In this document: positions 1 to 64,000 of the stretch, piece by piece
How positions within the stretch are numbered: position 1 is the first letter of the stretch
Layout of the letters: each line of letters opens with the position of its first letter
NCBI RefSeq assembly: GCF_002952775.1
Contig: NZ_CP025066.1
Span: 930,001 to 994,000 of the forward strand
Direction: 5' to 3'
DNA length: 64,000 nt
From: Halalkaliarchaeum desulfuricum
Lineage (GTDB): Archaea; Halobacteriota; Halobacteria; Halobacteriales; Haloferacaceae
Notes under the pieces: generated by a model
Seen by the model: the letters and a program-made list of their open reading frames with translations, nothing else
Databases searched by the model: none
What the model was told of the DNA's origin: nothing
Program-made: the position numbers and the translations under genes

Positions 1-466
1 CACCGTCGTCGATTTCGGCGATCAACTCGTCGACTTCGACGGCGAGATCGCCCGTCCGCACGTCGACGCGGTCGGCGACGCCGGCGACCTCCATGTTCGT
101 TCGGGCCTGCTCGGCGAACTCCGGGTCGCGCTCGTAGGTCGTCACGTCGGCGCCGATCCGACCGAGATACGCCGACAGGATCCCCGTTCCGGTGCCGGCG
201 TCGAGCACCCGATCGCCCGCCGCAGCGCCGGTATGGCCCACGACGAGGCCGATATCCCGGGGCATCATCGGCGCGCCCGTGCGGTCGAGGTGATCGAACA
301 GGTCCGGGCCGCGAAGCTCCCGAACGTGGAAGGTCGTCCCCAGATGGGTCTCCAGGGTGTCACCGGGCGCCGCGTCTTCGGGGACCGTCAAGACGCCGAG
401 GTCGGTCTGGAGTTCCTCCCCGGGCCCGCGGAGATACTCTCTGTCCTCGTGGACGAGCAGGAACAC
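1..466 (-). CDS. trmI: tRNA (adenine-N1)-methyltransferase, C-terminal part beyond window
   Basis: This is a class I SAM-dependent methyltransferase, most likely the archaeal TrmI enzyme that makes m1A at positions 57/58 of tRNA. The first 155 residues are visible and the C-terminus lies outside the window. A small N-terminal beta domain is followed by the SAM motif DAGTGTGILSAYLG and by an acidic YERDPEF turn that would hold the ribose. The GTG start at 464-466 is chosen because it lies six bases after the NAC stop and the family's N-terminus (FLLVHEDREYL) begins there. NAC and TrmI therefore form a tight two-gene operon, with tRNA modification beside a ribosome-associated factor. The family is clear; the exact modified position is inferred from archaeal homologues. 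Confidence 0.85.
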   Translation of the reverse strand, partial: MFLLVHEDREYLRGPGEELQTDLGVLTVPEDAAPGDTLETHLGTTFHVRELRGPDLFDHLDRTGAPMMPRDIGLVVGHTGAAAGDRVLDAGTGTGILSAYLGRIGADVTTYERDPEFAEQARTNMEVAGVADRVDVRTGDLAVEVDELIAEIDDG

Positions 467-472
467 TGCCGC

Positions 473-868
473 CTACTCCAGCCGGTTGATCGCGGCCGCC
501 AGGTCGCCGTCCTCGGCCTCGAGGGCCTCGCGGGCCGTCGATTCGGGCACGCCGGCCCGAGCGGCGACGATTTCGACGTCCGAGTCGGGGATGCCGCCGT
601 CGTCCGGATCCCCCTCGTCGGTCTCGGCGGCCTCGGCTTCGTCACCGGCCACCGCCGTCGCCTCTTGTCGGGTGGGTTCGCCGACGATCTGGTAGGTCTG
701 CTGTCCCTGGGCGTCCATCCGCGTGACCTGCGGAGCGTCGAAGACGAGGTCCTCCTCGCCTTCGGTACGGATGACGACCTCGGTGGCATCGAGTTCGGTG
801 ACGTCGATGCCCATCTGCTCCATCATCTGCTTCATCTTTCGCGGGTTCATCCCGCCGCCTCCAAACAT
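473..868 (-). CDS. nac: Nascent polypeptide-associated complex protein (archaeal NAC)
   Basis: This 131-residue protein is the archaeal homologue of alpha-NAC, which binds nascent chains at the ribosome exit as a homodimer. The N-terminus has the family pattern ([20 protein letters not shown]), then the NAC beta-barrel domain at roughly residues 20-75. A C-terminal UBA domain at about residues 95-131 ends with [10 protein letters not shown]. The start at 868 is preferred to an upstream GTG because [11 protein letters not shown] is the conserved beginning. The middle carries an acidic linker of about 20 residues, usual for a haloarchaeal protein. The next gene, trmI, starts six bases downstream on the same strand. 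Confidence 0.95.
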
Positions 869-990
869 ACCCGCACGGTCGGGCCCACGGAGCAAAAGAT
901 TGGCGAAGCCGTCCGAAACCACCACTCACCCGCCGGTGGACGCGTCCCGGAACCGACGCAATTGATGGTGCCGGGGTCGGAACTGCGACC

Positions 991-1776
991 ATGTACCTTG
1001 CGGACCGAACCTGGCCGCAGTTGGGCGAAGCGATGGACGGTGAATCCCTGGCGGTGATTCCGCTCGGATCGACCGAACAACACGGGCCTCATCTCCCGCT
1101 TGCAACCGATCACCTCATCGCGGAGTCACTGGCACGGGCAGCCTCCGGGCGAACGGGCCACGTCTGTACCCCGACAGTCGACATCGGCGTGAGTGCCCAC
1201 CACAAACAGTTCCACGGCACGCTGTGGGTCGACCCGCCAGCGTTCCGGTCGTACGTCGAGAGCCTTGCCCGAAACCTGACGTATCACGGGATCGACCGCA
1301 TCGTTTTCGTCAACGCTCACGGCGGCAACGTGGAACCGCTCCGTGAGGTCGGCCGTCGACTCCGTGAGGACCGGGCGGCGTACGCCATCGAGTGGATGTG
1401 GAACGACTCGATCCCGGAACTCGTCGAGGAACTGTTCGAGCATCCGGGACCCCACGGCGGACCGAAGGAGACGGCGATGATCATGCACGTCGCCCGCGAG
1501 CTGGTCGACGAAGACAGGCTCGGAGACGCACGCGACGGCGGCGTCGTCGACCTCGAGAACACGGATTCGCGCAAGTTCGGTGCCCGAACGTTCTACGACG
1601 CGATCGACAACTCCGAAAACGGCGTCTTCGGCGACCAGACTGACGCGACCCCTGAAAAGGGGAAACAGCTGTTCGAGGCGGCAACCGATCGGCTGGTCGC
1701 GCTTCTGGAGTGGCTCGACGACCAACCGTTCGAGGACCTCATGCCGGAGCCACATGTCGGTACGGATCGTCGCTGA
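991..1776 (+). CDS. Creatininase-family metal-dependent amidohydrolase, possible ArfB deformylase
   Basis: The 261-residue protein belongs to the creatininase fold, which includes creatinine amidohydrolase and ArfB. ArfB removes the formyl group from FAPy-ribosyl-phosphate in archaeal riboflavin and F420 synthesis. The metal-binding residues are visible in GSTEQHGPHLP and ATDHLIAE near residues 26-46, then NAHGGN around residue 110, and an acidic KETAM near residue 155. ArfB is a plausible assignment because archaea use a creatininase-like deformylase after GTP cyclohydrolase IIa, which is encoded at 16962, but the sequence alone does not separate ArfB from other creatininase-like amidases. 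The gene is monocistronic and divergent from nac. A 21-base tandem duplication follows its stop codon. Confidence 0.75.
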   Translation: MYLADRTWPQLGEAMDGESLAVIPLGSTEQHGPHLPLATDHLIAESLARAASGRTGHVCTPTVDIGVSAHHKQFHGTLWVDPPAFRSYVESLARNLTYHGIDRIVFVNAHGGNVEPLREVGRRLREDRAAYAIEWMWNDSIPELVEELFEHPGPHGGPKETAMIMHVARELVDEDRLGDARDGGVVDLENTDSRKFGARTFYDAIDNSENGVFGDQTDATPEKGKQLFEAATDRLVALLEWLDDQPFEDLMPEPHVGTDRR

Positions 1777-1837
1777 TCGCCGAACCAACGGCGGTGATCG
1801 CCGAACCAACGGCGGTGATCGCGACCCACCGACGGTG
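1775..1837 (+). repeat. 21-bp tandem duplication at the creatininase-family gene end
   Basis: The unit GATCGCCGAACCAACGGCGGT occurs twice without a mismatch at 1775-1795 and 1796-1816, followed by a clearly diverged third copy up to about 1837. The first unit begins at the stop codon of the preceding gene. I see no promoter or protein function in it. Confidence 0.85.
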
Positions 1838-1868
1838 ACCGCCGGCCGATCGGCACCGGGCTCTCCGG

Positions 1869-2534
1869 TCAGGGAGTGACAGCCGATACCGCGATCCCGG
1901 ATCCGACCGGAAGGACGACCGTTTCGGCGTCGGTGTCGCGTTTCACCCGTTTCAGATACGTTCCGATCCCCCAGGTTCCTTCGTCCTCCTCGTTGGACGG
2001 CAACGGCGTGCCGTCGCTGAAGTGGGCCGAAAGCGCCTCGAAATCCAGGGGCCCCCGAACCACGTTGTCTGCGACGACGACTGCGGTGTCGGAGAGCTTC
2101 GGCCTGACTGCGTCGTAGGCCTCTGCGTACCGGTGTTTCTGATGGTCGATCAGCACCACGTCGAACGGACCGTCGTGGCGTTCGATCGTCTCCAACGCGT
2201 CGCCGTACTCGAAGGTAATACGATCCTTGAAACCCGCGTCGGCAAGAAACTCCCGGCCGAGTTCGACTTCGTCCTGATCGAATTCGGTGCAGACGACGTC
2301 CGTCGCACCACCGCGAACGAACCAGGTGGCAGAGTAGCCGAACCCCGAACCGAACTCGAAGACCCGATCGGCAGCAGTCAGGCGCGTCAGCTGGGCGAGC
2401 ACACCGCCGGCAACGGGGCCGACGATCGGAAACGAGAGCTCGGTTGCCGTCTCGGCCATCTCCCGCTGGAGCGGTGTCGGATCGGGCGCAGTCGCTTCGA
2501 GGAACGTCTCGAGTGTGTCGGTTCGGTGACTCAT
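1869..2534 (-). CDS. Class I SAM-dependent O-methyltransferase
   Basis: The 221-residue protein has the catechol-type O-methyltransferase layout: an N-terminal helical region, the SAM motif [13 protein letters not shown] near residues 70-83, an acidic CTEFDQ turn after the second strand, and [13 protein letters not shown] where metal-dependent O-methyltransferases have catalytic acidic residues. The start at 2534 (MSHRTDT) is chosen over a longer frame because the extra N-terminal stretch is not like the family and overlaps the next gene antisense. The gene is divergent from mcmA1, with 61 bases between the starts. A paralogue sharing the same SAM motif is encoded at 21422-22192. The methyl acceptor is unknown. 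Confidence 0.82.
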
Positions 2535-2595
2535 ACCGACGGGTTGCAGCCCATCGCCTTCAACCCTTAAGTTCGTCGCCGGCAACCCTTCGGGT

Positions 2596-4278
2596 ATGTT
2601 CGACCCCGAGGAGCTCGAACGGATCCGCTCGGCGAAGGAGGCCTGGGAGGAGGAAACCCTCTCGCCGACGCTGGAGCGGTTCGGGGAGCGAAAGGAGACG
2701 TTCACCACCGACACCGGCGGCACCGACGTGAAGCGGCTGTACACCCCCGCTGACGTCGAGGACGTCGACTACGAGGAGGATCTCGGCTTCCCCGGCGAGG
2801 AGCCGTTTACACGCGGCGTCTATTCGACGATGCACCGCGGGCGGCTGTGGACGATGCGCCAGTACGCGGGGATGGGGACCGGTCGCGAGACGAACGAACG
2901 GTTCCAGTACCTCATCGAGCAGGGCTCTTCGGGGTTGTCGATGGCGTTCGACCTCCCCACACAGATGGGCTACGATTCCGACGCCGAGATGGCACAGGGG
3001 GAGGTCGGTCGCTCGGGGGTCGCGATCGACACGCTCGATGACTTCGAAACGGTGTTCGACGGGATCCCTCTCGACGAGGTGTCGACCTCGATGACGATCA
3101 ACGCGCCGGCGGCGATCCTGCTCGCGATGTACGTCGCGATCGGCGACAAGCAGGGCGTCCCCCGGGAACAGCTCCGCGGGACCGTTCAAAACGACATCCT
3201 GAAAGAGTACGTCGCACGGAACCTCTTCATTTATCCCCCGGAACCGTCGATGCGCCTGATAACAGACCTCTTTGCGTTCTGCGCCGAGGAGATCCCGAAG
3301 TTCAACACCATCTCGATTTCGGGGTATCACATCCGGGAGGCCGGCTCGACGGCTGCCCAGGAGGTTGCGTTCACCCTCGGAAACGGGATCGAGTACGTCG
3401 AGGCGGCCCTCGACGCCGGGCTCGACGTCGACGAGTTCGCCCCGCAACTGTCGTTTTTCTTCAACGCCCACAACAACGTCTTCGAGGAGGCCGCGAAGTT
3501 CCGGGCGGCCCGGCGGTTGTGGGCGCGTCTGATGGACGAGCGGTTCGACGCCGAGAAGCCGGCCTCGAAACAGTTGCGGTTCCACACCCAGACCGGCGGC
3601 TCGACGCTCACGGCCCAACAGATCGAGAACAACGTCGTCAGGGTCGCCTACCAGGCGATGGCGGCGGTTCTGGGTGGAACCCAGTCGCTGCACACGAACG
3701 GGAAAGACGAGGCGCTCGCGCTGCCGACAGAACAGTCCGTGCGAACCGCCCTCCGGACCCAACAGATCCTCGCCCACGAGTCGGGCGTCGCCGACACGAT
3801 CGATCCGCTTGCGGGGTCGTACTACGTCGAGTCGCTCACCGACCGGATCGAATCGGAAGCCCGAACGCTCATCGAGGAAGTCGACGAGCGCGGCGGGATG
3901 CTGAATGCGATCGAGAGCCAGTGGGTCCAGCGACAGATCCAGGACGTCGCCTACGAGCGCCAGCGCGAGATCGAAACCGGCGAGCGCGTGATCGTGGGGG
4001 TAAACGAGTACACCGTCGAGGACGAGGAACCGGAAATCGGACTCGAAGAGGTGTCCGAGGCGGACGAACGTCGCCAGCGCCGTCGGCTCAACGACGTGAA
4101 AGCCGACCGCGACGACGAAGCAGTGGACGCAGCTCTCGTCCGGATTCGGGACACAGCCCGCGGCGAGGAGAACCTCCTGCCCCCGATCGTCGAGGCAGTG
4201 AAGGCGTACGCGACCGTCCAGGAGATAAGTGACGTCCTCCGGGAGGAGTTCGGCGAGTACAAACCGGAGGCGGTGTGA
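2596..4278 (+). CDS. mcmA1: Methylmalonyl-CoA mutase large subunit (catalytic domain)
   Basis: The 560-residue protein is the catalytic alpha chain of B12-dependent methylmalonyl-CoA mutase, which interconverts (R)-methylmalonyl-CoA and succinyl-CoA in propionate and odd-chain metabolism. The substrate-binding TIM barrel is recognisable from [40 protein letters not shown] and [13 protein letters not shown]. The length matches archaeal enzymes in which the cobalamin-binding domain is a separate small protein; that partner gene is not in this window. The ATG at 2596 begins the conserved [10 protein letters not shown]. The downstream helicase gene is convergent with a 21-base gap. Confidence 0.95.
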
Positions 4279-4299
4279 GCGAGTCGGTCCCGACGGAAC

Positions 4300-7089
4300 T
4301 CACGCGTCGCCGTCGCCGCCCGGATCCGGAGATTCTTCGCGACCGGAGTCCCCGATCTCCGATCGAACGCGGGCGTGAAACTCCTGGAGAACTGCAGACT
4401 CGTCTTCCGCGAGCACGACGTCGCTGGCTGAGAGTGTCGCCAGCCCGAACGCCCGGGGTGATGGACCGTCGAGCCGGCGGGTTTCGACCTCGAGATCCCC
4501 CGACTGTATCGCCCCAAGCACCTCACGGATTCCAGCCAGATCGAGTTTGTCCTCCATGATCTCCCGGTACGTCTCCTCCAGAACGGCGAAATCATCGAGA
4601 TCGCGCGCAAACGACAGCAGCATCTCCGCGGAGACCTGCTGTCTGGCCGCGGACTTCTCGTGACCCTTGTAGTTTTTGAGCACCATCAGCGATCGGGTGG
4701 CGTTGATCCGGAAGTATCGCTCCAGGAGGTCGGTATCCGAAAGCGCCTCCCTGAGCTCTCCGGGGGCGTCGGCGGGGTCGAGATCACGGAGCACGTCCGC
4801 GACGTCGACACGGCGGTTCAGTGGCATCGAGACGGTGAAACCGTTGTCGGCGACGGCCACCTGGACGTTCGTGGTGGCACGCCGGGAACACCGGTGGGCC
4901 ACCAGCCGCGAGAGACCGTCGTTGAACCGACGCCCGTAGACCGAGTGGACGTAGTAGTGCCGTCGGTATCGATCCCGGTCGCGGACTTCCTCGACGACGA
5001 TCCGGTCGGGCGTAGCGATACTCTCGATTCCGGCGTATCGGTGCTGTTCGTCGTACGTCCGGGCGATCGACCGAACGCTGTTTTCGTCGAGGGGGAACTC
5101 CCGGAGCCAGGTTCGGAGGCCGGGAGGGCCGCCCGATTCGATCCGGTTACACACCTCCGCCTGGAACGCGAGGATCTCCCGGCCGAGATCGTACGACAGC
5201 GGGAGCCGTTCGGAGTACCACGACGGAACGGTTGGGCGTGCGGAGGTCGGATCGACGTACACTTTCGATCCCCGTCGGTATCGGTACTCGAACCGCCTGC
5301 CGCCGAGGACGAACACGTCGCCCGGATCGAGGGTGTCCAGATACGACTCGTCGAGGTCGCCGACCCACTCCTCGTCACTCCGGGTGAACACCCCGCAGGT
5401 GAACGAGTCGGGGATAGTCCCGATGTTCGTCATGTAGATGACGCGGGCGAGTCGGCCCCGTTTTCCGATCAGCGGCTCGCCGACGTCGTATTCGGGATGG
5501 TGATGCCCCCCGTCGGGCGGATCGTTCGTGTCCCGCCAGACTTTCGCGTAGACGTTCCGGTCTTCGAGCCCGTCGTAGTCGGCGGTCAGATACCGGAGCA
5601 AACGCTCCCAGTCGTCGTCTTCGAACTCCCGATACGGATACGCTCGTCGGAGTGTTTCCTCCAGTTCGGCTTCGGGGCGGACCTCGGCGATCGCCATCCC
5701 GTAGACGTGCTGGGCGGCGACATCGAGGGCCTTTTCCGGGACGAACACCCGGTCGACGAACCCCTCCTCGGCCTTCCGGAGCATCACCGCACACTCGAGG
5801 AGTTCGTCGCGATCGAGCGCGATCACCCGCCCCTCGACGATTTCGCCGACCTGATGACCCGCGCGACCGACACGCTGGAGCAGCGCCGCGACGGATTTGG
5901 GGGAGCCGACCTGGACGACGAGATCGAGATGTGGCATGTCGATGCCGAGTTCGAGGCTCGTCGAGGTGGTGACGACGTCGAGGGTGCCCTCCTTGAGCCG
6001 CCGTTCGATCGACTGACGTCGGTCCTTCGAGATGGAGCCGTGATGACAGCCGGAGTTGCCCTCGTCGTAGCCGTCGAACCGTTCACGGAGGTTGTGGAGT
6101 ACCCGCTCTGCACCCGACCGCGTGTTGGTGAACACCAGCGTGTTCGTGTGCGAGTCGATCAGTTCGTGGAGTCGTTCGTAAAAGCGATCCGTGACGACGT
6201 CCCTCGATTCGCCGATGAGGTCGTGTGTGGGGCACTCCAGTTGGAGGTCGAAGTCGCGCACGAACCGGGTGTCGACGATCTCGTAGTCGCGGGGGGCCAT
6301 CGAATCCCCCGCGTGATTGGCGTCGGGTTCGCGACCGACCAGAAACTCCGCCATCGTCGAGAGCGGCTCGACGGTCGCCGAACAGCCGATCCGGGTGGGT
6401 GATACGTCTGCGAGATCCTCGAGTCGCTCCAGGGAAACTGACAGGTGTGTGCCGCGTTTGTTGTCCGCGAGGCTGTGGATCTCGTCGACGACGACGTACT
6501 CGACGCTCCGGAGCTTCTCCCTGAACTTCGGCGCGTTGAGCAAGATTGCGAGCGTCTCGGGGGTGGTGTTGAGGATGTGGGGCGTCTCCTCGAGCATCCG
6601 CTGGCGCGTTCGATCGTCGGTGTCGCCGTGCCGGATTGCGTGTCTGATCTCCGCGTCGATCCCACGTTCCTCCAGCCGTTCCGTGATCCCCGACAGCGGA
6701 ACCGTCAGGTTGCGGTGGACATCGTTTGCCAGCGACTTCAGCGGGGAGACGTACAGACAGTAGACGGCGTTTTCGAGCCCGTCAGTCCGATCCCGCCGAT
6801 ACAGTTCGTCGATGATCGCGGTGAAGGAAGCCAGCGTCTTTCCGCTCCCGGTCGGGGCGGCGACGAGGGCGTTTTCGCCCTCGTCGATCAGCGGGATCGC
6901 CTCGCGCTGCGGGGGCGTGAAAAACCCCCGGTTCTGTGGGACGAACCCGCCGAACTGATCGACCCACCACTCCCCGACGACGGGTGACAGACGCTCGAGA
7001 ACGTCGGCGTCCCGGATCTCCACCGTTTCGGGATCGAACGGGAACTCGTCGATCCCGGAAGCCTCCGCGAGCAGTTCCCTGCCGCGCAT
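4300..7089 (-). CDS. lhr: Lhr-type large DEAD/DEAH-box helicase
   Basis: The 929-residue protein is a superfamily 2 helicase of the Lhr group, ATP-dependent 3'-5' helicases implicated in archaeal DNA repair and RNA/DNA hybrid processing. It shows Walker A at residues 78-85 (APTGSGKT), the DEIH box at 202-205, an SAT motif III, and motif VI QRVGRAGH near residue 420. The long C-terminal half is typical of the Lhr core, with a winged-helix region and a helical domain containing the NYKGHEKSAARQQ stretch. The length fits Lhr-core proteins. The start at 7089 (MRGRELLAEASG) has no close upstream gene. It is convergent with mcmA1 and downstream of the aldo/keto reductase on the same strand. Confidence 0.88.
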   Translation of the reverse strand: MRGRELLAEASGIDEFPFDPETVEIRDADVLERLSPVVGEWWVDQFGGFVPQNRGFFTPPQREAIPLIDEGENALVAAPTGSGKTLASFTAIIDELYRRDRTDGLENAVYCLYVSPLKSLANDVHRNLTVPLSGITERLEERGIDAEIRHAIRHGDTDDRTRQRMLEETPHILNTTPETLAILLNAPKFREKLRSVEYVVVDEIHSLADNKRGTHLSVSLERLEDLADVSPTRIGCSATVEPLSTMAEFLVGREPDANHAGDSMAPRDYEIVDTRFVRDFDLQLECPTHDLIGESRDVVTDRFYERLHELIDSHTNTLVFTNTRSGAERVLHNLRERFDGYDEGNSGCHHGSISKDRRQSIERRLKEGTLDVVTTSTSLELGIDMPHLDLVVQVGSPKSVAALLQRVGRAGHQVGEIVEGRVIALDRDELLECAVMLRKAEEGFVDRVFVPEKALDVAAQHVYGMAIAEVRPEAELEETLRRAYPYREFEDDDWERLLRYLTADYDGLEDRNVYAKVWRDTNDPPDGGHHHPEYDVGEPLIGKRGRLARVIYMTNIGTIPDSFTCGVFTRSDEEWVGDLDESYLDTLDPGDVFVLGGRRFEYRYRRGSKVYVDPTSARPTVPSWYSERLPLSYDLGREILAFQAEVCNRIESGGPPGLRTWLREFPLDENSVRSIARTYDEQHRYAGIESIATPDRIVVEEVRDRDRYRRHYYVHSVYGRRFNDGLSRLVAHRCSRRATTNVQVAVADNGFTVSMPLNRRVDVADVLRDLDPADAPGELREALSDTDLLERYFRINATRSLMVLKNYKGHEKSAARQQVSAEMLLSFARDLDDFAVLEETYREIMEDKLDLAGIREVLGAIQSGDLEVETRRLDGPSPRAFGLATLSASDVVLAEDESAVLQEFHARVRSEIGDSGREESPDPGGDGDA

Positions 7090-7171
7090 TCAGTTGGAGG
7101 TGGGGGCCCGGACGTATAGATTGTGGGGAGAACGAAGCCGGAGGTTGAACTGGCACGGTCTCCCCCACATT

Positions 7172-7978
7172 CTACTGACTCTCGCTCCACGGGGCGGCAT
7201 CGGGGTCGACGAACCGCGTTCGCTCCCCGAGTTCGTCGATTCTGGCGACGTCGGTAGCCCGCAGATCCAGCTCCGTGGCGCCGAGGTTTTCCCGAAGGTG
7301 ATCGCCCCGACCCTTGGGAATCGGCGTGACGCCCCGGGCGATCGCCCACGACAGCGCGACCTGGGCCGGCGTCGCGTCGTACTCCCCGGCAATCTCCGTG
7401 AGGATCGGTTCCTCGAGCAGTTCCCCTTGCCCCAGCGGGGAGTAGCCGACCAGTTCGTAGCCGTGCTCGTGAGCGTGCGCCCGAAGTTCCTGCTGTGGCA
7501 ACAGTGGATGGCACTCGACCTGGTTGGCGGCGATAGGCGCGTCCAGCAATTGTCTGGCCTCCTCGAGGAGCGAGGGGGTGAAATTCGAAACGCCGACGTG
7601 ATCGACGAGCCCCTCTTCGAGGAGTTCGTCGAAGGCCCGAAGCGTCTCCGGCGGGTCGTACGCGGAGATCGGCCAGTGGACGTACAGGAGATCGACCGTA
7701 TCGACGCCGAGCTGATCGAGACTTTCCGCTGCAGTCTCCAGAACGTCCTCGTACGCGAGGTTGTCCGGATGTATCTTTGTCGCGATCGTGACCGCCTCCC
7801 GGTCGACATCACTTCGGCGAATACCCTCTCCGACGGCAGCCTCGTTGTCGTACATCTGGGCCGTGTCGACGTGACGATACCCGAGATCCAGGGCCGTCTC
7901 TACCGTCGCGGCACACTCCTCGAAGTCGTCGTTTCCGGACGTTCCGAGACCGATCGGCGGCAAGTCGAGTCGACTCAT
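7172..7978 (-). CDS. Aldo/keto reductase
   Basis: The 268-residue protein is an NAD(P)H-dependent aldo/keto reductase of the small prokaryotic 2,5-diketogluconate-reductase-like type. Visible are the N-terminal GLGTSGND, the catalytic DTAQMYDNE (Asp and Tyr of the tetrad), a Lys in TIATKIHPDN, the His in LYVHWP, and the C-terminal cofactor stretch ARGVTPIPKGRG. The start at 7978 gives the conserved MSRLDLPPIGLG; an in-frame GTG five codons upstream is less likely. The gene follows the PfkB gene on the same strand after a 299-base gap that contains a terminator-like hairpin, so it is probably transcribed separately. Its substrate is unknown. Confidence 0.9.
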   Translation of the reverse strand: MSRLDLPPIGLGTSGNDDFEECAATVETALDLGYRHVDTAQMYDNEAAVGEGIRRSDVDREAVTIATKIHPDNLAYEDVLETAAESLDQLGVDTVDLLYVHWPISAYDPPETLRAFDELLEEGLVDHVGVSNFTPSLLEEARQLLDAPIAANQVECHPLLPQQELRAHAHEHGYELVGYSPLGQGELLEEPILTEIAGEYDATPAQVALSWAIARGVTPIPKGRGDHLRENLGATELDLRATDVARIDELGERTRFVDPDAAPWSESQ

Positions 7979-8026
7979 AGACGGCGGATACACACGGGAT
8001 GGTGAAAGAACCGTGGGTGGGCCGGA

Positions 8027-8080
8027 GTGTCGTCGTCTCGGGCGGAGTGTCGTCGTCTCGGGCGGAGTGTCGTCGACGCG
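8027..8080. repeat. 20-bp tandem repeat
   Basis: The unit GTGTCGTCGTCTCGGGCGGA is repeated exactly at 8027-8046 and 8047-8066, and a third partial copy starts at 8067 before diverging. It lies about 50 bases upstream of the aldo/keto reductase start. It contains no spacer and is not CRISPR-like. Confidence 0.85.
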
Positions 8081-8249
8081 GACGAACCGGTCATTCGCGG
8101 AGACGAACTGCGAGTCGGTCTCAGCGGTCTGTTCTCGCTCCTCGAGGCCGCGCTCCTCGCGGATCCCCTCGATAGTGGTGTCCAGCAGCAGTGCGACAGC
8201 CCTCCCCCGACTGCCATGCCCGTCGAGCCGATGACGGAGACGGTCGTCT

Positions 8250-8273
8250 AAAACGTCTCGGTGCCCAGCACCG
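8250..8273 (-). terminator. Hairpin plus T-run after the PfkB gene
   Basis: On the minus strand, a perfect 6-base stem CGGTGC/GCACCG with a 3-base loop (8259-8273) is followed within six bases by TTTT (8253-8250). It begins five bases after the PfkB stop. Archaeal termination relies mainly on the T-run, so this is a plausible end for the PfkB transcript. Confidence 0.5.
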
Positions 8274-8277
8274 GGCC

Positions 8278-9318
8278 CTACCCCTCGAATCGCTCGCGGA
8301 ACAGGGCGACCTCCTCGCGCGTCGGCAACGCAGTCATCGCTCCGGGTTCGGTGGTGGTCACCGCCGCCACCGCACCCGCGAACTCGAGGGCCATCGCGGG
8401 CGAGCCGCCGTTCGAGAGGGCGGCGATCGCGCCCGCGAAGAACGCGTCACCGGCGCCGGTGGTGTCGACCGCCTCGACCGGATAGCCGTCGTGTCGTACT
8501 ACTTCGTCACTCGATCCCCCCTCGTCTTCGGACCGGTGTACGTCCCCGAACCACGGCGCGTCGGGAGTCGCATACGCGACCGCGCCAGCGGAGCCCAGCG
8601 TGAGAAACACCGTGTGCGGGCCGGCCTCCGCGACGCGGCGGACCAGTTCGACGTCGTCGAGTTCCCGGTCGTATCCTGCGGCCGCGAGATCCTCACGCGA
8701 CGTCTTTACCACGTCCGCGAGCCCGAACGCTCGGTCGACACTGTCGGCAAAGTCGTACTCGTCCCACAACTCCGGTCGGGCGTTGGGATCGAACGAGACC
8801 GTGGCGCCGGCGTCGCTGGCGCGTTCGAGGAGGTCGAACGTCGCCTCCCGACCGGGATCGTCGGCGAGCGTGACACCGCCGGCGTGAACCCAGTCGACCG
8901 ATTCGAGACGATCGTCGCCGATCCGCCCCGACTGGAGTCGGGTGTCGGCGCTTCCGTCGCGGTGGAAGCTGAACGCCCGGTCGGCGTCGGGATCGAGGCT
9001 GACGAACGCGAGCCCGGTTTTGGCGCGGGGATCGACTTCGACGAGTTCATCGGAGATTCCGGCCGCTTCGAGCGTTCCTCGGAGGAAGTCGCCGAACGGA
9101 TCGTCGCCGACGCGCGTCCAGAACGCCGGCGTGACGCCCAGTCGCGAGAGGCCGACAGCGACGTTGGCTGGGGCACCCCCCGCGCGGCGATGGAAGGTTT
9201 CGACGTCGGGAAGCGGCCCGGGGGTCTCGGGAATGAAGTCGACGAGTGTCTCCCCGGCAACCAGAACGGACGGATCCGACCGTGAACCCGAATCGATGTC
9301 GAACGTCTCGTCCCACAT
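8278..9318 (-). CDS. PfkB-family sugar kinase (fructokinase-like)
   Basis: The 346-residue protein is a ribokinase/PfkB-family kinase that phosphorylates a sugar or nucleoside with ATP. It has the N-terminal substrate motif RRAGGAPANVAVGLSRLG near residues 47-64 and the C-terminal PfkB signature DTTGAGDAFFAGA with the catalytic Asp. The overall pattern is closest to bacterial fructokinases. The ATG at 9318 (MWDETFDID) is preferred over an upstream start nine codons earlier. It runs in the same direction as the MetE-like gene, 66 bases downstream of that gene's stop. A fructokinase role would fit the fructan enzymes at 24-28 kb, but the genes are 15 kb apart, so this link is only suggestive. 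Confidence 0.85.
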   Translation of the reverse strand: MWDETFDIDSGSRSDPSVLVAGETLVDFIPETPGPLPDVETFHRRAGGAPANVAVGLSRLGVTPAFWTRVGDDPFGDFLRGTLEAAGISDELVEVDPRAKTGLAFVSLDPDADRAFSFHRDGSADTRLQSGRIGDDRLESVDWVHAGGVTLADDPGREATFDLLERASDAGATVSFDPNARPELWDEYDFADSVDRAFGLADVVKTSREDLAAAGYDRELDDVELVRRVAEAGPHTVFLTLGSAGAVAYATPDAPWFGDVHRSEDEGGSSDEVVRHDGYPVEAVDTTGAGDAFFAGAIAALSNGGSPAMALEFAGAVAAVTTTEPGAMTALPTREEVALFRERFEG

Positions 9319-9384
9319 ACCCAGGTGGTCGGCAGCAGGTACCAAAGGACTGTCGAGAGCCGGTTTGACCGGGGTAGGTCAGTA

Positions 9385-10542
9385 CTAGTACACTCGTTCG
9401 CTCGCAAGTGCCGCCCCGTCGGCGAGTGCGTCGAGTTTCTGCCAGGCGATTTCGGGGTCGACCGCGCCGAACCCCGCGAACGTACCCAGGCCACAGTCGG
9501 CGCCGGCGAGGATCCGGTCGGGATCGCCGACGGCGTCGACGAACCGCTCGAGGCGGTCGGCGATCACCGCCGGTGGTTCGATGTAGTTGACCGTGACGTC
9601 GATCACCCCGGGAACCAACTGCCAGTCGTCGGGCACGCCGTGTTCCTCGAAGACCGTGTAGTCGTGCTGGTGGCACGGGTTCGCCTGTTCGATCAAAAGC
9701 CCCCCAACATCCGCCTCGTAGATTTCTGGGAGGACCTTCTCCAGCGGTACGTCGTGGTGGTGTGGCCCCTCGTAGTTCCCCCAGCAGGTGTGAATCCGGA
9801 CCTGTTCTGCCGGCACGTTTGCGAGGGCTTCGTTGAGTGCCTCGATGTGAGTTGCCGCGATGTCGACGAACTCGGATTCGGAGCGATCCTTGAATTTGAG
9901 GTGACGACCGCCGAGCAGGTCCGGGGCGTCGATCTGGAGAATGGCCCCGGAATCGGCGATCAGTTCGTACTCGGTGGCGATCGCGTCTGCGACCGCAAAG
10001 AGATACTCCTCGTGGCTGTCGTAGTGGGTGTTGCCCACGTAGGAGGCGACAGTACCTGGGGCGGCCGCGGTCACGAACGTGTCCTCGAATTCGGCGCCGG
10101 CCGCCTCGATTGCCGCCTCGAACCGATCGAGTTCCGCTTTCGTCTCGGCTTCGCCGTCGTACTCGATCGGCCCGGAGGCGGCCGGGATCGTCGCGTCCGG
10201 TTGCGACCACTCGCTGAACGTCGGTACCTGGCGGGCGTAGTTCGGATACTCCTCGAGGTCGGCCCACTGGATCGCCGGAACCTCGCCCTCGAAGCCGGTG
10301 AGCCGGTTCACGACGTACGTGACGAACGAGGGCCGTCCCTGTTCGCCGTGAGTCGCGACGTCGATGCCGACCTCGTCCTGGCGGCGGACCGCCGCCTCGG
10401 TTGCGTCTTTGACTGCCGCCTCGAAGGCGTCCTCGTCGATTTCCTCGCCGGCCTGTATGCGTTCGAAGTACGGAAGCAACTCCTCCGGGCGCGGGAGGCT
10501 CCCGACATGAGTCGTCAGTATGCGTTCGGTACTCTGTGACAT
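9385..10542 (-). CDS. Cobalamin-independent methionine synthase (MetE C-terminal)-like protein
   Basis: The 385-residue protein is the UROD/MetE-like barrel related to the catalytic C-terminal half of cobalamin-independent methionine synthase. Characteristic pieces are TTHVGSLPRP at the start, the zinc-binding stretch IHTCWGNYEG around residue 250, and a C-terminal AGADCGLGTFAGFG with the late zinc-ligand Cys. Short MetE-like proteins in archaea may methylate homocysteine from a corrinoid donor, but some members act on other thiols, so the reaction is not certain. The ATG at 10542 follows a very A/T-rich region (10560-10625) that probably holds promoters for this gene and perhaps for the divergent one. 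Confidence 0.82.
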   Translation of the reverse strand: MSQSTERILTTHVGSLPRPEELLPYFERIQAGEEIDEDAFEAAVKDATEAAVRRQDEVGIDVATHGEQGRPSFVTYVVNRLTGFEGEVPAIQWADLEEYPNYARQVPTFSEWSQPDATIPAASGPIEYDGEAETKAELDRFEAAIEAAGAEFEDTFVTAAAPGTVASYVGNTHYDSHEEYLFAVADAIATEYELIADSGAILQIDAPDLLGGRHLKFKDRSESEFVDIAATHIEALNEALANVPAEQVRIHTCWGNYEGPHHHDVPLEKVLPEIYEADVGGLLIEQANPCHQHDYTVFEEHGVPDDWQLVPGVIDVTVNYIEPPAVIADRLERFVDAVGDPDRILAGADCGLGTFAGFGAVDPEIAWQKLDALADGAALASERVY

Positions 10543-10559
10543 AGCACCTCCGTCGTTGG

Positions 10560-10625
10560 AGCGAATACCACTTATTGGTTACTATTAGTTATATATTTCC
10601 TATATAATATTATTATAAATCATAT
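10560..10625. promoter_or_regulatory. A/T-rich divergent promoter region
   Basis: About 65 bases are almost pure A/T (runs such as TATATATTTCCTATATAA), in sharp contrast to the GC-rich surroundings. The segment lies between the starts of the MetE-like gene and the divergent small gene at 10707. It very likely contains the TATA element for the MetE-like gene and may hold operators; I cannot define a specific binding site. Confidence 0.55.
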
Positions 10626-10706
10626 ACCGGGCCGGATCGACCGCGTACCGTCGAATAGTTCCAAAAGTTCCACAGAGCCTTACGTCTGGAATGCGTCGTC
10701 GACTCC

Positions 10707-10991
10707 ATGGCAGAAACAGAAACCTACACCGTAACCGGACCGGACGGAAACGAGGACACAGTCGAGTTGCCGGCAGGGCTCGTCGACACGATGACCGAGC
10801 AGGGCGAAAACCCCACGCAGGTGATCACAGACATCGTGCTGCAGGCTATGGCCCAGCAGGCGCACGCGATGGTCCACCATTCGGAAGGCGAACCGCCGGC
10901 CGACATCGTCGACATGAACGACACCATCGAGGAACTGTTCGAAGAGCGGTTCGGAATGCCGCTTTCGGAAGCGCTCGGTCACCAGCACTGA
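10707..10991 (+). CDS. Conserved small haloarchaeal protein
   Basis: The 94-residue acidic protein has no recognised catalytic motif. The N-terminus (ETETYTVTGPDGNEDTVEL) is probably beta-structured. It is followed by helices with the His-rich centre AQQAHAMVHHSEGEPP and a C-terminal FEERFGMPLSEALGHQH. It resembles a haloarchaea-specific domain of unknown function that I recall as DUF7545; that match is from memory. There is no signal peptide or membrane segment, so it should be cytoplasmic. The histidine cluster and the terminal HQH could bind a metal, which is speculation. It stands alone between an A/T-rich promoter and a long spacer. Confidence 0.7.
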   Translation: MAETETYTVTGPDGNEDTVELPAGLVDTMTEQGENPTQVITDIVLQAMAQQAHAMVHHSEGEPPADIVDMNDTIEELFEERFGMPLSEALGHQH

Positions 10992-11263
10992 GGGCAGTTT
11001 CGAGTAGCACCATCGAATTCGACAGACGCGCGTCGGCGAAATTTATTGAATAGATCCTTCTGAACTCCGGACAGGTCACTCACAACTGCTTCTGCAGGGA
11101 AGCTATTCATGATGGGTTCGAGGCCTTGGCAAAAGAGCAACTGACTCCCACAACGTTTAATTCGATTATTATTTCAGAATACTAACACCCAATTGTTCAA
11201 TATTCTACCTTTATTTTATACAAAGATTTTTAATATAATATCCGGGTAGGGTCACATATTCCG
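10992..11263. other. Low-GC spacer before the PKD gene, with a short open fragment
   Basis: This 272-base spacer has much lower GC than its neighbours. On the plus strand, positions 11054-11185 form an open frame bounded by stops that includes EAIHDGFEALAKEQLTPTTF. It has no suitable start and could be a remnant of a mobile-element gene. The last 40 bases contain a strong TATA-like stretch (TTTTTAATATAATAT at about 11226-11240) that is correctly placed to drive the gene at 11264. Confidence 0.4.
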
Positions 11264-13744
11264 ATGGACGGAAGGACGATCATGGTCGTGGTGCTGCTCG
11301 TCGCAGCGGCGGGTTCAGCAGCTGTCGTCGTCGCAGAGGAGGAACAACCGATGGCGGATGCGGGTCTCGATCGGTCTGTCGATCTCGGAGAGACCGTTTA
11401 TCTCGACGCGAGTGGGTCTCGGGGGGCGAGCGGTGAAATCGCTGAATATCAGTGGTATGTCGCTCCACCAGACGGCGAACGAGAACGCCTTGAAAAAGGA
11501 AATTCGGCGAGACACACTTATGTCCCGGATTCCGTCGGTGTGTGGCACTTTACGGTCGAAGTGACTGGCACGAACGGTGAGGTGAGCGAAGATTACGTGG
11601 AAGTTCAGGTAGAGATTGCAGACTCATCTGGAGATGAGCCGAAACAGTCCGATGACGGACCGGATGATTCAGATGAGACAGATGATACCTCAGAGGATAC
11701 CCCATCCAATCCAGACGATAGTTCTGAAAGAGATCCAACGCCAACCCCGACTTCAGATGAGCCTGAAGATACAGCCGAGTCAGATGAAACAAATCAAGGT
11801 CCCAGTAATTTGGAAATTTCAGGACCCTCTGTGGTCGTACAGGGAACAGTGCATACTTACGAAGTGGAAAGCGATGGTGAGATAATCGATTACGATTGGG
11901 TATACACATCGAATCAAGATGCTCACCTCGGATCCGGAACAACACAAGACATCTCATTCAATGACCAGAAGGCAGAGTCTGGAAAAATTAGAGTTCTCGG
12001 CACAACCGACTATGGTGATGAAGTTTCAGATGTGATGACGGTTACAGTTGTCGAACCGGAAGCAGAAACTTCAGAGGTTGTAGATGAGCCAAAACACGAG
12101 GTTACTGGTTTAGAAACTAACACTCAATATGCTGGAAATGATCCAACAATAGAAATACAAGATATTGTAGATAGACAAGTAGAAAAAGCGTTATTAACCG
12201 CAGTCCCTCAAGAATCGATTCAATTCTCGGTAGATGTAAGTTCAACAAAGAATCTTGAGTTAACATACAACTGGGATTTTGGAGACGGATCCAAAACTAA
12301 AACCTCGCAACCTTCAGCGACTTATTTTTACCAAATACGGGAACCAACTAGCAGAGAATATAATGTTGAAGTAGAAGTTGTTGATCAGTTTGGGAGAAAA
12401 GACAGATATGAGGACACCGTAGTTATTCAAGGACCAACTGTCAGCCATGGTGAAGATAATGTCGAAATAAGGGAGATTGAGGATTCCACACTGACTGCTA
12501 CTTTTGAGATCGATACAGCGACGACGCCTGCAGATCATGAAAATCTCTATGAATTCAATTTCGGCGATGGCAGTTCTTTAAATCTATATGCAGACGATTG
12601 CCAAAGATATCGGATGTGTGATGGTAATACATACTTAATAACACACCAATATAGTTCTCCAGGAACATATTCAGCGTGGCTTTCTGGAAAAGAATTTCAG
12701 GACACAAGTGGCCAAACACAAGTGACAGTCACCTTCGACTCCTACACCGAGTACCACTACACCGAAAGAACCACTGCAGTCGCCGAACACGTTTCCGAGG
12801 AGGATCCCGGCGAGGGGTGGGAAATGGTCGGCATCGAGTCGATCGACGAGGAGGTAGTCGACCGAGAGGAGACGCGTATTCGCGACGAGCAGAACCCCGA
12901 CGCTCTGTTATCAAACGACTGGCGTCGAATCGGAACCGAAACCGAAACCGAGCAGCGCCGCGAAACCCGGGTCGCCGCAAACTGGCCCGGAAGTGGCTGG
13001 TCGATGGACGAACGGTCCGTGGATTCTCAGACCCGGATCGTCGGCTACGACCACGTTGAGGTCCCTCACCGCAGCCTCGCGCCGAGAGACGGAACCTACG
13101 TCGGGACGACGACGAACTATCAGACGACCACGGAACAGGAACGGAGCACCTCCCGTCCATCCGGCTCGGGATGGTCGCGAGTCCGATCTACCGGGCAGGT
13201 CCGCGACGGGACCGGGTCGACGTGGCGATCGTCCCGACGAGCCCCGGCGTCCGGCTGGCGGATCGTCGACTCCAGGACGGTGACCGAATACTACACCGAA
13301 ACCGAACGGTACTGCAAGGAACGTACGAACAGTTGGTTCGGAGACGGGAGATGCGTCGACTGGGGCGAACGAACAGTGTGGAAAAGCGACACCAGTAGAG
13401 AGTACAAGTTCGAGTATCCGACGTACAGCACCGAGTACCTCTGGGAACGAACCGAGAGCACGCCAGAGGTGTACTACGAGTATCGCGTTCCCGAGTATGG
13501 AACGCAGGACCTCCACCGTTGGGAGCGAACGTACATGGACGAAGTCGAGTACGGGGTGTACGAAAAACTGGAATACGAGACGACGACAACCTACGAGTGG
13601 GAAAAGGAGGTCGAACGCGAGGTCGATCACGTGAGCCTCACGCCGCCGAACACCGACGAGGTGGACGTCGTGGGCGACGTCTCGGAGCAGGTCATCGCCT
13701 GTGGAAGCGGCGACGGGGAACTCGAAGAAAAGGGCTGCACTTAA
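11264..13744 (+). CDS. Secreted PKD-domain surface protein with GSGW-type C-terminal repeats
   Basis: The 826-residue protein starts with a Sec signal peptide (hydrophobic residues 7-24). A PKD-like domain follows at about 25-120, then an acidic Ser/Thr/Pro-rich linker (about 125-180) and further PKD-like domains at about 181-262, 315-395 and 412-490. The hallmark strands YNWDFGDGS and YEFNFGDGS are seen in the last two. The C-terminal part (about 490-800) has no family I know. It is rich in Trp, Tyr, Arg and Thr, carries repeated cores GEGWEM, GSGWSM, GSGWSR and ASGWRI, and ends in strongly alternating YEY/WEK-type strands. PKD domains usually mediate contacts on the cell surface. Codons 125-485 are A/T-rich while both ends are GC-rich, so the gene looks mosaic. 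No C-terminal anchor is visible. Confidence 0.8.
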   Translation: MDGRTIMVVVLLVAAAGSAAVVVAEEEQPMADAGLDRSVDLGETVYLDASGSRGASGEIAEYQWYVAPPDGERERLEKGNSARHTYVPDSVGVWHFTVEVTGTNGEVSEDYVEVQVEIADSSGDEPKQSDDGPDDSDETDDTSEDTPSNPDDSSERDPTPTPTSDEPEDTAESDETNQGPSNLEISGPSVVVQGTVHTYEVESDGEIIDYDWVYTSNQDAHLGSGTTQDISFNDQKAESGKIRVLGTTDYGDEVSDVMTVTVVEPEAETSEVVDEPKHEVTGLETNTQYAGNDPTIEIQDIVDRQVEKALLTAVPQESIQFSVDVSSTKNLELTYNWDFGDGSKTKTSQPSATYFYQIREPTSREYNVEVEVVDQFGRKDRYEDTVVIQGPTVSHGEDNVEIREIEDSTLTATFEIDTATTPADHENLYEFNFGDGSSLNLYADDCQRYRMCDGNTYLITHQYSSPGTYSAWLSGKEFQDTSGQTQVTVTFDSYTEYHYTERTTAVAEHVSEEDPGEGWEMVGIESIDEEVVDREETRIRDEQNPDALLSNDWRRIGTETETEQRRETRVAANWPGSGWSMDERSVDSQTRIVGYDHVEVPHRSLAPRDGTYVGTTTNYQTTTEQERSTSRPSGSGWSRVRSTGQVRDGTGSTWRSSRRAPASGWRIVDSRTVTEYYTETERYCKERTNSWFGDGRCVDWGERTVWKSDTSREYKFEYPTYSTEYLWERTESTPEVYYEYRVPEYGTQDLHRWERTYMDEVEYGVYEKLEYETTTTYEWEKEVEREVDHVSLTPPNTDEVDVVGDVSEQVIACGSGDGELEEKGCT

Positions 13745-13800
13745 AACGCCGAGAGACGGAAACCTCTTGAATCTCTCTCCTACAATTGAGATCATACACC

Positions 13801-14598
13801 ATGTTAAATACCCGCACAATGGTAGAGACCATTTTCGGCGGGGGAGAGCCTGCAACACCACCCGTTTCGGTCGTCCAGCTGTTTGTCGAGGGCATCATTC
13901 CGCTGATCATTCTGTTCGTTCTGACGGCAGTCCCGCTCGTCTTCGGGCTTCGCGCTCTCTACGACGGTACCGTCCAGGCACGACAGACGGCGGCGGTCTG
14001 GGCCAGCGACACGATTCCGATCGGGGAGGTTCCGGATACCGACGGAACAGTAGAAATCGAAGGAACCGCCCAGAAACTCTCGGACACCGTCGAAGCGGAA
14101 TATTCCGGAACAGAATGTCTGGCGTACCGATACGAGAAACATCGGCGGGAAGACGAAGATGACTCCTGGCAGCGCGTGGATTACGGCGAGACGGCAGTCC
14201 CGTTCCTGGTGGCCGACGACTCCGGGGAGGTCGTCGTCGATCCCGGCGGAGCGTCACGCTCGTTCGAGCAGAAATATCGAGATACGGATCTGACCGGCCA
14301 CAGAGACGAACGGAAAACGGAAGACCGGTTGGAAGCCGGCGACACCGTCCACGTGTACGGACAAAAGCGAACGGCGACATCCGGAAACGAGTACCGAAAA
14401 GAGGGAGATGTCTTCGTCGGCGACGGAGACGACGTTCGGTTCCAGCTCAGGGAAGGGAGTGAACTGGGAGCGGTTGCGAGCGGGGGGCTCCGGACAGTGC
14501 TCACATTCGTGATGGCGGGGGTCGCCCTGGCGATCGTTCTCGGCGTAACCGTAAGCGGAATCGCCGAAGCTCTCTGGAACACGAGTTCGCTCACCTGA
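13801..14598 (+). CDS. GIDE-domain membrane protein
   Basis: The 265-residue protein has two membrane segments, at about residues 22-43 and 233-257. Between them is a soluble domain like the GIDE/BAM domain found beside the membrane in eukaryotic MUL1/MAPL E3 ligases and in prokaryotic proteins of unknown role. The features are GTVEIEGTAQ, the Cys-containing GTECLAYRYE, WQRVDYGETAVPFLVADD and VVVDPGGA. No RING finger is present, so ligase activity should not be inferred. The ATG at 13801 gives MLNTRTMVETIF; a TTG five codons earlier is less likely. It begins 57 bases after the PKD gene on the same strand, so the two may be co-transcribed and act together at the cell surface. Confidence 0.7.
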   Translation: MLNTRTMVETIFGGGEPATPPVSVVQLFVEGIIPLIILFVLTAVPLVFGLRALYDGTVQARQTAAVWASDTIPIGEVPDTDGTVEIEGTAQKLSDTVEAEYSGTECLAYRYEKHRREDEDDSWQRVDYGETAVPFLVADDSGEVVVDPGGASRSFEQKYRDTDLTGHRDERKTEDRLEAGDTVHVYGQKRTATSGNEYRKEGDVFVGDGDDVRFQLREGSELGAVASGGLRTVLTFVMAGVALAIVLGVTVSGIAEALWNTSSLT

Positions 14599-14654
14599 TC
14601 TGCGACGGCTGAGGGGGGACCGATCGGTTCCGACCGCGGCCGAAGGGGAGTCAG

Positions 14655-14670
14655 CGACTTTTATTACGTG
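14655..14670 (+). promoter_or_regulatory. TATA-like element of the UPF0173 gene
   Basis: A CTTTTATTACG stretch about 27-37 bases upstream of the ATG at 14694 matches the position of a haloarchaeal TATA box for a leaderless transcript. No Shine-Dalgarno sequence is seen before this start. Confidence 0.5.
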
Positions 14671-14693
14671 TCGGTGAGGTGTATCGACTGTAT

Positions 14694-15419
14694 ATGGAGC
14701 TCACCTGGCACGGCCACTCCACGTGGTACGTAACGGTCGGTGAAACGTCGCTGCTGATCGACCCGTTCTTCGAAAACCCGAAGACAGACCTCGATCCGGC
14801 AGATGTCGAGCAGCCGGATTACGTCCTGCTCACACACGGCCACGCCGATCACGTCGCTCACGCAGGCGAGTTCTCCGATGCGACGCTCGTTGCCGTCCCC
14901 GAACTGGTCTCGTACGCCGAGGACAACTACGGCTTCGAGGACGCCGTCGGTGGCATGGGAATGAACCTCGGCGGCACCGTCGAGTGTGGCGACGCCTACG
15001 TCACGATGGTCCGGGCCGACCACACTAACGGTATCGAAACCGGCTACGAGACGAGTGCCGGGATGCCCGCCGGCTTCGTCATCTCGGACAAGAAGCCGAC
15101 ACAGGAAGCCGATCCCGAGTCGACGACGTTCTACCACGCCGGCGATACGAGCCTGATGAGCGAGATGCGCGACGTGATCGGACAGTTCCTCGAACCCGAC
15201 GCCGCCGCCGTTCCCGCCGGCGACCACTTCACCATGGGACCGACCCAGGCCGCGATCGCGGTCGACTGGCTCGACGTCGACTACGCGTTCCCGATGCACT
15301 ACGACACGTCCCCGCCGATCGAGATCGATACCGACGACTTCGTCCGCGAGGTGAAAGCAACCGGCAGCGACGCCGAGGTCCACGTCCTCGAGGGCGACGA
15401 GACGTTCACCCTCGAGTGA
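14694..15419 (+). CDS. UPF0173 metal-dependent hydrolase (metallo-beta-lactamase fold)
   Basis: The 241-residue protein is a metallo-beta-lactamase-fold hydrolase of the UPF0173 / UlaG-like group. The binuclear metal site is visible: THGHADH near residue 50, HTNG near 110, HAGDTSL near 150 and MHYDT near 205. It starts with the family's [13 protein letters not shown], which decides the ATG at 14694 over an upstream in-frame start. UlaG is an ascorbate-6-phosphate lactonase, but archaeal members have no established substrate. The protein lacks a signal peptide. The gene stands alone between the GIDE gene and osmC. Confidence 0.9.
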
Positions 15420-15530
15420 GGACAGCGGTCACGGTCGAACTGCCTGTTCGAGAACACCCGTCTTTTTGCGATACCGACCGGTCGTTCCGGAAGCAACCTT
15501 TAGGACGGTTCCGACCAATACGTAGTTGCA

Positions 15531-15929
15531 ATGACGGATATCGAAACCAGCACGGTGTGTGAGGAAGGGTACCACTGTTCGAGCCACGTCGGAGAGTTCG
15601 AACTCTCGATCGACGCCACCGGAGAGGAGGGACCGACCGCAAATCAGGCGCTCGTCGCCACGTATGCGTCCTGTTATCTTCCCGCACTACGGGTCGCCGG
15701 ACAACAGCGCGGTCACGACGATCTCGGCAAGCTCCAGATCGACGCCTCAGCCGATCTCGACGACGACGACGACCTCGCGGCGATCCGGTGGGATCTCCAC
15801 GTCGAACTCGACTTGAGCGACGAAGAGCTCGAGGAGATCGTCGACCGGGGCAAGGAGATCTGCCACGTCCACTCGGCGGTTCGGCCCGAACTGCGCGCGG
15901 AGATTACCGCCCACGGCGACGCTTTTTAA
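15531..15929 (+). CDS. OsmC-family peroxiredoxin-like protein
   Basis: The 132-residue protein is an OsmC/Ohr-type domain. Members use two cysteines to reduce organic hydroperoxides with the help of dithiols. The two reactive cysteines are in ASCYLPALRV (about residue 50) and ICHVHSAV (about residue 112), the expected spacing for the fold. The shortened N-terminus MTDIETSTVCEEGYH is typical of haloarchaeal members. A TAGGAC-type A/T element lies about 30 bases upstream. It is convergent with the HAD hydrolase gene, 36 bases away. The physiological substrate is not evident. Confidence 0.87.
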   Translation: MTDIETSTVCEEGYHCSSHVGEFELSIDATGEEGPTANQALVATYASCYLPALRVAGQQRGHDDLGKLQIDASADLDDDDDLAAIRWDLHVELDLSDEELEEIVDRGKEICHVHSAVRPELRAEITAHGDAF

Positions 15930-15965
15930 AACGCGAACTGGCGCCCTCGGGATCGAGAGGGTGCT

Positions 15966-16757
15966 TCAGGAATCGCCATCCAGCACGCGATCGATCTGAG
16001 CGAGCGAATCCAGCACGTAGTCGGGCTGGATTTCGGCGTTTGCGAGGGTTTCCTCGTCTGTGATCCCGGACCGAACGAGCACGGTCGTCATTCCCGCCTC
16101 GTTGCCGAGCGCGATGTCGGTATCGAGCCTGTCGCCGACGACGAAACAGGCGGCCGGATCGTAGTCGAACCGCTCGAATATCGCGCGACGCGTCGGCTCG
16201 TTCGGCTTGCCGAACACCACGTCCGGCTGTCGTCCGGTGACGTCGACGACGACGTTTATCAACGCCCCCGAACCGGGGATGTTCCGCTTTTCCGCCGGGA
16301 TCACCACGTCCGGATCGGTGCCGTAGAACGGAACGTCGTCGTCCTCCAGCGCCCACTGGACGGCACAGAGTTCCTCGTAGTCGAACTCTTTGTCCAGGGA
16401 AACGACCACGACGTCGGCGGCGTCGGGATCGGAAACCAGCGAGAGCCCGACGTCCCGGAACTGTCGAGCGAGCCCGGGAGCGCCGACGAGATAGATCGAT
16501 TCGTCGGGATGGTGATTCTCGAGATAGTTCGTCGACACGGTTCCGGCGGTGACGACGTGCTCGACGTCGACATCGTATCCCGCCCGGGAGAGGCGGCGGA
16601 CGTATGCCTGGGGGGCTTTGCTCGGGTTGTTGGAGACGAACAGCGGTTCGACGCCGGCAGAACGGATCCGTCCCACTCCGTCAGGGGCGCCGGGAATCGG
16701 TTCGTCACCCCGGACGACCGTCCCGTCGACGTCGAGGACGGCACCTCGGTATTCCAT
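15966..16757 (-). CDS. HAD-superfamily hydrolase, NagD-like
   Basis: The 263-residue protein is a HAD phosphatase of the IIA (NagD / 4-nitrophenylphosphatase) subfamily. Motif I is DVDGTVVRG (nucleophile Asp near residue 9), motif II is FVSNNPSK, the conserved Lys occurs in FGKPNEP, and motif IV is VVGDRLDTDIALG. The C2-type cap lies between motifs II and III. The start at 16757 (MEYRGAVLDVDG) is where the family begins. Such enzymes dephosphorylate sugar or nucleotide phosphates; archaeal members are often called phosphoglycolate or p-nitrophenyl phosphatases without proof. The gene is divergent from arfA. Confidence 0.9.
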   Translation of the reverse strand: MEYRGAVLDVDGTVVRGDEPIPGAPDGVGRIRSAGVEPLFVSNNPSKAPQAYVRRLSRAGYDVDVEHVVTAGTVSTNYLENHHPDESIYLVGAPGLARQFRDVGLSLVSDPDAADVVVVSLDKEFDYEELCAVQWALEDDDVPFYGTDPDVVIPAEKRNIPGSGALINVVVDVTGRQPDVVFGKPNEPTRRAIFERFDYDPAACFVVGDRLDTDIALGNEAGMTTVLVRSGITDEETLANAEIQPDYVLDSLAQIDRVLDGDS

Positions 16758-16961
16758 GGAGGAAGCTACGGCTGGGACGGAGTTGAACGTCCCGGTCCAC
16801 CAACGGACTTTTTCCCTCGTCCTCACCCACCTACTCATCCTACTCCGCCACTCCGAATCAGGATACGCAGCGTCGACCACAGGCGCAGATTCAGAAACGA
16901 TCGTCACCTGGTGGGACCAACGGAAAGAACCAAAGTGCCGGCAACCCGAATGGAGGATACA

Positions 16962-17738
16962 GTGACGAACACACAGATTACGCTGGTTCAGATCGACAAT
17001 TACGGGCCCTGGACGGTGTCGCCGGAGCCACGCCGGGAAATGGATCTCCAGACCCTGCAGTCGCGACTGTTTGCCGACCTCGCGCAGTTCATCGGCAGCC
17101 GCGACGGCTACGTTTTCTTCACCCGGTTCGACAACATGGTCGCGGTCACCAACGGGATGGGCCGGGCGGATCACCACACCCTACAGGAGTCGATCCGCAA
17201 CCGCTATCCGGTGACCGTGAGCCTCGGCATCGGCGTCGACTCTCGGCCCTCCGAAGCGCTCGAAGACGCGACCGAGCGACTCCAGCGCGCCGGAAGTGCA
17301 CAGGACAGCGACCGGAGGGAAGTGTTTTCGGGATCGTTCCGGGAGCCCACCGCAGGCGACGATCTCCAGATAGCCCACTTCGACGTGAACGACGCGACCG
17401 AGAAGTACACCGACCGCCTCAACGAGTTCGATTCGTTCATTCAGATCGAACACGGCTACGCGGAGCTGATGCGGTACATGCGAGAGTCGCACGGCGCACT
17501 GTCGTTCTTCGTCGGCGGCGACAACATCATCGCTGTCTGTCCGGAGTTGAACTCCGGCAACTATCGGGACGCGATCGACCACGTGGCCGACGCCGTCGAC
17601 GTGCAGTTGAAAGTCGGCGTCGGAACCGGTGAAACGCCACACGAAGCCGGATTCGCGGCGAAACACGCCCTCGAGGACTGTCGGTACGAGGGAACGGCCG
17701 TCGAGTTCGCGGCGGGGCACGCGACAGCCGGGGACTGA
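16962..17738 (+). CDS. arfA: GTP cyclohydrolase IIa (GCH III)
   Basis: The 258-residue enzyme opens the GTP imidazole ring to give 2-amino-5-formylamino-6-ribosylamino-pyrimidinone phosphate, the first step of archaeal riboflavin and F420 synthesis. It begins with TNTQITLVQIDNYGPWT, the archaeal GCH III N-terminus, and has the two palm-like halves with TRFDNMVAVTNG and FVGGDNIIAVCPE. The GTG at 16962 is chosen because GGAGG lies six bases before it. Its stop overlaps the start of the MDR dehydrogenase gene (TGATG), so the two are translationally coupled. A pterin synthase gene follows, making a compact group built around a GTP-derived product. Confidence 0.95.
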   Translation: MTNTQITLVQIDNYGPWTVSPEPRREMDLQTLQSRLFADLAQFIGSRDGYVFFTRFDNMVAVTNGMGRADHHTLQESIRNRYPVTVSLGIGVDSRPSEALEDATERLQRAGSAQDSDRREVFSGSFREPTAGDDLQIAHFDVNDATEKYTDRLNEFDSFIQIEHGYAELMRYMRESHGALSFFVGGDNIIAVCPELNSGNYRDAIDHVADAVDVQLKVGVGTGETPHEAGFAAKHALEDCRYEGTAVEFAAGHATAGD

Positions 17739-18742
17739 TGCGCCGTCGACTCTCTTTCGTGGCCCCGGGAGAGGTCGAACTCGAACGGACGGACCGGCCC
17801 TCCCCCGATCCGGATCAGCTCCGGGTCGAAACGACCGCCTCCGCGATCAGTAGCGGAACCGAACTGCTGATCTACCGGGGGGAAGCGCCCGAACGGCTGG
17901 CGGTAGACGAGAGCCTGCCCGCGCTTTCCGGACGGTTTACTTATCCGCTGTGTTACGGCTACGCCGCCGTCGGCGTCGTCGACGAGGTCGGTGTAGACGT
18001 CGCCGACGAGTGGATCGGAGAGCGCGTGTTCGCGTTCAATCCCCACGAGAGCCACTTTCTCGCCTCGCCCGGGGAGGTGTTCCCGGTACCCGACGGGATC
18101 GACACCCCATCCGCCACGCTTTTGCCGCTCGTCGAAACGGCAGTGAACTTCGTCCACGACGGGACGCCGCGGCTGGGAGAACGCGTCGCCGCGTTCGGAC
18201 AGGGAACCGTCGGGCTGCTCACGACCGAACTCCTCTCGAAGTTCCCGCTGGAGCAGCTGATCGCGATCGACCCCGTGGAAACGCGCCGGGAACTCGCCCG
18301 GCGGCTGGGTGCCGACAGGGCGATCGCCCCCGCGGCGCTGGAAGCGCAGTACGATCCGGAGTCGGAGCATGCCGGAACGGACCTGGCGTTCGAGCTCTCG
18401 GGCAACCCCGAGGCCCTCGACGACGCGATCCGCACGGCCGGCTACGACGGCCGGATCGTCGTCGGATCGTGGTACGGGACCAAGGAGGCGACGCTGGATC
18501 TCGGAGCCGAATTCCACCGGAACCGCATCACCGTCGAAAGCAGTCAGGTGAGCACCGTCGATCCGGACCTGCGCGGCAGGTGGGACGCCGACCGGCGGCT
18601 CTCTGCGGCGTGGGAACTGCTCGCCGATCTCGACACGGAGTCGCTCATCACTCACCGGGAGCCGCTGTCGAACGCGGAGGCTGCCTACAAGCGACTCGAA
18701 GAAAAGGCGGACGGCGTCGTCACCACGCTGTTCGAATACTGA
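17738..18742 (+). CDS. Zinc-type (MDR) dehydrogenase coupled to arfA
   Basis: The 334-residue protein is a medium-chain dehydrogenase/reductase with a Rossmann domain (AFGQGTVGLL near residue 148, then the acidic AIDPVE turn). The usual catalytic-zinc cysteine is replaced by SAISSGTEL, and a structural zinc lobe is absent, so it is an atypical member, closer to BchC-like and threonine-dehydrogenase-like short forms. It overlaps the arfA stop by one base and is followed 112 bases later by a pterin synthase gene. That context suggests a role in reducing a pterin or pyrimidine side chain, but no activity is shown by the sequence. Confidence 0.8.
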   Translation: MRRRLSFVAPGEVELERTDRPSPDPDQLRVETTASAISSGTELLIYRGEAPERLAVDESLPALSGRFTYPLCYGYAAVGVVDEVGVDVADEWIGERVFAFNPHESHFLASPGEVFPVPDGIDTPSATLLPLVETAVNFVHDGTPRLGERVAAFGQGTVGLLTTELLSKFPLEQLIAIDPVETRRELARRLGADRAIAPAALEAQYDPESEHAGTDLAFELSGNPEALDDAIRTAGYDGRIVVGSWYGTKEATLDLGAEFHRNRITVESSQVSTVDPDLRGRWDADRRLSAAWELLADLDTESLITHREPLSNAEAAYKRLEEKADGVVTTLFEY

Positions 18743-18854
18743 ACACGAGAAGAACACGAGAAAAACTGTGGACGCGCCAACCGTTACGAACCCGAGGAGA
18801 TAGCACCCGGCGGCTGGAGGAGGTTCTTTACCGAAGAACCCCGTATTCAGGAGT

Positions 18855-19232
18855 ATGTATTCGGTTACAGTAACGGAGACGTTCATCGCTCAGCACTACC
18901 TGACAGTGCCGAACCCTGGTCCCGAGGGGGAGCTTCACTCCCATCAGTTCACGATGGAGGCGACCTTCGAAGGTGAACAGCTCGGGGAGTACGGCTATCT
19001 AATCGACATCGACGACGTCAAAGCCGGTCTCGACGCCGTCCGGGAGCGATACGCGGACGAGACACTCAACGAACAGCCCGCGTTCGAGGGCCGCAATCCG
19101 AGCGTCGAGCACTTCTCGCGGATCGCCTGTGAGACCCTCCTCGAACACGTCGATCCGGCCGCCGCCGATCGCGTCCGGGTCCGGATGTGGGAGGACGACG
19201 ACGCCGCAGCCGGCTACGAGACCGCCCTTTGA
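18855..19232 (+). CDS. 6-pyruvoyl-tetrahydropterin synthase / QueD-family protein
   Basis: The 125-residue protein belongs to the PTPS/QueD family, zinc enzymes acting on dihydroneopterin triphosphate. Zinc ligands are His14 (FIAQHYL), His28 and His30 (ELHSH). The catalytic cysteine that normally sits four residues before the first His of HxH is replaced by Glu24, as in PTPS-III-like enzymes of the family. The downstream GRNPSVEHFSRIA matches the usual NPT.E helix. This makes queuosine/archaeosine-type carboxy-tetrahydropterin synthesis less certain than for a Cys-containing QueD. The ATG at 18855 has an A/T element (TTCTTTACC) about 27 bases upstream. The neighbouring arfA and MDR genes share its direction. 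Confidence 0.85.
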   Translation: MYSVTVTETFIAQHYLTVPNPGPEGELHSHQFTMEATFEGEQLGEYGYLIDIDDVKAGLDAVRERYADETLNEQPAFEGRNPSVEHFSRIACETLLEHVDPAAADRVRVRMWEDDDAAAGYETAL

Positions 19233-19240
19233 GGCTGCAC

Positions 19241-19310
19241 CTCGATCACGACTCCTCGATCACGACTCCTCGATCACGACTCCTCGATCACGACTCCTCG
19301 ATCACGACCG
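19241..19310. repeat. 14-bp tandem repeat, five units, at the pilin gene end
   Basis: CTCGATCACGACTC is repeated four times without mismatch (19241-19296) and a fifth unit (19297-19310) differs in the last two bases. The array covers the last codons and stop of the pilin gene at 19288, so the extra units look like duplications of its 3' end. The unit length of 14 is not a multiple of three. Confidence 0.92.
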
Positions 19311-19764
19311 CTCCCTCGAGGGTAAACTCGACCAATATCGCCGACCGGTCCTCGATTTCCCATATGAGGGCGATTTCGGTGTCCCTTGCCAACACGTCCC
19401 CTTCATCCCCGTCGATCCCGATGTCTACGGAGTCTCCCACAGACAACTGTTCCGTCTCGGAATCAACAGCACCGAGAGAGGCGTTCCCCTCCCCCGAGAG
19501 GATCACTGCGTCCAACGTATCGGCCGACACGGTGTCCCCGCCCCTGTGTGTGAACTCCAGAAACACCTCACCGTTCGCGGGCGTGGTGTTGACGACCTCC
19601 CCACTCCAGGTTGCACTGGGGGTACTGTCGACGATAGCTCCCAACCCCAGCACGGAGAAACTCACGAGCGTCGCGAGCGCGACCACGATCGCGACGAGCA
19701 AAACGATACCCACGACTGGCGCGGCCGCATCGTTTTCCCCCTCGAACCGCGAACGTGAAGCCAT
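19288..19764 (-). CDS. Archaeal type IV pilin-like protein
   Basis: The 158-residue protein has a class III (prepilin) signal: a charged N-terminus ending in FEGENDAAAPVVGI, then a hydrophobic H-domain (VVGIVLLVAIVVALATL, about residues 16-40). In haloarchaeal pilins PibD cleaves just before such an H-domain, which then forms the pilus core. The remaining 110 residues are an acidic beta-rich head with a TPSATWSGEVVNTT start. No archaellin features are seen. The gene stands alone, so it is more likely a minor or accessory pilin than part of a pil operon. Its final codons lie inside a 14-base tandem repeat. Confidence 0.85.
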   Translation of the reverse strand: MASRSRFEGENDAAAPVVGIVLLVAIVVALATLVSFSVLGLGAIVDSTPSATWSGEVVNTTPANGEVFLEFTHRGGDTVSADTLDAVILSGEGNASLGAVDSETEQLSVGDSVDIGIDGDEGDVLARDTEIALIWEIEDRSAILVEFTLEGAVVIEES

Positions 19765-19959
19765 GGAACGATCTACGGTCGAGACAGCGGACGACGTCCC
19801 CCGATTTCGTACGGTTCCTCCGAGTCGACCATCGCGCGTCCCGTGTCCGTAGAGTGAACTGTGTATCCAAATGACTTAAAATTCCGTGCGGGATCACACC
19901 CACGAGCAAACTGAGCGCCCATGGAAAACCATATAACAGATAACCTGTAAACTAGAACT

Positions 19960-21396
19960 ATGGACGATGGAGTTTCTCCGGAAGTTCGGGAAAAAATCGA
20001 CAAACACAGGGAAGGACGCTCCGAGCACCGCGGGACGCTGGTGGTGAGCGACGCGGAAGCGTACGTGGGTGACACCGTCACGCTGGAAGGACGGAACCTC
20101 CCCGAGAACGCCGACGTCGACGTGATCTGGCACACGGCAGAGGGGATGTGGGGCGTGCTCGAGGCGAACGAGGTCGTCGGGGCGCAGTACCAGCCCAGGA
20201 AAGAGCAGTTGACGTCGGTTACGACCGACGAGAACGGTCGATTCACCGAAGAGTGGCAGATTCCGGAGGACTACGGCGGCGAACACCGGATCGAGCTCCG
20301 GCCGAAAGGCGACGAGGAGTCCACCCTGGCGGAGACGAAGCTCCAGATCCTCCCGTGGTTCGAGATCGATCGCACCGAGGCGGAGTTGGGCGAATTCTTC
20401 ACCGTGACCGGCTACGGCCTCGGCCCGAACGTGATCACGAACAACTACCAGATCGCCTGGGACAACGGGATGGTCGGGATCATGACCGGCGTGCAGAACC
20501 GCGGAACCGCGACCGCCGAAGTGCGAGCCGTTGGCCCACCCGGAAAGCACGTCCTCCAGGTGTGGCGCAACTACCGCGGGGTGCCGTTCCTCCAGAACAA
20601 CACCCAGTCGCCGTTCGGTCCCGTCGCAGGAGGCCGGAAGTCCTCCTGGACTGTGGAGGTCACCGAACCCGAATCCGAACCGGAATCGGCGTGGCTCGAC
20701 CCGATGTGGGACGAGGGACCGCTCAGTGTCCACCTGCCCGATATCGACGAGGAGACCGACGCGGAACTGGAAATTTCGCCGACCTCCGGGCAGCCGGGGA
20801 CTGACGCCTTCATCACGGGACGTAACTTCCCCGCCGACACCGAGGTGAACCTGATCTGGCATAGCCACGAGGGACACCGCGTGAAGGGGATCGACATCAC
20901 CCCCGTGCCGATGCCCGAGGCGCTGCCGACGGTGACGACCGACGAGGACGGGGCGTTCCAGGTCGAAGTAGAAATCCCGACGGACATCGGGGCAACCCGG
21001 CCGATCACCGCGGAGATCGACGGCAAGTCCGTGGCGAAGGCCGGCTTCATGATGCAGCCGAAAATCGAGACGTTCTCCCCGACCGAGGGCCCCGTAGGCA
21101 CCGAGATCGAGATCGAAATCTCCGGCGTCGGCTGGCCCACGTACGGGAACGCCTACTACTTCGTGTACGACAACAAGCCACTGGGATACATCTGCGGACT
21201 GGAAGCCGCAGTGAACCGGACCGTCCTGCAGGCGGCCGGCGAACCCGGGTGGCACTTCATCGACGTCTACCCGAGCTTCTTCCAGGTGCAGGAGGACGAA
21301 CCGGACTTCGAGTTGAAGCCGCACCTCTCGTATCTCGACAACCATCCGATCCGTCCCCTCCCGGCAGCACACTTCGCGTTCGAGATCACGGAGTGA
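19960..21396 (+). CDS. Multidomain TIG/IPT-like beta-sandwich protein of unknown function
   Basis: I do not recognise this 478-residue protein as a named family. It consists of four beta-sandwich-like segments in two repeated pairs. Segments 1 (about 25-130) and 3 (about 265-365) share YVGDTVTLEGRNLPENADV / QPGTDAFITGRNFPADTEV, then VIWHTAEG / LIWHSHEG, then SVTTDENGRF / TVTTDEDGAF. Segments 2 (about 131-235) and 4 (about 366-475) share LGEFFTVTGYGLG / VGTEIEIEISGVGW, an Asn-Tyr-rich strand and GKHVLQVWRNYRGVPF / GWHFIDVYPSFFQVQ. It has no signal peptide or membrane segment, which is odd for TIG-like folds. It starts an apparent three-gene run with an O-methyltransferase and a CoxG-like protein. 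An A/T-rich promoter precedes the ATG. Confidence 0.7.
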   Translation: MDDGVSPEVREKIDKHREGRSEHRGTLVVSDAEAYVGDTVTLEGRNLPENADVDVIWHTAEGMWGVLEANEVVGAQYQPRKEQLTSVTTDENGRFTEEWQIPEDYGGEHRIELRPKGDEESTLAETKLQILPWFEIDRTEAELGEFFTVTGYGLGPNVITNNYQIAWDNGMVGIMTGVQNRGTATAEVRAVGPPGKHVLQVWRNYRGVPFLQNNTQSPFGPVAGGRKSSWTVEVTEPESEPESAWLDPMWDEGPLSVHLPDIDEETDAELEISPTSGQPGTDAFITGRNFPADTEVNLIWHSHEGHRVKGIDITPVPMPEALPTVTTDEDGAFQVEVEIPTDIGATRPITAEIDGKSVAKAGFMMQPKIETFSPTEGPVGTEIEIEISGVGWPTYGNAYYFVYDNKPLGYICGLEAAVNRTVLQAAGEPGWHFIDVYPSFFQVQEDEPDFELKPHLSYLDNHPIRPLPAAHFAFEITE

Positions 21397-21421
21397 CCCG
21401 CCCCAGGCGCCCCGAGATCCC

Positions 21422-22192
21422 ATGATCGAAATCCTCCCGGAACACAGCGCGGAGTTCGTCCGACAGCTGGGGCCCGAGCCCGACGAACTGCTGATCGAGA
21501 TGGACGAGTACGCCGCGGACCACGACGCCGAGAAATTCTCCGGCGAGGAAAGCTTTCCACACGTCGGCCCCGAAGTCGGCGGCTGGCTCCAGTGGCTCGC
21601 AGGGCTCGTCGAGGCACGTCGGGTGTTCGAGTTCGGCTCCGGGTTCGGCTACTCGGCGTACTGGTTTGCACGCGCGCTCCCGCACGACGGGGAGATCGTA
21701 CTCACCGACCTCGACGAGACGGAGCTGCAGCAAGCCCAAGCGTTTCTGGATCGCGGGGGAGTCGGAGAGCGTGCCCGGTACGAACCCGGGAACGCCCTCG
21801 AGACGATCGAACGGTACGACGGACCGTTCGACGTCGTCCTGCTCGATCACCGGAACGACCAGTATCCGGAGGCCTTCGAGGCCGTTCGGGAGAAAGTCGC
21901 CCCGGGCGGACTCCTCGTCGCGGACAACGTCATGACGGCGGTCATCGTCGAGTTCGAACAGTTGGCGCGGGCGTTCGACGGAGGGGAGCCACCGACCCGC
22001 GCGAACGACCACACGAAAGGGATCTACGACTACCTGACTGCGGTACAGGAGGCGCCGGAGTTCGAAACCGGGATTCTGCCAGTCGGCGGCGGGATCGCCG
22101 TTAGCTACAGGCGCCGCACGGACGGCCGGAACCGACACGCGACCGAACAGACGGGGAGACGGACGAACCGACAGACGGAACGGAGCGACTGA
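21422..22192 (+). CDS. Class I SAM-dependent O-methyltransferase (second copy)
   Basis: The 256-residue protein is a catechol-type O-methyltransferase with the SAM motif [14 protein letters not shown] near residues 68-81 and FDVVLLDHRNDQYPEAFE near residue 138. It shares the unusual [11 protein letters not shown] motif and the PVG.GIAVS C-terminus with the protein encoded at 1869-2534, so the two are paralogues. A basic, Arg/Thr/Gln-rich tail of about 25 residues after the fold looks like low-complexity extension. It starts 25 bases after the TIG-like gene and ends 20 bases before the CoxG-like gene, consistent with one transcript. The substrate is unknown. Confidence 0.82.
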   Translation: MIEILPEHSAEFVRQLGPEPDELLIEMDEYAADHDAEKFSGEESFPHVGPEVGGWLQWLAGLVEARRVFEFGSGFGYSAYWFARALPHDGEIVLTDLDETELQQAQAFLDRGGVGERARYEPGNALETIERYDGPFDVVLLDHRNDQYPEAFEAVREKVAPGGLLVADNVMTAVIVEFEQLARAFDGGEPPTRANDHTKGIYDYLTAVQEAPEFETGILPVGGGIAVSYRRRTDGRNRHATEQTGRRTNRQTERSD

Positions 22193-22212
22193 ACCCAGAA
22201 CGCGGAGACACC

Positions 22213-22794
22213 ATGAATTTCACCAGAAACGGATCCGGGACACCAGAGACAAATGAGGAACAGCAGGCCGAACACGGGACGGCGACCGACGGCGACACAG
22301 AGAATGAAGAATCCGCAGACGGAGGACTCTCTTTCGACGGAACAGTTCAATTCGGGACGACGAAAGAGGAACTGTGGGGGTTCGTCTCCGAACCGGAGAA
22401 CCTCGTTCAGTGTGTCCCCGGCGCGGACGACGTCGAACAACTCTCCCAGCGACGATACACCTTCGATATCACCCGGGGCGTCAGCCGGCTGACGCTGTCT
22501 GTGTCGGGCGAGGCCGAACTGGTCGAGATGCACGAGCCCGACTGGATCGTCGCCGACGGCAACGCCTACGATGCGACGACCGGGAGCCAGTTCGACGTGG
22601 TCGCAGCCATGGAGTTGAGCGAAACGGACGACGGGACCGTCGACATGGCGTACACGGTCGACATCGACCTCACCGGCGGTGTGGCCGGCGTCGCCGGGCT
22701 CACCGACGGGCTGGTCAGATCGATCGTCAAATCCGACATGGAGACGTACTTCGAAAACATCAGGGCCGAGGTCGAATCCCCCGAAGCAGCGTGA
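22213..22794 (+). CDS. CoxG/SRPBCC-domain protein
   Basis: The 193-residue protein has an acidic disordered N-terminus (about residues 1-38), then a START/SRPBCC domain of the carbon-monoxide-dehydrogenase subunit G type. Hallmarks are FDGTVQFGTTKEELWGFV, then LVQCVPGADDVEQL, and a C-terminal long helix (VRSIVKSDMETYFENIRAEV). CoxG-like proteins bind hydrophobic ligands or quinones and help membrane recruitment of CO dehydrogenase, but no CODH or xanthine dehydrogenase genes are here, so the role is open. It is the third gene of a same-strand run beginning at 19960. Confidence 0.82.
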   Translation: MNFTRNGSGTPETNEEQQAEHGTATDGDTENEESADGGLSFDGTVQFGTTKEELWGFVSEPENLVQCVPGADDVEQLSQRRYTFDITRGVSRLTLSVSGEAELVEMHEPDWIVADGNAYDATTGSQFDVVAAMELSETDDGTVDMAYTVDIDLTGGVAGVAGLTDGLVRSIVKSDMETYFENIRAEVESPEAA

Positions 22795-22893
22795 GGGCAA
22801 CCGGCTTGCTGTGACGGTCGCTCGACCCGTCAATCTCGGTAGCAAACGGCAAAAAGTCGATTATATACCAACCGGGATAGTGGAGCGGCTAGA

Positions 22894-23874
22894 TTACTCT
22901 TCGACGACGGTGATCTCGCCCTGGAAGATCCCCACACGGTGGAACTGCGCGTCCGCGTCGTCTGCGGCAGTCACTTCCACCTCGTAGGTGAAGGCTCCGG
23001 CTTCAGTGTCCTCGGGGATCGTGTACCCGTTACTCCACTCCTCGTCTTCGTCGTCCCATTCGAGTTCGTTCGTGTCGCCGTTTTCGTATTCGAGGACGAC
23101 TTCTTCGAGGGTGTCATCGCCCACGATTTCGCCGTTCGACCCGTCGTAGACGCCGATACTGAACCCGACGTGCATTCCCGGGTAGAACAGGCTGTTCGGA
23201 AGGCACGCCTGCGACAGGTTCGTGTTTTCTTTATCGTCCATGTCGCTCGTGGCGTACGTGTCGTCGGTCACCACGTAGCTGGCTGCCGGATGTTCGAACT
23301 CGATGATCTCGAGTTCGCTGTCCAGCACGCCGACGTCCCGGTATTCGCCTTCGTTCGTGACTTCGACGGTGTACGTGACAGTTCCGGCCTCGTGGTCTTC
23401 GGGAATCGGCCAGTTGCCCGACCACTCGTCGTCCTCGTCATCGAATTCGAGTTCGACCGACGGGCCGCCGTCGATCTCGACGGTGGCCTCGTCGACGACG
23501 TCGTCGCCGACGATGTCCCCCGTCGCCGGGTCCCAGACGCCGATCTTGAAGACCGGCTGCATCCCGGGAACGAACGTCCGTTGGGGAGCACACGCCTGGG
23601 CGAATCCGCCTGTCCCCTCCGGGATATACGCCGAGCCGGCGATGATGTCGTCGGTGACGACGTAGTTCTCCGGCTCAGGCGTCGGCTCCGGTGTCGGCGT
23701 CGGCGTCGGTTCGGGCGTCGGCTCCGGCGTCGGCTCCTCCTCGCCGGCACAGCCGGCGAGCGCAACCGACGCGAAGCCGGCTGTCCCCGCCAGCACACCG
23801 CGACGACGCACCGACAGACCGGGACGGTTCCTCGATTCTTCCTCTCCCGTGGGTACCTCGTGCTCTTCTGGCAT
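22894..23874 (-). CDS. Tat lipoprotein with a duplicated acidic domain
   Basis: The 326-residue protein has a Tat signal (SVRRRGVLAGTAG) with a lipobox LAGC near residue 41, so it should be exported folded and lipid-anchored at Cys. A PTPEP-rich linker of about 25 residues leads to two tandem copies of a domain of about 120 residues. Copy 1 starts NYVVTDDIIAG and copy 2 SYVVTDDTYAT; both contain an FAQACAP/LSQACLP cysteine segment, an FVPGMQPVF/FYPGMHVGF strand, IVGDD and a WPIPEDHEAG/YTIPEDTEAG turn. I do not recognise the domain. The start at 23874 avoids an upstream TTG. It is convergent with the CoxG-like gene. Confidence 0.72.
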   Translation of the reverse strand: MPEEHEVPTGEEESRNRPGLSVRRRGVLAGTAGFASVALAGCAGEEEPTPEPTPEPTPTPTPEPTPEPENYVVTDDIIAGSAYIPEGTGGFAQACAPQRTFVPGMQPVFKIGVWDPATGDIVGDDVVDEATVEIDGGPSVELEFDDEDDEWSGNWPIPEDHEAGTVTYTVEVTNEGEYRDVGVLDSELEIIEFEHPAASYVVTDDTYATSDMDDKENTNLSQACLPNSLFYPGMHVGFSIGVYDGSNGEIVGDDTLEEVVLEYENGDTNELEWDDEDEEWSNGYTIPEDTEAGAFTYEVEVTAADDADAQFHRVGIFQGEITVVEE

Positions 23875-24186
23875 CAACGGGAGTAAACCACCCTTAACAT
23901 ATGTATATTCCGATCAATATTACAAGTTTCCTGTAATTGGCGATTAGCAGTCGAAGAGGCCCGCAAATAGCCGTTTAATCCTTTTGCAGATTCGACTCCG
24001 TGGAAAGTATTTGAAACTTTTCAATATTGAACCTTCATATTACATACACGTTCTCAATATCCAAACCGGCTCCCCAACAGCTATGGGTATATCCCGATGA
24101 AGCTCCGTTCCCGGTGAACCGAACGAGGGTTGTAGGTTGGACCGTTCCCGTATCACTTAACTCTCCGGTGTGCCTGTCGTGACCTG
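23875..24186. other. A/T-rich divergent intergenic region
   Basis: This 312-base gap separates the lipoprotein and GH32 starts and carries no gene that I can see. It is strongly A/T-rich from about 23895 to 24065 and contains several TATA-like stretches, one near 23900 suited to the lipoprotein gene. Overlapping palindromes at 24011-24031 are listed separately. Confidence 0.6.
24011..24031. promoter_or_regulatory. Overlapping palindromes upstream of the GH32 gene
   Basis: TTGAAACTTTTCAA (24011-24024, a 6-2-6 inverted repeat) overlaps the perfect 12-base palindrome TTCAATATTGAA (24020-24031). The site is about 155 bases upstream of the GH32 start. It could be an operator, but the region is A/T-rich, so chance palindromes are more likely than elsewhere. 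Confidence 0.35.
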
Positions 24187-26379
24187 ATGGACACGTCCGA
24201 TGTGGCCGTCGGTTTCCTCGCTGTCGGCGAACTCGACACGGAGGAACGGGCGGCTCTCACGTGGTGTCGAACCGAATTCGACACGAAACGGATCCAGTTA
24301 GACGCCGTTTCCGACGGCGATGCGCTCGCGGGACGCGACGTGATCTGGTGGCACGCCAACGAACCGATCGCGACTCCCCGAGATGTCGCGGACTGTGCCT
24401 CGGTATTCCAGTCGTTTCTCGATGACGGCGGCGGCCTCCTGTTGTCCTCGCGTGCGGTTGCTCAGGTTTCCGCGCTCGGAATCGATCCCGTTCCGCCGGA
24501 CGCGACCGGCACCGAACCGATCGACGAACCGACGGGCGTTCTCTGGAAGTCGGTGTACTCGGACCATCCGATCCTCGGTGAACTGGCCGGGCTTCGCCAC
24601 CACACCCAGCCCGCCGGCAAACCCGCACCGTATGCCCGATACGAGGACGTTCTTCCCGAACGGGCGGACGTGCTGGCCGGGACATTCCGGGGCGACACGG
24701 ACGTGCCGGCGGAGCTTGCGACCCTGCAGTGGCGCGTCGGCGACGGAACTGTCGTCGGAATGGGGCAAGGGATGGCGTTTGCAGGCGCGGACGCGAAAGA
24801 CACGGAAGCCAACCGCGAGCGAATCGCGAAGAACGCGCTCCGGTTCCTCGCCGAAGACGCAGGGTTCGCTCTCACCAGCGGACGGCCAGTCGACGCCGAG
24901 GGGCTCGACCGTCATCGCCGGGAACTGGCCGACGATTTTCAGCGGCCCCGGTACCACCTCTCCCCGCCGGCAAACTGGCTCAACGACCCCAACGGCTGTC
25001 TCCGGTGGAACGACCGCTACCACGTGTTTTATCAGTACAACCCCGCTGGCCCACACCACGACACGATCCACTGGGGCCACGCGGTGAGCGAGGACCTCCT
25101 CCACTGGGAGGACAAACCTGTCGCGCTATCCCCGACGCCGTCGGGGCCCGACCGGGACGGCTGCTGGTCCGGGTGTGCTGTCGATGACGATGGAACCGCC
25201 CGGATCGTCTACACCGGCGGCCGCGACCGGTGGCAGCTCCCGTGTCTGGCCACCGCAGCCGACGACGAACTCTCCGAGTGGATTCCTGTCGACGACAACC
25301 CGGTGATCGAACAGCCACCAGCCGAACTGGATCTGCTCTCGACGGAACACTGGCACGCCGAGTTCCGCGATCACGCGATCTGGGAGACCGGCGGGCGCTG
25401 GTATCAGCTCGTCGGCGGCGGACTGGAAGACGTCGGCGGGACCGTGATATTGTATGAATCTCCGGACCTGCGGAACTGGGAGTACGTCGGCCCGGTGCTG
25501 GTGGGAGACTGGGAGACGCCTGGGACGGTGTGGGAATGCCCGGAACTGCTCGACTTCGGAGACAGTCAGCTCCTTCACGTCTCCAACTACGAGGAGGTGC
25601 TGTACTTCCTCGGGGAGTTCGACGCCGACGCCGGAACGTTCCACGAACGGCGTCGCGACACACTCGATCCCGGAGATTTCTACGCGCCACAATCGCTACA
25701 GGACGGCGATCGGACAGTCACGTTCGGCTGGATCCCCGAAGCCAGAGGAATCAGCCGCCAGTGGGACGCCGGCTGGGCGGGAACGCTCTCGATCCCGCGA
25801 GAACTATCTGTAGAGGGAGGTCGACTACACCAGCGCCCGATTCGGGAGTTCACGGAACTTCGAAAGCGCCGACTGTGCGAGGGGCGCGTCGGCCTCGACG
25901 ACGAAACGCGCCGATTGGACGCGGCGGGACGCTCGATCGAGATCCAGGCGACCCTCGAGATCGACGACGCCTCGGAGATCGGGTTCCTGGTGTGTGCGAC
26001 TCCAGACGGAGCCGAGCAGACGAAGATTCGATACGACGGCGAGTCGGTGACGATCGACCGGGAAGACGCGAGCCTCGATCCGGGGGCGAACGCGACGCCG
26101 CAGTCGGTCGGCGTCGAGGATCTCGAGTCGCCGCTGGACGTTCGGATTTTCGTCGACGGGTCAGTCGTCGAACTGTTCGCCGGCGGACGGCGGGCACTCA
26201 CGGGTCGGATCTATCCGACGCGCCACGACAGCACCGGCGTCGCCGCCTACGCGTCCGACGGAAGCGGCAGTGTCGATGCGACGGTGTGGGATATGGGCGG
26301 CGCGTGGCCGGCCGTCACGGAGCCCTCCGCCAGGTCGAAACCGAAGAAATCCGGGATAACGTCCCCCGACGGCGGGTGA
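24187..26379 (+). CDS. GH32 beta-fructosidase with N-terminal amidotransferase-like domain
   Basis: The 730-residue protein hydrolyses beta-fructosides such as sucrose, inulin or levan. Residues 1-230 resemble the ThuA/class I amidotransferase-like domain sometimes fused to GH32 (DVIWWHANE, DDGGGLLLSSRA). The GH32 five-bladed propeller follows, with nucleophile Asp267 in WLNDPNG, transition-state Asp395 in FRDHAIW (usual motif RDP, here RDH) and acid/base Glu450 in WECPEL. A C-terminal beta-sandwich contains IFVDGSVVELFAGG. No signal peptide is visible, so it may act inside the cell. It is convergent with the GH68 gene, giving a fructan synthesis and breakdown pair. Confidence 0.92.
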   Translation: MDTSDVAVGFLAVGELDTEERAALTWCRTEFDTKRIQLDAVSDGDALAGRDVIWWHANEPIATPRDVADCASVFQSFLDDGGGLLLSSRAVAQVSALGIDPVPPDATGTEPIDEPTGVLWKSVYSDHPILGELAGLRHHTQPAGKPAPYARYEDVLPERADVLAGTFRGDTDVPAELATLQWRVGDGTVVGMGQGMAFAGADAKDTEANRERIAKNALRFLAEDAGFALTSGRPVDAEGLDRHRRELADDFQRPRYHLSPPANWLNDPNGCLRWNDRYHVFYQYNPAGPHHDTIHWGHAVSEDLLHWEDKPVALSPTPSGPDRDGCWSGCAVDDDGTARIVYTGGRDRWQLPCLATAADDELSEWIPVDDNPVIEQPPAELDLLSTEHWHAEFRDHAIWETGGRWYQLVGGGLEDVGGTVILYESPDLRNWEYVGPVLVGDWETPGTVWECPELLDFGDSQLLHVSNYEEVLYFLGEFDADAGTFHERRRDTLDPGDFYAPQSLQDGDRTVTFGWIPEARGISRQWDAGWAGTLSIPRELSVEGGRLHQRPIREFTELRKRRLCEGRVGLDDETRRLDAAGRSIEIQATLEIDDASEIGFLVCATPDGAEQTKIRYDGESVTIDREDASLDPGANATPQSVGVEDLESPLDVRIFVDGSVVELFAGGRRALTGRIYPTRHDSTGVAAYASDGSGSVDATVWDMGGAWPAVTEPSARSKPKKSGITSPDGG

Positions 26380-26412
26380 CTCCCTCGGGAACGTACCGTT
26401 CGAGCGAAAACG

Positions 26413-27708
26413 CTAATAGGTGTTCGTGTACCCGGCGGTTCGTCCCTCGAACGATCGCAGCTCCGGGAGCGGTTCCGACGGGAGCGGCAGGTGGCCGTGA
26501 TCCAGTGTGCCGAGGATACGGGTTCTGTCGCCGTCGAGTCGGATCCGGAGCGTCGGCGCGAGCGTCCCCCCGAACCGACGCAGCTGTTCGGACTCGGGGA
26601 GTTGTGCGATCCCGTCGAGCGACTCGCCGACGTAGTCGTAGTAGTTGAAGAAGCTGGTGACGAGCAGCTCATCGCGGTGGAAATACCCGATCCAGGAGTA
26701 CGCCTGAAACGGCGCGTTCGCGGGGTTCGTGGCAACCAGCCCGTGGCCGTTGAGTGGCCTGTAGGGGCCATACAGGTCGTCGGCCACGAAGCCGTACAGC
26801 CCGTCGAACCCCTCGATTCCGGGGGCAAACGTGTGTCTGTGGCTGGAGACGAACAGGTAGTAGCTCCCGTTTTTGTGCGCCACGTGGGGCCGTTCGAGTT
26901 CCTGGTTCACGCAGACGGCGTCCACGAGCGGCTCACGAAGCTCCCAGTCCATAAGGTCGCCAGACTCCGTAATCGCCATCCCCACGCTCCCGTTGAACTC
27001 CTGCTGGACTGGATCCCCGTCACAGCGATCACTTCCCTCCGGTACGGGCGTGTTGGCTTCGAACAACAGTGTCGTCTCCCCGGTTTCGGGATCCTCGAAG
27101 AACCACGGATCCCTGAACGTGTAGATCATCCCCCGGGACTGGCCCTCCCGTTCGTAAAACCTCCCGTCCGGTTCGAGCAACACCTCGTGGCGCCAGTCCC
27201 CGTCGATCGTGATACCCTCTCCGTCGGGGGAGACGGACACGCGACCGCCTTCCGCACCCGCGATCCGCTGGGTGTAGGTGAGCTCTGACTCCCCGCGGGA
27301 ACCGGACGCCGTATAGAACACGTAGAGATCGCCGTCGTCGTACAGCGCCGAACCGGCCCACTGTCGGGAGCCGAACGCGCCGCCGTCGAACAACGGACCG
27401 CCGTGCCCCCAGCGTCGTCCATCGGGGGAGTAAAAGTAGTGCAGTTCCGCGAGGTCGTGTCGCTTCCCGGGCAACAGCGTGTCCTCGGTCGTCAACGAGA
27501 CGATGACGCGATAGCCGTCGATTTCGGCGATCGTCCCGTCCCGGGTTCGAACCGGCCAGGTGTCCCAGATGTGCCAGCCGTCGAACGGATCCGACGGCGC
27601 GGGATAGATGATCGGCGCGACCGTCCGGTCTGTACGTTCGAGGCCGGCCGCCTGTGACCGGGTCCACGCCGACGGACGTCCCCCGCCATGTGAGAACTGG
27701 TTGGTCAT
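26413..27708 (-). CDS. GH68 fructosyltransferase (levansucrase/inulosucrase)
   Basis: The 431-residue protein transfers fructose from sucrose to growing fructan or to water. The three GH68 carboxylates are visible: nucleophile Asp49 in WDTWP, transition-state stabiliser Asp200 in FRDP and acid/base Glu272 in ELERPHV. Haloarchaeal GH68 enzymes have been described as inulosucrases, so inulin-type product is plausible, but linkage type cannot be read here. The start at 27708 (MTNQFSHGGG) is preferred to a longer frame of 39 extra residues. No Sec or Tat signal is seen at either start, unusual for an enzyme expected to work on external sucrose. It ends 33 bases from the convergent GH32 gene. Confidence 0.93.
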   Translation of the reverse strand: MTNQFSHGGGRPSAWTRSQAAGLERTDRTVAPIIYPAPSDPFDGWHIWDTWPVRTRDGTIAEIDGYRVIVSLTTEDTLLPGKRHDLAELHYFYSPDGRRWGHGGPLFDGGAFGSRQWAGSALYDDGDLYVFYTASGSRGESELTYTQRIAGAEGGRVSVSPDGEGITIDGDWRHEVLLEPDGRFYEREGQSRGMIYTFRDPWFFEDPETGETTLLFEANTPVPEGSDRCDGDPVQQEFNGSVGMAITESGDLMDWELREPLVDAVCVNQELERPHVAHKNGSYYLFVSSHRHTFAPGIEGFDGLYGFVADDLYGPYRPLNGHGLVATNPANAPFQAYSWIGYFHRDELLVTSFFNYYDYVGESLDGIAQLPESEQLRRFGGTLAPTLRIRLDGDRTRILGTLDHGHLPLPSEPLPELRSFEGRTAGYTNTY

Positions 27709-27853
27709 GGGCTCAGTCTCGGATACTGGTGGTCCGGAGAGAAATGTCTTTGCAGTTTCCCTCGACAGCGAGTAAGTTTTCCAGTCTCGGCGGGAACTCG
27801 CAAAATAGTGGCTCAGGCGTAACATCTAAGCACACCCTGGTAGATTATCACAC

Positions 27854-28792
27854 ATGAGCACCGGCGGGGGACAACAGTGGCAGCTCGACAGAACTGCCCT
27901 GGAGACGGGATGTACGGGCTGGGAATGCGGTCTCGTCGAGGCGCTCGGCGAGCCCGCGGTCGCGCTCGTCGCGATCGCCGTGGGCCTGGCGGTCTTCGTC
28001 TCACTCACCCTCCTCCGGGAGGCGGCCGACGCGGTCGTCGAAGAACGGAAACACGTCGTCCGCGAACGGAACGCGTTCGAAGCGTTCGCCGAACGTGTCG
28101 AACGGCTCCAGCCCGAGATGAGTTCCGACGGCGGAAAGGGCGGAACGCTGTCCGGGGCAGCCGCAGTACGAGTGGTCTCCGACGGAGCGACCGGAAACGG
28201 CGAGGGGATCGACGCGGTCGAAGCCACCTACGAACGAACCGTGATGTCCATGCAGCATTACGAGGAGGAGTACGGCGAGACGCTCGCCGAGAACATGGCT
28301 GCGGAGCTTGGAAGCGACGTGGCCACGGCAGTCGCTGCCGGCGATCAGCTCACGCCCGGGCTGCAAAGTGCGCTGGTTTCCGAGGCCCGCCGTGCCGCAA
28401 AGCGCCGTGAGACACTGCTTGCCCAGCTCGAAGACGAGGCAGAACGGATCGACGAGGCGTACCGCGCGATCGAGCCGGTCGAACACCGCCTCGAATCCGT
28501 CGAAGCGGATCTGGACGCGTCCGGCGGCTTCCACGAGGGGGTAAGCGCCTGGAACCGGCTCCGCTCGATAGAAACGGATCTCGAGGGCGAACTGGAACGC
28601 CAACAGACACGGCTCGACCCGTCGGAGCATCCGGCCGAGGAGCCGCACGTGTTCTGCAGATACCTCTACGGAGACGATGCCGGGAACGGCGAGTACCCGG
28701 TGTTGGGAACGCTCGGTCGCCTCCTCCAGCGTGTCGAACGGAGCAAACGACTCGCCGTCCGGACGATCACGGAAAAATCCGCCTCGGGGTGA
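27854..28792 (+). CDS. Membrane-anchored coiled-coil haloarchaeal protein
   Basis: The 312-residue protein has a short N-terminus with two cysteines (GCTGWECG), one membrane segment (about residues 34-53, VALVAIAVGLAVFVSL) and a long helical cytoplasmic or external region. The charged helices (LREAADAVVEERKHVVRER and later EARRAAKRRETLLAQLEDEAERI) look like coiled coil. I recall this pattern as the haloarchaea-specific DUF7260 family, of unknown function. There is no catalytic motif. The gene is divergent from GH68 with 145 bases between starts, and its own promoter lies in that gap. No role in fructan metabolism is implied by the sequence. Confidence 0.72.
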   Translation: MSTGGGQQWQLDRTALETGCTGWECGLVEALGEPAVALVAIAVGLAVFVSLTLLREAADAVVEERKHVVRERNAFEAFAERVERLQPEMSSDGGKGGTLSGAAAVRVVSDGATGNGEGIDAVEATYERTVMSMQHYEEEYGETLAENMAAELGSDVATAVAAGDQLTPGLQSALVSEARRAAKRRETLLAQLEDEAERIDEAYRAIEPVEHRLESVEADLDASGGFHEGVSAWNRLRSIETDLEGELERQQTRLDPSEHPAEEPHVFCRYLYGDDAGNGEYPVLGTLGRLLQRVERSKRLAVRTITEKSASG

Positions 28793-28853
28793 TCCGGCCG
28801 GGAGGCGGTCCTGCGACAGTCCTACTACAGTTCTGCGACAGATCGGCGGTAGA

Positions 28854-29918
28854 CTACAGAATCACGCGCGAGACGTCTCCGTGTCCAGCGCGTCGAACGA
28901 CGGCTCGCCGGACGTCAGTCACGCCCTCGAGGTTGTCGCTTCCTCCGTCGAGAACGAGCAGCCGTGCGTCGCGTCCCTCCTCGATCAGTCCGCAGTTCAG
29001 TCCCGCGATCTCCGCGCCGTTGATCGTCGCCATTCGGAGAACCGTCGCAGCGGGAACGCCCGAGAGCTTCGACGCGAACGCCATCTCCCGGAACATCGAC
29101 GGAGAGTTTAACATTACGTTGTCCGTTCCCAGTGCCACCGTCGTACGCTCGGCGAGTTCGCGGATCGGCGGCACACCGACGTCCGTCACCAGGTTCGATC
29201 GCGGACAGATCACGACCGGAATCGATCTGTCCTCGAGCCGGTCGAGGTGGAGATCCCGGACGTGAGTCATGTGAACGAGAAACGACGGGTCGAGATCCAG
29301 CGCCGGGTTGACGTCGTCGGAATCGCGTTCGCCGGCGTGGATCCCGAACAACTTCCCCGCCTCCCGGGTCGCTTCGCGGACGCTGGAGAACTCCCCGTCG
29401 CGGGCGCCGGACGCACCAAACCCGTCGGTTTCCCGCATCGCCTCGATCGTTTCCCGGCCGAGAACGACCGGTTCCATCGGGGAGCCATCGAGCGCCTCCC
29501 GGATGAGTTCGACCCCCTCGACACCCCCTTCGCGGAACTCGATGAACGCGCCGGTCCCCGTCGACGTCATGTATCCGAGCGACCGCCGCATCGCCGCGAC
29601 CATCGTCTCCGGGTCGGCCGCTTCGAGCAATCTGTGTTTCAATCCGTCCGGCGGCGCGACCAGTTCGTCGAGGGAGAGTCCCTCACCGGCCTCCTTCGCG
29701 ATCGAGTCGCCGATGTGGGTGTGAGCGTTGACGAACGCCGGGAGCACGATCGCGTCGCTTTCGACGGACGCCTCCTCGATCGCGGCGATCTGGCCCTCCT
29801 CGAGAACGACCCGCCCCTCGATCGGTTCGAACTCCCGCCCGACGAGGAGCGTGCCCTCGACCGTCGTGGATCCCTCGAGATCCGAACGATCCTCGACGTC
29901 GGCGTGTGCTGTGGTCAT
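28854..29918 (-). CDS. Amidohydrolase-family protein (deaminase-like)
   Basis: The 354-residue protein is a metal-dependent amidohydrolase of the cytosine-deaminase / chlorohydrolase group. The first metal site is NAHTHIGDS near residue 65, a second His is in LFGIHAGE, a third in LVHMTHV, and the catalytic Asp in LGTDNVMLNSP. An N-terminal beta domain precedes the barrel and a C-terminal part returns to it. Archaeal relatives deaminate adenosine derivatives or other nucleosides, but the substrate is not predictable. The start MTTAHADVED follows an acidic N-terminus usual here. The gene runs in the same direction as the HD hydrolase gene, 67 bases downstream of it. Confidence 0.85.
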   Translation of the reverse strand: MTTAHADVEDRSDLEGSTTVEGTLLVGREFEPIEGRVVLEEGQIAAIEEASVESDAIVLPAFVNAHTHIGDSIAKEAGEGLSLDELVAPPDGLKHRLLEAADPETMVAAMRRSLGYMTSTGTGAFIEFREGGVEGVELIREALDGSPMEPVVLGRETIEAMRETDGFGASGARDGEFSSVREATREAGKLFGIHAGERDSDDVNPALDLDPSFLVHMTHVRDLHLDRLEDRSIPVVICPRSNLVTDVGVPPIRELAERTTVALGTDNVMLNSPSMFREMAFASKLSGVPAATVLRMATINGAEIAGLNCGLIEEGRDARLLVLDGGSDNLEGVTDVRRAVVRRAGHGDVSRVIL

Positions 29919-29985
29919 TGCCGCCGCCTTTGCTACCCGACCGCTTGAATCTCACGAAGCGAAACGGCGTCCCGATTCCCGAGGA

Positions 29986-31227
29986 TCACAGCTCGAATTC
30001 ATCGAGGGTGTGATACACATTCGTCCGAATGTCCGTGACGAGACCGCCGTCGGCGTCGATATCCATTTCGTCGGCGGCGATCCGACCCACGCGGTCGGTC
30101 AGTTTCCGGCGAGTGTACACGCCGAGCCGCCACTGTCCCTTTTGTGCGGTCCTGAGCGCCGACACCAGCGGCGACTGCTCGTCGAGTCTCCGCATCTCGC
30201 CGCTGACGAGAACCCGCGAGGAGGACTCCGTGATCGACGGCTCCGGCGGAACGTCGACGATCACGTCCGTCGGTTCGACGTCAGCGGCGTCCGCGATACC
30301 ACGTTCGATCCGCCGTATCTCGCGGTGATCGGCGTCGAGGATCCACCCGGGGACGTCCGTCCATTCGGCCCACACGGATCGCTTGAGGAGCCGACGCTCG
30401 TCGAACCGTCGACTGAACGCCTCCGTCTCCGGGGTCGAACGGAGCGCTACGATCAGGTCGTGGTCGTCCATCCGCCGGAGCCGTTCGGCGTCGACGTCCG
30501 CGGCTGCCCCGCTGTCGGCGTCGAGGAGCCGTTCGGACGCCCGGCGGAGCATCGCCTTGGAAATGCGCGCGACGTGGTGTTTGTACACGGTCGGGTTCAT
30601 GAGCGCCCGGGCGAGCAGCAGCGATTCGGCGGTCTGGACGTTCCCTTCATCGAGGACCAGCTCCCCGTCGACGAACGTAAGCTCCCTGATCAACCGCTCG
30701 TGGTCGATCGTCCCGTACGGGACGCCGGTGTGGTGGGCGTCCCTGACCAGATAGTCCATGCGATCGACGTCGAGCTCTCCGGAGACCAGCTGTCCGTACT
30801 GTCCCTCCCCGCGGATCAAGCGGGCGATCCGGTCCGGTTCCAGGTCGTTGTCCCGGAGGACCTCTCCGACCTGTCCCGAGGCGATCAGTTCCTCGACGTC
30901 GTCGTGGTACTTCCCCGTGCGCCGGTGGGTGAGCGCCTCGATGTTGTGGCTGAACGGGCCGTGACCCACGTCGTGAAGCAGGGCTGCCGCCTCGACGTGG
31001 ACGGCGTCCCGTTCGGGTAAGTCGAGTCGCTTCGCCGCCCGGGAGGCGAGGTGATAGACGCCAAGCGAGTGTTCGAAGCGCGTGTGGTTCGCGGAGGGAT
31101 AGACGTACTGGGCGGTCCCGAGCTGCCGGATCCGCCGGAGTCGCTGGACTGCCGGCGTGTCGAGCAGCGCCTCGGGAGGGCCAGTCACTTCGATGTGGTC
31201 GTGGACGCTGTCCTTGATCGTCGCCAT
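29986..31227 (-). CDS. HD-domain phosphohydrolase (dNTPase-like)
   Basis: The 413-residue protein has an HD domain of the SAMHD1/dGTPase-like type: NHTRFEHSLGVYHLA supplies His, LLHDVGHGPFSH the HD pair, and VDRMDYLVRDAHH the final Asp. The N-terminus IKDSVHDHIEVTGPPEALLDTP matches prokaryotic and archaeal HD proteins similar to dNTP triphosphohydrolases. The C-terminal 150 residues add a helical domain and a short beta end. The ATG at 31227 (MATIKDSVHD) is chosen over a GTG seven codons upstream. It probably hydrolyses nucleotide phosphates; no direct evidence defines the substrate. It is downstream of the RuBisCO gene on the same strand, separated by 81 bases. Confidence 0.87.
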   Translation of the reverse strand: MATIKDSVHDHIEVTGPPEALLDTPAVQRLRRIRQLGTAQYVYPSANHTRFEHSLGVYHLASRAAKRLDLPERDAVHVEAAALLHDVGHGPFSHNIEALTHRRTGKYHDDVEELIASGQVGEVLRDNDLEPDRIARLIRGEGQYGQLVSGELDVDRMDYLVRDAHHTGVPYGTIDHERLIRELTFVDGELVLDEGNVQTAESLLLARALMNPTVYKHHVARISKAMLRRASERLLDADSGAAADVDAERLRRMDDHDLIVALRSTPETEAFSRRFDERRLLKRSVWAEWTDVPGWILDADHREIRRIERGIADAADVEPTDVIVDVPPEPSITESSSRVLVSGEMRRLDEQSPLVSALRTAQKGQWRLGVYTRRKLTDRVGRIAADEMDIDADGGLVTDIRTNVYHTLDEFEL

Positions 31228-31308
31228 GACTGGACAGTAGACCCCCACTGCATTTAAACGGCGGCCGCGGGTGGCGACTGTGTGCGGATCCGTCCGATCG
31301 GACGGGCG

Positions 31309-32586
31309 CTATCTCGGCGTCTCGGTGCCCCACATCTCGATCGCGGTTTCGAGGTCGGGATGATCGCGTGCGCGCTCCTCGAGTGGAACCCCTTCGGCGG
31401 CAGCCTCGACGGCCGCACGGAACGCCTTCGCCCCCGCGTGCGTGCCGTCGGGATGGCCGTGGACGCCGCCGCCGGCCTGAATGCACAGGTTCGTGCCGAG
31501 CCGGTCGAGAAGTTCCGGCATCAGTCCGGGATGGAGACCGCCGGACGCCGTCGGCAACACGTCGTTTAGCCCGTGGAGGTCCCCCGCGAGCCACTCGTTG
31601 ATCCCGTAGGTGTCCTCGTTTTCCAGCTTCCCGAGGTCAGCGGTCCCGGTGTGGATCTGATCGACGCCGCACAGCCGGGCGATCTGTGCGAGCACACGCA
31701 TCGACACGCCGTGCTCGGGGAGGCGATCGAACGCAGCATGCATCGCGCGGTGGGCGTGGATCGCCATCCCGTGGCGTTCACACCGCTCGCGAACGGACTG
31801 GACGGCCGCCCACCCCGTAGTGATCACATCGACCATCACGTACTCCCCGCCCGCGGCGGCGACGTCGTCGACGCGGTCGAGCATCGTGTTCGCGTCGGCA
31901 GTGACGTTTATAAGGTACGACTTCGGCTCGCCGGTTTCCTCTTGGGCCCGGTCGCGGGCCGCAAACGACTCCGTGAGGCGCTCCTGGAACGGGTTGAACG
32001 ACTGGTCGGTGAGGTTCTCGTCGTCCTTGAGCAGGTCGAGCCCGCCAGTCCAGGCGTCGTAGCCCACCTGGACGTGCTGATCGGTCGTGAGGCCGACCTT
32101 CGGCTTCGGCACCGTCGCCAGAATGGGTCTGTCGCCGGCGTCGAAGAACTCCTCGCGGACCGAGGATCCGAACAGCGGACCGGCGAACGACGTCGCGAGC
32201 GGTTCCGGCCACGTGCAGTCGACGAGCCGGATCCGATCGACCGCCTTCATCCCCATGATGTTGCCCGCGATGCAGGACAGCACCTGAGCCATGTTGCCGG
32301 GTTCGAACAGCGCGTCAGGGTACGCGACCGCGATCTCGGCGGGGTCACCACCGGCAGCGTCAGTCTCCTCGACGTCGATGTCGAAGGCGGTCGCCGACAG
32401 ATCACGGACCTCCCCGTCGACCTGTAGCTCCGCCCAGGTACCGTTCGAGGACTCGCTTGCGACCCGGGAAGCGGCGTCTTCGACGGTCATATCCGACGCC
32501 GGTTGGATCCGGAACCGACAGACGAGTTCGTCATCGACCGGTTCGTACGACGTATCGAGGAAATCTTCGTATTTGATGCCGACCAT
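31309..32586 (-). CDS. rbcL: Type III ribulose-bisphosphate carboxylase (archaeal RuBisCO)
   Basis: The 425-residue protein is a form III RuBisCO, which carboxylates ribulose-1,5-bisphosphate formed from nucleoside phosphates in archaeal nucleotide salvage. The active-site parts are intact: Lys161 and Lys163 in VPKPKVGLT, the carbamylated Lys187 with Asp189 and Glu190 in [10 protein letters not shown], loop 6 Lys320 in TADLGKLE and the C-terminal ASGGLHPG. The start at 32586 ([11 protein letters not shown]) is the conserved beginning. Partner enzymes AMP phosphorylase and ribose-1,5-bisphosphate isomerase are not in this window. It is divergent from priS, with 103 bases between the starts. 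Confidence 0.95.
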
Positions 32587-32689
32587 GACGGCGCTATTCG
32601 TCCCGGTGTCGTATAAATCGTACAGGAATCGGTTCGCCGGGCGAACGGAAGGTAACGACTTTACCCGCCCCTTTCGTACCCCGGAACCG

Positions 32690-33862
32690 ATGGAAAAGCG
32701 CACCCGGGAGTATCTGCGGGGTCGGTTCCGGGACTACTACCGCGGCGCCGACGTGTCCCCGCCGCCGGACGCGAACGAACGGGAGTGGGGCTACATCCCG
32801 TGGACCGCAGGCGGCGGGACGACGATGGTCCGCCATCAGTCGTGGCTGGATTTGACCCAGGGCGCCGCGTTTTCGGACGCGCTCGCGCGGACAGCACCCC
32901 GTCACGCCTACTTCTCGGCGGCGCGGTACGACGACCCCGGTGCTTCGACGATGGGCAAGAAGGGATGGCGGGACGCCGATCTCGTGTTCGACCTCGACGC
33001 CGATCACCTCCCCGGAGTCGATCCCGAGGAGACCTCGTATGCGGAGATGCTCGAGGCGTGCAAGGGCGCGCTCGAACGGCTGCTTTCGTTTCTCGAAGGC
33101 GAGTTCGCCTTCGACGAGGTGACGATCGTTTTTTCGGGCGGGCGCGGCTATCACGTCCACGTCCGGGACGAGAACGTTCGGGGGCTCGAAAGCGACGCAC
33201 GCCGGGAGATCGTCGACTACGTTCGCGGAATCGACCTCGAGGCCGACGATCTGATCCGCCGGATATCCGTCGAGGGGGCAAACCAGCGCGTGCTCGCGAC
33301 CGGCGGCGGCTGGGGACGCCGAATCCACCGGGCGCTCGTCGAGTTCGCAGACGAACTGCGAGCAGCCGACGAAACGACGGCGATGGAACGGCTCCAGGAA
33401 CTGGACAGGATCGGCGAAGGGCGCGCGAAAACAGTCCTCGGCGCGTTCCAGCACAATCCCGAGGCGGTGCGTGACGGGAATCTGGAGGCGGGCGGTCCCG
33501 GAATGCGCCGGCTGGTCGAGGCGCTCGTCGCCCGCGAGCGGGCGGCACAGGGGGCTCCGATAGACGAACCGGTGACGACCGACACCCGTCGGTTGATTCG
33601 GCTGCCCGGAAGCCTCCACGGCGGCACGGGACTCCGGGTGACTCCGATCCCACGGGAGAAACTCGCGTCGTTCGATCCGCTCGCCGACGCCGTCGCCGAG
33701 CGGTTCAAAGGCAGGGAGATATCGATCCTCCTCGAGGAGGAGTCGGTCCTCGAGATCGACGGCGAAACGTATAACATCCCCGCAGGCGAGAGTTACGTTC
33801 CGGAAGCGGTCGGCGTCTTCCTGATGGCCGGGGGCGACGCCGAAAAGGGGACGGAACAGTAG
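32690..33862 (+). CDS. priS: DNA primase small (catalytic) subunit PriS
   Basis: The 390-residue protein is the catalytic subunit of archaeal/eukaryotic primase, which makes RNA or DNA primers with PriL. The catalytic acids are Asp101 and Asp103 (LVFDLDADH) and the nucleotide-binding motif [10 protein letters not shown] follows near residue 150. The rest contains the conserved [20 protein letters not shown] and [20 protein letters not shown]. The length fits the family. The ATG at 32690 ([13 protein letters not shown]) has a short spacer from the divergent RuBisCO gene. The GINS gene follows 67 bases later, the usual haloarchaeal pairing of primase and GINS for replication. PriL is not in this window. 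Confidence 0.96.
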
Positions 33863-33929
33863 CCCGCAGGGGGAGAACCACGCGACAGGCCGGCCGCGTA
33901 CGTGACGCGGGAGAACACGAAAACGACAC

Positions 33930-34841
33930 ATGGATCTGGACGAACTCCGGACGGTACAGGCGAAGGAACGCCGGAAGGACAGCCTCCAGCATCTCCGGGA
34001 CTCCTTTTACACCGACGTGGCGACGTACATCGCGGACCTTCGCGCCCAGCGTGACAGGCGTGCCGAACGAGTGGACGATCCCTTCTCCGACGACGGCGTC
34101 CGGCGGCTCTCCGACGAGATCGAAACCGCCGAGGAGGTCGCGGAGGCGACCTACGAACGCCGCGTCGGGAAGGTAGTAAAGCTCGCGTCGTTCGCGGCCG
34201 CGGACATGGCCGTCGAGGAGGAGGGAATGACCGAAGACGAACGGCGGCTGTTCGAAGACCTCGTCGACCGGATCGAGCGGAACAAGGCGACGGTACTCGA
34301 CGCGCTGTCGGGCGTTACGGGCCCCGGAGACCTCGGGAACGCAGACACCGAACCAGCCGCGAACGCGGCCTCCGGAACCGCAAAAGAGTCAGAAAAGCCC
34401 GATGTGGACGGAAACGACCGGAGCGACCTGCTCGCGGAAGCGATGGGCGCCGAGGATCCGGCCGGAACCGACGAAGCCCCAACGGACGTCAGCCAACCGC
34501 CCGGACACACTGGGACAAACGATTCAGAGACTCGCCCGGAGGTCGACCCCGATACCGACGCCGAGACGGACGGGCCGGACACGCTCGATGACGAGCCGTC
34601 GGCGCTGCGGACGGACGGGGCGACCGCGGCTTCAGAACTGGCGGACGATCCGCACGGCGGATCCGACCCCGGGCTTGCGACCGGAACCGACCGAACCACC
34701 GTCCGCATTACCGACGACGTCGGATCGATCCTCGGGGTCGACGATCGGGAGTACGACCTCGAGCGGGAGGACGTCGTCACGCTCCCGGAGACGAACGCCG
34801 GACCGTTGCTCGAGCAGGGAGCTGCAGAACGGGTCGATTGA
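33930..34841 (+). CDS. GINS complex subunit (Gins51-like)
   Basis: The 303-residue protein is a replication-fork GINS subunit, part of the archaeal CMG-like helicase complex. The N-terminal helical domain is at about residues 1-120 (MDLDELRTVQAKERRKDSLQ, then RRVGKVVKLASFAAADMAVE). A disordered acidic linker of roughly 130 residues follows, rich in Asp, Thr, Glu and Pro. The C-terminal B domain is at about 250-303 (VRITDDVGSILGVDDREYD). That order, A domain first then B, fits Gins51. The linker is unusually long compared with bacterial-size GINS and typical for haloarchaea. The gene sits directly after priS and probably shares its transcript. Confidence 0.88.
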   Translation: MDLDELRTVQAKERRKDSLQHLRDSFYTDVATYIADLRAQRDRRAERVDDPFSDDGVRRLSDEIETAEEVAEATYERRVGKVVKLASFAAADMAVEEEGMTEDERRLFEDLVDRIERNKATVLDALSGVTGPGDLGNADTEPAANAASGTAKESEKPDVDGNDRSDLLAEAMGAEDPAGTDEAPTDVSQPPGHTGTNDSETRPEVDPDTDAETDGPDTLDDEPSALRTDGATAASELADDPHGGSDPGLATGTDRTTVRITDDVGSILGVDDREYDLEREDVVTLPETNAGPLLEQGAAERVD

Positions 34842-34889
34842 CGCGATCCAGCACCAATTCCTATAACCACTGGGGGTGTAGACCCGACC

Positions 34890-35540
34890 ATGGAGTGTCC
34901 TCGGTGTGGCGGCGCACTCACCGTCTACCGCCTCGGCGGCGAGTCGTCGTGGGTCTGTCAGGAGTGTGGCTCCGTCGGCGTCGAAACGGAACACGGGTCG
35001 GAGCCGGAGCGGACCGAAACGTGGGAACAGGCCCTGCAGCGGTTTTACGCCAAACACGTCGAACCGGACGGTGTCGTGCCGGACGACGTCGAACAGGACG
35101 GCGTCGAACCGGACGGCGTGGGGGACACCGATGACGGAGGTGACACCGGCGGCCGAGACGACACCGGCGACGGGGGTGAAACCACTGCACCCGAACCGTC
35201 CACAGAAACGGCCGCCGCCGCACTGGACGATTTGGAAGTTCCTGGGGACGGAGAAACCGAACTGCGTCGCCGGGAAACGGTCGCCGAACTGTACGCGTTC
35301 CTCAAGGAACGCAGAACCGCGAAACGGAGTGACTTCCTCGAGATAGTCGAGCCGGAGGTCGTATCGTACGCCAGCGCCGAAGGGTTCTGGGAGAGTGTCG
35401 GCCGTGACAGTCTCGGAGAGCTACCCGGAGTGACACCGCCGGAGTCGGGACATCACGAGTGGGCCTTCGAAAACGAAGAAACCGAACCGGAAACCGAAGC
35501 GGAAACCGAAGCGGAAACCGAGCCGCAGAGCGAACGCTAG
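34890..35540 (+). CDS. Zinc-ribbon protein with acidic linker
   Basis: The 216-residue protein begins with a four-cysteine zinc ribbon (MECPRCGG, then VCQECGSVGVE), like TFIIB-type ribbons. A disordered Asp/Gly/Thr-rich linker (about 60-115, with near-repeats VEPDGV/VEQDGV/VEPDGV) precedes a helical domain around 120-190 that includes RRETVAELYAFLKERRTAKRS. The C-terminus is an imperfect repeat of ETEA. The helical part may be a small winged-helix-like domain, which would suggest a nucleic-acid role, but that is inferred. It follows the GINS gene by 48 bases in the same direction. No named family is certain. Confidence 0.7.
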   Translation: MECPRCGGALTVYRLGGESSWVCQECGSVGVETEHGSEPERTETWEQALQRFYAKHVEPDGVVPDDVEQDGVEPDGVGDTDDGGDTGGRDDTGDGGETTAPEPSTETAAAALDDLEVPGDGETELRRRETVAELYAFLKERRTAKRSDFLEIVEPEVVSYASAEGFWESVGRDSLGELPGVTPPESGHHEWAFENEETEPETEAETEAETEPQSER

Positions 35541-35598
35541 AGACTAATAGTGACTGCCGCCGCTGGAACGCCCTGCATCCGGGATCACGGCGCGAGTG

Positions 35599-35904
35599 TC
35601 AGCCCTCTACTTCCGGGACGTCCTCGATCCGCATCTCCCCGAGTTTGTCGACGATCTCGTCGATTTTTCCGTCGAGTTCGTCGACGAACTCCTGGGTTCG
35701 CTCGGTCGTGATCGCACCCTGGCTCGACGGTTCGATGAGGTTTTCCTCCTCGAGGACGCGAAGCGAGTACCGGACCTTGTGGTGTGGGTAGCCGGTCTCG
35801 TTCGACATCTTCACGATCCCGATCGGCTCGTTTGCGATGACCATTCGGAGCACCTGCAGGTGCCGCTCCAGCATATCGACTTCCTTCTCCAGTCTGTCTA
35901 TCAT
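35599..35904 (-). CDS. Winged-helix transcriptional regulator
   Basis: The 101-residue protein has a winged-helix DNA-binding domain at about residues 15-65 (HLQVLRMVIANEPIGIVKMS, then TGYPHHKVRYSLRVLEEENLIE) and a C-terminal helix that probably dimerises (QEFVDELDGKIDEIVDKLGEM). The start at 35904 (MIDRLEKEVDML) is chosen because a TTTAAAAGG TATA-like box lies about 28 bases upstream, which fits a leaderless transcript. A longer reading is not supported by family pattern. The target genes are unknown; the gene is convergent with the zinc-ribbon gene and divergent from the small gene at 36097. Confidence 0.78.
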   Translation of the reverse strand: MIDRLEKEVDMLERHLQVLRMVIANEPIGIVKMSNETGYPHHKVRYSLRVLEEENLIEPSSQGAITTERTQEFVDELDGKIDEIVDKLGEMRIEDVPEVEG

Positions 35905-36096
35905 GCCATATGTTAACTCGTCTTTGTGCCTTTTAAACGTTGCTGTCTGGCGGCGCACTGAAAAGGGGGGAGACGGGGTGACGCCCGCGTTTTTCCGGTC
36001 TGATACCGATTTTTGCGTGTTAGAAGTTAACGCTTCGGGTTGTTCCAGATCCACGGGAATCGATAACTTAAGTGGAACCCCGACCGAATTCCCAGC

Positions 36097-36432
36097 GTGG
36101 CGTACGTGCTCGAAATCAAGCCGTCAGCGCGCAAGCGGAACGCGGCCGCGGGACGTGCAGTAAACCGGGACGGTACCCGGTGGTCGTTTGCGACGCGGGA
36201 GGCCGCCGAACGGTGGGCCGAGGAGCTCACTCAGGCCGGCGGGGAGCTCGTGTGGGTCCAGTCGGCCCACCCCCGCGACGCGTCGGACGTCGACGGCTAC
36301 CTGCTCTCCCGGCTCGACAGGGGATCGATCGCGGATCGGACCCGACTCACGGCGGAGGGGTCCGACGGAGAAGCCGATCGGCCCGAGGAGGCGACCGAAC
36401 AGGACGTGTTCCCGCTTGCCGACCGACGGTAG
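36097..36432 (+). CDS. Conserved small haloarchaeal protein
   Basis: The 111-residue protein starts with GTG and has a basic N-terminus (MAYVLEIKPSARKRNAAAGR), a mixed alpha/beta centre with TREAAERWAEELTQAGGELVW and an acidic C-terminal tail. The centre is reminiscent of a small beta-alpha-beta unit. There is no signal peptide, membrane segment or catalytic motif. I do not recognise a named family. A GATAACTTAAG promoter-like stretch lies about 30 bases before the start. It stands alone between a regulator gene and the cold-shock gene. Confidence 0.65.
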   Translation: MAYVLEIKPSARKRNAAAGRAVNRDGTRWSFATREAAERWAEELTQAGGELVWVQSAHPRDASDVDGYLLSRLDRGSIADRTRLTAEGSDGEADRPEEATEQDVFPLADRR

Positions 36433-36596
36433 TGCCTCGTGTATCCACCACAGCTGTCGGATCCACAGTTGGAACGTTCGGGGTCACCCAGGCGACGCTG
36501 TTCGGGTCGAATAATAGTAAGTCGTTTCGAACCACCGGACCGCCGAAGGCGATCCGGAGGCCGAACTATCCGTACGGTTGACTGACTCCACCGGAG

Positions 36597-36791
36597 TTAC
36601 AGCCGCTGAAGGTTCGTCGCGCGCGGGCCCTTCTCGGCCTGCTCGATGTCGAATTCGACTTCCTGTCCTTCCTCGAGATCCGGACCGCCGACGTCTTCCA
36701 TGTGGAAGAAGACGTCCTCGTCTGCGTCCTCAGTCTCGATGAAACCGTAACCGCCAGTGTCGTTGAAAAACGCCACAGTGCCTTTCGCCAT
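36597..36791 (-). CDS. cspA: Cold-shock protein (CspA family)
   Basis: The 64-residue protein is a single cold-shock domain, an RNA/ssDNA-binding beta barrel acting as an RNA chaperone. RNP-1 is GGYGFIET and RNP-2 is DVFFHMED, both complete. The N-terminus MAKGTVAFFNDTGG decides the start at 36791 over an upstream in-frame ATG. The upstream region (36800-36880) is rich in A/T and contains a TTAAATAG box, with a second A/T element TTAAATGA further up. Haloarchaeal genomes carry several such genes. Confidence 0.95.
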   Translation of the reverse strand: MAKGTVAFFNDTGGYGFIETEDADEDVFFHMEDVGGPDLEEGQEVEFDIEQAEKGPRATNLQRL

Positions 36792-36937
36792 TGCAAATGA
36801 CTCCACGCGGAGTGAGGCAATCTCACCTTAAATAGCTGTGGGTTACAGTCCGGGGTTCGACCCTCGCACTTAAATGAACGGTCCGGATCGATGGGGGCGG
36901 GGGTGGGGAAACAAACAGAAAACGCGAACAGACAGAT

Positions 36938-37141
36938 TTACTCGTTTTTGAACGAGGCGGTGTACACGAGGAACGCGCCCGTCGCGAGGACGAACGCGAG
37001 GAACGTCACGAGCGCGAGCACGTTGGCGATCGGCGCCAGCGGTTCCACGAAGCTCTGTCCCGTAGTGTCGAGAACGAGGACGGCCAGGAGGGCAGCGATG
37101 AGCGCGAGCAGCCAGTTCGTTGCGAGTTCGTCGAGAGCCAT
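36938..37141 (-). CDS. Small two-segment membrane protein
   Basis: The 67-residue protein has two hydrophobic segments, residues 10-28 (WLLALIAALLAVLVLDTTG) and about 38-60 (VLALVTFLAFVLATGAFLV), and ends TASFKNE. The loop between them is short. No family is recognised and it could be a small membrane component or a stand-alone protein. The start at 37141 is the only ATG at the right place. It is divergent from cofD with 126 bases between starts. Confidence 0.65.
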   Translation of the reverse strand: MALDELATNWLLALIAALLAVLVLDTTGQSFVEPLAPIANVLALVTFLAFVLATGAFLVYTASFKNE

Positions 37142-37267
37142 ACCCGACGGAACTGCCCGCGAACGTAAAAAGCCCGGTCATCAGGAGTGGCGGGGCGTTC
37201 TGCGGCGGGATGCTGGTACTTCGCCTCGTTACGCAGAGTACAAAACGATGCCCGCCGATGAACGCGT

Positions 37268-38266
37268 ATGGTCACGTTTCTCGCTGGTGGGACGGGCACC
37301 CCGAAGCTGCTCGATGGCGCGGTTCGCCTGCTCGAACCGTCGAACGTCAGTGTCGTCGGCAACACCGGCGACGACATCGAACTCGGCGGTTTGCTCGTCT
37401 GTCCCGACATCGACACCGTCCTGTTCCGTGGCGGCGGCGTGCTCGATCGGGAAACCTGGTGGGGGATCGCCGACGACACGACGACAACCCACACGGAACT
37501 CCATCGACTCGCCGAGGCAGCGGGACTGGAACCGGGTCCCCGATATCTCCCCGAGGAACTCCAGACGGCCGGACGGGAGATTGCGCGCTGGCGACGGTTT
37601 TCCGGCGTCGCAGAGTTCATGGAGATCGGCGACAGGGATCGGGCAGTTCATCTCACGCGCACCAGCCTTCTGGACGAGGGGTATCGGCTCACCGAAGTGA
37701 CGCGTCTCCTGGCGGAGGCATTCGATCTGGAGGTCGACCTCGTGCCGATGTCGGACGATCCCGTCGCCTCGATCGTCCACACCGAGGCCGGCGAACTGCA
37801 CTTCCAGGAGTACTGGGTGGACAGACGGGGCGAACCCGACGTCGAGGACGTCGAGTTCCGCGGGGCCACCGACGCGTCCCCGACACAGGAAGTTCGTGCC
37901 GCGCTGACGAAACCAGTGGTGATCGGACCGTCGAACCCGGTGACGAGCGTCGGTCCGATCCTCGCGTTGTCGGGGGCCCGGGAGGCGCTGCACGCGACGC
38001 CGGTGGTCGTCGTGTCCCCGTTCGTCGAGCGGGAGGTGTTCTCGGGACCGGCGGCGGATCTCATGAACGCGGTGGGCTACGAGCCGTCGACCGCCGGCGT
38101 GGCCGAGGCGTACCCGTTCGCCGACGCGTTCGTCATCGACAACGACGACGGAACCGACCTCGATCGGCCGACCGTCCACACGGACGTGACCATCGACGAC
38201 GCCGACGACGCCGAGCGCGTGATGCGCGCGGTGGCGACGGCCCTGGAGCGGGTGACCGAACCGTGA
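37268..38266 (+). CDS. cofD: 2-phospho-L-lactate transferase (F420 synthesis)
   Basis: The 332-residue enzyme transfers the phospholactyl (or phosphoenolpyruvyl) moiety from the guanosine-activated donor to the deazaflavin Fo, making F420-0 (or its dehydro form). The family pattern is clear: [15 protein letters not shown] at the N-terminus, [27 protein letters not shown] and [14 protein letters not shown]. Length matches CofD. Its stop overlaps the start of the Dus-like gene (GTGA), so the two are translationally coupled. With arfA and ribL it makes F420 and flavin metabolism a theme of the window. Confidence 0.96.
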
Positions 38267-39051
38267 CCCGGCCGTCGCCGCCGTTTTCGCCCCCCGTCGC
38301 CGCCGCCAGTTTGAGCGGTCAGTCCGACGCTGACTGGGCGAAAGCTGCCGCGCAGTACGTCGGCTGTGCGTTCCTCGGCGGGATCGCGCTGGATTCCAAA
38401 AGCCGGGACGCGGCCAGAAAGCTGCGGGAGCGGGATCGCGAGGAGTTCCTGCCGGAGGACCCACTCGAGTTTATAACGTCACAGCTCGCGGAGTTGGAGG
38501 ACGTTCCGATCCACCCCGCCGTCAACGTTCGTTCGGCGACGGTCGAACCGGTTCGGGAGGCGGCGGTCGTGTGTGCCTCGGCCGACGCGACCCTCGAGAT
38601 CAACGCCCACTGTCGACAGGAGGAGATGTGTGCGGTCGGCTGTGGCGAAAGCCTGCTGCGGGACACCGATCGCCTCTGTGAGTACGTCTCGGCGGCAGCC
38701 GACGCGGGGGCGACAGTTTCGGTGAAAGTCAGAACTGAAGTCGACGGCGTCGACCTGCCCGAGACCGCCCGGCAGGTAGCGACGGCGGGAGTCGACCTCG
38801 TTCACGTGGACGCGATGGACTCCGAACACGTCGTCGGAGCAGTTGTCGACGCCCTGGAGGCGGAGACAAGCCCCGCCAACCGTCCCGCAGTCGTCGCCAA
38901 CAACGGGGTGCGGGACCGCGAAACCGTCCGCGAGTATCTCGGCGACGGTGCCGACGCGGTGAGCGTCGGGCGCCCGAGTGACGATGCCGACGTGCTCTCT
39001 CGCGTTCACGAGGCGACAGTGGAGTGGTTCTCCGAGCAACGGATCGAGTGA
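38263..39051 (+). CDS. tRNA-dihydrouridine synthase-like protein
   Basis: The 262-residue protein resembles the flavin-dependent dihydrouridine synthase barrel found in archaea next to cofD. The stretch [22 protein letters not shown] corresponds to the catalytic-loop region (longest motif part [15 protein letters not shown]), followed by [15 protein letters not shown] for FMN phosphate contact and [13 protein letters not shown] near the end. The GTG start at 38263 overlaps the cofD stop by four bases. The protein is shorter than bacterial Dus, about 320 residues, so tRNA reduction is likely but not certain. It is the last gene before the toxin-antitoxin island. Confidence 0.75.
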
Positions 39052-39073
39052 CGGTTCGGCAACCTGGACTGAA

Positions 39074-39110
39074 TCATCGGCTCCTCCGTTGCTCTATCTC
39101 GTTCAGGTAG
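39074..39110 (-). repeat. Copy A of the aroQ-3'-end-like repeat
   Basis: Core 39087-39110 (minus strand). In the aroQ frame it reads YLNEIEQRRSR then a stop at 39074-39076. It differs from copy B at 3 of 24 core positions. It lies just after the Dus-like gene stop and begins the first toxin-antitoxin unit. Confidence 0.75.
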
Positions 39111-39129
39111 GTGAAATCCATAATACACG

Positions 39130-39170
39130 CCACAATCTCTGCCGGAAGGTTGTGGGTAATAGTGGGCAAT
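39130..39170. promoter_or_regulatory. Candidate operator of the MazF-type module
   Basis: CCACAA and TTGTGG form an inverted repeat with a 14-base centre (39130-39155), and GTGGGTAAT / GTGGGCAAT form an adjacent direct repeat (39152-39170). A TACATATC TATA-like box follows at about 39170-39177, 25-30 bases before the antitoxin start. Autoregulation by the antitoxin is typical of such modules. Confidence 0.4.
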
Positions 39171-39201
39171 ACATATCAGCGGTGGGTCCGTATCGGTATC
39201 C

Positions 39202-39438
39202 ATGAAAGTCGAAGCAACGGACCTCAAAACGAAGGAGACGGACGACCGTGGCCGGGTCTATCTCGGCACCGAGTACGCGAACAAGCGCGTAACCGTCGCC
39301 GTCGTCGAGGTGGAGTCCGACCGTCCGGACGACGACGAGCTGGCTACCGCCTACCGGGAAGCGTCCGATAGCGCAGAGGCGCTGGCCGAGGAGTGGGACG
39401 AAACGTCCGACGAAGCGTGGGAAACTCTCGATGGGTGA
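39202..39438 (+). CDS. Putative antitoxin of a MazF-type module
   Basis: The 78-residue acidic protein precedes and overlaps a MazF/PemK toxin gene by eight bases, the usual order for an antitoxin. The N-terminal half (MKVEATDLKTKETDDRGRVY) looks like a small beta domain related to AbrB-type swapped-hairpin antitoxins. The acidic C-terminal helix (ADSAEALAEEWDETSDEAWE-like, around residues 55-75) would wrap the toxin. The family match is not strong, so the assignment rests mainly on operon context. The ATG at 39202 follows a TATA-like element. Confidence 0.75.
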   Translation: MKVEATDLKTKETDDRGRVYLGTEYANKRVTVAVVEVESDRPDDDELATAYREASDSAEALAEEWDETSDEAWETLDG

Positions 39439-39784
39439 GGATACGGACGTTCGGCGGGGTGATGTCGTCATCGTTCGGCTCGATCCCGCCGAAGGACACG
39501 AAATGAATAAGACGCGACCGGCCGTGGTCGTTCAAAACGACATCGGTAACCGAAACTCCAGCACGACCATCGTCGCGCCCGTCACGGGAACGTATCGCGA
39601 GTATCCGTTCGAGGTGCTCGTCGAAGCGGACGGGTCACCGCTGGAAAAGGACTCCTCGGTCCGGTTAGACCAGATTCGAACCGTTCCGGTTCCGGAACGG
39701 ATTCATTCGGTCGTCGGTTCACTCGACGGACCCATTATGGCTGAAGTCGACGAGGCGCTGAAACTGAGTCTCGGCCTCGACTGA
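39431..39784 (+). CDS. MazF/PemK-type toxin endoribonuclease
   Basis: The 117-residue protein is a MazF/PemK family mRNA-cleaving toxin. It has the N-terminal RRGDVVIVRLDPAEGHEMNK, the conserved RPAVVVQNDIGN with the catalytic Arg, TTIVAPVTG, and the C-terminal SSVRLDQIRTVP. Length is normal for the family. It overlaps the antitoxin gene by eight bases, so the two are translationally coupled. Its stop lies one base from the stop of the convergent repeat copy B, meaning that the cassette fits tightly between repeats. Confidence 0.9.
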   Translation: MGEDTDVRRGDVVIVRLDPAEGHEMNKTRPAVVVQNDIGNRNSSTTIVAPVTGTYREYPFEVLVEADGSPLEKDSSVRLDQIRTVPVPERIHSVVGSLDGPIMAEVDEALKLSLGLD

Positions 39785-39785
39785 G

Positions 39786-39822
39786 CTACCGACTCTCCCG
39801 TTGCTCCACCTTGTTCAGGTAG
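39786..39822 (-). repeat. Copy B of the aroQ-3'-end-like repeat
   Basis: Core 39799-39822 (minus strand). In frame it reads DYLNKVEQRESR then stop TAG (39786-39788), identical to the aroQ C-terminal peptide LNKVEQRESR. It shares 19 of the first 20 core bases with the real aroQ 3' end (copy C). It sits between the two toxin-antitoxin units. Confidence 0.85.
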
Positions 39823-39919
39823 TCGACTGATGTAACGGATTCTACGCCGATTGCCGCTATCTTCGATATTGGACCGGACAGTTTATCAGAGGAGCGCCAT
39901 CGATAGCCGAAGCTTCTTG

Positions 39920-39939
39920 TGTAGTACGTTCGTACTACA
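39920..39939. promoter_or_regulatory. Operator-like perfect inverted repeat of the CopG/RelE module
   Basis: TGTAGTACG-TT-CGTACTACA is a perfect 9-2-9 inverted repeat ending four bases before the antitoxin ATG (39944). A CAGTTTATC TATA-like box lies about 40 bases further up. Position and symmetry fit the operator of a dimeric ribbon-helix-helix antitoxin. Confidence 0.8.
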
Positions 39940-39943
39940 GAAT

Positions 39944-40216
39944 ATGGCACAGTCGGATACTACTGCCGACGGGAACGATGAGAAGGTCAACCTTCGGCTC
40001 CCGAAGGGATTCCTCGCGGACCTCGACGAACAGTGGCAGGAACAGGGGTATAATTCGCGGTCGGAGTTCATGCGCGAAGCCTTACGAGACGCAGTGTACG
40101 GAACTCGGCTCTCGAAGCGGGCGCTCGAAGACCTACTGGAGAGCGAACGACAGTTCGAGGAGGGCGAGACGGTGAGTGCAGAGGAAGCCCGCGAGCGATT
40201 CGGTACGGATGAGTGA
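39944..40216 (+). CDS. Ribbon-helix-helix antitoxin (CopG/ParD type)
   Basis: The 90-residue protein has an N-terminal ribbon-helix-helix domain: strand DEKVNLRLPKGFLADL, then helix-turn-helix EQGYNSRSEFMREALRDAVY. Such domains dimerise and bind palindromic operators. The acidic C-terminal tail (LESERQFEEGETVSAEEARERF) would block the toxin. The ATG at 39944 gives MAQSDTTADGND; an in-frame upstream start would run through the operator and is rejected. Its stop overlaps the toxin start by eight bases. The palindrome at 39920-39939 is its likely binding site. Confidence 0.88.
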   Translation: MAQSDTTADGNDEKVNLRLPKGFLADLDEQWQEQGYNSRSEFMREALRDAVYGTRLSKRALEDLLESERQFEEGETVSAEEARERFGTDE

Positions 40217-40490
40217 GGCATGGACGTGGGAGCTATCCGACCGAGCGGCCGACGGACTCGGGTCCCTTGACGACGAAATCCAACAGCGAGTTCTCGACAA
40301 GTTCGATGACGTGGTCTCGGACGAGTTCCGCGAGCCACCGGACTTCGCCAAGCCGCTGACCGGCGCGAAACCGTGGCAGTCGTTACGGGTCGGTGACTAC
40401 CGAGTCATCGTGCGATTCGACCGCGAAACACGAGTGATGCAGGTCGGCGCAGTCGGGCACAGGTCGTCTATTTACGACGAGTTTCCCTGA
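40209..40490 (+). CDS. RelE/ParE-family toxin
   Basis: The 93-residue protein is a RelE/ParE-superfamily toxin, most members of which cleave mRNA on the ribosome or poison gyrase. The fold pattern is DRAADGLGSLDDEIQQRVLD, the strand AKPLTGAKPWQSLRVGDYRV (with conserved RVGDYRVI), then FDRETRVMQVGAVGHR and a final Tyr. The ATG at 40209 overlaps the antitoxin stop by eight bases, the same overlap length as in the MazF module. It ends 27 bases from the stop of aroQ. Confidence 0.9.
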   Translation: MSEAWTWELSDRAADGLGSLDDEIQQRVLDKFDDVVSDEFREPPDFAKPLTGAKPWQSLRVGDYRVIVRFDRETRVMQVGAVGHRSSIYDEFP

Positions 40491-40517
40491 AGTGGAACGT
40501 CTCGGGATACGAGAGAT

Positions 40518-40550
40518 TCACCGCGATTCGCGTTGCTCCACTTTGTTCAG
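40518..40550 (-). repeat. Copy C: native aroQ 3' end matching the repeats
   Basis: Core 40531-40550, the end of the chorismate mutase gene (LNKVEQRESR then stop at 40518-40520). Copies A and B upstream repeat this region in the same orientation, spaced 712 and 732 bases. Similarity stops after about 20 bases inside the gene. Confidence 0.85.
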
Positions 40551-40853
40551 TTCGATCAGCAGCCGGAATATGGCCTTCACGAGATTCGAGTCCACATCGA
40601 ACCGCTCTGCGTTCTCGCCGGCCCGCTCCATCACCCGGTTTTCCTGTGACTCGTCTGTGGTGGGCAACCCACGTTCCGCTTTGACCTGTGCGATCGTGTC
40701 GGCGACGTAGGTCCGTCTGGCGATCAGTTCGACGATCTCCCGGTCGATCGATTCGATCTCCGCGCGCAGTTCCTCGAGGGACATCTCCTCGGTAACCACC
40801 ACGCTCTCGTCGTCCGATTCCTCGTTTCGGTTCGGTTGTGTGGGCTCGGTCAT
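40518..40853 (-). CDS. aroQ: Chorismate mutase (AroQ type)
   Basis: The 111-residue protein is the all-helical AroQ chorismate mutase, converting chorismate to prephenate for phenylalanine and tyrosine. Motif order is LEELRAEIESIDREIVELIA, ARRTYVADTIAQVKAERGLP and ENRVMERAGENAERF, with the usual Arg and Lys active-site residues. A 25-residue acidic N-terminal extension precedes the domain. It lies 10 bases downstream of aroK on the same strand, an aromatic amino acid operon. Its last 20 bases are the source of the repeats that flank the toxin-antitoxin modules upstream in coordinates. Confidence 0.95.
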   Translation of the reverse strand: MTEPTQPNRNEESDDESVVVTEEMSLEELRAEIESIDREIVELIARRTYVADTIAQVKAERGLPTTDESQENRVMERAGENAERFDVDSNLVKAIFRLLIELNKVEQRESR

Positions 40854-40863
40854 CGTCGATCTG

Positions 40864-41724
40864 TTAGGCTGTCGTTATTCGTGCGCCGTCCGATCGTGTG
40901 GTCGTCAGCCTCGTTTCCCCCGGCCGATCCTGCCAGCGATCCCGGAGCGCCTGCAGGTTCTCGAGTTCGCCGACGGCGACGACGCTGGGTCCGGTACCGG
41001 AAAGCGAGACGCCCTCGACCAGCGGCATCGCCTCCACCGCCGGATCGGTCGGGAACCCGAGTGCCGCCGAGAACGCCAGCCCGTTTACGGTCATCGCCTC
41101 CCCGAACCGCCCCTCCGCTGCCAGTTCGGCGACGAGTTCCGCCATCGGTGCGACCTGCGTGCAGCGGTCGGCGTCGGCGTCCGCGCTGTACGCGCGCTCC
41201 GGGGGTGTCCAGATCAGGACGTCCCAGTCGCGTTCTTCCCGGACGAGGAGTTCGTCGGCGTCGTTGTCGGTGAGCGTGACGCCGCCGAGCATACTCGCGG
41301 AGGCGTCGTCGAACGCGCCGGTGACAGTGACGCCGGCCTCCCGTGCCGCCCGGACGCCGAGTCGGCACGCGTCGATCCTCGCAACGGCGTCGGCTCGATC
41401 GAGTGCGGAAAGCGTCGCGAGCACGGTCGCGTTGGCTGCCGCACTCGAGCTTTTGAGCCCGGCTGCCAGCGGGACGTCGCTTTCGGTGCGGACGTGGCCG
41501 CCCTCGCCGTCGCCGAACTCCCCGACGACGACCTCGACGCACCGCTCGATCAGCGTCGTGTCCGCGTCCTCCAGCTCGGCGATTTCGCCGGTCACGCTGT
41601 CGGCAGCAGGATCGAGTTCGACAGTCGCGCGCGTCTCGAGATCAATCGCGAACGCGGATCCGACGCCCGTCGCCAGCGCGTTGAGCACCGTTCCCGCACC
41701 CGGCGCCGCAGCCCGTCCCTCCAT
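40864..41724 (-). CDS. aroK: Archaeal shikimate kinase (GHMP type)
   Basis: The 286-residue protein is the archaeal shikimate kinase, unrelated to bacterial AroK and belonging to the GHMP kinase superfamily. The ATP loop is PLAAGLKSSSAAANA near residue 85, the N-terminal GRAAAPGAGTVLNA is typical, and the C-terminal SLSGTGPSVVAVG is motif III. It phosphorylates shikimate in the chorismate pathway, feeding the next gene, aroQ, after the missing aroA and aroC steps. The ATG at 41724 (MEGRAAAPGAG) is the conserved start. The gene is divergent from the small gene at 41870. Confidence 0.95.
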   Translation of the reverse strand: MEGRAAAPGAGTVLNALATGVGSAFAIDLETRATVELDPAADSVTGEIAELEDADTTLIERCVEVVVGEFGDGEGGHVRTESDVPLAAGLKSSSAAANATVLATLSALDRADAVARIDACRLGVRAAREAGVTVTGAFDDASASMLGGVTLTDNDADELLVREERDWDVLIWTPPERAYSADADADRCTQVAPMAELVAELAAEGRFGEAMTVNGLAFSAALGFPTDPAVEAMPLVEGVSLSGTGPSVVAVGELENLQALRDRWQDRPGETRLTTTRSDGARITTA

Positions 41725-41869
41725 ACAGGAAGGGAGACGAGCGGGGGCAAATGGTTGGCGGTCCCGGCGAGACTGCGATTCGACGACACCTGTGAAACCG
41801 CGGTTCGGCGAACCGGCGAGACCGACGAGACCGCGGAGTACTTCAACGCGGCGCGGTCAACGTCTATCC

Positions 41870-42316
41870 ATGAATGGACCGGAGAGAACCGACGTTCCGC
41901 CCGACACCGTCGGCGTCGAGCTGCGCGAGGAGGGGATCGTCGTCGAGTACGTCGACGGACGAACCACGCTGTACCGCGGGGTCCCCGAACGCGTCGAGGG
42001 GACGCTCACCGCGGTTTCGACCAAGGAGATCCACGTGCTCGTGACGGATCCCGCCGAAACGGAGGGGGTCCTGCTGTACGTGAACGACCTCAAAACGGAC
42101 GAGGAGATCCTCCGGGATTCAGGAGTCGGGCGGATCGTCCTCGATTCGGGGGACGAAGAGGAGTTGTTCCCCGGCGTGACCGCCAGACAGACCCGGGAAC
42201 GCACCGAGGTCGAAGCCGACCCCGAGATTGCGCGGGGGCGCGTGTTCGTCTTCGTCGAAGACGAGTGGACCGAAAACAGCTACGAACTCGTTGCACCCCC
42301 CGAAAGCGACGAGTGA
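41870..42316 (+). CDS. Haloarchaeal small protein (DUF5796-like)
   Basis: The 148-residue protein has a haloarchaea-specific pattern I recall as DUF5796: DTVGVELREEGIVVEYVDGR, LYRGVPERVEGTLT, VLLYVNDLKTDEEILRDSGV and a C-terminal VFVFVEDEWTENSYELV. The layout is beta-rich with two similar halves. No catalytic residues or membrane segments are seen; the role is unknown. The ATG at 41870 gives MNGPERTDVPP. A second small gene follows in the same direction, so they may be co-transcribed. Confidence 0.8.
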   Translation: MNGPERTDVPPDTVGVELREEGIVVEYVDGRTTLYRGVPERVEGTLTAVSTKEIHVLVTDPAETEGVLLYVNDLKTDEEILRDSGVGRIVLDSGDEEELFPGVTARQTRERTEVEADPEIARGRVFVFVEDEWTENSYELVAPPESDE

Positions 42317-42356
42317 TCGAATGACAGTTTCGAAAACCGATGTGCCTCAAAAAGCC

Positions 42357-42590
42357 ATGAGTCTCAAAAAGCAGTGGCGCGAACTCGACAGGAGTACCGT
42401 CGCGAGCGCGCCGGATCGATACGGCGTGTACGAACTGGGCGACGAACGCGGAAACAGCCTCGGAATGGCAGTCGGCGTCCTCCGGGACGATCTGAAAGAG
42501 GAACTCGCGTACGGCGACGCCCGGCAAGTCAGGTGGACGGTCGCACAGTCCAGAGATCACGCCGAACGACTCCTCGAGAAGTATTCCTGA
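42357..42590 (+). CDS. Small GIY-YIG-like haloarchaeal protein
   Basis: The 77-residue protein (from MSLKKQWRELD) has the pattern DRYGVYELGDERGN, then GMAVGVLRDDLKEELAYGDA, which resembles the start of GIY-YIG nuclease domains (a GVYEL strand, then a GxLRxRL helix). The Tyr/Arg/Glu catalytic set is incomplete, so it is probably not an active nuclease; it may be a degenerate or binding-only member. An alternative ATG at 42321, twelve codons upstream, is possible and would be four bases after the preceding stop. The preferred start matches the family beginning as I recall it. Confidence 0.72.
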   Translation: MSLKKQWRELDRSTVASAPDRYGVYELGDERGNSLGMAVGVLRDDLKEELAYGDARQVRWTVAQSRDHAERLLEKYS

Positions 42591-42748
42591 ACACACTGTT
42601 CCTGAAAGCGTACTGTATTATTATTGCGTTATATACGCGGACGGGTTCTTGACAACTACTCAGTTTCCACGATGTAAATGATAATTAGTCCAGTAATAAA
42701 GATAGAAATGCAAAGACACAAGTCACGAAGGCCGAGACAACCACGCAT

Positions 42749-44983
42749 ATGACGAAAGACCTCGAGCGGGACCTGGGTCTCGTGGCCGTCGTCGCCGTGT
42801 CGATGGGGGCGATGATCGGCAGCGGGATCTTCATTCTCCCCGGACTCGCGATGGCCGAAGCGGGGCCGGCAGTGATCCTCGCGTTTCTGGTGGCCGGAAT
42901 CCTCGTGATCCCGGCCGCGCTGTCGATTTCCGAACTCGGGACCGCCATGCCCGAGGCAGGGGGCGATTACGTGTTTATCGAGCGGGGGATGGGTCCCGGC
43001 GTGGGGACGATCGCCGGACTCGGGACGTGGCTCACGCTACTCTTTAAGGGTGCGCTCGCGCTCGTCGGTGGGATGTACTATCTCGACGTCATCTTTGCGC
43101 TGCCCAATCTCACTGCGACGGCGGTCGTCCTCGCAACCGTGCTGATCGGGGTCAACCTGATCGGCGTGAAACAGACCGGACAGCTCCAGTCGTGGATGGT
43201 CGTGGTGATGGTCGCGATCCTCGCGGTGTTCATCTCGGTGTCGATCCTCCAGGTCGACGGCGCAAGCTACGATCCGTTCTTCACGGCCGGCGGGGAGGGC
43301 GTCATTAGCGCCATCGCGCTCGTGATCGTCTCGTATGCGGGCGTCACCAAGGTCGCAAGCGTGGCCGAGGAGATCGAAAACCCCGGCCGGAACCTCCCGC
43401 TTGGGCTTTTGATTTCGCTTGCGATCACGACGCTTCTGTACGTGCTCATCGTCTTCGTGCTGGTGGGTATCGTCGACGCCGAGACGCTTCGTGGGACGAA
43501 CATCCCGATGGTGGTCGCGGTCGATCCCCTGTTCGGTACCCTGGGTGTCGTAGCGATCGTTCTGGCCGCCATCCTCGCGCTGATTTCCACGGCGAATGCG
43601 GGGATTCTCACCGCCTCGAGGTATCCGCTGGCGCTGAGCCGCGACGACCTGATCCCCGACGTGTTTTCGCGGGTACACTCGAATTTCCAGACCCCGCACA
43701 TTGCGATCCTCGTCACCGGCGGAGTGATGCTGTTTATCATCATTTCGCTACCGGTCCAGGAGATCGCGAAGATGGCCAGCGCGTTCCAGATCCTGGTGTA
43801 CGGGCTGGTGAACGCCGCGCTGATCGCGTTTCGGGAACGGGATCTCGAGTGGTACAGCCCCGACTTCAAGTCGCCGGGGTATCCGTGGGTTCAGCTCTTC
43901 GGGGTCGTCTCGGCCGCGTTCATCATCACACAGATGGATGTACTCCCACTCGTTGGGGCCGTCGGGATCACCGTGGTCGGCGGGCTGTGGTACCTCTACT
44001 ACGTCCGTGGCGAGGTCGACCGCGAGGGGATCGCCGTCGACGCGGTCCGTCGGGAAGCCGGCAGGCAGTACGTCGCCGAGACGGAGCGAAAGATCGCCGA
44101 GCCGAAGGGCGACGAGATCATGCTCGCACTCCGACGGGACGTCAGCAGGCTGGAAGAAAACAGGTTGCTCGAGATCGCCGCGCCGATCGCCCGCAGCCGA
44201 AACAGCCGGATCCGTGTGATCAGATTCGACGAGGTTCCGGACCAGTATCCGCTGGACCAGGCCGTCGACCAGTCCGCCGAAGACGTCGAGTTCGAACAGC
44301 GAACCGACGAACTCGCCCGAGAGATCGACGCTCCAGTCGAAGTCGGCGAGATCGTCAGCCACGACACGAAGCACGCGATCGTGAACTACGCCGAGCGCGC
44401 GGGCGTCGATCTGATCCTCACGCGGGCCGATCCCGTGAGCCGGCTCCGGACGCTGTTCGGCCGGGACGCCGACTGGATCATGGAGCGGGCGCCCTGTGAC
44501 GTGGCGTTCGTCCAGCTCGGGAAACTCGAGCGGATAGACGAGATCGCGATCGTCACTGACCGGAGCCCGTTCAACGACCCGCTGAAGGTCGAACTCGCTG
44601 ACGCCATCGCTCAGCAGTCGGGCGGACGAATCCGGTTCGTGTTCCCCGCCGGTGAAGACGCCTCCGAACAGGTGCTCGATTCGATCCGGGCGTATCACGA
44701 CGAGTTGAACGACCTCTGTAGTTCACCGGTCGAAGGCACCATCATCGAGGGGGAAAACGCACGACAACAGTTGATCGCCGAGGTCGAAACGGCCGACCTG
44801 GTGATGCTGTCGACGAAGACCCACAAGCTGCTCCCTGACCTGGTGTTCACGCGAGAATCCGACCGGATCGCGACCCGACTCGACCAGCCGGTCGTGATGG
44901 TCCATTCGAGCCGGTCCCGGCGGGCGACGTTCCTCGAACCGATCGTCGAACGGTTGCTGTTCAGGGAGGAGAACCGTGAGTGA
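42749..44983 (+). CDS. APC-family permease with C-terminal UspA domains
   Basis: The 744-residue protein couples an amino-acid-polyamine-cation permease to universal stress protein domains. The N-terminal 430 residues contain about 12 membrane segments, starting VAVSMGAMIGSGIFILPG (the APC helix 1 motif) and IENPGRNLPLGLLISLA. From about residue 455 two UspA-like domains follow, containing IMLALRRDVSRLEENRL and DEIAIVTDRSPFNDPLKVEL, probably sensing ATP or stress and regulating transport. The substrate is unknown, probably an amino acid. A second, similar gene starts 284 bases after it. An A/T-rich promoter region precedes the ATG. Confidence 0.9.
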   Translation: MTKDLERDLGLVAVVAVSMGAMIGSGIFILPGLAMAEAGPAVILAFLVAGILVIPAALSISELGTAMPEAGGDYVFIERGMGPGVGTIAGLGTWLTLLFKGALALVGGMYYLDVIFALPNLTATAVVLATVLIGVNLIGVKQTGQLQSWMVVVMVAILAVFISVSILQVDGASYDPFFTAGGEGVISAIALVIVSYAGVTKVASVAEEIENPGRNLPLGLLISLAITTLLYVLIVFVLVGIVDAETLRGTNIPMVVAVDPLFGTLGVVAIVLAAILALISTANAGILTASRYPLALSRDDLIPDVFSRVHSNFQTPHIAILVTGGVMLFIIISLPVQEIAKMASAFQILVYGLVNAALIAFRERDLEWYSPDFKSPGYPWVQLFGVVSAAFIITQMDVLPLVGAVGITVVGGLWYLYYVRGEVDREGIAVDAVRREAGRQYVAETERKIAEPKGDEIMLALRRDVSRLEENRLLEIAAPIARSRNSRIRVIRFDEVPDQYPLDQAVDQSAEDVEFEQRTDELAREIDAPVEVGEIVSHDTKHAIVNYAERAGVDLILTRADPVSRLRTLFGRDADWIMERAPCDVAFVQLGKLERIDEIAIVTDRSPFNDPLKVELADAIAQQSGGRIRFVFPAGEDASEQVLDSIRAYHDELNDLCSSPVEGTIIEGENARQQLIAEVETADLVMLSTKTHKLLPDLVFTRESDRIATRLDQPVVMVHSSRSRRATFLEPIVERLLFREENRE

Positions 44984-45267
44984 TGGCGACGGGAACGCCG
45001 TCACAACGCTGTCGAATCGCTTTTAACCTACTTGCCTTTATGAACAGAGACGTGACAGACGTTGTAGGGGGCTGTGCTCGCGTGACCGAGGCCGAAACAG
45101 TAACATGACTTCCGGTGGACAACCTCCACAGCAGGGTCTCCGCAAACTTCCGTCCGGACCTATTGAGACGAACACCGATCGAACAATGGACGCACGACAC
45201 AGACTGCGGAAAGGCGACCGACGCACTGAAGCGGAATTCTGGAGCGCCGTAACCGAGGTGAGCGAGA
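44984..45267. other. Spacer between the two permease genes
   Basis: This 284-base stretch contains a TATA-like CCTTTATGAAC near 45035-45045, which probably drives the second permease. GTGGA-CAACC-TCCAC (about 45113-45127) is a small inverted repeat. A 29-codon frame starting at 45186 overlaps the second permease start and I judge it spurious. No clear gene is present. Confidence 0.45.
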
Positions 45268-47571
45268 GTGGCTGAAGAAGAACTGGCGAAGGACCTCGGT
45301 CTCCTGTCGGCGCTGATGATCGGGATCGGCACGATGATCGGAGCCGGAATCTTCGTGCTCCCGGGTCTGGCGGCACAGGAGGCGGGACCACTGGTCGTCG
45401 TCTCGTTCGTCATCGGGGGGATCATCGCGATGATTAACGCGCTGTCCGTCTCGGAACTGGGAACTGCGATGCCGAAAGCGGGCGGTGGGTACTACTACGT
45501 GAACCGCGCGCTCGGACCGATGTTCGGCTCGATCGCCGGGCTGGGCGACTGGATGGGACTCGCGTTCGCCTCCGCTTTCTACGCGATCGGATTCGGGCAG
45601 TATCTCGCCGAACTGTTGACGCTTCCCTCCATCCTCTTTTTGAACGAGATCCAGGTCGGGGCGCTTCTGGCGGGGATCGTCTTCGTCGGGGTGAACTACA
45701 TCGGGGCGAAGGAAACCGGCGGCGTCCAGACGATCATCGTCCTGACGCTTTTGGCAATCCTCGGCGTCTTCGCGGTCGCGGGATGGCTCTCGTTCGACTA
45801 TGCTGTCCTGACTGGCTCCGGCGGGCTCGTTCCCCTCGGCTACGGGGAACTGCTCCCCGCGACGGCCATCGTTTTCGTCTCGTTCCTGGGATACGCAAAG
45901 ATCGCAACCGTCGCCGAGGAGATGAAAAACCCCGGTCGGAACCTCCCGATCGCGGTGATCGGCAGCGTCGCGTTCGTCACCGTCGTGTACGCGATCCTCG
46001 TCACAGTGATGCTCGGGGTCATCCCGTGGCCGGATCTCAGCATCGAGGCGCCGGTCGCCCAGGCTGCGCTCGTGGCGTTTCCCGAATCGATCGGGCCGAT
46101 CCCGGGCGTCGCAGTGGCGGCAGCGACCGCGATGACGCTCGGTGCCCTGCTCGCGACCGCCTCCTCGGCGAACGCCTCGATCCTTTCGTCGGCCCGGATC
46201 AACTTCGCGATGGGCAGAGAGAAGATCGTCACCGACTGGCTCAACGAGATCCATCCCAGCTACTCGACGCCGTACCGGTCGATCCTGCTCACGGGAGGCA
46301 TGATCATCGTCTTCATTGTGCTGCTCGGTCGAGACATCGAGATCCTCGCAAAGGCGGCGTCGGTGCTTCACCTGATCGTCTACGCGCTCATGAACACCGC
46401 GCTTATCGTGTTCCGCGAGGCCGACGTTCCGGATTACGACCCGGACTTCACCGTCCCGCTGTACCCGGTGACGCCGATCCTTGGGGCGGTATTGTCACTG
46501 GGATTGATCGGGTTCATGGACGGGATCGAAATCGCGCTCTCGATCGGATTCGTCCTGGCAGCGATCGCGTGGTACTTCATCTACGCCCGGAGACACACCG
46601 AACACCAGGGGTATCTTGGCCAATACATCAGCGAGCGCTCCGAGGAGTTCCCGGAGGCGGCTGTGTCTGCGGCCTCGAAAGTCGAACCCGAGCAGGCGAA
46701 CTACCGGGTGATGGTACCGCTCGCGAACCCGCGGACGGCAAGCGACCTTCTCGAACTCGCCGCCGTAATGGCAAAGGCGCGCGACGGGGTCGTCGAGGCG
46801 GTACACATCGTCACCGTCCCCGATCAGGTTCCGCTGTCGGCCGGTGCAGAGCGACTCGAACAGCTCGACGTCGAATCCGAGCGCCTGCTTTCGAACGCGA
46901 CCGAGGAGGCTGAGACCCTCGATGTCGACATCGAAACCCGAACCGTCATCTCACACAGGTCGTTCGAGGAAATATTCGATGCGGCGGAGACGGGCGAGGC
47001 AGATCTGGTCGTGATGGGGTGGGCCGATCAACCGTTCTGGTCGTCGGGTCGCGTCGAACGGGGATTAGACGAGCTCACGAGAAACCTCCCGTGTGACTTC
47101 CTCGTCATGCAGGACCGCGGGTTCGATCCGAGTCACGTGCTCGTCCCGACCGCCGGCGGGAGCGACTCCGATCTCTCGGCTGAGGTAGCCCAAACGCTCA
47201 AGGAGGAACGCGAGGCAACTGTCGAACTCCTGTACGTCGTCGACGACGAGGAAGAGCGTGCCGCCGGTGCACAGTTCCTGGGCGAATGGGCCCAGGAAAA
47301 CGATCTCGGCGGGGCCGAGCTCACCGTCGACACCGGTGGCGACGTCCAGACGGCGATTGGGCGCCACTCCCAGGACGCCACGATGGTGATCATCGGGGCG
47401 ACCGAACGGGGACTGCTCTCGCGGCTGCTCCGTGGATCGCTGGTGTATGGCATCGTCGACGAGGTCGACTGCTCGGTGTTGTTGTGTGAACGTCCTCGGC
47501 GTCGGTCGATCAGGGAACGGCTGTTCGGTCGCCGGTCCGACTCTGGCACTGACCTGGATTCCGAAGAGTAG
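45268..47571 (+). CDS. APC-family permease with C-terminal UspA domains (paralogue)
   Basis: The 767-residue protein is a paralogue of the preceding permease. The first 440 residues form the APC transporter (GIGTMIGAGIFVLPGLAAQE, AEEMKNPGRNLPIAVIGSV) and the rest two UspA-like domains, with YRVMVPLANPRTASDLLELA beginning the first. A clear nucleotide-binding-type signature GATERGLLSRLLRGSLVYGI is in the last one, which matches the ATP-binding GxxGxGS-like loop. It starts with GTG at 45268. Duplication of such transporter-sensor fusions is common in haloarchaea and may give different substrate ranges. Confidence 0.9.
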   Translation: MAEEELAKDLGLLSALMIGIGTMIGAGIFVLPGLAAQEAGPLVVVSFVIGGIIAMINALSVSELGTAMPKAGGGYYYVNRALGPMFGSIAGLGDWMGLAFASAFYAIGFGQYLAELLTLPSILFLNEIQVGALLAGIVFVGVNYIGAKETGGVQTIIVLTLLAILGVFAVAGWLSFDYAVLTGSGGLVPLGYGELLPATAIVFVSFLGYAKIATVAEEMKNPGRNLPIAVIGSVAFVTVVYAILVTVMLGVIPWPDLSIEAPVAQAALVAFPESIGPIPGVAVAAATAMTLGALLATASSANASILSSARINFAMGREKIVTDWLNEIHPSYSTPYRSILLTGGMIIVFIVLLGRDIEILAKAASVLHLIVYALMNTALIVFREADVPDYDPDFTVPLYPVTPILGAVLSLGLIGFMDGIEIALSIGFVLAAIAWYFIYARRHTEHQGYLGQYISERSEEFPEAAVSAASKVEPEQANYRVMVPLANPRTASDLLELAAVMAKARDGVVEAVHIVTVPDQVPLSAGAERLEQLDVESERLLSNATEEAETLDVDIETRTVISHRSFEEIFDAAETGEADLVVMGWADQPFWSSGRVERGLDELTRNLPCDFLVMQDRGFDPSHVLVPTAGGSDSDLSAEVAQTLKEEREATVELLYVVDDEEERAAGAQFLGEWAQENDLGGAELTVDTGGDVQTAIGRHSQDATMVIIGATERGLLSRLLRGSLVYGIVDEVDCSVLLCERPRRRSIRERLFGRRSDSGTDLDSEE

Positions 47572-47627
47572 CCACCAGCGCGATCCGTCGAACTTTTGCT
47601 CGTCCGTCCACAACGGACGGTACTCCG

Positions 47628-48920
47628 ATGGCGACGTATCACATCGAGACGTACGGCTGTACGTCCAACCGCGGGGAGAGCCGCCGCATCGAGCGGGCGC
47701 TCCGGGACGGCGGCCACCGTCCGGCGGACGGCCCGGACGACGCCGACGTCGCCATCCTCAACACCTGTACCGTCGTCGAGAAGACCGAACGGAACATGCT
47801 CCGGCGGGCCGAAGAGCTCGCGGAAGACACTGCCGATCTGGTCGTGACCGGCTGTATGGCCCTCGCACAGGGGGATCTCTTCCGCGATGCCGGGTTCGAC
47901 GCCGAAATCCTCCACTGGGACGAGGTGCCGTCGGCGATCCTCAACGGGGAGTGTCCGACGACGACCCCGGACACCGAGCCGGTGCTCGACGGCGTCGTCG
48001 GGATCCTCCCGATCGCTCGCGGCTGTATGAGCAACTGCTCGTACTGCATCACCAAGTTCGCGACCGGCCGGATCGACTCCCCGCCGATCGAGGAGAACGT
48101 CCGGAAGGCCCGGGCGCTGGTGCACGCGGGCGCAAAGGAGATCCGGGTCACCGGCCAGGACACCGGCGTCTACGGCTGGGACACCGGCGAGCGGAAGCTG
48201 CCGGAGCTGCTCGATCGGATCTGTGCGATCGACGGGGAGTTCCGGGTCCGGCTGGGCATGGCGAACCCCGGTGGAATCCACGGAATTCGGGAGGAGCTTG
48301 CGGACGTCTTCGCGCGCAACCGGAAGCTGTACGACTTCATTCACCTCCCTGTACAGTCCGGCAGCGACGAGGTGCTGGACGAGATGCGCAGACAGCACCG
48401 CACGGAGTACTTCCGGGAGATCGTCGAGACGTTCGACGACCGGCTCGACGAGTGGACGCTGTCGACGGACTTTATTGTCGGGTTCCCGACGGAAACCGAG
48501 GCGGATCACGAGCGGTCGATGGAACTGCTACGGGAGGTCCGACCCGAGAAGATCAATGTCACCCGCTTTTCGAAGCGTCCCGGCACCGACGCCGCCGAGA
48601 TGAAGGGGCTGGGCGGTACGATAAAAAAGGAGCGGTCGAAGGCGATGTCCGAACTGAAGCGACGCGTCGTCGGCGAGGCGTACGAGTCGATGGTCGGGAC
48701 CCGCCGGACGGTCCTCGCGGTGCGTCCGGGCACCGGCGACTCGGTGAAGTGTCGCGACGGCGCCTACCGCCAGATAATCGTCCAGCGGGCCGACGAACGC
48801 GGCGTCGAACCCGGCGACGTGTTCGAACTCGAAGTGACCGGCCACAACACGATGTACGCGCTGGGAGCGCCCGTCGACGGGGAAAAGAGCCGGTCGATCG
48901 GCGCAGCCGACGCCGTGTGA
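47628..48920 (+). CDS. mtaB: tRNA threonylcarbamoyladenosine methylthiotransferase (MtaB type)
   Basis: The 430-residue radical-SAM enzyme adds a methylthio group to t6A at tRNA position 37, giving ms2t6A. The N-terminal UPF0004 domain carries an [4Fe-4S] cluster (YHIETYGCTSNRGES, ILNTCTVVEKT, VTGCMALAQGD). The radical-SAM motif is GCMSNCSYCITKFATG with the Cys-x3-Cys-x2-Cys set. A C-terminal TRAM-like domain (GTRRTVLAVRPGTGDSVK, then FELEVTGHNTMYA) binds tRNA. This is the archaeal e-MtaB branch. The gene stands alone, with a promoter-like A/T element just upstream. Confidence 0.93.
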   Translation: MATYHIETYGCTSNRGESRRIERALRDGGHRPADGPDDADVAILNTCTVVEKTERNMLRRAEELAEDTADLVVTGCMALAQGDLFRDAGFDAEILHWDEVPSAILNGECPTTTPDTEPVLDGVVGILPIARGCMSNCSYCITKFATGRIDSPPIEENVRKARALVHAGAKEIRVTGQDTGVYGWDTGERKLPELLDRICAIDGEFRVRLGMANPGGIHGIREELADVFARNRKLYDFIHLPVQSGSDEVLDEMRRQHRTEYFREIVETFDDRLDEWTLSTDFIVGFPTETEADHERSMELLREVRPEKINVTRFSKRPGTDAAEMKGLGGTIKKERSKAMSELKRRVVGEAYESMVGTRRTVLAVRPGTGDSVKCRDGAYRQIIVQRADERGVEPGDVFELEVTGHNTMYALGAPVDGEKSRSIGAADAV

Positions 48921-49028
48921 TCCAGGGAAACGGACGGTAGCCGACAGCAAGCGAGCCGACGACCGACACTGCCGGAAGGAACCTCACAGGCACAAAGAAT
49001 TATTACGTAAATTCGAATACGTCTACAT

Positions 49029-49184
49029 ATGCCCGAGTGCCAAAACTGTGGCTCGTTCGTCACCCGGTCGTACGCACGCGTGTTCACTCCGAACGACGTG
49101 GAGGATCCGCGCGCCTGTCCGAAGTGCGAGGACGTGGTACGCGAGGGCGCTACCGTCAGAAAAGCTCGCTCGAAGCGCCGTTAA
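49029..49184 (+). CDS. Small CxxC zinc-finger protein
   Basis: The 51-residue protein has two pairs of cysteines (ECQNCGSFV and ACPKCEDVV) separated by 20 residues, a compact zinc-finger fold. The sequence MPECQNCGSFVTRSYARVF is characteristic of a haloarchaea-specific small family that I recall as DUF7563. The C-terminus is basic (TVRKARSKRR), suggesting nucleic-acid binding, which is inference. The promoter is clear: AGAATTATTACGTAAA about 25-40 bases upstream of the ATG. It precedes a convergent winged-helix regulator gene. Confidence 0.85.
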   Translation: MPECQNCGSFVTRSYARVFTPNDVEDPRACPKCEDVVREGATVRKARSKRR

Positions 49185-49221
49185 CGACGGTCGTCTCGAT
49201 CGTTCTCGGCTCGATACAATC

Positions 49222-49440
49222 TCAGGTGAGGACGTACTCGTCCGTCCGCTGTCCGACGAGCCCCTCCTCCCGAAGCGTCTTCAGGATGCCGTACAGCGAG
49301 AGCTTCTTCATCCCGAGGTTCTCCTGGAGTTCGGTGATCGTCGCACTCCCGTGTGTGGACAGGTAGAGATACACCAACTTCGCCTGTGGCGACTGTAGCT
49401 CCGTTGGAACCTGCTTTGTCGGCCGCGAGGTCTGCATCAT
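49222..49440 (-). CDS. Winged-helix transcriptional regulator
   Basis: The 72-residue protein is a winged-helix DNA-binding domain, TrmB/MarR-like in length. The recognition helices are in KLVYLYLSTHGSATITELQE and LGMKKLSLYGILKTLREEGL, followed by the wing VGQRTDEYVLT. The first two residues (MM) leave a choice of start one codon later. The GATAATAAACC element upstream fits a TATA box. The gene is convergent with the zinc-finger gene, and its targets are unknown. Confidence 0.82.
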   Translation of the reverse strand: MMQTSRPTKQVPTELQSPQAKLVYLYLSTHGSATITELQENLGMKKLSLYGILKTLREEGLVGQRTDEYVLT

Positions 49441-49667
49441 CGTTCGATGAAACGAGTTCGACGATAATAAACCCCCATTTCAACGTTTGTCGTAAACCTC
49501 CGATGGGCGTCCGTCTCGTCGCCACCTGGGTCCGAGGCAAGTAGAATACGCTACTCGAAACAGTCGACAGTCCCCCTTAAGTACCTGACGACAGCAGCCA
49601 GTCGTCTCCGTACTCAACCGGATCTACGACGCAGCCTATTTTCCGTTTCGCCCCCAATACGACCGAC

Positions 49668-50204
49668 GTGCTTCCAGTCGTCCATCCGGGCCTCGCGTAC
49701 CTCGTGTACACCGGCTGGACTCACCTGACCAGCGGGAGGCCTCCGGGGGGGTTGGCCACGCTTGCGCTGGTCGGCGGTGCACTCCTGCCGGATCTCATAG
49801 ATCAGCCACTGTACTTCCTGTTACCCCTACCGAGTACCCGTACGCTCGCCCACTCGCTGCTCGTCGCAGTACCGGTGACCGTGGTCGTGGTCGTCGCAGT
49901 CCGGCGGTCTTCGCTTTCGAACACTGTCGGCAACGGATTTGCGATCGGGTATCTGTCACACCCCATCGCTGACGCGTTCTGGCCGTTACTGCTGGGAAAA
50001 CACGCCGAACTCGGGTTTCTCCTGTGGCCGCTGACGGAATCGCCCGCATACGAGGGAGAGAAGGCACTGTTCGTCGTCGGCGACGTGACCGTGACCACGT
50101 GGTGGCCCGAACTCGGCTTGCTGGCGCTTGCAACGGTCGTCTGGTGGCTGGACGGGAAGCCCGGAATTACGGCCGTCGTCGAACTTCTCGAAGGGAGTCA
50201 GTGA
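49668..50204 (+). CDS. Membrane-bound metal-dependent hydrolase (YdjM/DUF457-like)
   Basis: The 178-residue protein is a small integral membrane protein related to YdjM-type metal-dependent hydrolases. Conserved polar positions lie in HPGLAYLVYTGWTH, in LPDLIDQPLYF and in RTLAHSLLVAVP, then SHPIADAFWP, giving a His/Asp set inside the membrane. Four or five hydrophobic helices are visible. The start is a GTG at 49668, the first in-frame start that keeps the first helix. The substrate is unknown. It precedes the VOC gene on the same strand. Confidence 0.8.
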   Translation: MLPVVHPGLAYLVYTGWTHLTSGRPPGGLATLALVGGALLPDLIDQPLYFLLPLPSTRTLAHSLLVAVPVTVVVVVAVRRSSLSNTVGNGFAIGYLSHPIADAFWPLLLGKHAELGFLLWPLTESPAYEGEKALFVVGDVTVTTWWPELGLLALATVVWWLDGKPGITAVVELLEGSQ

Positions 50205-50295
50205 TCGACAACGGCGAGAGCGATGAGTGGGAGAAAGAAAGGTACCACGAGTGTGCCAAGGTGGATTGAAGTCGTTCCGACACGTATCCGCGGTA

Positions 50296-51300
50296 ATGAC
50301 TGGTCTGACGCCCACGCCCGGAATCCATCACGTCACCTGCATCGCCGGCGATCCCCAGCGGAACCTCGACTTCTGGGTCGAGACGCTCGGTCTCCGCCTC
50401 GTCAAGCGATCGGTCAACCAGGACGATCCCAGCACCTACCACTTCTTTTTCGCCGACGCCGAGGGTACTCCCGGAACGAGCATGACGTTCTTCCCGTGGG
50501 AAGACCTCTCGCAGGGGAAAATCGGCTCGGATCAGGTTGCACGGACCGCGTTCCGGGTTCCGGACGGCAGCCTCGACTACTGGGAGGATCGGTTCGACCG
50601 GCACGACGTCGAGTACGACGACCGCCTCGAGCGCTTCGGCGAGAGCGTCCTGCCGTTCCGGGATCCCGACGGACTGCCGGTCGAACTGGTCGAAGTCGAG
50701 ATCCCGGCCGAGGATACCACCGTTCCCTGGACCGAGTTCGTCCCAGAGGAGGCAGCGATTCGGGGGTTCCACTCGGTGACGCTGTGGCTCGCGGATCCGG
50801 AACCCACCGAAGAACTGCTCGAGACGATGGGTTTCGAGGAGACCGGCACCGAGCAAGCGCAAGGGGACGCGCCCGGCGACGAGCGGACACGGTTCGCCGC
50901 GACGGGACCCGTCGGCAGGTACGTCGACATCCTCCCGACGATCGAGGGCGGCCGACCTGGGCACGGAACCGTCCATCACGTGGCGTTCCAGACCCCAACC
51001 GACGCCGACCAGGAGGCGATGCGCTCGGCCGTTCAATCTGCGGGGCTCAGGCCGACCGCACAGATCGATCGCCACTGGTTTCGGTCGGTGTACTTCCGGG
51101 AGTTCGGGGGGGTCCTGTTCGAACTCGCCACGAACGGCCCCGGATACGACAGCGACGAATCCCTCGAGGAACTCGGCGGACGTCTCGTCCTCCCCGGCGA
51201 GTTCGAACACCGCCGGGATGCCATCGAGTCCGACCTCCCTGACGTGACGGTTCCCCGCGCGGAGGCGGCAAAAGCCGAGGACAGCGCCGAGGGGACCTGA
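50296..51300 (+). CDS. VOC-family ring-cleaving dioxygenase (glyoxalase fold)
   Basis: The 334-residue protein has two vicinal-oxygen-chelate units. Metal ligands are His (PGIHHVTCI) and Glu near the ends, with GFHSVTLWLAD and VHHVAFQTPTDAD in the second part. It resembles haloarchaeal and bacterial LinE/MhqO-like hydroquinone-type ring-cleaving dioxygenases, but could act on another aromatic substrate. The ATG at 50296 (MTGLTPTPGIHHV) is the conserved start; an upstream in-frame ATG adds 23 unrelated residues. It overlaps nothing and lies 91 bases after the membrane hydrolase gene. Confidence 0.87.
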   Translation: MTGLTPTPGIHHVTCIAGDPQRNLDFWVETLGLRLVKRSVNQDDPSTYHFFFADAEGTPGTSMTFFPWEDLSQGKIGSDQVARTAFRVPDGSLDYWEDRFDRHDVEYDDRLERFGESVLPFRDPDGLPVELVEVEIPAEDTTVPWTEFVPEEAAIRGFHSVTLWLADPEPTEELLETMGFEETGTEQAQGDAPGDERTRFAATGPVGRYVDILPTIEGGRPGHGTVHHVAFQTPTDADQEAMRSAVQSAGLRPTAQIDRHWFRSVYFREFGGVLFELATNGPGYDSDESLEELGGRLVLPGEFEHRRDAIESDLPDVTVPRAEAAKAEDSAEGT

Positions 51301-51382
51301 AACCCCGCGCGGCGAGCCGTCACCGGCCGGGCGCGACGGCAAGCGAAACGCCCTTATGGATGTCACGCAGATTTCCCGTTAT

Positions 51383-52741
51383 ATGAGCGAAGACGCCGAT
51401 GCGGGCGAGGACGCCGACGCGGCGGAGGGAACCGACGCGGACGGGGGCGAGGAGGAACCGGAACTCATCGGGGAGCTCCGCGAGCGACTCGACGACGTCG
51501 AAGCGGCGCTCGAGGCCGCGGAGACGGAAGACGACCTCGACGACGTGGAGGCCGACCTCGACGGAGTCGAAAGCGACCTCGACGACGTCGAACTTCCCGA
51601 AGAGGAAGGCGAAGAGGGGGACGACGACGAAGACGACGGGCCGTCCCCGGTCGAGGAACTCGAAGACCGGATCGCCGACCTGCGAGACGGGATCGAGAAC
51701 GCCCGCGGGCCGTACGGCGAAGACGTCGTCGACGCCGTCTCCGGAGCCCGGTCGACGCTTTCGAGCACCCGGTGGACGGAAGACGGCGTTCCCGAAGTCG
51801 AGGCAGCCGTGTCGGCGTTCCTCGAGGCGGTCGGCGAGGCGCTCGACGCCTCCTTCGAGATCGACGGCGACGCAGAAACTGACGCCGAAGAGGGCTCGGG
51901 GGGCGCGCTCGTGGCCGCACTCCAGTCCGTCGAGGGGGCGGTCGAAGACGCCGGGCTCGACGCCGACGAGGACGCCGAGACCATCGCGTCGCTGCTCGAA
52001 GCGGTCGAGGAGCTGGAGGCCGGGCTCGAAGACGCCGAGGAGTGGAGCGACCTCGAGGTCAGAGACCAGCTCGCAGCCGAGGGGTACTACGACGTGCTGG
52101 GCCACTACAAGGACTTCCCCGTCGAGTGGTCGGCGCTCAAGGAGCACGAAATGCGCGGCAACGTCGACATGGTGCTGCTCGCGTTTGATTCCCTCCAGTC
52201 GGACTACATGGAGGAACACTGCCTCGAGGCGCTCGAACGGATGGGCCGTACCGCCGCCACCGACGAAGCGATCGAGGAGATGCTCGGGCTCGCGAACCGG
52301 CGGAACCACGACGCGATCCGTATCCTCGGGAAGATGCGCGCAACGGAGGCCGTCGACACGCTGGTCGAGTACGTCGAACCCGACAACGACACGAAGCTAC
52401 AGAAGGTGACGCTGAAGGCGCTGGGCGAGATCGGCTCCCGGGAGGCGGTGCAGCCGATCGCGAACCACCTGGCGGCGGGGGAGGCCGATGTCCGTCCGGT
52501 CGCCGCGCGTGCGCTCGGACTCATCGGCGACACGCGGGCGATTCAGCCGCTGTCCGAGACCCTCGAGACCGACGACGACGACACCACCCGGGCCGCCGCT
52601 GCGTGGGCGCTCAGACAGATCGGCACCCGCGAGGCGCTGGAGATCGCCGCCGAGTACGACGACGAGCGCTCGTTCCTCCTCCAGACGGAGGCCGAAAAGG
52701 CGCAGGCGACGCTCGGCGACGAAGCCGAACCGACCGCCTGA
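51383..52741 (+). CDS. HEAT-repeat protein with long acidic N-terminus
   Basis: The 452-residue protein has a disordered acidic N-terminal 35 residues, then a coiled-coil-like acidic helical part (RLDDVEAALEAAETEDDLDD, about 40-120). A helical middle follows (RWTEDGVPEVEAAVSAFLEA), and from about residue 275 HEAT-like repeats appear (HCLEALERMGRTAATDEAIE, KVTLKALGEIGSREAVQPIA, RPVAARALGLIGDTRAIQPL). HEAT repeats in haloarchaeal proteins are often near phycocyanobilin-lyase-like or scaffold roles, unproven here. The ATG at 51383 is preferred because a CCCTTATGG box 27-30 bases upstream suits a leaderless transcript; an alternative ATG is at 51356. Confidence 0.82.
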   Translation: MSEDADAGEDADAAEGTDADGGEEEPELIGELRERLDDVEAALEAAETEDDLDDVEADLDGVESDLDDVELPEEEGEEGDDDEDDGPSPVEELEDRIADLRDGIENARGPYGEDVVDAVSGARSTLSSTRWTEDGVPEVEAAVSAFLEAVGEALDASFEIDGDAETDAEEGSGGALVAALQSVEGAVEDAGLDADEDAETIASLLEAVEELEAGLEDAEEWSDLEVRDQLAAEGYYDVLGHYKDFPVEWSALKEHEMRGNVDMVLLAFDSLQSDYMEEHCLEALERMGRTAATDEAIEEMLGLANRRNHDAIRILGKMRATEAVDTLVEYVEPDNDTKLQKVTLKALGEIGSREAVQPIANHLAAGEADVRPVAARALGLIGDTRAIQPLSETLETDDDDTTRAAAAWALRQIGTREALEIAAEYDDERSFLLQTEAEKAQATLGDEAEPTA

Positions 52742-52759
52742 AGCTGCGGCCCCGGCTCC

Positions 52760-53173
52760 TCATCTGACGACCGTCACCGGGACGGGCGAGCGACGAACCA
52801 CCTTCTCCGCGACGCTTCCGAGGAGTACCCGCGCGGCGCCGGTACGACCGTGGCTACCGATGACGACCTGATCGATCCCCTCGAGGTCTGCGTACTCGAC
52901 GATTACCCGCGCCGGACGCCCGAACGCGAGTTCGGTCTCGACGTCGACGCCGCGCTCGTCCCCCAGGCGCTTTGCGTCCTCCAGCAGTTCCTCCGCGTCC
53001 GCCTGGACGGCCTCCATCGCCGCGTCGATGTTGCCGAGCCCCCCGGCGATGACGCTCCGCTGGGGATCCAGCACGTGCAACACCAGAAACTCCGCGTCCG
53101 GATGCTCCGCGTACGCGAGTTCCAGTGCCTCACGCGACGGGTCTGAGTCGTCTATCGGAACCAGGATCGCCAT
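52760..53173 (-). CDS. Universal stress protein (UspA)
   Basis: The 137-residue protein is a typical UspA domain with the ATP-binding signature VIGSHGRTGAARVLLGSVAE (Gly-x2-Gly-x9-Gly-Ser type) and the first strand ILVPIDDSDPSREALE. It probably binds ATP and forms dimers in stress response. Start at 53173 (MAILVPIDDS). The gene is convergent with the HEAT gene and lies 25 bases downstream of pcm on the same strand, so the two may be co-transcribed. Confidence 0.93.
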   Translation of the reverse strand: MAILVPIDDSDPSREALELAYAEHPDAEFLVLHVLDPQRSVIAGGLGNIDAAMEAVQADAEELLEDAKRLGDERGVDVETELAFGRPARVIVEYADLEGIDQVVIGSHGRTGAARVLLGSVAEKVVRRSPVPVTVVR

Positions 53174-53198
53174 ACCGCTGGTTGGGCGGCTGCGGTAA

Positions 53199-53825
53199 TC
53201 AAACGTCCGGGCCCTGCATGGTGACGAACTGGACGGGGCCACAGTCGAGCCGATCGAGCGATCCGTCCCGGAGCTTCTTTGCCAGCACGAGCCGCTGATC
53301 GGCGAGGCCGATCGGCGCGAGGAGCAACCCCTCGGACCGGACCTGCTCGACGACCGCGTCGGGAAACGACCGATCGGCACAGGTCAGATACGCCCTGTCG
53401 TAGGGCGCGTGTTCGGGCCAGCCCTCGCGTCCGTCCCCCACGCGGATCGACACCGCCCCGTATCCCAGCTCCGTGAGTCGTTTGCGGGCGGCGTCGGCGA
53501 GTTCGGCGTCGATCTCGACCGTGTAGACGTTTCCGGCGCCGACGATCTCGGCGGTCACCGCGGCGTGGTAGCCGCAGCCGGTGCCGATCTCGAGCGTTCG
53601 GTCCCCCGAGGAGAGCGCGAGATGATCGCACATCTCCGCAACGATCCCCGGCGCGGTGATCGTCGCCCCGCCGCCGATCGGTAGCGGCCGATCCGCGTAC
53701 GCGAGATCGCGCCACCGCTCCGGGACGAACTCGTGGCGCGGAACCGCCCGGAGGGCGGCAGCCGTCGTCTCGAGTTCGGGATCGATCGCCTCGACCATCC
53801 GTTCCCGTGCTGATTCGAACTCCAC
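53199..53825 (-). CDS. pcm: Protein-L-isoaspartate O-methyltransferase
   Basis: The 208-residue enzyme methylates isoaspartyl residues using SAM, starting repair of damaged proteins. The SAM motif is LEIGTGCGYHAAVTAE, and the family patterns VPRHEFVPERWRDLAYADRP (Pcm N-terminus) and PLPIGGGATITAPGIVAEM are intact. The start is a GTG at 53825, the first in-frame start that gives the conserved FESARERMVEAI. The C-terminus is a compact beta end (LDCGPVQFVTMQGPDV). The PLD gene is divergent, with 83 bases between the starts. Confidence 0.93.
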   Translation of the reverse strand: MEFESARERMVEAIDPELETTAAALRAVPRHEFVPERWRDLAYADRPLPIGGGATITAPGIVAEMCDHLALSSGDRTLEIGTGCGYHAAVTAEIVGAGNVYTVEIDAELADAARKRLTELGYGAVSIRVGDGREGWPEHAPYDRAYLTCADRSFPDAVVEQVRSEGLLLAPIGLADQRLVLAKKLRDGSLDRLDCGPVQFVTMQGPDV

Positions 53826-53908
53826 AGTGGGAACACGGGTGCTGGAAAATAAGCGCTTGTGCCGATGCCCTCCCGCCACTTATCTGCGATACCGAGCCAG
53901 CACCGGCC

Positions 53909-55603
53909 ATGGCTTCCGGAAACGTCGTCCCGACCCAGTCGACCGATATCGGTCCACCACCGGTCGTCGCTGTCGTGGTCGTGTGGCTCCTCGCTGCTGT
54001 GCTGTTCGGGGCAGTTCCCACCGTTTCCGGAACCCCAGCGGCAAATGAGACGGTCGAAAACCGCACCCCGGACCCCACGGGAGACGACGCTCGGATCCTC
54101 GAAGCGTATCCGAACCCGCACGCGGATGGCGATCCGGGGGAGTACGTCGTGCTGGCGGTGCCGACCGAGGGGAACTGGACGCTGACCGACGGGACGACGA
54201 CCGTCGAGGTACCCGACCTGACGGGACGGTTCGCCGTCTCGACCGAACCGGAGGTCGCGGCCGAGCACACGAACGACCCCGTTTACGGCCTCGAGGGGCG
54301 GCTCCAGTTGGCTGACGCCGGAGAGACGCTGACGCTTTCGGAAAACGGAACGGCGAAAGACGAAATCTCGTACGGACGCGCCCCCGCAGGCGCCCGGTGG
54401 CTCCGCGGAGACGGCGAACTGGTTCGGGAGCCGGACGCGGACGGCGGATGGCGCGCGGACGGGTTCGACCCCCGTGAGCCGAAGACGTTCGAGGACATCT
54501 CGGGACGGGCGTTCGTCCTGCCCGACGCCCCGGACGAGCCAGTTGCGCCGATCCGCGAAGCCGACGACCGGGTGTATCTCGCCGCCTACACGCTGGAGTC
54601 CTGGCGGCTCGCCGACGCGCTGGCCGCGGCCGCCGATCGCGGTGTGACCGTGCGAGTGCTCCTCGAGGGGAGCCCGGTCGGCGGCGCCACGGAGACGCAG
54701 GCCGCGGTGGTTCGGTTCCTGGACCGACGGGGGATCGACGTTCGGGTGCTCGACGGCGAGTACACGCGATATACGTACCATCACGCGAAGTACGCCGTCG
54801 CCGACGACTCGGTGGTGGCGCTCACGGAGAACTGGAAACCCTCCGGAACCGGCGGGGCGTCGAACCGAGGGTGGGGCGTCCGCGTGGACGATCGGGACGT
54901 CGCCGCGGCCGTGGCGTCCGTGTTCGAACACGACTCGGGATGGCGTGACGCCGTCCCCTGGGCGCAGTACAAATCCGACGCGACCGTACGCGAGGGTACG
55001 ACGACAAACGGAAGCTACCCGGACAGGTTTCCGGCGGCGGAGTTCGACGACGCCTCCGTCAGGCTGCTTCTGGCGCCCGACAACGCCGAGTCCGAACTCG
55101 AGACGATGATCGACGACGCCGACGACCGGGTCGCAGTCGTGGTTCCACGGACGGGCGGCGCCGACTACCGGCTCGTGGAGGCGGCGATCGGCGCGGCCGA
55201 GCGCGGTGCGACGGTCAGGCTGCTGCTTTCGGGCGCGTGGTACGACCGGGAGGAAAACGAGGCGCTCGTCGAGGAGTTGCGCGGGCTCGACGTCGCCGGG
55301 GGCGATCTCGACGCCCGGATCGTCGAGCCACGGGGGCGGTTCGACAGGATCCACGCCAAGGGAACTGTCGTCGACGACACCGCCGTGGTCGGCTCGCTCA
55401 ACTGGAACGACCACGCCGGGTCGCGGAACCGGGAGCTACTGATTGCGGTGGGGAACCCGGCGATCGCGGAGTTTTACTGGCGCGTCCTCGCGGCCGACTG
55501 GCACGGCGGGAGCTTCCGGACGCCCGTCGGGCTGCTGGGTGGATTCACAGTCGTAACACTCACAGGAGGTGAAATCGCCAGGCGACGGGTTCGCTTCTTC
55601 TGA
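53909..55603 (+). CDS. Secreted phospholipase D-like protein
   Basis: The 564-residue protein has a signal or anchor segment (PPPVVAVVVVWLLAAVLFGA, residues 16-35) and a beta-domain at about 60-150 resembling lamin-tail-like domains (EYVVLAVPTEGNWTLTDG). Two PLD HxK domains follow: TYHHAKYAVADD (His-x-Lys near residue 292) and RIHAKGTVVDDTAVVGSLNW (near 480). A C-terminal hydrophobic segment (TPVGLLGGFTVVTLTG) could anchor it. PLD-fold proteins cleave phosphodiesters, so an extracellular nuclease or lipase activity is possible. The start at 53909 (MASGNVV) keeps the signal segment. Confidence 0.85.
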   Translation: MASGNVVPTQSTDIGPPPVVAVVVVWLLAAVLFGAVPTVSGTPAANETVENRTPDPTGDDARILEAYPNPHADGDPGEYVVLAVPTEGNWTLTDGTTTVEVPDLTGRFAVSTEPEVAAEHTNDPVYGLEGRLQLADAGETLTLSENGTAKDEISYGRAPAGARWLRGDGELVREPDADGGWRADGFDPREPKTFEDISGRAFVLPDAPDEPVAPIREADDRVYLAAYTLESWRLADALAAAADRGVTVRVLLEGSPVGGATETQAAVVRFLDRRGIDVRVLDGEYTRYTYHHAKYAVADDSVVALTENWKPSGTGGASNRGWGVRVDDRDVAAAVASVFEHDSGWRDAVPWAQYKSDATVREGTTTNGSYPDRFPAAEFDDASVRLLLAPDNAESELETMIDDADDRVAVVVPRTGGADYRLVEAAIGAAERGATVRLLLSGAWYDREENEALVEELRGLDVAGGDLDARIVEPRGRFDRIHAKGTVVDDTAVVGSLNWNDHAGSRNRELLIAVGNPAIAEFYWRVLAADWHGGSFRTPVGLLGGFTVVTLTGGEIARRRVRFF

Positions 55604-55638
55604 CCGGAGAATCTCCGCGCTTTCGGAACCGAACGCTC

Positions 55639-57543
55639 CTACTCCGGCGTCGCCGCCGACGAGAGCGCCTCGTCGAGCTCCGCGTCGGCCATCTTCTCCA
55701 CCAGCGCGTCGATCACTTCCGACCGCCGTCCCTTCACGAACTTGATGGAGCCGACGACGAGATGGCCGCCGCCGGAGACTCCGCTTCCGGGGAGTTCCTC
55801 GTTCAGCTCGGTCACCATCTGCGGGATGTCGAGTCTGACGCCGTCGGACCGGAGCACCGCGAAGTCCGGCCCGTAGCCGATCGTTATCACCGGCTCGCCG
55901 GTTTCGGTCACCTTCCTGTCGTGGAGGTTGCCGGTCGTTTTGCCCGGTGCCGGGTAGGTGAACCGGTGGGCGAAGTTGTCGAGGTCGACGCGATAGAGGT
56001 GTGCGCCGGAGGCGAGTCGCTCGTGTTCCACGTGTGGCTCGAGTGCCGCGAGCTGTTTGTCGACGTCGCGTCGGGACCGACTCGAAAGGAACTCCACGAG
56101 TTCCCGGTGACGTTGTTCGTCGTCACAGCCGACGTTGAGCGCGTCGTTGACCAGCGTCTCGCCGTCGCTGTACCGCAGCAGGTGAGCGGCGTAATCCAGC
56201 GCCTCACTGATGTCGACCAGCGCGTCCCGGTCGTATCCGGCGTCGGCTGCGAGGGCGATGTACTCCTCCATCGCCTCCGCGCGCGACCGATCGGAGATTC
56301 CGGCGACTGCGGGGACGTGCTCGAGGTCGTCGCCGACGTCTGCGACGAGCATCCGGGCGAGTTCGACACACATCATCCCTGTCGTGATCCGGTAATCCTC
56401 CCCGTGGAGATACGGGTTTACGTGGGCGTCAAGCAGCGGCTCGACCGCCTCCGGATCCGGGTGGTGGTGGTCGACCACCGCGATCGGGATGTCGTAGTGT
56501 GCGAGGTTCTCGTAGGCGGGAACGTCCTCCTCGGTGGAGCCGTTGTCGAGCATCAAAAGCAGCGGCAGCTTCTGTCCGTGGCGGGCGCGCCCCTCGAGTG
56601 CAAAGTTGAGGTCGCGGGTGACGTCCTCCATCTCGTAAAACGGCGCCTTGCTCGGCAGCCGCTTGAACAGATGTCTCGGTGCGTCGGGGTCGCCGTGGAC
56701 GTCGCGAACGAACGCCTCCAGAGCGTGCTGAACCGGGATCGCCGCGCACATCCCGTCGCCGTCCGCGTGGTGACGCACCCGGATCGGCCGTCCCTCGAGA
56801 ACCGTCCGGCGGAGGAGACTGGCGAGCTCCCGGAGGTCCTCGCGGATCGGCTCGAACGCCTCCCACTCGACCAGCGGCTCGACGTCGATCGGCTCGGCCC
56901 GTTCGTCGATCCGTTCCTCGACGGTTTCCGTCACCTCGTGAGCCCGTTCGTCGGCCAGCGCGGACAGTTCGTCGACCTCGACCTGCCGGCTTCCCTGGTG
57001 GTTCTCGACGGATCCGGCGATCCGGACCGGATCGTCGACAGCGACGTCGGGATACGCCCGCACGCCCGCCTCCTCGAAGGCCGCACAGGGGACGATTCCG
57101 GTGCCGTCGTTGACGTGGAAGATCGTCGGTCCGTCAGTCTGTTTGATCTGGACGACGAGCCCCTCGATCGTCACCTCGGCGCCGGGAGAGAGCATCTCGA
57201 CGTCGGTGATTTCCGGCTCGTGCTCGATTGCTTCCGTGCGGTAGTCGTCCGGATCGACGACATCGAAGGCGACGTCCCCGTTTTCGCGAACTTCCTCGAG
57301 TTCGACGATCAGTCGGTCGCCGACCTCGTAGCGCTCATCGAGGTTCGACTCGTGGATCAGGCCGGAAACGACGTCGGAGACGTCGACGAACACGCCGTAG
57401 TCGACGACGCCGTTGACGACGGCGTGATAGTAGGCGCCTTCCGAAACGTCCTCGAGCGTACAGTTCGGCGAGAGATCGTACACAGTCGGTGCGGAACTCG
57501 AATCGTCCCGCTCGCCGGAAATCCCGGCGATTTCGTCTGTCAT
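55639..57543 (-). CDS. RecJ-like DHH phosphoesterase with S1 and OB domains
   Basis: The 634-residue protein has an S1-like RNA-binding domain (about residues 28-90, VVNGVVDYGVFVDVSDVVSG), an OB-fold domain (about 112-195, EVTIEGLVVQIKQTDGPTIF) and a DHH/DHHA1 catalytic part. Metal motifs are HHADGDGMCAA, LMLDNGST, VVDHHHPDPE and the C-terminal DHHA1 GSGVSGGGHLVVGSIKFVKG. This layout fits the archaeal RecJ/GAN-like 5' exonucleases acting on DNA or RNA; S1 and OB suggest nucleic-acid substrates. Start at 57543 (MTDEIAGISGERD). It is divergent from the JAMM gene, with 146 bases between the starts. Confidence 0.9.
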   Translation of the reverse strand: MTDEIAGISGERDDSSSAPTVYDLSPNCTLEDVSEGAYYHAVVNGVVDYGVFVDVSDVVSGLIHESNLDERYEVGDRLIVELEEVRENGDVAFDVVDPDDYRTEAIEHEPEITDVEMLSPGAEVTIEGLVVQIKQTDGPTIFHVNDGTGIVPCAAFEEAGVRAYPDVAVDDPVRIAGSVENHQGSRQVEVDELSALADERAHEVTETVEERIDERAEPIDVEPLVEWEAFEPIREDLRELASLLRRTVLEGRPIRVRHHADGDGMCAAIPVQHALEAFVRDVHGDPDAPRHLFKRLPSKAPFYEMEDVTRDLNFALEGRARHGQKLPLLLMLDNGSTEEDVPAYENLAHYDIPIAVVDHHHPDPEAVEPLLDAHVNPYLHGEDYRITTGMMCVELARMLVADVGDDLEHVPAVAGISDRSRAEAMEEYIALAADAGYDRDALVDISEALDYAAHLLRYSDGETLVNDALNVGCDDEQRHRELVEFLSSRSRRDVDKQLAALEPHVEHERLASGAHLYRVDLDNFAHRFTYPAPGKTTGNLHDRKVTETGEPVITIGYGPDFAVLRSDGVRLDIPQMVTELNEELPGSGVSGGGHLVVGSIKFVKGRRSEVIDALVEKMADAELDEALSSAATPE

Positions 57544-57689
57544 GTCACGCGATATGGCGGTGACAGGGGTAAGCGTTATTATCCGGCCGTACGGCGGGGG
57601 CTCCGCGACGGATCGCGTCAAGGATCCGTCGGAGGCAACGACGGAACGGGTCCGGAATCCTTAGGAGGCAACGACCCCGAAGAACGTAC

Positions 57690-58184
57690 ATGCGTCTGTT
57701 CCGGTCGCGCGAACTCCTCGGGATCGCCCGGGAGACAATGGAGTTCATCCTCGAGGCGTGCGAGGAGACACATCCCAACGAGTACATGGGCTTTCTCCGC
57801 GCCGATGACGCCCGCAAGCTGGGTCTCGACCGGGACGGACAGGTGATCACCGACGTGCTCGTCATTCCTGGGACCGTCTCGAACCCGATGAGCGCGACCG
57901 TGAAGACCAACATGAAGCCAAACGACATCCGAAGCGTCGGCTCGGTCCACTCCCACCCGAACGGCGTGCTCCGCCCGAGCGACGAGGACCTCATGACGTT
58001 CGGGCAGGGTCAGGTTCACATCATCGTCGGCGCACCGTACGGCTGGGGTGACTGGCGGGCGTTCGACAACGAGGGCGAACAGACGAAACTCGACGTGATC
58101 GACGTCGAACTCCCCGAAGAGCAGTTCTTCGACTTCACTCAGGAAGACATCGACGCCGAGATCCGGGACGAGGAGTACCGATGA
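57690..58184 (+). CDS. JAMM/Mov34-type metalloprotease
   Basis: The 164-residue protein has the zinc-protease JAMM set: Glu31 in HPNEYMGFL, His87 and His89 in VHSHPNG, and Asp100 in PSDED (with Ser97). Such enzymes remove ubiquitin-like SAMP proteins from conjugates or act in sulfur transfer in haloarchaea. It overlaps the RibL gene by four bases (ATGA), so the pair is translationally coupled. The upstream region contains a diverged 33-base duplication (GGAGGCAACGAC at 57631 and 57664). The start [15 protein letters not shown] is conserved. Confidence 0.9.
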
Positions 58185-58666
58185 CCGCCGGAAGTGATTC
58201 CGGGGAGGAAGCCGAGGCCGACGACGACGGCGACCTCGACCGGGTCGTCGCCCAGGGAACGTTCGACCTGTTGCACCCCGGCCACGTCCACTATCTCGAG
58301 GACGCCGCGACGTACGGCGACGAGTTGCACGTCATCGTCGCCCGGCGGGAGAACGTCACCCACAAGGATCCTCCCGTGCTCCCTGACCGCCAGCGCCGTG
58401 ACGTCGTCGCCGCCCTCTCGGTCGTCGACAAGGCCCACCTCGGACACCCCGAGGACATCTTCGTCCCGATCGAACGGATCGATCCCGACGCGATTGTACT
58501 GGGCTACGACCAACACCACGACGCCGACGCCATCCGGGAGGCGCTGCGCGACCGGGGGTTCGGCTGTCGGGTGGAACGGGCCACCCGCCGTTCCCCGCAG
58601 TACGAGAGTGAAATCCTCTCGAGTACCGCCATCGTGGATCGGATCATCGACGAGCGGTGTCCCTGA
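58181..58666 (+). CDS. ribL: FAD synthase, archaeal RibL type
   Basis: The 161-residue enzyme adenylates FMN to make FAD, the archaeal counterpart of bacterial RibF's adenylyltransferase part. The nucleotidyltransferase motifs are [15 protein letters not shown] (HxGH) and [11 protein letters not shown] (ISSTxI-like). Between them are [18 protein letters not shown] and LGYDQHH, the usual cytidylyltransferase fold pieces. An acidic N-terminal 20 residues precede it. Its start overlaps the JAMM stop by four bases. Together with arfA and cofD it supports flavin/F420 production. Confidence 0.93.
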
Positions 58667-58693
58667 GACAGAAGGCGAACGGAAGCGGGGGCC

Positions 58694-59830
58694 CTACACG
58701 TCGTCGAGGGTGATCCACTCGTCGCGCTCGTCGCTGCGCTGGATCGCCTCGAGGAGACGCTGGACCCGACAGGCCTCCGAAAACGACGGCGAGAACGCCT
58801 CGCCGGCCGCGACCGACGAGAGGAACTCGTAGTTCTCGTGGACGAACGTGTGTTCCCAGCCGAGCACGTGTCCGGGCGGCCACCACCGGTCGACGTACGG
58901 ATCCGTCTCGTCGGTCACCAGGATCGTCTCGTAGCCGCGGTTCCCCTCCCGATACAGTTCGAGTTCGTTCAGTCGCTCCAGGGAGAACCGGAGGCTCCCC
59001 TTCGATCCGTGGATCTCGATCGTGTGGTCGTTCTTGTGCCCGGTGGCGAACCGCGACGCCTCGAAGGTTCCGACCGCGCCGTTCTCGAACGCCGCCTGGG
59101 CGGTGTAGGCGTCGTCGACGGTCACTTGACGGTATTCTTCGGTTTCGCCGTCCTCGTCCAGGACCGGACGCTCGTCGACGAACGTTCGCAGCTGGCCGGA
59201 GACGCGTTCGATCCCCCCCGCGACCTCGCCCACCAGAAACTCCGCCAGATCGAGCGTGTGCGCGCCGAGGTCGCCGAGCGTCCCCGACCCCGCGAGCTCC
59301 TCGTCCAGACGCCACGCCCACGGCGCCTCGGGGTCGACCAGCCAGTCCTGCAGGTAGCGCCCTCTGACGTGGTGGATCTCCCCGAGTTCGCCGTCCTCGA
59401 TCAGCCCCTTCGCGTACCGGATCGCGGGCAGGAACCGGTAGTTGAACGCGGTTCCCGCGATCGCGTCGCTGCCGGCAGCGGCCTCGCGCATCCGGACCGC
59501 CTCCTCGAGCGTCGGTGCGAGCGGTTTCTCACACAGGACGTGCGTCCCCGCCTCCAGTGCCGCCATCGACGGCTCGGGGTGGAGGTGGTTCGGTCCCAGA
59601 TTATAAAGGACGTCCACCTCGTCGACGACCTCGCGCCAGTCGGTCGCCGTGCGTTCGAAGCCGAACCGATCGGCAGCCTCCGAAAGCGCCGTCTCGTCGC
59701 GCCCGATCAGCACCTCCCTGGACACCTCCGGCGCGTCCGGGAAGAACATCGGCAGGCGGGCGAGCGCGTTCGAGTGTGCTTTGCCCATGAAACGATACCC
59801 CAGCATTCCGACGGCAAGTGTCTCAGTCAC
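58694..59830 (-). CDS. Gfo/Idh/MocA-family dehydrogenase
   Basis: The 378-residue protein is an NAD(P)-dependent sugar or inositol dehydrogenase. The Rossmann start is AVGMLGYRFMGKAHSNALA, the conserved EKPLAPTLEEA carries the catalytic Lys, and DLGAHTLDLAEFLVGE supplies the His/Asp pair. The GTG at 59830 is chosen because GGAGTGAGGTGA precedes it by about six bases; a GTG three codons upstream is an alternative. It follows the sugar-isomerase-like gene (stop at 59841) with a ten-base gap, so both are in one operon. The substrate is probably a sugar or cyclitol. Confidence 0.9.
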   Translation of the reverse strand: MTETLAVGMLGYRFMGKAHSNALARLPMFFPDAPEVSREVLIGRDETALSEAADRFGFERTATDWREVVDEVDVLYNLGPNHLHPEPSMAALEAGTHVLCEKPLAPTLEEAVRMREAAAGSDAIAGTAFNYRFLPAIRYAKGLIEDGELGEIHHVRGRYLQDWLVDPEAPWAWRLDEELAGSGTLGDLGAHTLDLAEFLVGEVAGGIERVSGQLRTFVDERPVLDEDGETEEYRQVTVDDAYTAQAAFENGAVGTFEASRFATGHKNDHTIEIHGSKGSLRFSLERLNELELYREGNRGYETILVTDETDPYVDRWWPPGHVLGWEHTFVHENYEFLSSVAAGEAFSPSFSEACRVQRLLEAIQRSDERDEWITLDDV

Positions 59831-59840
59831 GTGAATCACC

Positions 59841-60812
59841 TCACTCCGCCCAGTAGGCCTCCCCGGGCGTGGTGTCGAAGACGGCGCGCTCGAGGACGTC
59901 GACGGCCTTTTCGAGCCCCTCCATCGAGGAGGTCAGCGAGTCCTCGTGTTCGATCGACAGCGCCCCCTCGTAGCCGACCATCCGGAGCGTGGAGACGACG
60001 TCCTTCCAGTGCTCCTCGCCGTGACCGTAGCCGATCGATCGGAACAGCCACGATCGGTTCACCTCGTCGGTGTAGTCGGTGGTGTCGAGGACGCCCTTCT
60101 CCCGGGCGTTCGCCTCGTACACCCGGGTGTCCTTGGCGTGGACGTGGTGGATCGCGTCCACCCCGCCCAGCAGGCGGATCGCCGCGGTGACGTCGATCCC
60201 CTGCCAGTAGAGGTGCGAGGGGTCGAAGTTCGCGCCCACCCGTTCGTTGGTCGCCTCGCGGAGTCGGAGCATCCCGCGCGGCTCGTACACCAGCATGTTC
60301 GGGTGCATCTCGATTGCGAGATCCACACCGTGGTCGTCGGCGAACGCTGCCAGGTCCTGCCAGTACGGGATCGCTACCTCCACCCATTGGTACTCGTGGG
60401 CCTCGGCGTGTTCGGTGGGCCACGGCGCAGTCACCCAGTTTGGCACCTCGTCGTTCGGTCCGCCGGCGGGCAGCCCAGAAAAGCAGGTGACGGTCCCCAC
60501 CTCGAGCTGATCGGCCAGCCGGATCGCCTCGCGAAGTTCGGTGTCGGCCTCCCGTGCGCGAGCCTCGTCGGGATGCAGCGGGTTGTTGTGGGTGGCAAGC
60601 GCCGAGATCCGGAAGCCGTGTTCCTCCAGCTGGTCGTGCAGTTTGGACTGTTCGGCCTCGTCGCCGAGGGTGACCCGCCGATCCACGTGATCCTCCCCGG
60701 GCCAGCCGCCGACGCCGAGTTCGACGGCGTCGACGCCGAGATCCGCAAGCGCCGCGAACGCTTCGTCCCTCGATCGGTTCCCGAGCGGAACGGTGAGTAC
60801 GCCGATTTCCAT
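59841..60812 (-). CDS. Sugar phosphate isomerase/epimerase-like TIM barrel
   Basis: The 323-residue protein is a xylose-isomerase-like TIM barrel of the AP-endonuclease-2 family. Metal-binding residues are spread through AIEMHPNMLVYEP (Glu, His), ANFDPSHLYWQG (Asp, His), HHVHAKDTRV (His, Asp) and LSIEHEDS (Glu). Such enzymes isomerise or dehydrate sugars and cyclitols together with Gfo/Idh/MocA dehydrogenases, as here. Start at 60812 (MEIGVLTVPLG). A TATA-like CTTTATTC element lies about 30 bases upstream on the minus strand, so this is probably the promoter for the pair with the downstream dehydrogenase. Confidence 0.9.
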   Translation of the reverse strand: MEIGVLTVPLGNRSRDEAFAALADLGVDAVELGVGGWPGEDHVDRRVTLGDEAEQSKLHDQLEEHGFRISALATHNNPLHPDEARAREADTELREAIRLADQLEVGTVTCFSGLPAGGPNDEVPNWVTAPWPTEHAEAHEYQWVEVAIPYWQDLAAFADDHGVDLAIEMHPNMLVYEPRGMLRLREATNERVGANFDPSHLYWQGIDVTAAIRLLGGVDAIHHVHAKDTRVYEANAREKGVLDTTDYTDEVNRSWLFRSIGYGHGEEHWKDVVSTLRMVGYEGALSIEHEDSLTSSMEGLEKAVDVLERAVFDTTPGEAYWAE

Positions 60813-60895
60813 GTCTCAAAGATATACAACCGAGTGAATAAAGTTTCAGGCCACACCGACTCCCGGGCCGTTCCCGGGGACGCTCCCGGCCACGT

Positions 60896-61957
60896 TCAAT
60901 CCAGCCGAACGGCCCGCCCGTCCTCGGCCGACCGGTAGATCGCGTCGACGATCCGCTGTACCTGGAGCCCTTCATCGACGGTGTTTCGTTCGGGAGGCTC
61001 CCCGGCGCCGACCGCCTCGAGGAACGCCCGTTGCTCGGCGGCGTACGCGTCCCGTGACCGAGTTGTGATCTCCGTGTCAGCCAGGTGATTTCCGCCGCCG
61101 GGGTCGGCCTCGTAGATCGTCAGTTCGTCGCCCCCGACGTCGAACGACGCGCCAGCGTCGGTGCCGCGGACGACCGCCTCTCTGGTGTCCGGGCGGTTCG
61201 CCGCCCAGGCGACCTCCAGCGAGATCGTCGCGCCGTCTGCAGTCCGGAGAAACGCCGTCGCCGAGTCCTCGACATCGAACCCGTCCGGGCCGCAGTCCTC
61301 GCCCCACATCTCGACGAACGCGTACTCGTCGCTGGTTCCGAACTCCGCACGAGTCTGGCCGGACACCTCCACGACTGTCGGGTGACCCATCACGTAAAGG
61401 GCGAGATCGAGCGCGTGGACGCCGACGTCGACGAGTGCGCCGCCGCCCGCGACGTCCAGATCGGTGAACCACGACCCCCGCCCAGGGATCCCGCGCCGCC
61501 GCAGGAAGTTCGCTTCGACGTGTGTGATATCGCCGAACCGTCCCTCGCGTCGGTAGTGTGTGAACGCCTCCGTCGAGCCCGCAAAGCGGTTGTGAAACCC
61601 CAGCATACAGAAGCCGTCGGCGTCGGCCGCGGCGTCGGCGATCCGCTCTGCGCTCTCGAGCGTGTGAGCGAGGGGTTTCTCGAGCAACACGTCGATCCCC
61701 GACTCGAAGGCCCGGACCGCGTACTCCTCGTGAAACCGGTTCGGCGTCGTGACGAACGCCGCGTCGACCCGGTCGAATAGTTCGTCGACGTCGCCGTACG
61801 TCGGTACGTCGAACTGCTCTGCGAACCGGGCACGCGCGTCCGCGTCGATGTCCATCCCGCCGACCAGCCGCGCGTCGGATTCCCGGAGGCGTTCGGCGTG
61901 GTGGCTGCCGATACCGCCCAGTCCCACGACGCCGACGCGAACGTCTTCGAGGCTCAT
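60896..61957 (-). CDS. Gfo/Idh/MocA-family dehydrogenase (second)
   Basis: The 353-residue protein is a second NAD(P)-dependent dehydrogenase of the family. It has VRVGVVGLGGIGSHHAERL, LEKPLAHTLESAERIA with the catalytic Lys and DVGVHALDLALYVMGHP with the catalytic pair. It differs clearly from the one at 58694, so the two likely act on different steps or substrates. It lies upstream of the isomerase-like gene on the same strand with an 83-base gap and its own A/T-rich promoter. Two dehydrogenases plus an isomerase suggest oxidation of an inositol-like or sugar compound. Confidence 0.9.
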   Translation of the reverse strand: MSLEDVRVGVVGLGGIGSHHAERLRESDARLVGGMDIDADARARFAEQFDVPTYGDVDELFDRVDAAFVTTPNRFHEEYAVRAFESGIDVLLEKPLAHTLESAERIADAAADADGFCMLGFHNRFAGSTEAFTHYRREGRFGDITHVEANFLRRRGIPGRGSWFTDLDVAGGGALVDVGVHALDLALYVMGHPTVVEVSGQTRAEFGTSDEYAFVEMWGEDCGPDGFDVEDSATAFLRTADGATISLEVAWAANRPDTREAVVRGTDAGASFDVGGDELTIYEADPGGGNHLADTEITTRSRDAYAAEQRAFLEAVGAGEPPERNTVDEGLQVQRIVDAIYRSAEDGRAVRLD

Positions 61958-62090
61958 GAGTTCCGATTAACTACCTCGGTTGTTAAATATCACGTTCATC
62001 AGTCCGCCCTCGAGACGGGGTCTATTGTCGCCACTGGACGGGTGGTTTTATTCCGTTTCCGGAACGGACGATAACCGGTGAAGGTCCCGC

Positions 62091-62474
62091 ATGTCCGGTT
62101 CCGCCGATCGGGACGAACCGACGGTCGTGCTCGGGCTCGAGAGGAATCTCGCGGGTGCGCTCGCCTATTCGCTTACGTTCATCTCGGGGCTGTTTTTCTA
62201 CGTCCTGGCGGACGACGAGTACGTGCGGTTCCACGCCACACAGAGCATCGTTACGTTCGGGGGTATCTTCGCGCTCGTTCTCCTGCTCGAGTTGCTGGGA
62301 GGGGTACTCGGCGTGTTGGCACCCGGTACCGCGCTCCCGGCGACGTTCGCGTTGCTTTCGTCCGCGCTGGGGCTTTTCGCGTTCGTTCTCTGGATCGTGT
62401 TGCTGGTCCAGGCCGCCCGTGGGAGACGGTTCCGTCTTCCCGGCATCGGTCGGGTCGTGGATCAGTTCATCTGA
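62091..62474 (+). CDS. DUF4870-type membrane protein
   Basis: The 127-residue protein has three or four membrane helices (GALAYSLTFISGLFFYVLA, GGIFALVLLLELLGGVLGV and ALLSSALGLFAFVLWIVLL) with the short motif DEYVRFHATQSIV between the first two. This is the pattern of DUF4870 / small multi-pass membrane proteins, function unknown. The C-terminus RGRRFRLPGIGRVVDQF faces the cytoplasm in most models. It is divergent from the dehydrogenase at 60896 and convergent with the next gene. Confidence 0.87.
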   Translation: MSGSADRDEPTVVLGLERNLAGALAYSLTFISGLFFYVLADDEYVRFHATQSIVTFGGIFALVLLLELLGGVLGVLAPGTALPATFALLSSALGLFAFVLWIVLLVQAARGRRFRLPGIGRVVDQFI

Positions 62475-62528
62475 GCCCACGGCGACGAATTCACCTGATT
62501 TCGACGCTCTGAACCTGTGGCCTCTCAC

Positions 62529-63062
62529 CTACCGTCGTCTGGCCATGAATTCGTCCACGGTCCGCGGAAACAGGAGCGTCGCCACGGTAGCGACGATTCC
62601 GGACACGAGCAAGCCGAGCCAGGGTCGGGAGGTGGCTCCCGAGAGGGAAAGCCCGCCGAACGCCGCGGCCAATAGTGTGAGGTTGAAATACCCGACTCGA
62701 AGCACGAGCAACGAGGGCGCGAGCGTCACCCAGCCGGGGATGGCGGTCCAGAGCGGGTGGATCCAGCCGCCGCGGACCAGGGCCCCAACAATCGTCATCG
62801 TGACCCATGCGACGAGCGCCATCGCTGTGACGTCGACGAACTCCGTGCGCGGATACTGCCAGATGTACAGTAATGCTGGAAGCCCCAGGACAGCCACCTC
62901 CCCGAAAACGCGTATCACGTCGTGGAGAAACATGCCGAGCGGGTCTTTCTTCCCCCGGGCGAGTTGGCCGTAGCCGTACCAGATCCGACGCTCCGGGGAG
63001 CGAGATGCGGCAGCTTCACGGCCGGGTGGTGGACGTCGATAGCGTCCGTCGTCTTCTGTCAT
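62529..63062 (-). CDS. Multi-pass membrane protein
   Basis: The 177-residue protein has an N-terminal charged region with a PPPGREAAASRSPE segment, then four likely membrane helices: VAVLGLPALLYIWQY, MALVAWVTMTIVGALV, a segment with AIPGWVTLAPSLLVLRV and WLGLLVSGIVATVATLLF. No known family is evident. The start at 63062 (MTEDDGRYRR) lies inside a 25-base tandem repeat array that contains three copies of the ATGACAGAAGACGGAC start region. The other two ATGs are out of frame with this protein or lead to early stops. Confidence 0.75.
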   Translation of the reverse strand: MTEDDGRYRRPPPGREAAASRSPERRIWYGYGQLARGKKDPLGMFLHDVIRVFGEVAVLGLPALLYIWQYPRTEFVDVTAMALVAWVTMTIVGALVRGGWIHPLWTAIPGWVTLAPSLLVLRVGYFNLTLLAAAFGGLSLSGATSRPWLGLLVSGIVATVATLLFPRTVDEFMARRR

Positions 63063-63113
63063 CAACGTGTCCGTCGTCTTCTGTCATCCAAGCGTCCGTC
63101 GTCTTCTGTCATC
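63044..63113. repeat. Three copies of a 20-bp sequence with a 25-base period, at a gene start
   Basis: GTCCGTCGTCTTCTGTCATC occurs at 63044-63063, 63069-63088 and 63094-63113. On the minus strand each copy contains ATGACAGAAGACGGAC, the start codon and first codons of the membrane protein gene. The period of 25 shifts the frame in each copy. Most likely a duplication of the gene's 5' end. Confidence 0.9.
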
Positions 63114-63161
63114 GAACGATGACGGGCTACCGAACGCGGAGTTCGGTCGCTTACGTGTCGC

Positions 63162-64000
63162 CTACGTCAACCCGTGGGTGATCGCATTCCCGCTGTCCGT
63201 ATCGAAGAGGTGAATCTTGTTCCGGTCGGCGACGACCTTCACGTCTTCCCCTTCGGTGACGTCGGTGTCGGGCGACAGGCTGATCAGCAACTGTCCCGTT
63301 CCGCGTCCCTCGGCACTGGCTTCGACATCCCTGTCGAACAGCAGATACACGAACACCTCATCGCCCATCGGTTCCATGACATCGACCACCGCGTCGATCG
63401 GATCAGTCGGTTCCTGTGCCTTTCGCTGATCATCCGCGAGATAGACGTCTTCGGGACGAACGCCGAGTGTTACGTCCTGTGCGGGCTCGACGCCCTGGTC
63501 GGCGGGGTTCAGCGGTACGGTGACGTACTCGGAATCGAAGCCGTCTTCCTCGATTACACCGTCGACGAAGTTCATCGCCGGCGAGCCGATGAAGCCGGCG
63601 ACAAAGAGGTTCGTCGGCTCGTTGTAACACTCGAGCGGCGGCGCGACCTGCTGGAGTCTGCCGCCGTCGATGACGGCGATGCGGTCGGACATCGTCATCG
63701 CCTGTGCCTGGTCGTGGGTGACGTAGACGATCGTCGTGTCCAGCTGGCGGTGGAGCCGCTGCAGTTGGGTTCGCATGTGGACGCGCAGTTCCGCATCGAG
63801 GTTCGCCAGCGGCTCGTCCATCAAGAACACGTCGGGTTCGCGCACGATGGCGCGGGCGATCGCCACACGCTGGCGCTGTCCGCCCGACATCTCCGAGGGC
63901 ATCCGGTCCATCATCCCTTCGAGTTGCACGATGTCGGCGGCCTCCTCGACGCGACGGTCCACCTCCTCCTGGTCGTACTTCCGGAGCCGGAGACCAAACG
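63162..64000 (-). CDS. ABC transporter ATP-binding protein, UgpC/MalK type (partial)
   Basis: The coding frame is open to the window end, so the N-terminal part with Walker A is missing. Visible are the ABC signature MSGGQRQRVAIARA, Walker B DVFLMDEPLANLD and the H-loop TIVYVTHDQAQAMTMSD. A C-terminal TOBE-type regulatory domain (about the last 120 residues, VTLGVRPEDVYLAD) is typical of MalK/UgpC ATPases for sugar or polyol import. It sits near the Gfo/Idh/MocA and isomerase genes, suggesting uptake of the same carbohydrate. The stop is at 63162. Confidence 0.92.
   Translation of the reverse strand, partial: FGLRLRKYDQEEVDRRVEEAADIVQLEGMMDRMPSEMSGGQRQRVAIARAIVREPDVFLMDEPLANLDAELRVHMRTQLQRLHRQLDTTIVYVTHDQAQAMTMSDRIAVIDGGRLQQVAPPLECYNEPTNLFVAGFIGSPAMNFVDGVIEEDGFDSEYVTVPLNPADQGVEPAQDVTLGVRPEDVYLADDQRKAQEPTDPIDAVVDVMEPMGDEVFVYLLFDRDVEASAEGRGTGQLLISLSPDTDVTEGEDVKVVADRNKIHLFDTDSGNAITHGLT

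Follow-up and report, generated by a model that had tools for sequence, protein, structure and literature searches.

The window analysed here is the 64,000-nucleotide stretch from position 930,001 to 994,000 of Halalkaliarchaeum desulfuricum contig NZ_CP025066.1, and within it a GH32 and a GH68 gene stand tail to tail. The ORF list and Pfam matches place a DUF4960-GH32 beta-fructosidase of 730 amino acids on the forward strand at 24187..26379. A GH68 fructosyltransferase of 431 amino acids, predicted from its HRHT signature to be of the inulosucrase type, lies on the reverse strand at 26413..27708 (ORF list, Pfam and alignment), and the two stop codons are separated by 33 bp (26380..26412). 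An earlier note on this DNA had described the genes as convergent and had claimed that all three catalytic carboxylates of each enzyme are present; the ORF coordinates agree with the former, and alignments of 14 GH68 and 17 GH32 sequences located all six residues. Both genes are under purifying selection in comparison with the sister species (dN/dS of 0.13 for GH68 and 0.18 for GH32).

The GH68 protein matches Pfam Glyco_hydro_68 with an E value of 4e-74, and its score against PF02435 is 250.5 bits, where the cut-off is 27. Carboxylates D49 (WDTW), D200 (FRDP) and E272 (QELER) are invariant among the 14 aligned sequences and sit in the motifs given for D53, D200 and E272 in the available text of PMC8066391. 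The residues by which the same text defines the haloarchaeal inulosucrase group are also present (HRHT at 290-293, and D365), and all 86 signal-less GH68 rows from haloarchaea carry the HXHT signature. Our best reading of these motifs is that the window GH68 is an inulosucrase-type enzyme, predicted to make beta-2,1 fructan from sucrose. A solved "levansucrase" of 428 amino acids (7bj4/7bj5/7bjc) aligns over residues 7-418 with an E value of 9e-178, including the WTR N-terminus. Its sequence differs from that of the window GH68, and over approximately the first 40 aligned residues it agrees with locus L156, where a convergent GH32 is present too.

The catalytic part of the GH32 protein comprises a beta-propeller domain at residues 257-551 (24955..25839, forward strand; Pfam Glyco_hydro_32N, E value 1.1e-72), which contains D267, D395 and E450, and a C-terminal domain at residues 558-702 (25858..26292, forward strand; Pfam 32C, E value 4.9e-25). 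PF00251 and PF08244 both score above their cut-offs and the D/D/E triad is complete: nucleophile D267 (NDPNG) and stabiliser D395 never vary among the 17 aligned sequences, and acid/base E450 (WECPE) is conserved in 90% or more of them. The scrB-type and beta-fructosidase models match as well, with scores under their cut-offs. The window protein reads RDH where RDP is expected.

The GH32 polypeptide begins directly with a DUF4960/ThuA-fold domain (residues 1-223; 24187..24855, forward strand), which was recognised by profile and fold matches. Profile comparison with 8a9y_T gave an E value of 4.9e-12, and a predicted model of the domain (pLDDT 89.2) found its best fold match in 8aa2_G of the Bacteroides levan utilisome (Z 24.0, rmsd 2.3, 212 residues), which we equated with the DUF4960 protein 8aa2_T via residue numbering. 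Pfam DUF4960 was called in 19 of 23 homologues; in the window protein, PF16324 barely passes its 29.2-bit cut-off on the isolated domain (29.3 bits) and falls below it on the whole protein (26.3 bits). Judged from the profile comparison and the predicted model, the domain is a relative of the one that binds levan in the Bacteroides surface protein. That protein binds levan through tryptophans, W297 and W359 (PMC7618045), and a gut DUF4960 domain is described in the available part of PMC10076258 as binding levan, and inulin less well. In the GH32 domain analysed here, a putative fructan-binding module, W54 and W55 are invariant in 23 sequences. Many glutamine-amidotransferase folds were matched at Z of about 15, and no such function was assigned, because the levan protein ranks above them (Z 24.0, versus 18.2 for the next row). 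The Bacteroides levan utilisome has the same building blocks, DUF4960 in the surface protein BT1761 and GH32 in BT1760, but there they are two separate extracellular lipoproteins, whereas in the window they form one fused, signal-less polypeptide (PMC7618045).

The earlier note had also remarked that neither enzyme has a recognisable Sec or Tat signal. Microbial fructosyltransferases are normally treated as enzymes that work outside the cell. By a rule that combines a twin-arginine motif with hydropathy, rather than a SignalP-type prediction, we likewise found no Sec- or Tat-like N-terminus on the window GH32 or GH68. In the 90 residues before WDTW of the GH68 protein, the highest 13-residue Kyte-Doolittle mean is 0.58, and a hydrophobic stretch never comes after a twin-arginine motif; the same hydropathy scan gave 1.37-1.83 for 14 Tat-type rows. 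The note had named an upstream start that adds a signal as a finding that would overturn its view. A longer GH68 reading is possible from an ATG at 27825, with an extension of 39 amino acids, but a signal gained in this way was ruled out: the extension is closed in the sister species, where the ATG is missing and a stop codon interrupts the frame, and it lacks a hydrophobic stretch (best value -0.11). Upstream of its ATG, the open frame of GH32 extends by just 17 codons (747-aa frame).

The pair is not peculiar to the window genome and recurs in many haloarchaea. Among 80 named loci from haloarchaea (the best 80 of 118 matches to the query), 61 carry GH32 and GH68 tail to tail, and in these 61 relatives the open frames converge with a median gap of 26 bp. 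The class survey sampled 391 Halobacteria genomes and found GH68 in 154, of which 147 also have GH32. Within the family, GH32 occurs in 87 of 170 genomes and all 87 also carry GH68, a count uncorrected for kinship. Weak GH32 matches that fell inside GH68 were excluded (G045, G046 and G156 in the family survey; G045 and G046 in the class survey).

Comparison with the N-termini of other haloarchaeal GH68 proteins, as the earlier note had proposed, indicated that members of the clade normally go without a signal: 86 of 104 haloarchaeal rows are signal-less and 18 are Tat-signalled, and 37 of 38 are signal-less in a further sample, with Tat types under-represented both in that sample and among the 80 named loci. 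The 104 rows exclude L038, L040 and L072 of the 80 named loci, in which no GH68 was called, and include identical copies (L121=L048, L129=L052, L116=L066 and L149=L119). A further 20 loci, 19 hand-picked as high-scoring or divergent plus the sister species, gave 15 of the 18 Tat rows. The 38-row sample consists of 40 loci minus L168 and L182 (no GH68 called), drawn mostly from the top of the class-survey listing, whereas Tat-type genes tend to be hit in pieces and to rank further down. A few of the signal-less rows speak against a cytoplasmic place: L077 reaches a hydrophobic stretch of 1.3 if the earliest ATG is taken, and L034, L078, L092 and L105 have such a stretch further upstream in the open frame.

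In a quick tree search, which left L153 on a very long branch, the 86 signal-less rows fall on one side of a branch with an SH-aLRT of 80. Both kinds of GH68 were seen together in three genomes: G306 (L130 with Tat signal, L159 without), G038 (L123 and L025, respectively) and G042 (L126 and L012). The 18 Tat-signalled proteins have the family and core motifs in common with the window GH68, but differ from it in their RR-type signal, in a signature that is mostly HXFT (16/18) and in being mostly free of cysteine (16/18), whereas signal-less proteins have 1-5 cysteines each. Cysteine was given little weight as a sign of location, since its overall content in the loci is much the same in exported as in cytoplasmic proteins (means of 0.57% and 0.75%, p 0.04). 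Cysteines 229 and 266, for which the available text of PMC8066391 models a disulfide, could be a sign of an oxidising place; the pair is complete in 53 of the 86 signal-less proteins, wholly absent in 20, and mixed or unread in the rest. A conserved WTR..A segment opens the signal-less proteins and comes after the signal in most Tat proteins; the signal therefore looks like an addition, and nothing appears to be missing from the window GH68. Haloarchaea do add signals to GH68, and the signal-less clade would most simply be cytoplasmic. In G007 and G008, Tat-GH68 is tail to tail with Tat-GH32, and these are the only Tat-flagged GH32 among 80 copies, by a check that is rough in that several starts were called too far upstream (e.g. 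L082, L097 and L106). Partner and signal appear to go together in these two genomes, and we count this for a cytoplasmic location.

The statement in the earlier note that no sucrose transporter gene is adjacent is literally true but misleading. A sugar ABC importer adjoins GH68 in some relatives, and its nearest homologue lies 38.7 kb from the window pair; the MalK/UgpC-like ATPase gene of this importer starts inside the window (63162..64000, reverse strand) and runs off its end (genome 993162-994289). Beyond the window follow two permeases and a Tat lipoprotein binding protein (to 997803) and, past the importer genes, a TrmB regulator recognised by its domain match (genome 998776-999831). The sequence TACT-N7/8-AGTA, which we take to be the TrmB-like operator motif, has no match in the window. 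A binding protein of the GH68-linked type (E <= 1e-80) is present in 90 of 94 GH68 genomes versus 12 of 76 without GH68, uncorrected for kinship and at a threshold that admits paralogues (at 54% identity or above, the protein is found in only 28 of 170 genomes). Of the 62 genomes that have both it and GH68 on one contig, 31 show the two no more than 10 kb apart. GH13 genes, too, adjoin importers of this type. A PfkB kinase at 8278..9318 (reverse strand) is a candidate for fructose phosphorylation; its best NCBIfam match is the fructokinase PRK09434, at 203.5 bits and below the 450-bit cut-off. Haloterrigena turkmenica has a signal-less GH32 of the type analysed here flanked on both sides by ABC transporter genes, all running the same way, as expected for an enzyme acting on imported sugar.

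We regard it as an evenly balanced question whether the pair forms a cytoplasmic fructan module fed by imported sucrose. In such a module the linked ABC importer, a putative sucrose transporter, would bring in sucrose, and the signal-less GH68, presumably inside the cell, would move fructose from sucrose onto sucrose or fructan, yielding glucose and an inulin-type fructo-oligosaccharide or polymer. The signal-less GH32 would grip the chain via its DUF4960-type domain and, if flux runs in that direction, hydrolyse it to fructose, which the putative PfkB fructokinase may then phosphorylate. The fuller proposal of an intracellular fructan cycle, in which GH68 turns imported sucrose into an inulin-type reserve or solute, DUF4960-GH32 mobilises it and Tat-GH68 works outside, is put forward tentatively, as somewhat less than an even prospect. 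Our searches of the open-licence literature, which were not aimed at that phrase, turned up no paper describing such a cycle in haloarchaea. If the pair does work inside, hypersaline archaeal sucrose and fructan physiology must be redrawn, fructan could serve the cell as a reserve or an osmolyte, and the extracellular place published for the Halomicrobium enzyme would have to be tested afresh; with an internal cycle, prokaryotes would have their own counterpart to the storage of fructan in plants. The split between signal-less and Tat-signalled GH68 offers a ready natural control for a test of location.

The earlier note had offered two explanations, sucrose import with internal synthesis, or export by an unrecognised route. 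We favour the former because of the separate Tat GH68 group, the signal-less GH32, the fructan-binding-type domain and the importer linked in part of the relatives; the latter keeps support from fructan found in culture medium (PMC8066391, in part). Export would mean that GH68, with or without GH32, gets out of the cell by lysis or by a route that needs no cleavable signal, and that fructan is made and used outside, which we judge rather unlikely. The levansucrases of Rahnella (34.9% identity to the window GH68) and Acinetobacter (35.6%) likewise start directly at the enzyme, as does 4d47, which we take to be the Erwinia levansucrase. For such signal-less Gram-negative enzymes, extracellular action is documented at least in Erwinia, where cell-free supernatants of a levansucrase-expressing E. 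amylovora strain formed levan (PMC3899960, in part). Among haloarchaea, Halomicrobium sp. IBSBa grown with sucrose yielded inulin-type fructan, which was purified from the medium. The inulosucrase of this strain resembles the window GH68 in length class (434 aa, nucleophile D53, N-terminus of signal-less length), catalytic motifs and HXHT, but differs in that its product is proven and its authors argue for an extracellular place, and the available text names no GH32 partner; SignalP 5.0 predicts no signal for it, whereas PRED-TAT does (PMC8066391, in part). The missing signal is nonetheless less odd than it seemed, because signal-less proteins are the rule in the clade, SignalP 5.0 had already given none for the Halomicrobium enzyme, and GH32 and GH68 of three haloarchaeal isolates are listed as "Cpl", here taken as cytoplasmic, in the available part of PMC13260240. 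The pair-bearing Natronocalculus amylovorans (L076) was isolated on inulin (PMC9726719, in part), but such growth could come from oligosaccharide uptake. Export is also opposed by the Tat signals that the same archaeal taxa give to another GH68 group, by the absence of a signal from GH32 as well, and by the lack of any secretion-family match in the six neighbouring proteins scanned (19960 to 29918).

Protein composition leans the other way as a weak indicator of location. A classifier trained on proteins of the loci, with a cross-validated AUC of only 0.78, placed most signal-less proteins on the exported side (80% of 85 GH68 and 87% of 76 GH32); the window proteins scored 0.63 (GH68) and 0.73 (GH32), and the median was 0.91 for Tat GH68 versus 0.67 for signal-less GH68. 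These absolute scores count against a cytoplasmic pair. Tat-GH68 lies near a signal-less GH32 in Haloterrigena turkmenica and one relative, and therefore both enzymes need not share a compartment. A cytoplasmic pair might also make no polymer, GH68 mainly cleaving sucrose and GH32 serving as an invertase that also trims imported short fructo-oligosaccharides. The sub-threshold scrB-type and beta-fructosidase matches, the importer linkage in part of the relatives and the Haloterrigena gene order would fit this, but we think it unlikely: the polymer-binding-type domain on GH32 and the inulosucrase signature throughout the signal-less GH68 point to chains, and two enzymes redundant for one hydrolysis are nevertheless kept together. 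For the favoured cytoplasmic module, a possible bacterial parallel is found in Sphingobium, where a signal-less GH68 gene is directly followed by a ROK-family gene.

The GH32 gene (24187-26379, + strand) and the GH68 gene (26413-27708, - strand), both assigned by gene call and family match, converge with a stop-to-stop distance of 33 bp, and each family has a single match in the host genome, which is one contig of 3.31 Mb (the window being 930001-994000). The earlier note had described this convergent pair and the presence of all six catalytic carboxylates; our coordinates and gene directions agree with it, and the alignments of both enzymes recover 6 of 6. Comparison with the sister species gives dN/dS values of 0.13 (GH68) and 0.18 (GH32), so both genes are maintained. 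Adjoining GH32 is a Tat-type lipoprotein (RRRGVLAGTAGFASVALAGC; 22894-23877, - strand) with a repetitive Pro-Glu-Thr rich linker, which is also found in the sister species.

The GH68 start methionine (MTNQFSHGG) lies 47 residues ahead of the WDTW motif. Upstream, this genome has a longer open frame, but in the sister species that stretch is interrupted by an in-frame stop and offers no ATG other than the shared internal one; the short start is therefore, judging from the two sequences, likely the true one. In GH32 the N-terminal domain begins at once, its first strand occupying residues 7-12 of a structure model, and only 17 open codons precede the start. Using a motif and hydropathy rule, we found no signal-like stretch at either N-terminus, in agreement with the earlier claim that both enzymes lack a Sec or Tat signal. 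That claim was to fall if an upstream start added a signal, and here the frame is blocked in the sister species and the GH68 extension would bring no signal.

The earlier note had also proposed a comparison with the N-termini of other haloarchaeal GH68 proteins. Our set comprised 104 haloarchaeal rows, 100 of them distinct, and three bacterial rows brought it to 107. Of the 104, 86 lack a signal and the other 18 have an RR motif with a hydrophobic stretch behind it. In a quick tree a single branch (SH-aLRT 80) separates the signal-less rows from the Tat rows, which share their side with two bacterial ones. In both kinds the enzyme proper begins with the segment WTR..A, some rows deviating, as does the closest solved structure, 7bj4, with its chain of 428 residues; by sequence, therefore, the Tat kind is a signal placed ahead of an enzyme that otherwise starts like the window GH68. 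Three genomes (G306, G038 and G042) encode both kinds. After the earliest ATG, hydropathy reaches 1.3 over 13 residues in just one of 85 signal-less rows (L077). A further 40 loci, drawn from other families of the order, gave 38 GH68 calls, of which a single one is Tat and 37 lack a signal. We consider the split between the two kinds the strongest argument that the absent signal of this clade reflects an inside location and not a signal that went unrecognised. One locus, L125 (G025:C27), carries a tandem of two Tat-signalled GH68 close to a sugar ABC importer, on a contig with several GH32 matches that may be a fructan gene island.

The pairing with GH32 is widely conserved. Of the 80 named loci, the best of 118 matches to the window GH68, 61 have a GH32 in tail-to-tail orientation no more than 1.7 kb from GH68 (median gap 26 bp), three others have one at a distance of about 3 kb, and in five it is elsewhere in the locus; none was seen in 11 of the 80, two of which hold less than 2.5 kb downstream. 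In the 40 further loci, 34 of the 37 signal-less GH68 face a GH32. Across 170 genomes of the family, GH68 occurs in 94 and GH32 in 87, GH32 never without GH68; across 391 genomes of the class the counts are 154 and 158, with both in 147 and GH32 alone in 11 (G219, G243, G258, G262, G284, G288, G290, G343, G360, G374 and G392). Several of these GH32-only genomes have frames of 520-660 aa, which would leave little room for the DUF4960-type domain. Two genomes (G007 and G008) pair a Tat-GH68 with a facing Tat-GH32 of 526 aa in which the N-terminal domain is missing (Pfam on the G007 copy). Pairing by compartment is not strict, because Haloterrigena turkmenica and one relative have a Tat-GH68 near a signal-less DUF4960-GH32 amid ABC transporter genes; there, fructan is likely made outside and the oligosaccharide imported and cleaved inside. 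In L122, a GH32 (10311-12089, - strand) adjoining a divergent Tat-GH68 is perhaps a Sec or lipoprotein form, since a hydrophobic stretch (KD 2.02) lies near its called N-terminus with no RR motif.

A profile of 23 homologues of the N-terminal domain of the window GH32 matched the levan-utilisome DUF4960 protein of Bacteroides (E 4.9e-12), with one more weak match (0.011), and 19 of the 23 individually matched PF16324. The predicted structure (mean pLDDT 89.2, pTM 0.88) is closest in fold to 8aa2_G of the levan-bound utilisome (Z 24.0, rmsd 2.3 over 212 residues), followed by a ThuA-like protein (Z 18.2). We infer that the domain binds fructan. Two tryptophans of the Bacteroides surface protein are reported to help bind levan, with little inulin affinity (PMC7618045), and a gut DUF4960 domain is described as having an apparent affinity of 10-20 nM for levan and one about ten times weaker for inulin (PMC10076258); such a levan-preferring relative would be only a rough guide if GH68 makes inulin. 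The latter source counts GH32 domains in 5 of 103 Pfam DUF4960 sequences. The domain occurs in 147 of 391 Halobacteria genomes, three above E 1e-5 (G198, G423, G424), and among the matches listed only that of G339 (248-aa frame) sits in a frame too short for GH32. The stabiliser motif (window 25366-25374 in the GH32 alignment) reads Arg-Asp-His in 13 of 13 DUF4960-type rows; three rows that lack the domain, L122, L127 and L128, have Arg-Asp-Pro there, and L118 has neither motif.

Our favoured reading is that fructan is made and degraded in the cytoplasm. Sucrose would enter via an ABC system; GH68 would form a fructosyl-enzyme on D49 and pass fructose to an acceptor; GH32 would hydrolyse the chain while its binding domain holds it; and glucose and fructose would join central metabolism. 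These steps are drawn from the families, the observations themselves being of anatomy and homology. All 86 signal-less haloarchaeal rows carry HXHT, proposed in PMC8066391 as a marker of haloarchaeal inulosucrases. A sugar ABC binding-protein or permease gene shares the locus in 17 of the 80 named loci and 15 include a gene for a TrmB-type regulator (domains checked on the L100 copy). In the L100 set the SBP_bac_1 binding protein bears a Tat signal and a lipobox-like cysteine; a MalK/UgpC-like ATPase, two permeases and the TrmB neighbour complete it. The nearest homologues of this set here lie at genome positions 996358-997782 (binding protein, 69% identical) and 995332-996312 (permease, 78%), 38.7 kb from GH68 (36.2 kb in the sister species), and the ATPase gene begins within the window at 63162. 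The linkage to GH68 suggests sucrose or fructo-oligosaccharide as the putative substrate. In the family survey the binding protein is found at E <= 1e-80, a threshold that admits paralogues, in 90 of 94 GH68 genomes versus 12 of 76 others, and at 54% identity or more in 28 genomes only. A PfkB kinase (8278-9318) is nearest to fructokinase, under the model's cut-off. A possible sugar or cyclitol oxidation cluster (58694-61957, - strand), near the ATPase gene and running the same way, consists of two GFO/IDH/MocA dehydrogenases and a xylose-isomerase-like TIM barrel.

Haloarchaeal GH68, its inulosucrase activity and the absent signal are already in print (PMC8066391), and a solved structure close to the window GH68 is public. 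Our searches of the open-licence literature, no single one directed at all three subjects, turned up no publication on the conservation of the convergent pair, the split between Tat and no signal, or an archaeal DUF4960-GH32 fusion. The enzymes are known ones, likely in an unusual compartment and with an added binding-type domain.

Several observations count against the cytoplasmic reading and hold our confidence in it to an even balance. Inulin-type fructan has reportedly been obtained from the sucrose medium of Halomicrobium IBSBa, and the single GH68 of that strain, of the same kind as the window's, is given no signal by SignalP 5.0 and a signal by PRED-TAT (both via PMC8066391). For Erwinia amylovora, cell-free supernatants are reported to show levansucrase activity (PMC3899960), and none of the related GH68 from Gram-negative bacteria that we examined has a signal. 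Natronocalculus amylovorans, described as isolated on inulin (PMC9726719), carries the GH68/GH32 pair, and a composition classifier assigns the majority of signal-less GH68 and GH32 to the exported side, less strongly than Tat GH68. As a side observation, on plasmids of Acinetobacter and Rahnella, a gene annotated as a lambda-family phage holin lies directly downstream of a signal-less GH68 (L154 2838-3143, L155 2837-3151), and the Rahnella plasmid also has a 'late control protein B' gene upstream, on the opposite strand; this arrangement raises the idea that signal-less levansucrase might leave the cell by a route derived from phage.
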